Below are positions 1 to 31,669 of a stretch of DNA of 31,669 nucleotides, piece by piece. The DNA is from Candidatus Poribacteria bacterium (lineage in GTDB: Bacteria > Abyssobacteria > SURF-5). The stretch is taken from assembly GCA_016215705.1 (NCBI GenBank), contig JACRIR010000043.1, positions 1 through 31,669 of the forward strand, read 5' to 3'. Positions within the stretch are counted from its first letter, which is position 1. Every line of letters begins with the position of its first letter. The translations under genes were made by a program, and so were the position numbers. The notes beneath the pieces are model-generated. The model was given only the letters and a program-made list of their open reading frames with translations. It did not search any database and was not told where the DNA came from.

Positions 1-763
1 AACATATCAGTGGTCTTCCTTTCCTTTGTGAGCATGACAAACAGCCTCTTTTCTATAGTCTACGGTTGCCTGGAGAGTTGGTCAATGAACTTTTTGTTAA
101 TAAATAGTTCCAACTTTGGAACACGAATAATGCGGATGGGTTACGAATGAGAAAATTGAAATATTCTATCCGCCGATTGCGCAGATTTTCCTAGCGCGGC
201 AGAGCCGCAACCAAACAGAAGAATGAGCATTGGGAATCCCGCGAAGCGCGGGACTTCGCGGGGCTCAGCCTACGGATTTCACGGATTCCACGGATTTGGG
301 GAGAAAAAGAGGCATCTTAGCCACAGATGCACACGGATGGACACGGATTTTAGGAAAAGAAGAAGAGGAAATTGTGGCAAGAATTCATGATTTCGAACGT
401 GAGTAGTACAGATTCTGGGAAGAAGGGCAAGAAAAAGGAGAAGAGCTATCATCCACGAAGCCGCAGCCAACCAAAAAGAAGAAGCTCCGGGATCACGAAT
501 CGCGCAAGGCGCGAGACGAATTACGAATGCAGATTCCCCGATGTCATTCCTGCGAAGGCGGGAATCCATTTAAGAACATTGGGTTATGCAGAGACCTTCT
601 TGAAAATCACACCATGATTTCAAGAAATTGACAGTGAGCAATGCAGATCAGGGATATAGAAGAAGAAAGAGAAGAATTCATGGCCACAGCGCGGCGCGCA
701 GAGGGACACAGAGGAAAACGTGAGAATGTCAATATTCTCCGCGTTCTCGGAGTCTTTCGCGAA

Positions 764-934
764 TGCTTGACATTGTTGAGTGCAAGTAGTAGTGTATGGG
801 AAAAGTGCGAAGTGAACTAAGGTGAGCTAAAGTGATGAAAAGATAGGGGGAAAAGGGGAAACGGGAAGCAGGTAACAGAACGTTTAATGATGGCCCCGAT
901 TGTTTTGAAAGACGCGTTGGCTCCGTCAAAGTGT
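764..934 (+). repeat. Dispersed repeat, copy A, with promoter-like -35/-10
   Basis: This stretch matches 3886-4169 in two blocks. The first block (764-803) carries TTGACA, a 17-base spacer and TAGTGT. The second block (829-934) shares a long run around 'cagaacgtttaatgatg' and 'ccccgattgtt' with the other copy, with scattered substitutions. No protein frame is conserved between the copies. It is probably a non-coding mobile repeat. Confidence 0.7.
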
Positions 935-941
935 GATCTTC

Positions 942-995
942 GGGGACAGTCCCGATTCTACGGCGGAAAGCGCCCGTAAATCTGGGACGGTCCCC
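942..995. repeat. REP-like palindrome
   Basis: The outer arms GGGGACAGTCCC (942-953) and GGGACGGTCCCC (984-995) are reverse complements with one mismatch. Between them lies an inner stem, TACGGCG against CGCCCGTA. Each arm is itself nearly palindromic. This is the style of REP elements mobilised by RAYT/TnpA-REP transposases; no such transposase is in the window. It ends 57 bases before the lipoprotein start. Confidence 0.6.
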
Positions 996-1052
996 TTCGC
1001 AGCGCTTCAAGTTATTTCTGAGACACTACACTAGACTTGTCGTGAGAGATAA

Positions 1053-2000
1053 ATGAGATTGCTTTTCGGAAAATCACTGATAACACTGGCGCTTATTGCC
1101 GTCTTCCCAATGCTTGCGTCATGCAATGGCGGAACTACGCCTGTGACCGATGGCCGGGGTCAGATCCGGTTGCTGCCCGACGCTCCGCCGGAATGGAGGG
1201 ATACAGGCAGAACACATGTTTACTCCGGCGTTGCGCTGTCAGATTACATAAACGGCGGCGCTGAGGTATATTTCGCTTACGGATTTCGGGAAGCGGCAGT
1301 GCGCGAATTCGAGAACAGCGCGGGAGCGCGATTAACGGTCGAAGTTTATGAGATGAACCGGTCCGAGAATGCCTACGGCATCTTCTCGACCGATTCCGCC
1401 GGTAAGCGCATTCCCGTCGGCGCGGACGCTTCGTATGGCGACGGACTCCTTCGCTTCTGGAAAGGCCCTTTCTTCGTGCGGATTCTCTGCTACCCCTCTG
1501 ATCCTGCAACTGAGGCTCTCGTTCAGAATATCGGCAAGGGAATCGCGGATCTGATCAACTCCGATAGCCGGAGGCCGGAATCGCTTTTGTCCCTGCTGCC
1601 CGATATCGGGGTCGCAGCCGATTCGGTCTGCTACTTTCATCGCCAGACATCGCTCAACAACCTGAGGTTTCTTTCAGACGAAAACTTGCTGGGTCTTGGC
1701 GACAACGTAGATGCGATCACGTGGGAAGAGATTCTCGAAAACAAGGAGAGCAGCCAAAACAGACCGCGGCAGATAGTCTTGCGGTACCCGTCCGAGTCAG
1801 CGGCACGGGAGGCGTCTAGAAATTTCACGGAGAAATACATTGGCGTTCAGAACCGTTTTTCGGCTGGGGCGGCGACACGTCTGCGATCTTCCTGGTTGAT
1901 TGTGGTTCTCGATGCGCCTTCGAAGAAGGCTGCAAATGAGGCCGTGGACCGCACTTTTGCCAAGTTGGAAACACTCGAAAAGCCGGAGGGATCACCATGA
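1053..2000 (+). CDS. DUF6599-type lipoprotein
   Basis: The 315-residue product begins with a lipoprotein signal: positively charged start, hydrophobic run and lipobox LASC with the acylated Cys at residue 24. It should be exported and anchored in a membrane. The segment around residues 57-80 (YINGGAEVYFAYGF) is the pattern I associate with DUF6599 proteins, whose biochemical role is unknown. The rest is soluble, mixed alpha/beta, with no catalytic motif I can name. The ATG at 1053 is preceded only by a weak purine stretch (gagaga). Its stop overlaps the next start as ATGA, so it is translated together with the DUF362 gene, and the two probably act in the same exported process. Family call is from memory of the motif; function is open. 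Confidence 0.75.
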   Translation: MRLLFGKSLITLALIAVFPMLASCNGGTTPVTDGRGQIRLLPDAPPEWRDTGRTHVYSGVALSDYINGGAEVYFAYGFREAAVREFENSAGARLTVEVYEMNRSENAYGIFSTDSAGKRIPVGADASYGDGLLRFWKGPFFVRILCYPSDPATEALVQNIGKGIADLINSDSRRPESLLSLLPDIGVAADSVCYFHRQTSLNNLRFLSDENLLGLGDNVDAITWEEILENKESSQNRPRQIVLRYPSESAAREASRNFTEKYIGVQNRFSAGAATRLRSSWLIVVLDAPSKKAANEAVDRTFAKLETLEKPEGSP

Positions 2001-3007
2001 AAGATGAGAAAGGGCTCAAAGGACCTTCACTCAAATGTACCAGGCGAGATTTCCTGAAAGGAAGCGCAATTGGGGCAGCCGGTGTAATGCTCGGTCCCAC
2101 CGGTTGTTCAGTCATGGACAAAGAGAGCCACAAGCCGGTTCCTAATGACGCCCTTCCCGAAGGCAAAAGCAAAGTTGTGCTCATACGCGAAAAAGAAGGA
2201 TTGGATTCCGACGAGAAGATAATGCGCATGTTGGAGCAGGCCATGATTGAGCTTACCGGCGAGACCGATGGCGCAAGGGCATGGGCGAAATTCTTCAGGC
2301 CGAACGATATCGTCGGTGTCAAAATGAACGTCATGATGACTCCGACATCGCCGCAGATATCGCGAGCGGTCACTCGCGGGATAATGAGCGCTGGAGTGCC
2401 CGAGCAGAAGATAATCTTGTGGGATAGAAACGATGCCGGTCGCGGCATCGAGGGCTCGCAGGTACGCAATGAGAAACCCGGCTTCGACTCAAAATCGCTC
2501 AGCAGGATTGTCACCAACGAGGCAACGGCGCTGGTGAACGTGCCGGGTATGAAGGTACACTGGCTCGCCGGCGTCGCCGTGGCGCTGAAGAACTGGATCG
2601 GCGCAATCACAAACATAAACGTGCCCGACATCGGAGTGGCGTACAAGATACACGGCGACAGTTGCTCCGAATGCGCAAGTATCAATGCGATTCCCGCGAT
2701 CCGCGACAAGTGCCGGCTGATTATAGTAGACTCGCTGAAACCGCTTTTTCATGGAGGCCCGCAGGTCAACCCGCGATATCTATGGCCATACCGGGGGATC
2801 ATCATCGGCGTTGACCCTGTGGCCGTGGATACTGTGTGCATGAAGATACTCGAAGCCAAGCGCCGTGAGTTCAAGGGCGTCGAGTGGCCGATAAGCCCGC
2901 CGCCGAAACATGTGTTTCTGGCCGAGAGCAAGTATCGGCTCGGCCACGCCAACATGGATAGAATCGAATTGGTGAAGCTGGGATGGCAGGAGGGAGCGCT
3001 CGTGTGA
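1997..3007 (+). CDS. Tat-exported DUF362 domain protein
   Basis: The 336-residue protein starts with a twin-arginine signal: RRDFLKG at residues 16-22, then a glycine/alanine-rich hydrophobic stretch ending GPTGC, so Cys37 may also be a lipobox cysteine. The body fits DUF362, a family of uncertain function often found with iron-sulfur proteins: 'DIVGVKMN' near residue 110, a central region with 'VNVPGMKVH' and 'ALKNWIGA', and 'GVDPVAVDT' near 275. No ferredoxin domain is fused here; Cys residues occur as CSEC near residue 220. Tat export suggests that it folds, or binds a cofactor, in the cytoplasm. The ATGA overlap with the lipoprotein gene indicates coupled translation. It converges with a minus-strand gene only 8 bases away. 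Confidence 0.82.
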   Translation: MKDEKGLKGPSLKCTRRDFLKGSAIGAAGVMLGPTGCSVMDKESHKPVPNDALPEGKSKVVLIREKEGLDSDEKIMRMLEQAMIELTGETDGARAWAKFFRPNDIVGVKMNVMMTPTSPQISRAVTRGIMSAGVPEQKIILWDRNDAGRGIEGSQVRNEKPGFDSKSLSRIVTNEATALVNVPGMKVHWLAGVAVALKNWIGAITNINVPDIGVAYKIHGDSCSECASINAIPAIRDKCRLIIVDSLKPLFHGGPQVNPRYLWPYRGIIIGVDPVAVDTVCMKILEAKRREFKGVEWPISPPPKHVFLAESKYRLGHANMDRIELVKLGWQEGALV

Positions 3008-3015
3008 GGGCGCCG

Positions 3016-3270
3016 TCACTCGACAACAGTTCTGTCCATGCGTTTCCGAATGGCTCGCCTCCCGAAATAACCCAGAACAAGAACGGCGAGTAAAACCCAG
3101 AATAAGGGTAAGATCAGCATGGACCCTACAACGAAAACCTGAACAAGGGGCTTAAAGAAATTCGCGAAACTTCCATTGACGAACATCCATTCGACGTGAA
3201 GGAATAGAGCGACAATTCCAACAAGGCCGCCACCAAGAAGAACGGTAAATAGAACCTTCAATGCTTTCAT
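3016..3270 (-). CDS. Small two-helix membrane protein
   Basis: The 84-residue product has two hydrophobic segments, about residues 4-26 and 42-68, joined by a short loop (HVEWMFVNGSFANFF), and a basic C-terminal tail (GRRAIRKRMDR), so both ends are probably cytoplasmic. No family was recognised. Its ATG overlaps the TGA of the upstream frame as ATGA, so it was coupled to the preceding gene, which is now frameshifted. A purine-rich stretch (ggaagaaagcgaag) lies just before the start. It is likely real, given membrane-protein composition and coupling, but it is small and unsupported by homology. Confidence 0.55.
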   Translation of the reverse strand: MKALKVLFTVLLGGGLVGIVALFLHVEWMFVNGSFANFFKPLVQVFVVGSMLILPLFWVLLAVLVLGYFGRRAIRKRMDRTVVE

Positions 3271-3639
3271 CTTCGCTTTCTTCCGCCCATGTGAATCTCA
3301 GGAATTATGGAGAAATCGTATCCCGGCAGATAATAGAAAGTCAAGGGGGTGGGTTTTCGCCAGATTCGTCCCCCAGCGGTGAAGCAGTTCCTGAGTCCAC
3401 GGCGCATGGTCGGATAGGTTCTGATTGATGGCATAACAGAGAACTCTTGGCCTGTAGGAAAAGCAATCCTCGCCGATATACGGGACATACGCAGGCAGGA
3501 ATACTTTGTGTCCACCCAGAGTAACGCTCACTGCTCCTGTTTTCGGAACATAACCCTGCTGATGGATGTTCCGCAGGAGTTTGGCGTGCGCGGTGGCCCA
3601 GGAGAAGTCGAAGTTGTTCATTTTGGATTTGAGAGTCAT
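3267..3639 (-). pseudogene. Conserved hypothetical gene, frameshifted at a C5 tract
   Basis: The reading frame from ATG 3639 (or ATG 3621) gives a protein-like sequence containing TLGGHKVFLPAYVPYIGED and PRVLCYAINQNLS, but stops at 3298. One frame over, the DNA continues to encode a plausible C-terminus (FYYLPGYDFSIIPEIHMGG) that ends at 3267 with a TGA overlapping the next ATG. The junction lies near the five-G run at 3345-3349 (five C on the coding strand), so a single-base indel explains the break. It is either a young pseudogene or a homopolymer sequencing error. The family is not recognised. The start is uncertain; a TTG at 3744 is possible but has no ribosome binding site. Confidence 0.55.
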
Positions 3640-3744
3640 CGAACTCGCGCTTTGCTCGTATGTTCGGGAACGACTTGCATAGTCGCCCCTCGTTCTTGGC
3701 GAATAATATTGTAGCACAAGAGACTTATGAACACCGCTGTCCAA

Positions 3745-4243
3745 AACAAAAGAATCCGAACCGCAGAGGACGCTGAGGTTCGCGGAGGGAAAGCATTGAC
3801 TTATGAATGTGGATCAGCGTTGTGCACCGAATTTCCCTTTTTCCATTTACCAGTCGTTCCAAACCCGAGCCGAGACGCACAGACCGCTTGACATTTTTGA
3901 GGGGTGGTAGTAGTCTGTGGACATGGAGAGAAGAAAAGACTTCAAGGAACCGTCGATTAACGCCGATGAACGTGGAATGAAACCGGTGAAGAAGAATCTC
4001 AACGCAAAGTCACTAAGTCACCAAGCAGAAGAAGTGGCAGTCGGAAACTCTGCGATACGGGATAAAGTGATTAAGAGATTGGGGGAAACAGGGAAACGGG
4101 AGGCAGGCAACAGAACGTTTAATGATGACCCCGATTGTTCTAAAAGGCGTGTTGGCTTTGTCAATGTGTAGACCTGACCCCTTTGCTTTTTCTTGGCCTT
4201 GGGAATTGGCTAGATTCGCGACTAAAGGCTAACTCTCACTTGT
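3745..4243. other. Non-coding stretch with second dispersed repeat copy
   Basis: No supported gene. It contains degenerate phrases ('cgcagaggacgctgagg', 'gcaaagtcactaagtcacc'), the second copy of the dispersed repeat (3886-4169), and near 4169-4190 the phrase 'gacctgacccctttgc', resembling ends of REP-type elements. An open frame at 3917-4171 lies wholly inside the repeat and has no counterpart in the other copy. Confidence 0.55.
3886..4169 (+). repeat. Dispersed repeat, copy B, with promoter-like -35/-10
   Basis: The first block (3886-3922) matches 764-803 and keeps TTGACA, exactly 17 bases, and TAGTCT. The second block (4064-4169) matches 829-934 closely. About 140 bases lie between the blocks, against about 25 in copy A, so the two copies differ by an indel. 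Conservation of the -35/-10 spacing in both copies is notable. Confidence 0.7.
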
Positions 4244-4857
4244 TCAGATGAGACCTGTTTCTTCCAGTTTTTCTTTGTTCAGAACTTTGATGCCCGGCAT
4301 ATATTTCAAAAGATATATTGCGACTTCTGTTCCACCAACGATGGCCCTCTTTTTGTATGTTACATCTGTATCTTCAATCCTTATATTTTTGGTTTTGGTT
4401 TTCTGGTATGCATTATTGATTCCCAAGGCTCATTTACCTCGGCTTTTATGACATCACCACCTCTGTGATAGGTTTCAATCTCGATGGACCGTGACTGGTA
4501 GGCCAGCTTAGAACCCAGTCCCTTCCAGGAGAACTCATCGCCTTTGATCCCGACTATCTCGCTTAGACCAAGGCCGAAAAATTTGTCTAACCGACCAGGC
4601 ATCTGTTCCTTGTTGGTGTAATCCATTCCGATGCCGTTGTCTTCCACGGAGAACACATGGCCTTCTTTGGCCATCGTGAAGCTAATGCTAATCTCTGTAG
4701 CGCCGACTTCTCTGTAGCCAGCATTACTTATAAGTTCGCGGAGCAGATCTAAGGGACCTTTGCGCTCCTGAATGATCTGCTTGGCGATGGCAATCTCATG
4801 AATTACGGGATCGTGATCCTTGCCTTTTGCCTCGATGTGGTCTTTGAAGGTCGGCAT
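4244..4857 (-). pseudogene. GHKL (Hsp90-like) ATPase, frameshifted near the 3' end
   Basis: From ATG 4857, behind AAAGGA seven bases upstream, the product shows an ATPase of the GHKL fold: N-box with Glu41 and Asn45 (LLRELISNA), G1 box DNGIGM (Asp73), and a later glycine motif (KGLGSKLAYQS, about 112-122). The frame stops at 4381, but the -1 frame continues into 4244 with credible sequence (GGTEVAIYLLKYMPGIKVL). The switch point is the A5 run at 4386-4390, so one lost A would explain it. Without the tail the Bergerat fold is nearly complete but its last strands are missing. Base composition is more AT-rich than neighbouring genes, which suggests acquisition. Relatives occur in DNA-repair, MORC-like and defence settings; no specific role can be assigned. 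Confidence 0.6.
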
Positions 4858-4868
4858 AGTCAATTCCT

Positions 4869-4882
4869 TTGGTTACAACCAA
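4869..4882. promoter_or_regulatory. Palindromic operator candidate before the GHKL gene
   Basis: TTGGTT-AC-AACCAA is a perfect inverted repeat 12 bases before the GHKL ATG, just ahead of its ribosome binding site. A second small palindrome, CCAAG-A-CTTGG (4879-4889), overlaps it. It could be an operator for a local repressor; no regulator gene adjoins it. Confidence 0.35.
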
Positions 4883-5256
4883 GACTTGGTCAAAGAGGAT
4901 AACTGTGATTTCTAAGTCTTTATTAGTCTCTACATAAAACGATGGAGCTGCTGAAGATGGCACGAGATTTATATTTCTTTTAGCTCGCTAACCAGCGCAA
5001 CATTAGTGAACATAAACGAAAAGCGATTTATTATAGCAGAGCAAGCAAGGCTTTTCAATGCAGGGAAAGGTGTTCCTCCCATGTAACGATTTGATTACGA
5101 GGTCGGGATACTGTATAATACGCCCACTGGTCTCAGTATACCTTTGGCCGAAGAATGGACACTGGAGCACGAAGGCAGCCTCGCAACACCCCATACAGGC
5201 AGCCAGCGTTACAAGTTTCAACGTCTATTCTCTTCTGAATTGAGCCGGCGATGAAC

Positions 5257-5279
5257 AATCGTATCTACCCCATACGATT
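5257..5279. repeat. Perfect 8-bp inverted repeat
   Basis: AATCGTAT (5257-5264) and ATACGATT (5272-5279) are exact reverse complements with a seven-base spacer. It could be a regulator site or RNA hairpin in the TSUP upstream region. No T-run follows on either strand that would make it a clear terminator. Confidence 0.4.
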
Positions 5280-5406
5280 AGCAAATAGATCAGGCATCCT
5301 GGTCCGAAGACCGTGGCCATTATCAAGAACTGAAATTGTTTTTGCTGATGTAGTATTGCTTCATCCTTTCTCGCAGGGTGAAGTCATTTCTCTTCTCACA
5401 TAAAGT

Positions 5407-5440
5407 GTTGCAGTGCAGCGTCGCAATGTTGCAGTGCAAC
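5407..5440 (+). promoter_or_regulatory. Paired activator/operator sites upstream of TSUP gene 1
   Basis: GTTGCA-G-TGCAAC (5428-5440) is a perfect palindrome. GTTGCAGTGCAGC (5407-5419) is the same site with one change, exactly 21 bases (two helical turns) upstream. A further half-site (CAACTGCA) follows at about 5445. Same-face spacing suggests cooperative binding of a dimeric regulator. It lies 47 bases before the TSUP ATG. No convincing -24/-12 element was found beside it, so either repressor or activator use is possible. Confidence 0.5.
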
Positions 5441-5486
5441 GTCTCAACTGCATTTGTGAGCTCGGCGCCGGTCAGAAGGAGGCTTC

Positions 5487-6422
5487 ATGGACATTTTCTT
5501 ACCCATAGCGGGGAAAAGCATTAACGTGTTCCTTGTCGTAGGCATAGGAGGCATAGTCGGCTTTCTGTCCGGCCTGTTTGGAGTGGGTGGAGGCTTTTTG
5601 CTTACACCACTCCTAATGATGATTGGAATCCCGCCCGCGGTGGCAGCGGCGAGCGATTCAAACCAGATAGTCGCTTCTGCCTCCTCGGCGGCGGCCACTC
5701 ATTACAGGATGGGCCACGTCGACATGAAGATGGGGATCATCATCCTGATAGGAGGCCTGTCAGGCGGCACGCTTGGCGTGCAAGTGGTCAAAATATTGCG
5801 AGAGATGGGAAACTTTGACTTCTTCATCAAGGCGGTTTATGTGGTGATTCTCGGTGTCATAGGCGGTCTCATGTTCATGGAGAGCCTTCGCAGTCTGCGT
5901 CGTTCCGCCACAGCCGGTCCGGTCGAGGCTCAGGCGCCCGGTTCGCGACGGTTCTCCGATTGGTTTCAGGCGCTTCCCCTGCAAATGGAGTTCAAGAACC
6001 TTGGAATGAGGACCTCGGCCATATTTCCTTTTGTTGCGGGCATGATCGTCGGGATTCTGGCAGCCATTATGGGGGTTGGCGGGGGATTCATCATGGTGCC
6101 GACAATGATTTACATCATCGGTATGCCAACGGTTATGGCGGTCGGCACCGACCTCTTCCAGATTGTCATCACTTCGGCCAACGTTACGTTTCAACAGGCT
6201 ATGAGAAATCATACCGTGGACCTCATGCTTGCGGTGATCCTTTTCTGCGGCTCGGTTTTCGGAGCGCAACTGGGCGCTCGAGTAAGCAAGAAATTGAGAG
6301 GCGAACAGATACGAATACTCCTCGCGGTGATTGTGCTGATAGTAATGGTGAAGCTTTTGTTCGACCTGATTCGCACTCCTGAGAACGTCATAGACTTCGT
6401 AAGAGCGAGTGGAGGACATTGA
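5487..6422 (+). CDS. TSUP (TauE/SafE) family anion permease 1
   Basis: The 311-residue membrane protein has the two-lobe TSUP architecture: the glycine motif GLFGVGGGFLLTP (about residues 29-41) recurs in the second half as IMGVGGGFIMVP (about 194-205), with roughly eight to nine hydrophobic segments and a polar cytoplasmic linker near 140-170. TSUP members move sulfite, sulfonates, thiosulfate or organic anions across the inner membrane; the substrate here is not readable. The ATG at 5487 follows AGAAGGAGG by four bases. The next gene, a TIGR02186-like protein, begins two bases after the stop, an arrangement familiar for TSUP genes. Paired palindromes upstream suggest regulated expression. 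It is one of three TSUP paralogues in the window and the only one on the plus strand. Confidence 0.9.
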   Translation: MDIFLPIAGKSINVFLVVGIGGIVGFLSGLFGVGGGFLLTPLLMMIGIPPAVAAASDSNQIVASASSAAATHYRMGHVDMKMGIIILIGGLSGGTLGVQVVKILREMGNFDFFIKAVYVVILGVIGGLMFMESLRSLRRSATAGPVEAQAPGSRRFSDWFQALPLQMEFKNLGMRTSAIFPFVAGMIVGILAAIMGVGGGFIMVPTMIYIIGMPTVMAVGTDLFQIVITSANVTFQQAMRNHTVDLMLAVILFCGSVFGAQLGARVSKKLRGEQIRILLAVIVLIVMVKLLFDLIRTPENVIDFVRASGGH

Positions 6423-6424
6423 GA

Positions 6425-7270
6425 ATGTTGAAATCCGCACTCTCGATCTTATTGTTGATATCGCTCCCTGGATTCTGTGGCCCAGCACTGGCCGCCTCGA
6501 CATCAACTGGAGTTCCTCTCTCTGTGGAGACTTCTCTCTCCGGACAATTCGTGGTTGTTGACATACCGTTAACGGTCGAGCCTGCTTCCTCAGATGTGTC
6601 TGTGTGGTACAAGGGTGGCCAGGAAATGGTGTCGGGACAGGCTCCTCCGGATGCCGACGCCGTGATGACCATTATTCGCTCGATGGAAACGCCTCCCATG
6701 ACTCTAGCGCGTAAAGGGCGTGTGGTGCTCTTCTGGATGACCGTCAAGAAGTTCCACGTGGAGAACATGCCGGGTGTCTATCAACTGGCCACCAGCGCCC
6801 CGTTGAGCGCAATCCTGGAATCAATAGGTCCTGAAGAAGCAGCCCGCAATCAAATCGGATACGCTGCGTTGAGGGAGGGATGGGAAGTCAAACTAACCTC
6901 CGGCGCCGCCTCGGAGGACGATATGGATGTTTTGTTCAATGGTCTCGTGAAACTCAAGGACAAGATCGGGCTTTATCGAATTCTTGAGAACGCGATCAGG
7001 GTTAAGCCGGACGGCGCGTTCTCGAATGCATTTCCCATTTCGGATGCGACGACCGTCGGAAAATATACCGTTCTTGCATATGCTATAAAGGATGGTACAA
7101 TAATAGGCAAAGGACAAGGCGAATTCGCAGTAAACAAAATCGGGCTGGTTAACTGGTTGACTGCTATGGCGAGTCACCGTTCAGGTATCTATGGGATAAT
7201 AGCGGTCGTGATTGCGTTCGCTACAGGTATCGTCGTGAGCATCATATTCAAAGGCAAGGGCGGACATTGA
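6425..7270 (+). CDS. TIGR02186-like membrane protein, TSUP partner
   Basis: The 281-residue product has a cleavable signal peptide (about 1-24, ending GPALA), a periplasmic beta-rich domain and one C-terminal membrane helix (YGIIAVVIAFATGIVVSIIF) with a short basic tail. The segments 'VPLSVETSLSGQFVVVDIPL' and 'KGRVVLFWMTVKKFHVENMPGVYQLATS' fit the TIGR02186 / Alph_Pro_TM family, which is commonly encoded beside TauE/SafE permeases; its role is not established but is probably a periplasmic accessory subunit. ATG 6425 is chosen over a TTG at 6419 because GGAGG at 6411 sits nine bases before the ATG and only three before the TTG. The gap to the TSUP stop is two bases, so coupling is likely. Confidence 0.8.
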   Translation: MLKSALSILLLISLPGFCGPALAASTSTGVPLSVETSLSGQFVVVDIPLTVEPASSDVSVWYKGGQEMVSGQAPPDADAVMTIIRSMETPPMTLARKGRVVLFWMTVKKFHVENMPGVYQLATSAPLSAILESIGPEEAARNQIGYAALREGWEVKLTSGAASEDDMDVLFNGLVKLKDKIGLYRILENAIRVKPDGAFSNAFPISDATTVGKYTVLAYAIKDGTIIGKGQGEFAVNKIGLVNWLTAMASHRSGIYGIIAVVIAFATGIVVSIIFKGKGGH

Positions 7271-7356
7271 GCAACGGCCGACATAGAGTGTTCGGTTTAA
7301 GAGGAGAAGTATACTAAGATGGTCCGTGCGCGTGTTCAAACAAAAGGAGCGCTGCC

Positions 7357-8181
7357 ATGGCAATCATAACTATTTCGAGAGGCACTTTCAGCGGTGGAGC
7401 CCTGCTGGCTGAGGATTTGGCGAAGAGGCTCGGTTACAAATGTCTGAGCCGGGAACTCATTCTGGACTCGGCCAAGGAATTCGGAGTCCCCGAATACAAA
7501 CTTATGGAGGCTATTCAGAAAGGCCCGTCCGCATTCCAGCGCTTCACGCATGAACGCCAGCGCTACCTCGCGCTTTATCAGGCGACTCTTTGCGAACATG
7601 TGGCTTCCGACAATGTGGTCTATCACGGGCATGCAGGCCACTTCCTGCTCAAATGCGTTCCGCACGTTCTTCGAGTCCGAATCATTGCGCCCATGGAGTT
7701 CAGGATCAACCAACTCATGGAAAGACAAAAGATGGACCGTGACGACGCGATCAAGCACATCAACAAAGTGGACAAACAGCGTATTAAATGGACAAAGTTC
7801 CTTTACGGGGATGACTGGACCTCACCAAGCCTCTATGATATGGTCTTTAATCTTGAAAATCTGAGCATTCCCTTTATAAGCGAGATTATCCAGCATGCCG
7901 TTCAACATGACCGGTTCAAAACGACTCCAGCGGCCAAGAAGGCTCTCGATGACCTGCTGTTGAGCAGCCGCGTGCGAGCCGCCATAGTCCTGAATCCATT
8001 ATGTCGCAACAGTGAATTCACTGTCAGCGCTAATTCCGGCATAGTGACGGTAGGTGGTAAGCTGCGATCACAGGAGGAAACCGACGAAATTATTGCTACC
8101 GCCTCGAGGACATCCGGCGTTACCAAGGTCATCAATGAAATGGTGCTGGATTACAGGTACCAGCAAGAGGTGGACATATAA
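7357..8181 (+). CDS. Cytidylate-kinase-like protein with C-terminal BON domain
   Basis: Residues 1-200 match the cytidylate-kinase-like family (PF13189 type): ITISRGTFSGG at the nucleotide-binding loop, LAKRLGYKCLSRELI, then VYHGHAGHFLL and VLRVRIIAP. The loop lacks the Lys of a classic Walker A, as is common in this family, so true CMP kinase activity is doubtful. Residues about 208-270 form a BON domain (FTVSANSGIVTVGGKL ... GVTKVINEMV), usually a ligand- or membrane-interaction module. The fusion suggests a regulatory nucleotide-binding protein rather than a housekeeping kinase. AAAGGAG lies seven bases before the ATG. An 86-base gap separates it from the TIGR02186-like gene, so it may be co-transcribed. 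A strong palindrome follows the stop directly. Confidence 0.8.
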   Translation: MAIITISRGTFSGGALLAEDLAKRLGYKCLSRELILDSAKEFGVPEYKLMEAIQKGPSAFQRFTHERQRYLALYQATLCEHVASDNVVYHGHAGHFLLKCVPHVLRVRIIAPMEFRINQLMERQKMDRDDAIKHINKVDKQRIKWTKFLYGDDWTSPSLYDMVFNLENLSIPFISEIIQHAVQHDRFKTTPAAKKALDDLLLSSRVRAAIVLNPLCRNSEFTVSANSGIVTVGGKLRSQEETDEIIATASRTSGVTKVINEMVLDYRYQQEVDI

Positions 8182-8182
8182 G

Positions 8183-8225
8183 GGAAATATGGGGACACGA
8201 TGCAGCATCGTGTCCCCATATTTCC
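8183..8225. terminator. Long palindrome between convergent genes (REP-like, bidirectional terminator)
   Basis: The arms GGAAATATGGGGACACGATGC (8183-8203) and its exact complement (8205-8225) are perfect over 21 bases around a single central A. It sits between the convergent kinase-like and CBS genes, two bases after one stop. The core GGGGACACGA/TCGTGTCCCC recurs at 14456-14484, also between convergent genes, so this is a dispersed REP-type palindrome probably serving as a terminator on both strands. Confidence 0.75.
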
Positions 8226-8229
8226 TTCC

Positions 8230-8760
8230 TTACACAATATGTTTGATAACCTCGTGAATCACGTCCTCGGCATAGACGAGTCCCACTATTTGACCGTCGC
8301 GAACGACCGGCACAAAACTCAAATCGCGGTCTATCATTAAGTGAATGGCCACCATCGCATAATCGTCGTAGTCGACAGTCGCTTGAATTGGCGCCATGAA
8401 TTCAATGATCTGTCGCTCGATCTGATTGCGAAGTTCCTGAATCGCCTTCTCGGGTGAGAAACCGAAACGGTAGAGATTCTGGTCTGAGGCTGCGTCGGGG
8501 ACCGACGGATAGTAATCTCTCACCTTGCTAGGCGTGAGACTCGGCTTGAGCCCCTGCAGTATCTCGCGTCGGCGCACAATCCCGAGGAGTTGGTTGCGCG
8601 CGCTGAACACAAGGATAACCCACGGGATCGGCTTCTGATTGGCGCGCTTGATCTCAGCTTCCTCCAGTTCCGCCAGCGCTTGCCGCAACGTGAACCAATA
8701 AGGAATATATGGGAATTCCTCGAGCGGCATCATGATTTCACCCGCGCGCTTCATCAACAT
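8230..8760 (-). CDS. CBS-domain protein
   Basis: The 176-residue soluble protein looks like a pair of CBS motifs: the first around residues 8-75 (MPLEEFPYIPYWFTLRQALAEL ... LLGIVRRREIL) and the second around 115-172 (FMAPIQATVDYDDYAMVAIHLM ... VPVVRDGQIVGLVYAEDVI). Between them lies an insert of about 40 residues. CBS pairs commonly bind adenine nucleotides and report energy state. ATG 8760 is preferred to an upstream TTG because a G-rich ribosome binding site lies six bases before it. It is the last gene of the run 12934 to 8230, after the first PEP-synthase-like gene, so it may regulate that protein or the adjoining permease; this is inference. Confidence 0.8.
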   Translation of the reverse strand: MLMKRAGEIMMPLEEFPYIPYWFTLRQALAELEEAEIKRANQKPIPWVILVFSARNQLLGIVRRREILQGLKPSLTPSKVRDYYPSVPDAASDQNLYRFGFSPEKAIQELRNQIERQIIEFMAPIQATVDYDDYAMVAIHLMIDRDLSFVPVVRDGQIVGLVYAEDVIHEVIKHIV

Positions 8761-8869
8761 TAGCAACCCCCCCTAAGAGAAAGGCGAAGGGCGAAAGAAG
8801 CAAGGCGAAAGAGAAAACCCGAAGGAAAAGAGAGATTGCCTCGCTTCGCTCGCAATAACTGTGCAGATA

Positions 8870-11404
8870 TCAGTTGTCCAGCCCGAGTTTCTGGACAAAA
8901 TCATTCAGATACCATCTTGCTCGAGCATCGCTCGAAAGAGTCAAATCGAGCTGTTTGGTGAGAATCGTCATTCGCCCCAACAGCCGAAGCCGCTCCAGCA
9001 TCGCTTCCGGTCCTTGATACGCCGTCGTGGTATCCAGGAAATCTCCCTGGCTGAAATTCTCGAACCCGATTCTCTTGAGCAACTCGCAGATTATCCAGAT
9101 ACGGCGCATCCGTCGCTCCAGTGGCGCACCCCCTAGCTTGAACTGCATCCGGATGTAGTTTTTCTCCGGTTCCGGCGTCACGAGCGCTTCAATTGTGGAA
9201 AAGTGATACCCCATCCGAAGGTTGAGAAGCATGTACTCTTTGCTGAGGAAAGCGTAGCTGTTCTCGGAGAACTCCGGTTGTCGCCCCTCTCCGACTTCAG
9301 TTCCTACCACAGCCAGGAACCCTTTCAGGTCCGCGGGCACGGGACGCGAGGGCCAACCCTCCTGAAGAACTCCCTCCCAAAGCGCCTTCATCGGGAGCGA
9401 CTCGATCGAATCCTCGCGGACCCACCGTTTGCCGCCGTTTCCCAGGTAACATCTGTCGAGATAGATAATGTTGATGAAAAGCGGAATCTTGGTTTTGAGT
9501 CTCAGGCCGATATCCTCTTTGTTCGCGGTCTGCTTGAGGGATGAAAAAATCTCCTCCATCGATTTCTGGTGAATGAAACGAAGAAGATCATGCAGGCTGT
9601 CACAGCTTTGCGGAGTGAAGTTCGGGTCGTTCGGATGAATCACACTCAAGCGGGTCACTCGAGACACAATGCCTTCCACGGCGGCGTCCGAGGGAGACCC
9701 CTCGCTCTGAACAGCCTCTTCTTCCTGCGCGGGTATCCATTCCGGGTGGCAGCCATCATAGATGGCGCCGCCGCCGCCGTCCACTGTCACCGTTCGATCC
9801 TGTGGGATTTCAGCCGCTTTCTGCATGTTAACTATTGTCGGAAGCGAAAGTTCCCGCGCAAGCGTCGCGAGATGACTGGCATTCCCTCCGACCAGAGACA
9901 CAAGGGCGCTAATCCGGTGCATCACCGCCACGAGTTTCGGAGAAGGATAAGGAACCACCAGGACAGCCCCGCGTGGCACGGCATCAAGCTCTCCGACCGA
10001 GTCGAGATGATAGATCGGTCCGGCGCCTATTCCGGCGCAAATGGGAGTCCCGCCTTTCACCAGGATGTCCGACTGAAATTCTTCGGGAATCCGAGCCACC
10101 ACTCTCGCTTTTGGGAATTTTAGCGGTCGCGCCTGGATAAGGAACAACTCGCCGGATCGGTCCAAAGCCCATTCAATGTCTTGAGGCTCTCCATAGTGCT
10201 CTTCGATCTTCAACGCATACCTGGCCAGCAAACGCAACTGCTGCTCGTTGAGCGACGGCCTGTCTTGTTCAGCCTCCGGCACAGGAGCTTCAGCCACGCC
10301 TCCCTCCGCCCGCATGACTAGTTGGACCGGCTTCCGGGCGACCTGTGAAAATACGACATTCTCGTCGCTTCGTGAAACATGAAACACATCCGGTGTCAAA
10401 CGTCCATCCACAAGATAACTGCCCAAACCGAAAATCGAGTTCACCAGAAGATGCGGTCCCGAGGGATTCAACGGGTCTCGAGTATATATCACGCCGCTGG
10501 CGACGGAGTCCACCATTTCCATGCAAACCACGCCCATCGCCAGGTCCATTTCGGAAAGCGAGTGTCTGAGCAGGTAGGATATCGCCGAAGGAGTAAACTT
10601 GCTGCTCAAGATATCCTTATAGCGGTCCAGCAGCGCATCCCTTCCAACGTTCAGGAAACTGACGTACTGTCCGGCGAACGTGAAGGTGGTGTCTTCCCAC
10701 ACTGCGCTCGAACGCAACGCAAATCTACCTCTGGAGCTTCTGGACGCGAGATCGTCAAAACCCGCACAGATGGCCTCCGCCAGATCATCCGGAACCGACC
10801 TGAAGGTGACCATCTCCCGGATATCGTTGCTGACAACCTCGAGGTCCTTGTATTGTCGAATTCTGACATTCTGGAGAAGCCGGTCAATTCGTTCCTGCAG
10901 TTGGTTGACCTCGATGAAATGCAGGTAGGCCCATGCGCTGATGGCAAAACCGTCCGGAACAGGAACACCGACGTGGGACTTCATTTCCCCAAGGTTGGCG
11001 TTCTTACCGCCGACCGAGTGAGCACGGCCTCTGTCCAGGCGCGAAAAAGGAATGACATAGTCATCTTTCACGACCGGCTGGGTTCCGGGAAGCGAATTCT
11101 CCACCTCCTTGAGAATCGAGATCAGCCTCGATCTGAGCGGTAGATAAGCATCGCCTCCCAGTCCTATCATCCTGTCGATGACCTCGCGCACCCCTTCCTG
11201 AATCTGGACAAAGTCGTCCCATACAGCCTGAACGCTCCCGAGTTTGCGATTCTGATGGCGTTCCTCGAGACGGCTGATGAGCTTCAACACCTGGTTATGG
11301 CGCTCGAGCACCGATTGGAAGAGCGAGAATTTCTGCTGGACGCTCTCGACAGACGCCAGGCGCTCAGCCTTTGAGGCGCCCAAGATGTTCTTTAGCCATT
11401 TCAT
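8870..11404 (-). CDS. PEP-synthase-like phosphotransfer protein lacking the PEP barrel (1)
   Basis: The 844-residue protein has an N-terminal helical region (1-115); an ATP-grasp/PPDK-N domain (about 118-430) with SVGGKNANLGEM, RFALRSSAVWED and DIEWALDRSGELFLIQARPL; and the mobile phospho-histidine domain (about 455-550) with GGNASHLATLARE, His511 being the predicted phosphorylated residue. The usual C-terminal PEP/pyruvate TIM barrel is absent. Instead there is a helical region of nearly 300 residues with 'SLHDLLRFIHQKSMEEIF' that recurs in the second copy at 14523-17183. It could therefore phosphorylate itself from ATP but cannot make PEP by the normal route unless another protein supplies the last domain. 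The start ATG 11404 has only a weak ribosome binding site. It follows TSUP gene 2 by 165 bases on the same strand. Confidence 0.85.
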   Translation of the reverse strand: MKWLKNILGASKAERLASVESVQQKFSLFQSVLERHNQVLKLISRLEERHQNRKLGSVQAVWDDFVQIQEGVREVIDRMIGLGGDAYLPLRSRLISILKEVENSLPGTQPVVKDDYVIPFSRLDRGRAHSVGGKNANLGEMKSHVGVPVPDGFAISAWAYLHFIEVNQLQERIDRLLQNVRIRQYKDLEVVSNDIREMVTFRSVPDDLAEAICAGFDDLASRSSRGRFALRSSAVWEDTTFTFAGQYVSFLNVGRDALLDRYKDILSSKFTPSAISYLLRHSLSEMDLAMGVVCMEMVDSVASGVIYTRDPLNPSGPHLLVNSIFGLGSYLVDGRLTPDVFHVSRSDENVVFSQVARKPVQLVMRAEGGVAEAPVPEAEQDRPSLNEQQLRLLARYALKIEEHYGEPQDIEWALDRSGELFLIQARPLKFPKARVVARIPEEFQSDILVKGGTPICAGIGAGPIYHLDSVGELDAVPRGAVLVVPYPSPKLVAVMHRISALVSLVGGNASHLATLARELSLPTIVNMQKAAEIPQDRTVTVDGGGGAIYDGCHPEWIPAQEEEAVQSEGSPSDAAVEGIVSRVTRLSVIHPNDPNFTPQSCDSLHDLLRFIHQKSMEEIFSSLKQTANKEDIGLRLKTKIPLFINIIYLDRCYLGNGGKRWVREDSIESLPMKALWEGVLQEGWPSRPVPADLKGFLAVVGTEVGEGRQPEFSENSYAFLSKEYMLLNLRMGYHFSTIEALVTPEPEKNYIRMQFKLGGAPLERRMRRIWIICELLKRIGFENFSQGDFLDTTTAYQGPEAMLERLRLLGRMTILTKQLDLTLSSDARARWYLNDFVQKLGLDN

Positions 11405-11569
11405 GAATCGCTCAAATCATCCATCTATTGAGGCTAGCGCAATACTGTGACAGAGTCCGACCCGGGGCTGAATTCATTCGGTCAATCCTGGCATAGTCTA
11501 TGGCCATCAATGTATGCCATTAAATCCGCACACGTATTTGCCAAGCTCTCAGAGAATGTCATCACTGTA

Positions 11570-12607
11570 TTATGCTTGCTTCAATGAAGCTTCTGACTTC
11601 TGCCTTTTCTGTGTCTTCTCCTGCTTGAAGCCGCGAATCATAAGCACAACAATAACCAGGCACATCGCGAGCGCTGCGCCCATCACGCAATAAGCCGCCA
11701 CGGTAGTCATGTTCATCTGCTTCATGGTAACCGACACACCCGCCAGGATAATCATAATGGCGAACAGCAAACGAATGCCATAGCCGTGGATGTATTTGAC
11801 AGCGGCCACGCCAATCTGGGCGCCCACCGACGCTCCACAAAGCATGATAATCGCAGCGATAATTTCCACCCGCGCCTTCAGAGCATACGTAAAGCATCCA
11901 TATGCCCCTGTGAAAACCACGCTAAACAGGTCTGTTCCGACAGCGATGGCTGTTGGACACCCGATGAGGTAGATGAGAGCGGGCATGCGGATGAATCCCC
12001 CGCCCACTCCAAGGAATCCGGACAACCAACCAGTAAAGAAAAACACGACCATGACGGTCCAAAGCGAAACGGTTACACCGGACACGGGGAAAGTGACCAT
12101 CGGGGGCAGATTCCACTTCTTCTTTGCCGGCGCTGCCGGGCCTCTCTCCATTTCTATTGCCCTTTGCCTAGCCAGCCGTTTGTCTTTAGTAAAATAATCG
12201 TAGAGCATGTATATGCCCAGTCCGAAAAGCAAGACCATGTATGCATATCGCACCACCGGCCCCGCCACTCCTTTTGCAGTGAGCCACATTACGTTGCGGG
12301 CGCCGACCTCCACGCCGATGACCGAACCCACAATCGAGAGAAGCCCGAGCTTCACGTCCACGTTGCCCATCTTGCCGTGTTTCCGGGAGGCAACTATGGA
12401 CTTGCCGAAAATATGAGCCAGATCCGTACCTATCGCATACGCCATATTGAATCCGAAAATGTTGAGCGCGGGCGTAACAACCCACGCGCCGCCCACCCCG
12501 AAGAATCCGCCCAACACTCCAACCGAAAAACCGATTGCCAAAAGGATTAGTATATTGAAGTTAATCCCCGCTATCGGCAAATAGATGTCAAGTATTCCGT
12601 GGTCCAT
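11570..12607 (-). CDS. TSUP (TauE/SafE) family anion permease 2
   Basis: The 345-residue membrane protein has paired TSUP motifs, FFGVGGAWVVTP (about 35-46) and FLGVGGGFIRMP (about 220-231). The N-terminal LPIAGI matches the start of TSUP 1 (LPIAGK), supporting paralogy. A polar linker around 150-185 joins the lobes and the C-terminus is lysine-rich (QEKTQKRQKSE). The second motif, with IRMPALIYLIGCPTAIAVGTDL, is closer to TSUP 3 (IRVPALVYIVG) than to TSUP 1, so TSUP 2 and 3 appear to be the nearer pair. AAGGA sits eight bases before the ATG. It follows the small companion gene by 27 bases, almost certainly in the same transcript. Substrate unknown. Confidence 0.9.
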   Translation of the reverse strand: MDHGILDIYLPIAGINFNILILLAIGFSVGVLGGFFGVGGAWVVTPALNIFGFNMAYAIGTDLAHIFGKSIVASRKHGKMGNVDVKLGLLSIVGSVIGVEVGARNVMWLTAKGVAGPVVRYAYMVLLFGLGIYMLYDYFTKDKRLARQRAIEMERGPAAPAKKKWNLPPMVTFPVSGVTVSLWTVMVVFFFTGWLSGFLGVGGGFIRMPALIYLIGCPTAIAVGTDLFSVVFTGAYGCFTYALKARVEIIAAIIMLCGASVGAQIGVAAVKYIHGYGIRLLFAIMIILAGVSVTMKQMNMTTVAAYCVMGAALAMCLVIVVLMIRGFKQEKTQKRQKSEASLKQA

Positions 12608-12634
12608 CGTCCTGATCCTTTCCTTCGCCCGTCA

Positions 12635-12934
12635 CTATTCTTTATGCTCGATTTTGTGGACGTCCATTCCAATCGCCTTGAGGATTACGTCGGTTCCGAG
12701 GGCAATCACCATGCCCACCGTGGCCATCAAGACAGTGCAGTAAATGGCGTACAACCACAGGTTCTCGTTGTACGTTTTGGCGAAGAAAAGGCTGATGCCT
12801 GAAAGGTTTTCAAGCGGGACCTTTTTCTCTAATGCCTCGGGCACATCCAACCCCTCGCTTGCCGCCACAAGCTTGGCAAACAATTGGAATATCAATGCCC
12901 ACACGAAAAAACAAAGAATCTTCCATCTCCTCAT
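12635..12934 (-). CDS. Small membrane companion of TSUP 2
   Basis: The 99-residue product begins at ATG 12934 because GGAGGT lies six bases upstream; a longer frame to 12988 lacks a site. It has an N-terminal signal-anchor helix (WKILCFFVWALIFQLFAKLV), a short extracytoplasmic loop and a second helix near residues 63-83, ending GMDVHKIEHKE. The last part resembles the end of the 185-residue companion of TSUP 3 (GIKLEKIRHFEGH), and both genes directly precede a TSUP gene. It is therefore probably an accessory subunit or assembly partner of the permease. No named family was recognised. Confidence 0.65.
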   Translation of the reverse strand: MRRWKILCFFVWALIFQLFAKLVAASEGLDVPEALEKKVPLENLSGISLFFAKTYNENLWLYAIYCTVLMATVGMVIALGTDVILKAIGMDVHKIEHKE

Positions 12935-12992
12935 TTTTGACCTCCTATGCCTTGTTGACCAGGGGTGCTCCAACGGTAAAGGACCCAATTAA

Positions 12993-13012
12993 CCTGTTTT
13001 GCTTGAAACAGG
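12993..13012 (-). promoter_or_regulatory. Inverted repeat in the leader of the TSUP 2 operon
   Basis: CCTGTTT and AAACAGG (7 bp, six-base spacer) lie about 59 bases before the companion-gene start. It could be an operator or a leader-RNA hairpin. No confident -35/-10 or -24/-12 pair was found next to it. Confidence 0.3.
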
Positions 13013-13046
13013 AATACACATCCACTCTTGTCCAAGATAGTTTTTG

Positions 13047-13295
13047 TTTTGGACAGCATTTTGAGGTTTGGACCGCCCGAAAGGCTCAGTCCAAGCCAAT
13101 GCTACCGTGAGAACCCCTTATTTTACGGGCATGGGGATCTTTTGGCCGACAAAGAAGCTCCGATTATGGCCCTTGCGTATTTTGGACAGCATTTTACAGG
13201 CTAAAAGAAGCCTCATTTTCAGAAAGCCCAAAATGCTCGATAAAATAAGGGATTTCTCTCGTCCAAGATACCATTTCAGGTTATCTTGGACAGCA
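13047..13295. repeat. Triplicated TTGGACAGCA motif with inverted partners
   Basis: TTGGACAGCA occurs at 13049-13058, 13182-13191 and 13286-13295, all on the plus strand. The first two copies extend to ATTTT on the right. The third is the right arm of a perfect 10-bp inverted repeat (GTCCAAGATA at 13261-13270, TATCTTGGAC at 13282-13291). A GTCCAA at 13030-13035 pairs with the first copy. AGCATTTT at 13189-13196 also has a downstream complement. The motif may be a regulator-binding array or the remains of a small mobile repeat. Confidence 0.5.
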
Positions 13296-13881
13296 GTGAT
13301 ACACATCCAAGAATTTGTCCCGTAATCATGCAGATGCGAATTTATTCGCACACGCAACGCGAATACAGGCCGGAAACACTGTGCAAATGAATTGGCCGAT
13401 ACGGCAGCCTGGTTCAAATGCGCAACTGCGGAACAGTCTCTCCAACCGTCGTTTGCTCAAATCGAGTGGGGTGACTCGATATCGCGCAAAATATCGTGGA
13501 GCTTACGGGTGCTCCTTTGTATGCTGATTGGATGGCAAAACTCAAGCGCATCCCGATGCTCTCATTTTACCCCACGCTCTCTCCTTTTTGCAACTTCAAG
13601 CGGAAACTGAGTCGCGTAAGACAGAAGGCGCAAACTCGACATTCAAGCCCCTCACCGTCACTCTGAGCCTTTCGACGTCATCACGAGCCCTTCACCGTCA
13701 CTCTGAGTGAAACGAAAAATCCCGTTTTTGCGCATTGTTGCGGTTTTTGTAAAGAAATGCTTCCCTTCGCTGATCCTTCGCTTCGCGGGGGGTGACGTAC
13801 ACCGGGTCGCTATGTGGGATCGAGGCGCGTAGGCACGTCTCATGTAAAACCATCCGGCGGCGACAAAACCATCGGAGACCG

Positions 13882-13911
13882 TTGACAATCACCGATATGA
13901 TCGTGTACCTT
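13882..13911 (+). promoter_or_regulatory. Sigma-70-type promoter candidate for the orphan receiver
   Basis: TTGACA (13882-13887), an 18-base spacer and TACCTT (13906-13911) lie 68 bases before the receiver ATG. The -35 is a full consensus match; the -10 is fair. Confidence 0.45.
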
Positions 13912-13979
13912 ATATGCAAGATGTCACGCCTGCACCGAGTGTTTCTCGCATTCTTCACCGACTTCGAAGGTTGAATCCT

Positions 13980-14405
13980 ATGGTTGGACAGATACGTGTG
14001 CTTCTGGCCGATGACGAGAAGGCTTTTCTTGATTCGCTCGTCAAAGTGCTTTCAAGGCGAGGCATTGCGGCGCGGACTGCGTACGACGGTCGCGCCGCCC
14101 TTGAAGTTCTCTCTCATGAACAGTTCGATGTGATCGTATTGGACGTCCGGATGCCTGTCATGGACGGCCTGGCCGCCCTCCGCGAAATTCGACGGACCGA
14201 CACCCTCACGCCCGTTCTTCTACTGAGCGGGCAAGCCGATCTGGGATACGTGGGTGAGGCGATGAAAGGCGGGGCCGCAGATTACTTATTGAAGCCTTGC
14301 GACATCGACACGCTCATTTCTGCAATCGAGAATGCCCACGAGCGAAAGAAGATAAGGATGGAAGTGGCGCAAGAGTCGCCCAAGAAACAACCCCGCAGTA
14401 AGTAA
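13980..14405 (+). CDS. Stand-alone response regulator receiver
   Basis: The 141-residue protein is a single receiver domain: acidic pair Asp11-Asp12, phospho-acceptor Asp55 (VLDVRMP), Ser83 at the switch position and Lys105 in LKPCDID. There is no output domain, so it should act by protein contact or as a phosphorelay intermediate. ATG 13980 is preferred to an ATG at 13914 because the extra 22 residues are not receiver-like and GAAGG lies upstream of 13980. The KPC motif is shared with three other receivers in the window but not with the NtrC-type one. No kinase adjoins it; the nearest are the dCache kinases more than 6 kb away on the other strand. It is the only plus-strand gene among the minus-strand transporter units. 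Confidence 0.88.
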   Translation: MVGQIRVLLADDEKAFLDSLVKVLSRRGIAARTAYDGRAALEVLSHEQFDVIVLDVRMPVMDGLAALREIRRTDTLTPVLLLSGQADLGYVGEAMKGGAADYLLKPCDIDTLISAIENAHERKKIRMEVAQESPKKQPRSK

Positions 14406-14455
14406 TGCCATAAAATCGGGTACACCCCGCCGCGGGCGGAATATGGTGAGAAGAT

Positions 14456-14484
14456 TGGGGACACGATGCGGCGTCGTGTCCCCA
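14456..14484. terminator. REP-like palindrome between convergent genes
   Basis: TGGGGACACGA (14456-14466) and TCGTGTCCCCA (14474-14484) form a perfect 11-bp stem with a seven-base loop, followed by GTTTTC. It shares its core with 8183-8225. It lies between the orphan receiver and the second PEP-synthase-like gene, where a bidirectional terminator is expected. Confidence 0.7.
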
Positions 14485-14522
14485 GTTTTCTGTATCGGTG
14501 AATCAGCCTCTTGAACGCAGCA

Positions 14523-17183
14523 TTACCCGTTCTTAGCGCCGGTGATTCCTTCGAGCCCGTAATCTCCCTTTAGAAATGCTTCCATAATCTGCCGGGCGGA
14601 TTCGTCGCTCGCCATCGCAAGGTCCATTTGCCGCATGAACTGAAGGAGTCGCCCAAGCATCTCAAGGTGTTCTTCAGTCTCTTTTCGGCTGGCTTTGTTC
14701 AAGCGCGCATTGACGAGATCGCGGTTGACGGTAACCGAGAAACCGTTCTGTCTCAGTATCTCGCTGATGGCCCGGGCTCTGCGACTTCGCCGAACAATGT
14801 CCGCGGCTCCTCCCCGAAAAAGCAGGTTGATATAGTTCTTGTTTGCTGTTTCGCCGCAATAGGTGTCTACCACGCCGAAGTGGTAGCCGACCCGCGAAGT
14901 GTAGTTCAGATAATTATCTGAAACGAGCGCATAACATGGGTCGCGGAAGGTTCTGTCGTTCTCAGGATTGTCGATGGCGTGGCGCATCATCATTGAGAAA
15001 AGGCCTCCCATGTCGAGCGGCTTGGGGCCGAAGCGAGGTATCTTCTCATGCAACATTCCCCTCAAGATGGCCGTGAGAGGCACAGAAGTGACGTGCGAGC
15101 GCTTCACCTTGCGCACTCTATCTGACACTCTGACACCGCCGCCAAGGTCGATGATGTAGAGGTCGATTGGCAGAAAGACGTCCAAATGATAGCTCGAGGC
15201 CCGGAAATCCCCGAGCGTCTCACCCATGCGAAACATCTCCTCATATGACTTCTCGTGTATAAAGCGGGCCAGATCATGGAGGGTCCGGCAGTTGTCAACG
15301 GCAAACTTGGGAGAAGCCGGGTTAGTGAGATTCAAGGGAATCACTGCTTCGGATATCTTCTCGAGGAGTCTCATGACCGGGGTTTCACGCCGCGACCGCC
15401 CGCTTTCTTTTGTATCGTTTTCGGGAGCCTCTTTTCGAATAATGTCGTCCACTATGCCCGCATAAATACAGCCGCTGGTTGCGTCGACCGTCACGGGTGA
15501 GCCTTCAGGCAGCAGCCGGGTTGCCGACTTTGTGTTCAACAAGGTCGGCACTCGAAACTCTCGAGCCAGGTTTGCCATGTGGCCGGTTACGCTGCCTGCG
15601 TCGGTGACTATCGCATGCGCCTTGGACATGAGGCGCACGAACTTCGGCGAAGACCGCCGGGCCACGAGCACTCCGCCGATTGGAAAAGACTCGAAATCAC
15701 CGTCATCGTCCATGTGCACTGCAACCCCCGCGCCCACGCCGGGACACGCGATATCTCCTCCGCTCAGCAAGACTGCGCTTCCCTCAATCACACGGCAGGT
15801 CCGCAAAGTCTGGGTCAACATGCGCAGCGGGCGCGATTGGAGTAGCACGAACCGGCGTTTGCCGTCCATTGCCCACTCGATATCCTGGGGTCTGCCGAAA
15901 TGTTTTTCGAGAGCAAGCGCCCATCGCGCAAGTTGGAGCGCCTCGTCATCCGTGATGGTCGGCTCCCCGGCCATCTCCGGTTCGATAGGTCTTTCTATCA
16001 TTCCGGAATCCGGCAGACAAGACAGATAACTTGTCTGGCTCGATGGCGTCCGCGAGATCACACGGGGCGCCGCATGGCGGGAAATGATGATTGTTTCAGG
16101 TGATGACCCGCCGTCCACCAGAGTGACACCCAGACCCCACACGGCATTGATAAGGACGTGGTCGGGCTCGGAACGGTTCGGGCTGTTCGAGAAAATCACG
16201 CCGCTCGCAACTGCGTCAATCATGGCGATACAGCCCACAGCCATTGCAGCGGATTCGTCGGATATGCCGTGGAGAAGGCGATAATGAATGGCCTCACGAG
16301 AAAAAAGACTTGCGAGCACCTCTCGGTATGCTTTGAGCAGACCTTCCCGATTCACATTGAGAACCGACAGGAATTGACCCGCAAAGGAAAGATTCGAATC
16401 TTCTCCGAGCGCGCTCGATCGGACCGCCAGGCGTGGGGGAGGGCCCAATCTCGATGTGAGCCGGTCGTATGCGGCATAAATCTCTGTTTCAAGGTCGCCG
16501 GGAAGAGGCGCGGTCATGATCGCCTTGCGAAGTCTTTCGCTCAATTCCCCTGCATCTGCCTGCGAGAATAATCCCGCCTGCTTTTCCTGGAGCAGGGTCT
16601 TGATTTCACCACTGTCGAAAACGACACGGCATGCGCCGGTGGTTACCGCGAATCCGTCCGGCGCGGGCAGCTTGAGACGGTTTCGCATCTCGCCCAGATT
16701 GGCCATTTTACCGCCGACAATGTCGGAATCACTGCCGGAGATTCCCGATATGTCAAAGACGGGTTCTTCCACGTACTGGGCTATCGGCTGCTCCATCACT
16801 CTGACCAACTCTTCAGTGCTCTTTTCGAGAACACTCTGAAGCGCACCGTATCTTCCCGAAGAGATCGTGTTGATGGAATCAGCCATGAGATGAATATCCG
16901 CCACGGCGCGCGCTACCTTACGTTTGAGGTAGGGGAGGTCGAAGAAATCGCCCTCGTGTTTCTTTTGTTCGAGGTCAGCGATGATTTCAAGAAAACTGTT
17001 ATTGGCGGAAAGAAGTTTGCGGAACTCGGTATGGTAGAGCTTGAATCTGGCAAGTTGCGCTTGATGCTCGACAATCTGCTCCTGGCGGAGGCCGATTATT
17101 TCCAGAAATACAAGAAAGCTTCTCCACATGGAACCGAGGAAACCGACAATCCCGCCTTTCACTCGCTCGCGCCATGTGGACAA
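14523..17183 (-). CDS. PEP-synthase-like phosphotransfer protein lacking the PEP barrel (2)
   Basis: The 886-residue paralogue of the 8870-11404 product has the same order: helical N-terminus (1-145), ATP-grasp/PPDK-N domain (about 150-455) with IVGGKMANLGEM, RLAVRSSALGED and QDIEWAMDGKRRFVLLQSRP, and phospho-histidine domain (about 475-575) with GSVTGHMANLARE (His535). It again has no PEP/pyruvate barrel and ends in the shared helical region carrying 'TLHDLARFIHEKSYEEMF'. The first 35 residues are more hydrophobic than in copy 1 (GSMWRSFLVFLEIIGL), hinting at membrane association. The start is a TTG at 17183 preceded by AGGAGGG ten bases away; no closer ATG fits. It is the last gene of the TSUP 3 unit, 49 bases after the 220-residue membrane protein. 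Confidence 0.85.
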   Translation of the reverse strand: MSTWRERVKGGIVGFLGSMWRSFLVFLEIIGLRQEQIVEHQAQLARFKLYHTEFRKLLSANNSFLEIIADLEQKKHEGDFFDLPYLKRKVARAVADIHLMADSINTISSGRYGALQSVLEKSTEELVRVMEQPIAQYVEEPVFDISGISGSDSDIVGGKMANLGEMRNRLKLPAPDGFAVTTGACRVVFDSGEIKTLLQEKQAGLFSQADAGELSERLRKAIMTAPLPGDLETEIYAAYDRLTSRLGPPPRLAVRSSALGEDSNLSFAGQFLSVLNVNREGLLKAYREVLASLFSREAIHYRLLHGISDESAAMAVGCIAMIDAVASGVIFSNSPNRSEPDHVLINAVWGLGVTLVDGGSSPETIIISRHAAPRVISRTPSSQTSYLSCLPDSGMIERPIEPEMAGEPTITDDEALQLARWALALEKHFGRPQDIEWAMDGKRRFVLLQSRPLRMLTQTLRTCRVIEGSAVLLSGGDIACPGVGAGVAVHMDDDGDFESFPIGGVLVARRSSPKFVRLMSKAHAIVTDAGSVTGHMANLAREFRVPTLLNTKSATRLLPEGSPVTVDATSGCIYAGIVDDIIRKEAPENDTKESGRSRRETPVMRLLEKISEAVIPLNLTNPASPKFAVDNCRTLHDLARFIHEKSYEEMFRMGETLGDFRASSYHLDVFLPIDLYIIDLGGGVRVSDRVRKVKRSHVTSVPLTAILRGMLHEKIPRFGPKPLDMGGLFSMMMRHAIDNPENDRTFRDPCYALVSDNYLNYTSRVGYHFGVVDTYCGETANKNYINLLFRGGAADIVRRSRRARAISEILRQNGFSVTVNRDLVNARLNKASRKETEEHLEMLGRLLQFMRQMDLAMASDESARQIMEAFLKGDYGLEGITGAKNG

Positions 17184-17232
17184 CAGTTCGAATCCCTCCT
17201 CTTTCGTCTTTTTCCCGTTTCCCCATTGTTTC

Positions 17233-17895
17233 TCAGGAACTCCGCGCCATACGCTCTCTGAGCATTTTCAGCAGTTTGCGGGCGCTTTTCTTCCGCAGAC
17301 CGTACACCCTTATTATATCATCTTCGGATGAAAAACCGCCGTGGATATCGAGTTCGATCCATTTTGTCGGCATGAGTAGCCCATGGAGAATCCCCATTGC
17401 TCCAAGAATAACCAGTAGCGTGCCGGTTACCAGCAGCCACGAGCGAAACAGGAAGGCTATTATGCAGATTACCGCTCCGGTGATTGCTTCGCCAAGGCGC
17501 AACTCCCTTTTCAAACGCGTATTAATGACATCGCGAATCTGAACTTCGTCGATCACGGTTCGGTCGCTTGTGTCGCCTCTGACAGCCTGGCCGGCCTCAA
17601 TGACGGACCGCAAACGCAAAAGGCGGCGACCGGTCAAGAAAAGACTAATCGCCGCTTGTTCGGGTTCTTTGAGCACAGACTCGTTCAGCTTCATGTGGGC
17701 GCGCACAACATGATGCTCGGCGAGGATTTCTTCTTTCTCCTCCAATTGCGCGCCCACAATGGCCCGATAGAGATCGACACTCTTCTCTACCTGAAGCCGC
17801 TCAAACTTCTTCTTTGGAATGTCCCCGCGACCGTAAGCGACGGTGATATTTCGCAGTTCTTCCCGCAGTTCTTCAACCTTATCAGTCGGTGTCAT
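17233..17895 (-). CDS. Membrane protein with helical cytoplasmic head
   Basis: The 220-residue product has a charged, helical N-terminal part (about 1-130) and a hydrophobic hairpin around 135-178 (AITGAVICIIAFLFRSWLLVTGTLLVILGAMGILHGLL, two helices), followed by a basic cytoplasmic tail (RKKSARKLLKMLRERM). The opening stretch 'YGRGDIPKKKFERL' vaguely recalls SHOCT-like oligomerisation motifs, which is a weak match. No named family is assigned. Its ATG overlaps the stop region of the 68-residue gene by 14 bases, so it is translationally coupled within the TSUP 3 unit. It may link the permease group to the soluble phosphotransfer protein encoded next; this is inference. Confidence 0.7.
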   Translation of the reverse strand: MTPTDKVEELREELRNITVAYGRGDIPKKKFERLQVEKSVDLYRAIVGAQLEEKEEILAEHHVVRAHMKLNESVLKEPEQAAISLFLTGRRLLRLRSVIEAGQAVRGDTSDRTVIDEVQIRDVINTRLKRELRLGEAITGAVICIIAFLFRSWLLVTGTLLVILGAMGILHGLLMPTKWIELDIHGGFSSEDDIIRVYGLRKKSARKLLKMLRERMARSS

Positions 17896-18088
17896 AGGGG
17901 AAGGCGCCCGGCGATACGCCCTTTGCGCGCAGTCCCGGGATCAAGGAGATTGCGACCGCAAGCACGAGGACGAAAGCCACAACGAAGGCGAACCAAGGGT
18001 CCCATTCCTTGATCGTCGAGTCATAGAGCAGCCACAAAAGGAATCCGTAAAGGACCACATTGATGACTATCTGCCAGGTTCTGTTCAT
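17882..18088 (-). CDS. Small two-helix membrane protein
   Basis: The 68-residue protein has two hydrophobic segments (about 7-23 and 33-51: FAFVVAFVLVLAVAISLI) and a short polar C-terminus. The ribosome binding site AGAGGT lies five bases before ATG 18088. It overlaps the next gene by 14 bases in a different frame and follows the 35-residue ORF by 14 bases, so it is embedded in a compact operon. No family was recognised. Confidence 0.7.
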   Translation of the reverse strand: MNRTWQIVINVVLYGFLLWLLYDSTIKEWDPWFAFVVAFVLVLAVAISLIPGLRAKGVSPGAFPYDTD

Positions 18089-18102
18089 AGCGCACCTCTA
18101 CC

Positions 18103-18210
18103 TCAAATCCTGCCCTTCAGCCATACCTCATAGATTACGGCCGCGCAGCTCAATGATATCGTGAGCAGCAAAACCCAATACCCAAACATCGAGTTAATGA
18201 ACCATTTCAT
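18103..18210 (-). CDS. 35-residue single-helix membrane peptide
   Basis: A very short frame from ATG 18210 follows AAAGGAGGT, a near-perfect ribosome binding site five bases upstream. It encodes one hydrophobic helix (WVLLLTISLSCAAVIY, about residues 12-27) flanked by MKWFINS and a basic end WLKGRI. It fits exactly between the TSUP 3 stop (18230) and the 68-residue gene (start 18088) with short spacers, as expected of a genuine operon member. It could be a small regulatory or stabilising subunit of the permease. The evidence is position, ribosome binding site and composition; there is no homology support. Confidence 0.6.
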   Translation of the reverse strand: MKWFINSMFGYWVLLLTISLSCAAVIYEVWLKGRI

Positions 18211-18229
18211 AGACTACCTCCTTTTCTCC

Positions 18230-19291
18230 TCACACCACAAGCGGCGGAACCCAAGCCGGAACACTCTTGCCGCGCCGATGGCGCAACGCAAAAAGCACGA
18301 GCGACATGATGAATAAGCAGAGGAATATCATCTCGCCCAAGGTCAGCATCACGGCGAACAAGGAGAGCCATTCGATCGACTGACCGCTCAGGACGTATGC
18401 AAGCCGCAATACCGCTCCGCACGTCGCTAGAATCAGTGAGTAGCTGAGGATGTAGCGGATTGCAGGTCCGCGAACGAAGGCCGTCGCCATGCTCCCAATC
18501 TGAGCGCCAAGCATCGCACCGGACAGCATGAACACCACTGCTACTATGTCCACGTGCCCTTCGATGGAATGTCTCAACGCCCCGTAACCACCGGAGAACA
18601 CAATTTCCACGAGATCGGTGCCTACTGCGATATGTGTGGAAGCTCCGACGATGTAGACCAAGGCGGGAACACGGATGAAACCGCCACCCACGCCGAGGAA
18701 TCCCGCGAGAACTCCGGTCACGAGTCCAACAATCACAATAACCCACATCGATACGACCACGCGCGCGGTGCGGCAAATCACTATCGGCGCAAGCGGGATG
18801 TTCTGAAACATTGCCGGCAGCGAGCTGGTCTGAACCTCGCGCGAAACGCTCTTGCCCTCGCGCGCCATATCCTCAATCTTCTTGTGGGCGCGCCGCGTCT
18901 CTATCTGAGTGTAAAGAAACAGGAAGAACATCACAACCACCGACGTCATAAGCAGGACGACAGTGGACAGGCCCATATGCTTGAGGTAGACAAGCAGCCT
19001 GACTCCAAGTTCCACGCCGAGCATTGTGCCGGCTACCATGCTCAAGGCCATCGTCCAGTCGATGTTGCCGAGCTGCCGATGCCGTATTGTGGAAACTACG
19101 CCTTTGCCGGCGATGTGCGTCATGTCGATTCCCGAAGCCATATATCCGGGAAACCCGAATACTATGAGCGCCGGGGTGACCATATAGCCGCCACCCACAC
19201 CGATGAAACCGCCGACTATTCCGACAGTGAAGCCGACAAGCACGAGCAGCGGTATCGGCGCCTCAATGCCTGCTACCGGAAAATTGAACAT
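18230..19291 (-). CDS. TSUP (TauE/SafE) family anion permease 3
   Basis: The 353-residue membrane protein has the TSUP glycine motifs FIGVGGGYMVTP (about 30-41) and FLGVGGGFIRVP (about 220-231) and roughly eight to nine membrane helices. The linker of about 60 residues near 130-190 is charged (RRAHKKIEDMAREGKSV) and cytoplasmic. The N-terminus FPVAGIEAPIP corresponds to LPIAG in the other two. AAGGAGA sits six bases before the ATG. It follows its 185-residue companion gene by 15 bases and is followed by three small membrane ORFs. Substrate unknown; sulfite or organic sulfonate export is a family-based possibility only. Confidence 0.9.
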   Translation of the reverse strand: MFNFPVAGIEAPIPLLVLVGFTVGIVGGFIGVGGGYMVTPALIVFGFPGYMASGIDMTHIAGKGVVSTIRHRQLGNIDWTMALSMVAGTMLGVELGVRLLVYLKHMGLSTVVLLMTSVVVMFFLFLYTQIETRRAHKKIEDMAREGKSVSREVQTSSLPAMFQNIPLAPIVICRTARVVVSMWVIVIVGLVTGVLAGFLGVGGGFIRVPALVYIVGASTHIAVGTDLVEIVFSGGYGALRHSIEGHVDIVAVVFMLSGAMLGAQIGSMATAFVRGPAIRYILSYSLILATCGAVLRLAYVLSGQSIEWLSLFAVMLTLGEMIFLCLFIMSLVLFALRHRRGKSVPAWVPPLVV

Positions 19292-19306
19292 ATCTCGTCT
19301 CCTTAA

Positions 19307-19864
19307 TCAATGGCCCTCGAAATGGCGGATCTTCTCGAGCTTGATCCCGAGTATGTCGGTCAAGCCTTCCGCCATATAGCCAAGAGTAACGCCGAGGCCG
19401 ATAACTATCATCACATTGTAAACCGCTCCCCATGGATACGTGACAATCCCTTTATGTTTGAATGTGTCCTTGTACTTGAACCCTTTGGACTCCTTGATCT
19501 GCCACGGTACTGTGACCTTGATCAAATTGCCCTCGAGGCTCACACGTTTCGCTTTCTCCAATTCCTCCTCGGATATGACACCATTTGCCAGTTCCGGCAG
19601 ACGGTCGCCTTTCTTGACCGGCGCCGCCTCCAGGCCGTCAAGTTTCGCAAAGGAGCCTATCTGCAACATGGCCGGATTCTCGGCCGTGGCATCCTTGAAT
19701 GTGTCCGCGTTCACGGCGTAGCCGTCGTCCCCGGCGGAGTAGTAATACCATCGAGCAAGACTGCCCGACGTGTGCAGATTCGCCACCAGGAAAAAGACCC
19801 CGATGGACGTCGCAGTCCAGAACACAAACTTAATTGCTGATCGCGTTTTTGAAGGCGCTGACAT
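19307..19864 (-). CDS. Membrane companion of TSUP 3
   Basis: The 185-residue protein has an N-terminal helix (about 10-29), an extracytoplasmic domain of about 115 residues with a YYYSAGDDGYAVNADTF segment, and a C-terminal helix near 147-168 ending in GIKLEKIRHFEGH. The ends correspond to those of the 99-residue companion of TSUP 2, which lacks most of the middle domain. AGGAGG lies seven bases before the ATG. It is the first gene of the 19864-14523 unit, 129 bases after the receiver gene of the upstream operon; no confident promoter was seen in that gap. It is likely a permease accessory subunit whose extracytoplasmic domain could bind substrate or a partner. Confidence 0.7.
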   Translation of the reverse strand: MSAPSKTRSAIKFVFWTATSIGVFFLVANLHTSGSLARWYYYSAGDDGYAVNADTFKDATAENPAMLQIGSFAKLDGLEAAPVKKGDRLPELANGVISEEELEKAKRVSLEGNLIKVTVPWQIKESKGFKYKDTFKHKGIVTYPWGAVYNVMIVIGLGVTLGYMAEGLTDILGIKLEKIRHFEGH

Positions 19865-19993
19865 CCTTCCACCTCCTCATATGATTCTCAACGATAGGGT
19901 GGCGCTTAATCTTCCAACAAACCATATGTTTCACCGGAAAACTGATTCCTCTCTCTCGTACCTCACTCTCCTTCCTCTCTGAATCGCCCGGAA

Positions 19994-20446
19994 TCATCCC
20001 TCGTCTTTTTCAAAAACAGCCATGGGGTGGCTGATGATTCTCTCTACCTTCGCCTTGCGGATTTTCTCTTCCGCAGACTGCTTCTTATCAAACGCATCTT
20101 TTATTTTGGCCAACATATCCTCTATTGCGCACGGCTTCATGACGTAGTCAAAAGCGCCAAGCTTGAGTCCCTCGACGGCGGATTCGACCGACGCATGACC
20201 CGTGAGCATGACTACTTCCACGAGAGGATACTTCTGACGCATCTTGCGCAGAACCTCGACTCCGTCGAGCCCCGGCATCTTAACGTCGAGAACGACTACG
20301 TCAATCCGGCGCTCTTCCATTATCTTGAGCGCGTCAAAGCCGTTGGTCGCCGTGGCCGTCTCGATGTCCCGCTTGTCCAGAAGTTTCTTTGTGGTTTCCA
20401 GGAACCGCTCCTCGTCGTCCACCAAAAGCAAATGAATCGTTGACAT
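19994..20446 (-). CDS. Stand-alone response regulator receiver, kinase-coupled
   Basis: The 150-residue product is a receiver (Asp10-Asp11, phospho-acceptor Asp54 in VLDVKMP, Thr82, Lys104 in MKPCAIED) followed by a charged helical tail of about 30 residues and no DNA-binding domain. ATG 20446 overlaps the kinase stop as TAATG, and GGAGG lies nine bases upstream inside the kinase gene; the longer open frame reaching 20599 is a shadow of the kinase. The overlap argues that it is the direct partner of the 579-residue kinase. The tail (RIISHPMAVFEKDEG) resembles that of the 22185-22676 receiver, so the two are probably paralogues. Confidence 0.88.
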   Translation of the reverse strand: MSTIHLLLVDDEERFLETTKKLLDKRDIETATATNGFDALKIMEERRIDVVVLDVKMPGLDGVEVLRKMRQKYPLVEVVMLTGHASVESAVEGLKLGAFDYVMKPCAIEDMLAKIKDAFDKKQSAEEKIRKAKVERIISHPMAVFEKDEG

Positions 20447-22185
20447 TATTGATTTCCTCCCTGTTCGTGAGCCGCCGCCTCCGCCGTCGCGCTTTGCGCT
20501 GTCCCGGGGAGCGGCAGCCGCACGGTGAAGACGCTGCCTGCGTTCAGTTCGCTGCTCACCGTGATTTGTCCACCAAGGCGCTCGATGATGCCGTAGCACG
20601 TGCTAAGACCCAAACCTGTCCCCCGTCCCACCGGCTTTGTCGTGAAGAACGGAAGGAATATCTTTTCGAGATTCTCTTCCGGAATACCGCAACCGTTGTC
20701 TGCCACCGATACTACCAGCGCGCCGTCTTGTTTCGCGGCGCCGATCCGAATCTCTCCCTTCTCTTTCCCCTTTAACGCGTCAACGGCATTGTTCAAGAGA
20801 TTCAGGAATACCTGTTGAAGCTGAGCCGGATCAGTCTGAAGCGGCGGCAGCTCCCCCTCAAACTGTTGTATGATTTGGATGTTTTCCACATAGGCTTTTC
20901 GCTCGACCATGCCGACTATCTCACGCATGAACGGCTGCAGCTCGATTGTCTGGATGCTCGGCTCGGTCTTACGCGCGAATTTCAGCAGCCCCTGAGTGAT
21001 CTGTTTGCATCTGTCAATCTGCAAATCGATCTGGTTGACCGAGTCCCGAACCGTCCGGATGTTCTCGCCGTCGGGAAGCGTTCCGTCCGCCTCCATTTCC
21101 TTGAAAATTTCTTTTATCAGCGCTTCTTCCGATTTCATTATTTGCAGAGGATTGTTGATCTCGTGGGCTATTCCCGCGCTCATTTCGCCGACCTCCGCCA
21201 GCTTGCCGGCCATGATCAATTGGCTGCCCATCTGCCGTTTCTCCATGTCGGCGATAGTGAGTTGGTTGGCAAGGCCCGATGCCAGGAAAAAGCCCATGGT
21301 CACCACTACGGCCCCGCCGATTACGATTACCGCGACGGCAATGAGAACGGCGCGGGTCAGCGGCGCATATGCGTCGCCTATCTCCTGTCGAACCACCAGA
21401 ATCCAATCCGTTTCGCGAAGTCTGCCCGTTGCGTAGAGATGTCGGCCGCCGCTCGCATCATTTGCGGCAAACGAGGCAATCGCATTATCTTCGCTCCGGT
21501 AAATGAGATGGTCCTGGTCGATTTCCATGAGAGCGCCGCCGGAGCGGCGCGGGGTCTGGAAACCTCCCCTTCGGTTTATCAGGTATGCTTCCCCCGTTTT
21601 CCCCACGCGGATATTCTCAACAAGGTTGTTGAAGAACATGCTGTCGACCGTGGCGCGCAGGTACCATGTCGCATCGCCCTCTCTTCGCTGGACGGCGATA
21701 ACAAAATGCGGGATGTTACGGTACCCCTTGAACACATCCGAAATGTATATCCCTTTGTTATGAACCGCTTGAAACCAGTCGGCCTGAGAGTAGTTCTTCC
21801 CCTTAAGGTCGAAAGGTCCTGCGTAGGCGACATGATTACCGTGCTCGTCAAAAACGCCGAGGTCGAAGAACGCCTGTGAGCCCGTCTGCAGGAGACTCAG
21901 AATCTCCTCGAGTCGGCCGTTGCTGCTCAACTCTTTGAAACTGTGCGAGTCAGCGACGAATTCGAGTTGAAACGACAATTCTCCGAGAAACTGATCGATG
22001 AGGCGACAATGCCCGTCCGCGATGCGGCTCAACTCCGTGGCCACGTGGCCGCGAAGGTTGACGGCGAAATAGTACACCAGAGTGCCGCACACCATCATCA
22101 CGGCGATGAACGGTACAAGGAGCACCCTGCTCAGGATCATGAGACGGGTTCTCTTGAATCGTTCGTTTGCCCCGCGTCCAGGCAT
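20446..22185 (-). CDS. dCache sensor histidine kinase
   Basis: The 579-residue membrane kinase has helix 1 (about 16-40), a periplasmic double-Cache sensor (about 45-270; [34 protein letters not shown]), helix 2 (about 278-303), a dimerisation domain with His341 in GIAHEINNP, and an HATPase domain with [19 protein letters not shown] and [14 protein letters not shown]. No HAMP or PAS domain was seen between helix 2 and His341. Such sensors usually bind small organic ligands, for example carboxylates or amino acids. Its ATG overlaps the stop of the preceding receiver as TAATG, and its own stop overlaps the next receiver the same way, so receiver-kinase-receiver is one coupled unit. It is paralogous to the 24762-26552 kinase. 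Confidence 0.92.
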
Positions 22186-22676
22186 TATTGTTCTTCCTTA
22201 TCCAGTTCCTTTATCCGCCGCAGGATTGCCATGGGCGACTCTGATTTGGCCATTGAGAGAACCTCATCCATGCGATCCTGTTTGATCTTCATCTTGTTCA
22301 TGACCCGCTTCTTGTACGCTTCCGTGAGAACGGAGAGGAGCTTGTCCAACTCGCACGGCTTCTGCAAATAGTGATAAGCCCCCTTGCGCGTGCAATCAAC
22401 GGCCGAATCCGTCGAACCGTGACCGGTCAATATCACTACTTCCATCCATTTGTGCTCTTTCTTGAGAGCTTCAAGCGTCTGCTCGCCGTTGATACCCGGC
22501 ATTTTCAGGTCCACCAAAGCGATATCAATCGGATGCGTCCGCGCCGCTTCGATAGCCTTTTCGCCCCGGTTCACGGCCACGACCTTGAAGTCTCTTACCT
22601 CGAGCCTCTTGGATATGGATTCGAGGAATTGCTCCTCGTCGTCAACGATCAGTAGATTGATTTTTTCTTTTGTCAT
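22185..22676 (-). CDS. Stand-alone response regulator receiver
   Basis: The 163-residue receiver has Asp12-Asp13, phospho-acceptor Asp56 (LVDLKMP), Thr84 and Lys106 in LQKPCELDK, with a charged C-terminal tail of about 45 residues (MKIKQDRMDEVLSMAK...) and no recognised output domain. ATG 22676 is preceded by GGGGGA nine bases upstream; the much longer open frame to 23180 is a shadow of the transporter. It starts 23 bases after the receiver-transporter fusion gene and overlaps the following kinase start as TAATG. Its GHGST...LQKPC core is nearly the same as in the fused receiver, suggesting duplication. Confidence 0.88.
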   Translation of the reverse strand: MTKEKINLLIVDDEEQFLESISKRLEVRDFKVVAVNRGEKAIEAARTHPIDIALVDLKMPGINGEQTLEALKKEHKWMEVVILTGHGSTDSAVDCTRKGAYHYLQKPCELDKLLSVLTEAYKKRVMNKMKIKQDRMDEVLSMAKSESPMAILRRIKELDKEEQ

Positions 22677-22699
22677 TTTCTGTAATCCCCCATTGTTCT

Positions 22700-24769
22700 T
22701 TAGAAGATTCCAAACCAGCGCCAATATCCGTAGAACGCCCACGCCCACATTACGACCAGCGAGATGATCAAAATGGCGGTGCCGTGCTTCAAGAAGTCCA
22801 TGTTGGTCACTAACTGTTCGCCCGTCTCCGGGTCCTTCGCGAAGCTGTAGCAAATGGCGTTGTTGGGAGTCCCCACAATAAACATGAACGCGAATGAAGA
22901 AGCGAAGGCCGTGGCAAGCCCGACCATTATGGGTGACACTCCCGATATCGTCGCCATAGGCACAGTGATCGGTCCAACGGCGGCCACGGTTGCGCCGTCG
23001 CTCATGAAGTTGGTGATGATCCCGCTTATCAGGCTGGCGGAGACGGCCAAACCGGTTCCATTCTTCATGACTTCCGGCAATGCGCTCACGAAAGTGTCTG
23101 CTAGCCATATCGCTCCGCCGGTCATGGCCAGCCCGGCGCCCGTCGCGGTCGCGGCCGCGTAGAGAGCCACCACGTCCCAATGGATGCCAGCAACGTCACG
23201 CCAGCGGGTGATGCCGAGAATATTAAGAAGTACGACGGCGAGAACGACCGGCCCGCCCATCCCGTATTTGTCACTGAATCCGCACCACAGGATGACCAGC
23301 AGTACAAGAACACCGGCTGTGAGGTATTCCTGCCTGGTCATCTTGCCGATCTTTTCGGATTCTCGAGCGATCTCGGCGGCCATATTGAAATTCTTGACTT
23401 TTATTTTTCTGCGGAAGACGATATAGAAATACAGCCCGATGGATATCGCCAACACCGGCACCAACGGAAGCCCGATCTTTACCCATTGACCGAAGGTCGG
23501 CGCCATGCCGTAGTCGGAGAGAATACTGATCATGACGGCGTTGCGCCCGCCCGCCGCAGGAGAGCCGGGTCCGCCCACGTTGGCGGCGAAGGTCAACATC
23601 AACATCATCATCACGATCAGATCGCGGTCCTTCCTCAGCCCTGCAGATTTGATTATCGCCATGTATCCGAGCATGAAAATGGGCGCAAGAAAAGCGACTA
23701 ACGCATGTTCGGAGAGGAATCCCGCTGTGACTGCCAACAGAGGCGGGAAGATGAAGAGGAGCTTGGTCACGGACGTGCTTGTTCCCAGCAACAAGGAACC
23801 TATGCGGCGGTCAAGGCCCGTCTTGCCGATTGCGTTGCCCATGGCGAGGACTCCGAAGACGAATATGACCGAGTCTTTGGCAAACGCCGCCGCCAGCTTG
23901 TCCGGAGGCAAGATGCCAAAGAAGTACATGGCCGCGCACACCACCAGCGCAGTCATGCCTACCGGTATTGCCCCGCTCGCCCAGAACACAACGGACATCG
24001 CCAGGATTCCGACCATTACCCGTGCCCTGAACGAGGTTTGCTCGAGAGTGAGAGGAATTTTGACTTCCGTTCCGTCAGGCTGGTGAATCTTCTTCGTCCA
24101 TCCGGCTTTTTCGCTGTAGAAATGGGGAATGGTCTCTCCCGTCTTCATTTTACGGTAGTCTGCATAGCCCATGAGTGGCTCGCCGATGATGTCCGTTTTC
24201 TGCGCCGAAAGCCAACCCTCCAGTTTCCGCGGAGTGGGCATGATTGCGAGGAGCCCGAAAAGGAGGAACCCGAGTATAATGAGGCCGGGCCGTCTATTGT
24301 GCGCGCCTATAAGCCATTTCCTTATGTTGTCCTTCTTTACGTCCGGAATCTCATGGCGCGCCATTGCATAGACCCGTTCCTGCCGGGCCGCATCGATCAC
24401 TTGCACAAGTTCATCGAGAGCGCAAGGTTTCTGAAGATAATGGAACACGTCGTACTTGCCGGTGACACGCGCCGATTCCGTGCTGCCGTGACCGGTCAGC
24501 ATCACCACCTGCACCTCCGGCCGTATCTTCTTGATCTCCTTCAACGTTTGGATGCCGTCCATATCCGGCATCTTTTGGTCGAGCACAACGACCTCGAGGT
24601 CCGTATGCCGGATTATCTTGATGGCATCCTGCCCATTGTCTACGTCGAGGACCTTGTAACCGCGGACCTCCAACTGCTTCTTTGTCGCGATTCTGAACTG
24701 GTTCTCGTCGTCGACTAGAAGCACCTTGGTCACACCGTCCGCGGCCTTGACTGCGGTGTTCTCAGACAT
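22700..24769 (-). CDS. Receiver domain fused to a DASS/SLC13-type transporter
   Basis: The 689-residue single frame joins two normally separate proteins. Residues about 14-128 are a complete receiver (Asp20-Asp21, phospho-acceptor Asp64 in VVLDQKMPDMDG, Thr92, Lys114 in LQKPCAL). A linker leads to a first membrane helix (about 162-178), an extracytoplasmic loop of about 70 residues, and a multi-helix carrier (about 248-689). The carrier keeps DASS-like features: GGPGSPAAGGRN (about 399-409), TNFMSDGATVA in the second hairpin, and FIVGTPNNAICYS near 631-643, close to the sodium:sulfate/dicarboxylate symporter signature. The canonical SNT residues are altered (GRN, SDG), so substrate or ion coupling may differ. 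ATG 24769 follows GGAGG by nine bases; a GTG at 24775 is less well spaced. It overlaps the upstream kinase stop by eight bases. Phosphorylation of the receiver by that kinase probably gates or targets the carrier. Confidence 0.88.
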   Translation of the reverse strand: MSENTAVKAADGVTKVLLVDDENQFRIATKKQLEVRGYKVLDVDNGQDAIKIIRHTDLEVVVLDQKMPDMDGIQTLKEIKKIRPEVQVVMLTGHGSTESARVTGKYDVFHYLQKPCALDELVQVIDAARQERVYAMARHEIPDVKKDNIRKWLIGAHNRRPGLIILGFLLFGLLAIMPTPRKLEGWLSAQKTDIIGEPLMGYADYRKMKTGETIPHFYSEKAGWTKKIHQPDGTEVKIPLTLEQTSFRARVMVGILAMSVVFWASGAIPVGMTALVVCAAMYFFGILPPDKLAAAFAKDSVIFVFGVLAMGNAIGKTGLDRRIGSLLLGTSTSVTKLLFIFPPLLAVTAGFLSEHALVAFLAPIFMLGYMAIIKSAGLRKDRDLIVMMMLMLTFAANVGGPGSPAAGGRNAVMISILSDYGMAPTFGQWVKIGLPLVPVLAISIGLYFYIVFRRKIKVKNFNMAAEIARESEKIGKMTRQEYLTAGVLVLLVILWCGFSDKYGMGGPVVLAVVLLNILGITRWRDVAGIHWDVVALYAAATATGAGLAMTGGAIWLADTFVSALPEVMKNGTGLAVSASLISGIITNFMSDGATVAAVGPITVPMATISGVSPIMVGLATAFASSFAFMFIVGTPNNAICYSFAKDPETGEQLVTNMDFLKHGTAILIISLVVMWAWAFYGYWRWFGIF

Positions 24770-26552
24770 TTGCACTCTCCTCCGTTTGGTTTCGCGGGAG
24801 CACGATTGTGAATGAACTGCCGGCGCCGGGCATGCTTTGCACCTCGATGCGCCCTCCCACTGCCTGCACTATGCTTAGACTGATGCTCAGACCCAATCCC
24901 GTCCCTTTACCCACATCCTTTGTGGAATAGAAGGGCAGGAATATTTTCTCCATCTGTTCCGAAGTCATTCCCTTGCCTGTGTCCGTGATCTTGACCCGCA
25001 CCAACTTATCATCATGGCTTGTTCCAAGTGTGATCGCTCCGGACCCTTCGAGCGCGTCGCGAGCGTTGTTGACTATGTTGAGGAATACCTGTCGCATCTG
25101 ATCGGCGTCCAGCATGATTTCGGGAACGTGCGGGTCAAAGTCTCTGAACAGTTGAATACCCGACACCGAAAACTCCTTTTCCATCAGGCCGCTGACCACG
25201 TCCTCCAGAAGCCTGTTAACGCTGCACGAAGTCAATCGAGGCTCGTTTTTCCTCACGATACTGAGCAGTTTCTGAGTGATATCGCGCGCGCGGAATACCG
25301 CCGTGTCTATATGGTCCAACTCTTTCCTGATTTTCTCGGGCGAGCAGTCCATCCCGAACTGGGGGTCGAGCATGTCTCTGATTACCCCGCTCTCAGCCGA
25401 AATGATGGCCAGGGGATTGTTAATCTCATGGGCCACGCCGCCGGCCAGTTCGCCCACCGATACCAACTTGGCGGCATGGAGCAGTTGCGACCTTAGTTCC
25501 TTCCTGGACAAATCTGTTTCTTCCGCGCGCCGGAGGAGTTTGTTCGTTATCAGCCACACTGCGGCGGACATCACTATCACAAGCGCGAACGTGGCGGCAA
25601 TCAATATCCGGCGAGCCCTGTACATTTGAGCGTAGGCGATTCTGAGAGGCTGATTCACCACGAGCACCCAGGGAACCTCTTTAAGCCATGCGTAAGCCAT
25701 CAGCTCAGCGTCGCCGTTGGTCTTGACTTCATTTGCTCCGGATACGGCTTCGCGGGGCGGCATATAGTCGCTGGAATCCAGCACCCTCCCGCGGTCGGGG
25801 TCAACGACTTGATATTTGCCTTCTTTGTTGATCAGCGTCGAGTTTGCGCCCTTGCCGCGGCCGATAGTGCGCAGAAACAAGTAGAATTTGTCGGGATCGA
25901 GCGTGGCGCGCATGACGTAGGGGTTGCCGTCAAATATCTGTTTGACCGCTATTGTGAAATGAGGTTTTTGCCGGAAACCGAGATAAATATCACTGATATG
26001 GTAGTTCTGATCGTGATCGATGAGCGTCCGAAACCATGTTTCGCCGCTGTAATCTTTGCCTTGAAGATAAGCATAAGGACCGGCATAGCCGATCTGTACG
26101 CCGGAACCCTCGAGGAATCCGACATCAACGAATGCATCGCTCATCTCGAGTAAACGCTCCAGGTTACGGCGCATGTTGTCCGGGGTGGGCTCCAATGTGA
26201 AGTCGTAGCGATGAAACAGATTGAAGATGTTGACCACCCGTTCTTGCAGAAAAAGATCGATGGTGTTCCGCTGGCTCTCGGCCAAAGTCGTCAAGTGCAG
26301 CTTGCCGCTTTCTTTCAGCGTAAAGTTGAACTGCATATGAAAATAGAGCGACATGATTGCAAGCGGAACCATGAACGCGGTTAGAATCGCTGCCTGGAGA
26401 TTCCGCCGCAATCGGCGATAATATTCCTCTGTCGCCGAGCGGGAAGTGGGCCGCAAGCCTCTTCCTTCGTGGACGTTCTTCTTTTGGTTGGTGGGCATCC
26501 CGGTGCTCCGCACTGTCACCGCCACTTCCTCCATTTGATCCTTATTCGCCAT
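24762..26552 (-). CDS. dCache sensor histidine kinase, partner of the receiver-transporter
   Basis: The 596-residue kinase has a cytoplasmic N-terminal extension of about 50 basic and polar residues, helix 1 (about 52-72), a periplasmic dCache domain (about 78-305; GFLEGSGVQIGYAGPYAYLQGKDYSG is cut short here to its hallmark GYAGPY at 155-160), helix 2 (about 315-338), His375 in GVAHEINNP, and an HATPase domain with NIVNNARDAL, DTGKGMTSEQ and GKGTGLGLSISLSI. AGGAACTA precedes ATG 26552. It is the first gene of the signalling operon, downstream of a strong sigma-54 promoter, and overlaps the receiver-transporter gene by eight bases, which makes that fusion its likely phospho-acceptor. Its sensor domain resembles that of the 20446-22185 kinase. 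Confidence 0.92.
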   Translation of the reverse strand: MANKDQMEEVAVTVRSTGMPTNQKKNVHEGRGLRPTSRSATEEYYRRLRRNLQAAILTAFMVPLAIMSLYFHMQFNFTLKESGKLHLTTLAESQRNTIDLFLQERVVNIFNLFHRYDFTLEPTPDNMRRNLERLLEMSDAFVDVGFLEGSGVQIGYAGPYAYLQGKDYSGETWFRTLIDHDQNYHISDIYLGFRQKPHFTIAVKQIFDGNPYVMRATLDPDKFYLFLRTIGRGKGANSTLINKEGKYQVVDPDRGRVLDSSDYMPPREAVSGANEVKTNGDAELMAYAWLKEVPWVLVVNQPLRIAYAQMYRARRILIAATFALVIVMSAAVWLITNKLLRRAEETDLSRKELRSQLLHAAKLVSVGELAGGVAHEINNPLAIISAESGVIRDMLDPQFGMDCSPEKIRKELDHIDTAVFRARDITQKLLSIVRKNEPRLTSCSVNRLLEDVVSGLMEKEFSVSGIQLFRDFDPHVPEIMLDADQMRQVFLNIVNNARDALEGSGAITLGTSHDDKLVRVKITDTGKGMTSEQMEKIFLPFYSTKDVGKGTGLGLSISLSIVQAVGGRIEVQSMPGAGSSFTIVLPRNQTEESANV

Positions 26553-26635
26553 TAGTTCCTGTCGCTTTCTATCTCGGCCATCAAGTGACTGCGTCGGTAA
26601 TCCTGCCGGGCAACGTGCCTCGGTACCTTAAATTC

Positions 26636-26652
26636 AGCAATTGTTGTGCCTA
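26636..26652 (-). promoter_or_regulatory. Sigma-54 (-24/-12) promoter of the kinase/receiver-transporter operon
   Basis: Read on the minus strand the element is TAGGCACAACAATTGCT. It has GGCAC at -24, TTGC at -12 and exactly ten bases between GG and GC, a near-consensus sigma-54 promoter. It lies 84 bases before the kinase ATG, and the NtrC-type activator gene is directly upstream. Confidence 0.75.
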
Positions 26653-26715
26653 ATCCCGAACCGCACTTCCTACCCCAGGCAGTAGTGCAAAACTACCTTA
26701 AATGACGCCTGAACA

Positions 26716-26730
26716 GCGCAAAAATTGCGC
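26716..26730 (-). promoter_or_regulatory. Enhancer-like palindrome for the sigma-54 activator
   Basis: GCGCAA-AAA-TTGCGC is a perfect 15-base palindrome about 65-95 bases upstream of the -24/-12 element, the usual place for an NtrC-family dimer site. The likely ligand is the Fis-type helix-turn-helix of the 26908-28338 activator. Confidence 0.5.
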
Positions 26731-26907
26731 GCTCAGAGGGATTTGGACGGGTAACTCAGAGGGTTTGAGACTACTGGGTGACGGAACGCTTTACAACCTG
26801 TAAGAAATCCTGACAAGCGGATTCATCCGACGTCGGAGAGAATTGCTTTGAACAATCGAGGTTGTGGAGATAATGCGGTCGAACGAAAAGACTGCGGTGA
26901 CAGGTAG

Positions 26908-28338
26908 CTACTCTTCTTCAGCGCCGCCGTTATGTGTGAGCCCACACTTGTCCATCTTGGCATGGAGCGTAGGCCTCGAGATTCCGAGAAGCTTGGCGGC
27001 GCGGGTCCGGTTGCCATGAGTGAGCTCGAGCGCCTCGCTTAATAGGACGTAAGTAAGGCGGTCGATCAGGCTGGAAAACAAATCGTTGCGGCCACCGGCG
27101 ACGAGATTCTCGCGAACCCACTGTCGAAGAGCCGTATCCGTAACTTCGGAAGTCTCAGCGCCCTGCCCGGCGCTGTTCGATACGGCATGAGATATGTCTT
27201 CCGGACGGATAGGATAGCCGCGGCTGAAGATCAGCGCTTTCTGGAGGGCGTTGGCGAGTTCCCGCACGTTGCCCGGCCATTGATGGCTCTCAACAATTGC
27301 CCTTGCCTCGGCTGTCATTCCGGGGTTATCAATACCCATTTCCCTTGCGAAACGAGCAAGGAAATAGTCGCATAGAAGAGGCGTGTCACGCCTGCGGTCT
27401 CGTAGGGGAGGCAACTCGATTGTGACTACCTTGAGGCGATAGTAAAGATCCTCTCGAAAACGCCCATCAGCAAGGCCTGCTTCAAGGTCGCGATTGGTAG
27501 CCGCGATTATGCGGACATCCACCGGAATCGGCTCGCGCCCGCCTAGGCGTTCGATGCTTTTCTCCTGGAGCAAACGAAGTATCTTCGACTGGATACTAAG
27601 CGGCATGTCGCCAATCTCGTCAAGGAAAACCGTTCCGCCGTCGGCCTGTTCTATTTTTCCGACCCGCCGGTTGACCGCTCCTGTGAAGGCGCCTTTTTCG
27701 TATCCGAACAGCTCGCTTTCGAGTAGAGTCTCCGGAATCGCCACGCAGTTGATAACGAGGAATGGCTTGTCGGCGCGCAGACTGTGCTGATATATCGCGC
27801 GGGCCACCAACTCCTTGCCCGTACCGGACTCGCCCCGGATGAGCACGGTTGCATCGGTCGGAGCCACCCGGCCGATCGCCTTGTACACCTCTTGCATGGG
27901 CTGGCTTCTTCCTATGATCGCGTCAGGGTGGGCGGTCTCAGGGACGACGTCGATTTCTACGCGGGAGCGCATGAACCGGCCCGCCTCAAGCGCTTGTTCG
28001 ATGACCGAAAGTATGTCCGGTATCTCGAATGGCTTGAGCACGTAGTCGAAGGCGCCCAGCTTCGTGGCCTCAATCGCGGTGTCCGTTGTGCCGAAAGCCG
28101 TCATGATAACAACCGGAAGCTTGGGATCGAGTTCGCGCATGGCGCGAAATGCCTCCAGCCCGCTTATCCCGGGCATACGCACGTCCATAATAACAAGGTC
28201 CGGCGTCTTTTCTCTTATCGCTTCAATGCCTGCCTCTCCGGTCGCCGCCGTGCGGACCTCATACCCCTCCTCGGTGAGCAATCGGTCGAAGCTCTGCCTC
28301 AACTGAGAATCATCGTCCACAATGAGAATCGAACTCAC
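26908..28338 (-). CDS. NtrC-family sigma-54-dependent response regulator
   Basis: The 476-residue protein has a receiver (1-115; Asp8-Asp10 cluster, phospho-acceptor Asp52 in IMDVRMPG, Lys102 in LKPFE), a sigma-54-interacting AAA+ domain (about 140-370) with Walker A GESGTGKE (169-176), the sigma-54 contact loop GAFTGA (216-221) and Walker B VFLDEIGD, and a C-terminal Fis-type helix-turn-helix (HGNRTRAAKLLGISRPTLHAKM). All catalytic elements are present. The start is GTG 28338 after GGAGG. Its receiver has KPF rather than the KPC of the other four, so it belongs to a different lineage and is probably phosphorylated by the 494-residue kinase just upstream. A -24/-12 promoter before its own start suggests autoregulation, and another lies before the transporter operon that follows. 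Confidence 0.95.
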   Translation of the reverse strand: MSSILIVDDDSQLRQSFDRLLTEEGYEVRTAATGEAGIEAIREKTPDLVIMDVRMPGISGLEAFRAMRELDPKLPVVIMTAFGTTDTAIEATKLGAFDYVLKPFEIPDILSVIEQALEAGRFMRSRVEIDVVPETAHPDAIIGRSQPMQEVYKAIGRVAPTDATVLIRGESGTGKELVARAIYQHSLRADKPFLVINCVAIPETLLESELFGYEKGAFTGAVNRRVGKIEQADGGTVFLDEIGDMPLSIQSKILRLLQEKSIERLGGREPIPVDVRIIAATNRDLEAGLADGRFREDLYYRLKVVTIELPPLRDRRRDTPLLCDYFLARFAREMGIDNPGMTAEARAIVESHQWPGNVRELANALQKALIFSRGYPIRPEDISHAVSNSAGQGAETSEVTDTALRQWVRENLVAGGRNDLFSSLIDRLTYVLLSEALELTHGNRTRAAKLLGISRPTLHAKMDKCGLTHNGGAEEE

Positions 28339-28359
28339 AGGGCCTCCTCAGAGAGCGGG

Positions 28360-28375
28360 TTCACGGTCTACAGTT
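28360..28375. repeat. Short dispersed repeat TTCACGGTCTACAGTT, copy 1
   Basis: The 16-base sequence is identical to 31174-31189, followed here by a diverged second unit (caccgtctacggttg). Both copies lie just after or before gene ends. It is probably part of a small genome-wide non-coding repeat. Confidence 0.5.
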
Positions 28376-28421
28376 CACCGTCTACGGTTGAAGGAAAGCA
28401 ACTACCGCAAAAAGTCTGCTA

Positions 28422-28439
28422 ATGCAAAGAGCCTGCCAA
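28422..28439 (-). promoter_or_regulatory. Sigma-54 (-24/-12) promoter candidate of the activator gene
   Basis: On the minus strand the element reads TTGGCAGGCTCTTTGCAT: TGGCA at -24, TTGCA at -12, ten bases between GG and GC. It lies about 85 bases before the activator GTG, between the kinase and activator genes. An inverted repeat AGCTGG/CCAGCT (28442-28460) adjoins it upstream. Confidence 0.55.
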
Positions 28440-28521
28440 CAAGCTGGACTCGTGCCAGCTACCAGATCGCCGGGAATCATTCATCACGCATCATTCCTCA
28501 TTCATCATCGACTGAGCACTC

Positions 28522-30006
28522 TCATGCCGCTTCTTTCGCGACCGGAAGTGTGATGATGAAAGTTGTCCCCCAACTTTCTCCAGACCGCAAATCCAGTTGG
28601 CCTCCATGCTCCTCCACGATTCGGGCTGCAATTGCCAGGCCAAGTCCGGTTCCGTCTTCCTTTGTGCTGAAGAAAGGCTCCATGACCTTGTGGCGAATTG
28701 ACTCGGGAATGCCGGGGCCTGTGTCTGTAATCCGCACCAGGACGGCCCGGCCGATTTTCTCCGCGACGGCGTCCTCTTCGGCAATGGTAATGTGCCCGCC
28801 TTTGCCCATTGCCTCGCACGCGTTAACGATAAGGTTGACAAGTACTTCCTTCAATTGTTCGGGGTCAGCCTCGATAGGTGGAAGAAACTCTGCCCTCTGC
28901 CGCTCGACCTTCACGTTATGGTGTTCGAGCCGGCTCTGAAGCAACTCCAATGTCACGTCAACCACGTCCGAGACGTCAATTTTTCGCATCTTGAGTTTCG
29001 GCGGTCGGGAGAACTCAAGGAAGTTCCTTACGATGGTGTCCAAATGGCGCATTTCTTTGGATATCACATCAAAGTCCGTGGACTGATTCGGCGTCAGATC
29101 GAGCGTGCGCTCCAGAGAAAAAAGCCTCAGCTTGATCGAGGTCATCGGGTTCCGAATACTGTGAGCCACTTCCGCCGCGAGCTTGCCCACGAGAGCCATT
29201 TTCTCCGATTGCAGCAGCTTCTCCCTGCTTTTCTCAAGCTCGACCTGTGTATGGTCCACGTCTTCTATCAAGCCTCGGACACGACGATTTAGGGCCACCA
29301 TCTCGTTAACGTTTTCCGAGGTCGCGCCGGATTGGCCTGTGTCGAATGCGAGCCTCCGAATCGGACCCAATATCTGAAATACGAGAACAATCGACAACAG
29401 ACCGCCCAGGAAGACAGCCGCTGACATCGCTGTCGCCGCGATAATCCTGAGCCGTCCCGCCTCCACTCGTGTTTCTTCCCATGTCAGATTGATCCGCTTG
29501 CTGTGGATGTTCTTGTATTCCTCACACAAGTTGAGAATCTTGAACAAATTACTGCGCACTTCCTGATGCAGCCGGGCGCCCTCCTTTTGCTTGCCGGACC
29601 TATAAAGGGCAATCACCTCGTCCTTTTGCATGACATAATCATTATATTCTCTTTGAATCAATGAGAGAACGCTTCTGCCTGATGCCGTTTGATCAATTTC
29701 CTCAGCCGCCTTGAGCCGCTCAGCAAAAGCCTCGCGGTACTTTTTCAGTTGAGCAAGCCATTCAGGATTCCCGTCGAGGAAATAGTATGAAACGAACCCT
29801 CTTTGGTTCAGCAGCGCGGTCTCCAATTCTTCTGCCGCCTGCAACGCTGCGACGTTCATTTCAACGACGGAAGTAAAAAGTCGCTCCATTCGAAAGGTGT
29901 ACCACATCATGACCGCTCCGCCGCCCAACGTAATCAGCACGAGGGCGGCGAGAATGAGAAACACGCGGCCGCGCAGGCCAAACGCGCTTGAGAAGTTGAA
30001 GGGCAC
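28522..30006 (-). CDS. Sensor histidine kinase, probable partner of the NtrC-type regulator
   Basis: The 494-residue protein has helix 1 (about 13-36), a helical periplasmic region (about 40-185; GFVSYYFLDGNPEWLAQL) of the four-helix-bundle or CHASE3-like kind, helix 2 (about 188-212), a HAMP-like linker, a helical stalk, His282 in EVAHSIRNPMTSIKLRL, and an HATPase domain with NLIVNACEAMG, DTGPGIPESI and DGTGLGLAIAARI. This organisation is typical of kinases paired with sigma-54 activators. The start is GTG 30006 with AAGGAG six bases upstream. It precedes the activator gene by 183 bases that include a -24/-12 element, so the activator may have both read-through and its own transcription. Confidence 0.92.
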   Translation of the reverse strand: MPFNFSSAFGLRGRVFLILAALVLITLGGGAVMMWYTFRMERLFTSVVEMNVAALQAAEELETALLNQRGFVSYYFLDGNPEWLAQLKKYREAFAERLKAAEEIDQTASGRSVLSLIQREYNDYVMQKDEVIALYRSGKQKEGARLHQEVRSNLFKILNLCEEYKNIHSKRINLTWEETRVEAGRLRIIAATAMSAAVFLGGLLSIVLVFQILGPIRRLAFDTGQSGATSENVNEMVALNRRVRGLIEDVDHTQVELEKSREKLLQSEKMALVGKLAAEVAHSIRNPMTSIKLRLFSLERTLDLTPNQSTDFDVISKEMRHLDTIVRNFLEFSRPPKLKMRKIDVSDVVDVTLELLQSRLEHHNVKVERQRAEFLPPIEADPEQLKEVLVNLIVNACEAMGKGGHITIAEEDAVAEKIGRAVLVRITDTGPGIPESIRHKVMEPFFSTKEDGTGLGLAIAARIVEEHGGQLDLRSGESWGTTFIITLPVAKEAA

Positions 30007-30178
30007 GAATTACTCCTTATCGGGCGCAGAGATACCTTTATCTCTGGGGGATTTCCCTTGAAACAATTCTACCAATATTGACCTGAACGGGTCAAGCTCA
30101 ACTCCCCTTGACACGCTCAAATCCCTTGGCCCAGAGCGCCGAGGAGAAGAGGACTTTGGTCTTGGTTCCACCAGGCGA

Positions 30179-30207
30179 TTGACATTCCCACCTGAAAGAG
30201 GTAAATA
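30179..30207 (+). promoter_or_regulatory. Sigma-70-type promoter candidate for the metalloenzyme gene
   Basis: TTGACA (30179-30184), a 17-base spacer and TAAATA (30202-30207) lie 70 bases before ATG 30278. The -35 is a full match; the -10 is partial. Confidence 0.5.
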
Positions 30208-30277
30208 ATAGTCCAAGCCAAAATTTCTTTCGTCCTATTTGTGATATGCTGTGTCACTCGTTTTACCGGATTCATCT

Positions 30278-31168
30278 ATGCGCGTTTTGATGATATTTAT
30301 TGACGGCATCGGGGTGGGGAAGAAGGACCCTGCAATCAATCCTTTCGCCGCGTTGCCCTCTCAGACATTCACTGATTTCCTCGACGACCGTCATTTGACC
30401 GGCGTCCATGACGGCCTGGCATTGAGGGCGGACGCCTCTCTCGGAGTGGAGGGGATTCCACAGAGCGCCACGGGCCAGACGGCTCTGCTCACCGGTGTCA
30501 ACGCTGCTGCCGCAATCGGGCGTCATTTGAACGGGTTTCCCTCAAGGAAGCTGAGGGATATTCTTCATGAGCGCAGCATCTTCAAGAAGCTCACCGAGGG
30601 GGGCGTCAAAGCCTGCTTCATAAATGTCTTTAATCCGCTCTTCTTCGAGGCGCTCGAAAAGAATCTGCCCATCCGCAACTCGGTCACAACGGTCGCGAAT
30701 ATGGCGGCTTCGCTCCGTTTCTTCGGCATTGAAGACCTCGTGAAACGACGCGCCGTATACCAGGAATTCACCAACCAAATGCTCATAGAAAAGGGATTTC
30801 ATGTCCCGGCCTTCACGCCGCGAGAGGCCGGCGAAATTCTGGCGCGCTCTGCCGCTGGATATGATTTCTGTCTCTACGAGTATTTTCAAACTGATGCGGC
30901 AGGCCACGCTCAAGGCCAGCTCCGCGCAATCGAGGAAGTGAGCAAACTTGATGAGTTCCTTTTGGCCGTCCTTGACAAAACTGACCTCAAGGAGACGTCG
31001 ATCATTCTGTCGAGCGACCACGGAAACCTCGAGGACTTGTCCACCTCGCAACACACCTCTAATCCCGTCCCCGTTCTGCTGTGGGGTGAACTGGCGAGAA
31101 ATCACCCTGAGATTAAGTCGATCCTCGACGTTACTCCGCTCATCATGAAAAGCTTCAGATTAGTCTGA
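30278..31168 (+). CDS. Alkaline-phosphatase-superfamily metalloenzyme (iPGM-like)
   Basis: The 296-residue soluble protein opens with MRVLMIFIDGIGVGKKDP, with the first metal-binding Asp at residue 9. It carries SATGQTALLTG around 62-72 (likely nucleophile Ser/Thr), a second metal cluster TDAAGHAQG near 212-220, SSDHGNLED near 252-260 and a final His in QHTSNPVPVLLWG. This set matches the metalloenzyme superfamily of phosphoglycerate mutase, phosphopentomutase and alkaline phosphatase. At under 300 residues it is much shorter than true cofactor-independent phosphoglycerate mutase (about 510), so it is a small uncharacterised phosphohydrolase or phosphomutase. ATG 30278 is chosen over GTG 30251 because the family begins directly with this strand; the ribosome binding site is weak. 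It diverges from the kinase gene at 30006. Confidence 0.8.
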   Translation: MRVLMIFIDGIGVGKKDPAINPFAALPSQTFTDFLDDRHLTGVHDGLALRADASLGVEGIPQSATGQTALLTGVNAAAAIGRHLNGFPSRKLRDILHERSIFKKLTEGGVKACFINVFNPLFFEALEKNLPIRNSVTTVANMAASLRFFGIEDLVKRRAVYQEFTNQMLIEKGFHVPAFTPREAGEILARSAAGYDFCLYEYFQTDAAGHAQGQLRAIEEVSKLDEFLLAVLDKTDLKETSIILSSDHGNLEDLSTSQHTSNPVPVLLWGELARNHPEIKSILDVTPLIMKSFRLV

Positions 31169-31173
31169 AAGAA

Positions 31174-31189
31174 TTCACGGTCTACAGTT
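31174..31189. repeat. Short dispersed repeat TTCACGGTCTACAGTT, copy 2
   Basis: Identical over 16 bases to 28360-28375, then continuing TTACGGTT. It starts six bases after the metalloenzyme stop. Confidence 0.5.
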
Positions 31190-31447
31190 TACGGTTAATA
31201 GTCTCGAGCAAAGACCATAAACTGCGCCCTCAAATTCGCGCATTCTAATTCTTCTCTTTTTCCTTCGCGATCTTCTTTTTCCCTTTCCTCTTGCCCTTTT
31301 TTCCCTTTCGACTTCCTTCTCGCTGTCAAGGCCGGATTGAAATGTCCTCTGGTTTGGCCCATTAGAAATGTCCTCTTTTCTTTTTTTTCTTTTTCTTTTT
31401 CTTCTTTGTGTTGCATGAGCGTAAGCATGATTAGCAGTAGCAGTAGT

Positions 31448-31496
31448 AGCTGTGGGTATGTGGGAAACTCGTAGAGTTTTCCACATATCCACAGCT
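31448..31496. terminator. Long hairpin 3' of the transposase gene
   Basis: Arms of 23 bases (31448-31470 and 31474-31496) around the loop GTA pair with two mismatches; both ends read AGCTGTGG/CCACAGCT. It sits 18 bases past the transposase stop, so it may terminate that gene or shield it from outside transcription. It also contains TATCCACAG, a DnaA-box-like string that I take as coincidence. Confidence 0.65.
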
Positions 31497-31514
31497 TTGG
31501 GGTGTTGATATTGT

Positions 31515-31669
31515 TTATGTCCTCCGCACCGCACCGGGAAGCCCACGCCGCCAAGGATGATCCGGAGCGGGTTTGTACTTCTTTTTCTTCTCTTGCTTCT
31601 GTACAGGCCGAGGCGCTGCGGGTTCGGTGTAGCACAGCGGCTTGACCGGAGGTGGAATCTCCTTGAACT
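31515..31669 (-). CDS. Transposase C-terminus (partial)
   Basis: The minus-strand frame enters from the right edge and ends with TAA at 31515-31517. Its 50 visible residues include FKEIPPPVKPLCYTEP, a lysine-rich stretch, and KPAPDHPWRR near the end. A basic linker followed by a '(P)xxDHPWR' tail is characteristic of the C-terminus of integrase-catalytic-core transposases (ISNCY/IS1202 or IS481-like groups). The catalytic domain is outside the window. Neighbouring terminal repeats support the call. The subgroup is uncertain. Confidence 0.65.
   Translation of the reverse strand, partial: FKEIPPPVKPLCYTEPAAPRPVQKQEKKKKYKPAPDHPWRRGLPGAVRRT

Follow-up and report, generated by a model that had tools for sequence, protein, structure and literature searches.

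The window, the whole 31,669-nucleotide stretch that was analysed and an entire contig (G000:C97), harbors on its minus strand a gene in which a response-regulator receiver is joined to a membrane carrier. The gene and its parts are as follows.

22700..24769, minus strand: receiver-carrier fusion gene, 689 aa (reading frame, Pfam, orthologues in at least 35 loci)
24775..24783, minus strand: putative Shine-Dalgarno sequence GGAGGAGAG for the ATG at 24769 (read from the sequence)
24389..24730, minus strand: receiver domain, residues 14-127, with D20, D21, D64, T92 and K114 (Response_reg; invariant in 35/35; fold Z 22.4 to 3crn)
24230..24388, minus strand: alpha5 extension, conserved linker and TM1, residues 128-180 (invariant alignment columns, regional conservation, model)
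24029..24229, minus strand: variable TM1-TM2 loop, residues 181-247, presumed periplasmic (conservation 0.53, the lowest of the folded parts)
22703..24028, minus strand: DASS/IT-type carrier core, residues 248-689 (PF00939/PF03600, VcINDY alignment, motifs in 35/35, NaCT fold)

A single open frame (24769-22700, minus strand) encodes the 689 residues without interruption from the ATG at 24769, for which GGAGGAGAG is a plausible ribosome-binding site; a GTG two codons ahead of this ATG is a possible alternative start. The only Pfam matches in the protein are Response_reg (PF00072; residues 16-125, 91.4 bits, 5.4e-26, cut-off 30.2) and the carrier families Na_sulph_symp (PF00939; residues 248-688, 113.6 bits, cut-off 27) and CitMHS (PF03600; 114.3 bits, cut-off 31.9). 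A first-pass annotation had read a receiver and a carrier in one uninterrupted frame and expected these very families; all three lie far above their cut-offs, the concern that the carrier region might match no transporter family falls away with the PF00939 score, and the receiver-carrier architecture of 22700-24769 is certain. The same annotation had correctly placed the reading frame of a histidine kinase at 24762-26552, which has 8 bases (24762-24769) in common with the fusion gene.

Multisequence alignment of 35 fused proteins revealed that D20, D21, D64, T92, K114 and P115 of the receiver are invariant (35/35). Asp64, Thr92 and Lys114 had been named correctly at the outset, and the acidic pair D20/D21 joins them. 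Receiver and carrier core are equally conserved (mean majority 0.79 and 0.80, respectively); the N-terminus and the TM1-TM2 loop are variable and the linker is conserved, with R138, E140, I141, W152, G155, R160 and P161 as its conserved residues. The periplasmic location presumed for the loop is taken from DASS topology. Several positions are conserved in the fused receivers and not in stand-alone ones, namely R26 in alpha1, R138, E140 and I141 in the linker, and a series in the C-terminal parts of alpha2 (K51/R54/H55/P58), alpha3 (R83/E85/V86/Q87) and alpha4 (T103/G104/D107). Going by the CheY fold, alpha2, alpha3, alpha4 and alpha5 all end on one face, on the far side from the phosphorylation site, and it is from there that alpha5 leads into the linker. 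Because the fused-specific positions cluster at the helix ends opposite the phosphorylation site, we infer that this face of the receiver docks on the carrier, with Asp64 turned toward the cytosol. The N-terminus of DASS carriers is cytoplasmic, and the receiver would therefore sit within reach of a kinase.

The carrier domain departs from the canonical family in its motifs. The SNT motifs of VcINDY align with SEH (353-355) and SDG (590-592), and the canonical SNT motif, which marks the sodium/substrate site, is absent from both repeats in 35/35 fused proteins, which carry SEH/SDG instead. The same pair occurs in 10/10 unfused sister carriers, and other carrier groups have SAH/SDA, SDH/ADG or GEH/SNG. 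Also invariant in 35/35 is GGPGSPAAGGRN at residues 399-410. The segment SSFAFMFIVGTPNNAIC differs at two places from the PROSITE pattern for sodium:sulfate/dicarboxylate symporters, and its earlier description as a near-match to that signature is fair. With 162.4 bits against TIGR00785 (dass), the protein stays under the 198.6 cut-off that marks a canonical DASS, and judged by its residues the fused carrier is a non-canonical one. Proton coupling, tighter cation binding or a different substrate could lie behind the acidic residue found in each motif; since SEH/SDG stand in for both SNT motifs, sulfate and sodium are not to be assumed. Owing to the unusual motifs and the missed TIGR00785 cut-off, assignment of the substrate rests on context, namely a sulfate cluster known from the literature, the TauE/TSUP genes nearby and the presence of aprA in the genome. 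On this basis the carrier probably moves sulfate or a similar dianion.

The aprA gene was found above cut-off in 3/3 genomes of the window's phylum, indicating a sulfur-metabolising host, and dsrA (TIGR02064) gave no match above cut-off in any of the three. Scraps resembling the N-terminus of dsrA were observed at two contig starts (G000:C12:2-109 and G000:C112:2-109) and at G001:C125:11973-12029 and G002:C97:11890-11943, and aprA shares a contig with such scraps in G000:C112, G001:C125 and G002:C97. The gene may have been broken by assembly, because the scraps lie near contig ends in three genomes that lack an above-cut-off dsrA.

An AlphaFold2 model of the fusion, built with 89 alignment rows, reached a pLDDT of 89.6 and a pTM of 0.79; an earlier model from 10 homologues was discarded (pLDDT 51). 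Modelled residues 13-140 resemble receivers (3crn, Z 22.4, rmsd 1.5, 128 aligned), and residues ~148-689 resemble NaCT (Z 39.0, rmsd 2.8, 432 aligned), followed by human NaS1 (Z 37.4), Pho90 (8r35, 34.7) and VcINDY (30-33). The linker is the weakest part, with blocks 141-160 at pLDDT 63-70. Structure prediction, which had been proposed for the receiver-carrier interface, thus returned a CheY-like receiver and a DASS-type carrier and did not resolve the interface between them; the model supports the fold of each domain, not how the two are arranged.

The same architecture, of which a count in other genomes had been called for, recurs in at least 35 loci; at least 35 fused relatives have an intact receiver, nearly all of them from sulfate-reducing bacteria. 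The fusion is present in 3/3 examined genomes of the window's phylum (67-100% identity, open frames of 713-726 aa) and in five Desulfobacteraceae or deltaproteobacterial MAGs. Counted from listed frames, 32 of 389 sampled genomes of the Desulfobacteraceae-containing order (the order of G003) have a full-length fused frame, and so do three of 395 genomes of the phylum of G006. Two fused genes lie in single-contig genomes of 3,944,167 bases (G463) and 5,197,905 bases (G631), the latter encoding a protein of 691 aa. One genome, G505, holds two full-length receiver-carrier frames (C186:3926-5563 and C553:2534-4180). The fusion was not found in 295 genomes from the phylum of a Nitrospirota-titled MAG or in 398 from that of a Competibacteraceae-titled MAG, negatives that weigh little because only two to three candidates per genome were scored, with a full-length query. 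A 794-aa frame (G1211) was considered as a fusion in other phyla and set aside, as it contains a plain 464-aa carrier.

In a 48-row tree, ten fused carriers group as a single clade (100/100). Its sister group consists of ten unfused carriers of ~40-48% identity whose open frames are mostly ~550-580 aa and whose chains start just before TM1. A separate receiver tree likewise unites nine fused receivers in one clade (100/100), placed within the clusters' family of stand-alone receivers and apart from NtrC receivers. Since the fused carriers and their receivers each form one clade, the phylogenetic distribution fits a single fusion event, followed by inheritance or by transfer between the Desulfobacteraceae-containing order and the window's small phylum. 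Derivation from a receiver gene adjoining unfused carriers was considered and found no support, the fused receivers having no clear sister among 58 other non-NtrC, non-CBS receivers.

The fusion gene stands in a row of two-component genes, accompanied by members of a wider cluster.

24762..26552, minus strand: histidine kinase 1 (dCache sensor, HisKA, HATPase_c), candidate phosphodonor (Pfam; orthologue directly upstream in 22/26 loci)
22185..22688, minus strand: stand-alone receiver REC2, directly downstream of the fusion (Pfam; orthologues downstream in most fused loci)
20446..22185, minus strand: histidine kinase 2 with dCache sensor (Pfam)
19994..20446, minus strand: stand-alone receiver REC3 (domain annotation)
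26908..28338, minus strand: sigma-54-dependent NtrC-type response regulator (Pfam)
28522..30006, minus strand: 4HB histidine kinase, presumed partner of the NtrC-type regulator (Pfam; pair kept beside several fused loci)
18230..19291, minus strand: TauE/SafE (TSUP) membrane protein, one of three in the window (domain annotation)
8230..8766, minus strand: CBS-domain protein of the wider cluster (domain annotation)

The usual order is an optional pair of 4HB kinase and NtrC-type regulator, then dCache kinase 1, the receiver-carrier, REC2, dCache kinase 2 and REC3, often followed by three more genes, for an unfused carrier (~615 aa), a membrane protein (~174 aa) and a REC-CBS protein, respectively. 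At 4/26 loci kinase 1 does not lie directly upstream on the same strand, and at one of them (L136) it is adjacent but divergent. The dCache_1 match of kinase 1 in the window scores 40.2 bits, slightly below the cut-off of 45. The segment from the histidine on reads HEINNPLAII in kinase 1 and HEINNPLQ(V/I)M in kinase 2, and alpha1 of the receivers differs by group as well, being FRxxLxKQL in the fused proteins, FLxSIxKxLE in REC2 and FLxTTKxLLEKRG in REC3. Such group-specific contact segments are as expected of separate kinase/receiver pairs and are not proof of pairing. It is plausible that kinase 1 is the dedicated partner of the fused receiver, as the first-pass annotation proposed, because the contact segments of this pair differ consistently from those of kinase 2 and the other receivers. 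The further proposal that the system would act on membrane flux without transcription is too strong: both the window and several relatives have the 4HB kinase and the sigma-54 NtrC-type regulator just upstream, so the fusion is probably accompanied by control at the level of transcription.

Several features of the wider neighbourhood were recorded. Kinase 1 has an extra N-terminal receiver (REC-dCache-kinase, ~681-692 aa) in L074, L137, L139, L141, L151 and L152, so that at these loci both partners, kinase and carrier, bear a receiver. A further stand-alone receiver lies on the opposite strand of the window (13914-14405, plus); in the tree it stands apart from the remaining receivers of the cluster. 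The three TauE/SafE (TSUP) genes of the contig are at 5487-6422 (plus), 11570-12607 (minus) and 18230-19291 (minus), and near them are two genes for PPDK_N + PEP-utilizers proteins (8870-11404 and 14523-17183). TauE and PPDK-like genes appear again beside unfused carriers in L077, L084 and L087, and a PPDK-like gene alone in L082. REC-CBS proteins of ~300 aa adjoin unfused carriers of ~615-650 aa (for example, L072:4231-5154, L073:5350-6285 and L088:6131-7054, among others), an arrangement that may realise the receiver-carrier idea in split form, with a nucleotide sensor added.

The best-supported reading, which we regard as somewhat probable, is that kinase 1 phosphorylates Asp64 and that the receiver thereby gates a sulfate-like carrier post-translationally. 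The dCache domain of kinase 1 would sense an external small molecule, possibly sulfate, as has been proposed for the cache kinases of related clusters, and the kinase would pass its phosphoryl group to Asp64 of the receiver, the presumed cytoplasmic N-terminus of the carrier. Phosphorylation may then alter the contact of the receiver with the cytoplasmic face of the carrier, or the pairing of receivers across a presumed carrier dimer, and either change would raise or lower the rate of this elevator-type carrier, which probably transports sulfate or a similar dianion and whose coupling ion could be other than sodium. We count in favor of this reading the invariant phospho-residues, a receiver conserved to the same degree as the carrier core, the fused-specific positions on the likely docking face, the single origin kept in two distant lineages, the upstream dCache kinase, the group-specific contact segments, the confident model, the published sulfate cluster and aprA. 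Against it stands the lack of a fused receiver on the nearest carriers (~40-48% identity), because of which the receiver is not essential for this type of carrier. The low confidence of the modelled linker, the 4/26 loci at which kinase 1 is not placed directly upstream on the same strand, and the replacement of both SNT motifs also count against it. To the broader claim, that in sulfate-metabolising bacteria two-component phosphorylation directly gates the uptake of sulfate, or of an anion like it, as terminal electron acceptor, we give even chances.

We consider it unlikely that signals flow the reverse way, with the carrier as a sensor (a transceptor), its receiver docked on kinase 1 or a neighbouring kinase, and substrate occupancy or flux setting the activity of the kinase; gene expression would in turn be controlled by way of the stand-alone receivers and the NtrC-type regulator. 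Carrier-coupled kinases are known (SLC5/STAC: CbrA, CrbS; PMC9100948) and the locus is crowded with kinases and stand-alone receivers; however, docking alone would not need D64, T92 and K114 to be invariant in 35/35, and kinase 1 already has its own presumed periplasmic sensor. The altered SNT motifs might fit a receptor-like carrier, but SEH/SDG are common to the unfused sister clade and therefore speak for no fusion-specific loss of transport.

Single-domain receivers in multi-kinase clusters can serve as phosphate sinks. By extension, the fused receiver might drain the phosphoryl group of kinase 1, or tether the kinase near the carrier, and leave transport not directly affected. That the model resolves no receiver-carrier interface would agree with such a role, which we nonetheless hold to be less probable still than sensing by the carrier, for a sink needs no fusion to a membrane carrier, and both the linker and the side of the receiver remote from the phosphorylation site show conservation particular to the fused proteins. 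Lastly, the joining of two adjacent genes by a frame or assembly error, conceivable because stand-alone receivers often lie near the nearest unfused homologues and named at the outset as a concern should homologues prove split, is refuted by independent genomes and has next to no probability, since the same fusion with the same junction, conserved linker included, recurs in at least 35 loci, two of them in single-contig genomes, which excludes a chance or artefactual junction. Direct gating is thus ranked as better supported than either the flux-sensing transceptor or the phosphate sink or tether, and it suggests that cells may turn uptake up or down by phosphorylation, not by gene expression alone.

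Sulfate reducers have been reported to take up sulfate with either high or low affinity and to change from one mode to the other, with the high-affinity system off at higher sulfate, in PMC5840216 (2018), which also describes group Cii DASS proteins of 474-691 aa in these bacteria and places one of them, TOL2_19410, in the membrane fraction of Desulfobacula toluolica; on the expression of HRM2_38300 at low versus high sulfate, that text contradicts itself. For Desulfobacteraceae and other sulfate reducers, PMC11887813 (2025) describes a gene cluster in which DASS sulfate transporters are accompanied by two-component systems and CBS proteins; its cache-domain kinases are proposed to be sulfate sensors that, along with the CBS proteins, govern the formation of the transporter. 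In neither text, as far as searched, does a receiver-carrier fusion appear; we found no paper on such a fusion in the open-access literature, although it may be described elsewhere, and no account of the molecular switch behind the shift in sulfate uptake. A conserved phospho-receiver on a sulfate-type carrier is a specific candidate for that switch and, if the gating reading is true, would let a two-component system act quickly, and after translation, on the step with which sulfate respiration begins. The classical outputs of response regulators are DNA binding, RNA binding, enzymatic activity and protein binding. With a carrier as fused output, two-component signalling would, if this is true, reach membrane flux directly as well.

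Of the systems that invite comparison, the published cluster (Dvar_38230-38430, PMC11887813) is similar in gene content, with DASS, cache kinases, response regulators and CBS proteins shared by the window and its relatives. With the DASS/SLC13 carriers (VcINDY, NaCT, NaS1; PF00939) the fusion shares its predicted fold (Z 30-39 over 420-450 residues) and two-repeat architecture, but it has SEH/SDG for SNT, a TIGR00785 score below cut-off and an N-terminal receiver. In yeast Pho90, an SPX regulatory domain, which binds inositol pyrophosphates, forms the N-terminus of a DASS carrier. Both proteins thus place a cytosolic regulatory domain ahead of the DASS carrier, and the modelled carrier matches Pho90 (8r35, Z 34.7); the regulatory domain, however, is SPX in the one and, by sequence, a phospho-accepting receiver in the other. 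The SLC5/STAC kinases (CbrA, CrbS, RpuS) likewise unite a carrier and two-component signalling in one polypeptide, but their chain of SLC5 carrier, STAC and kinase core was not found in the fusion by Pfam: there the carrier sits on the kinase, at the input side, whereas here a carrier of another family sits on the receiver, at the output side.
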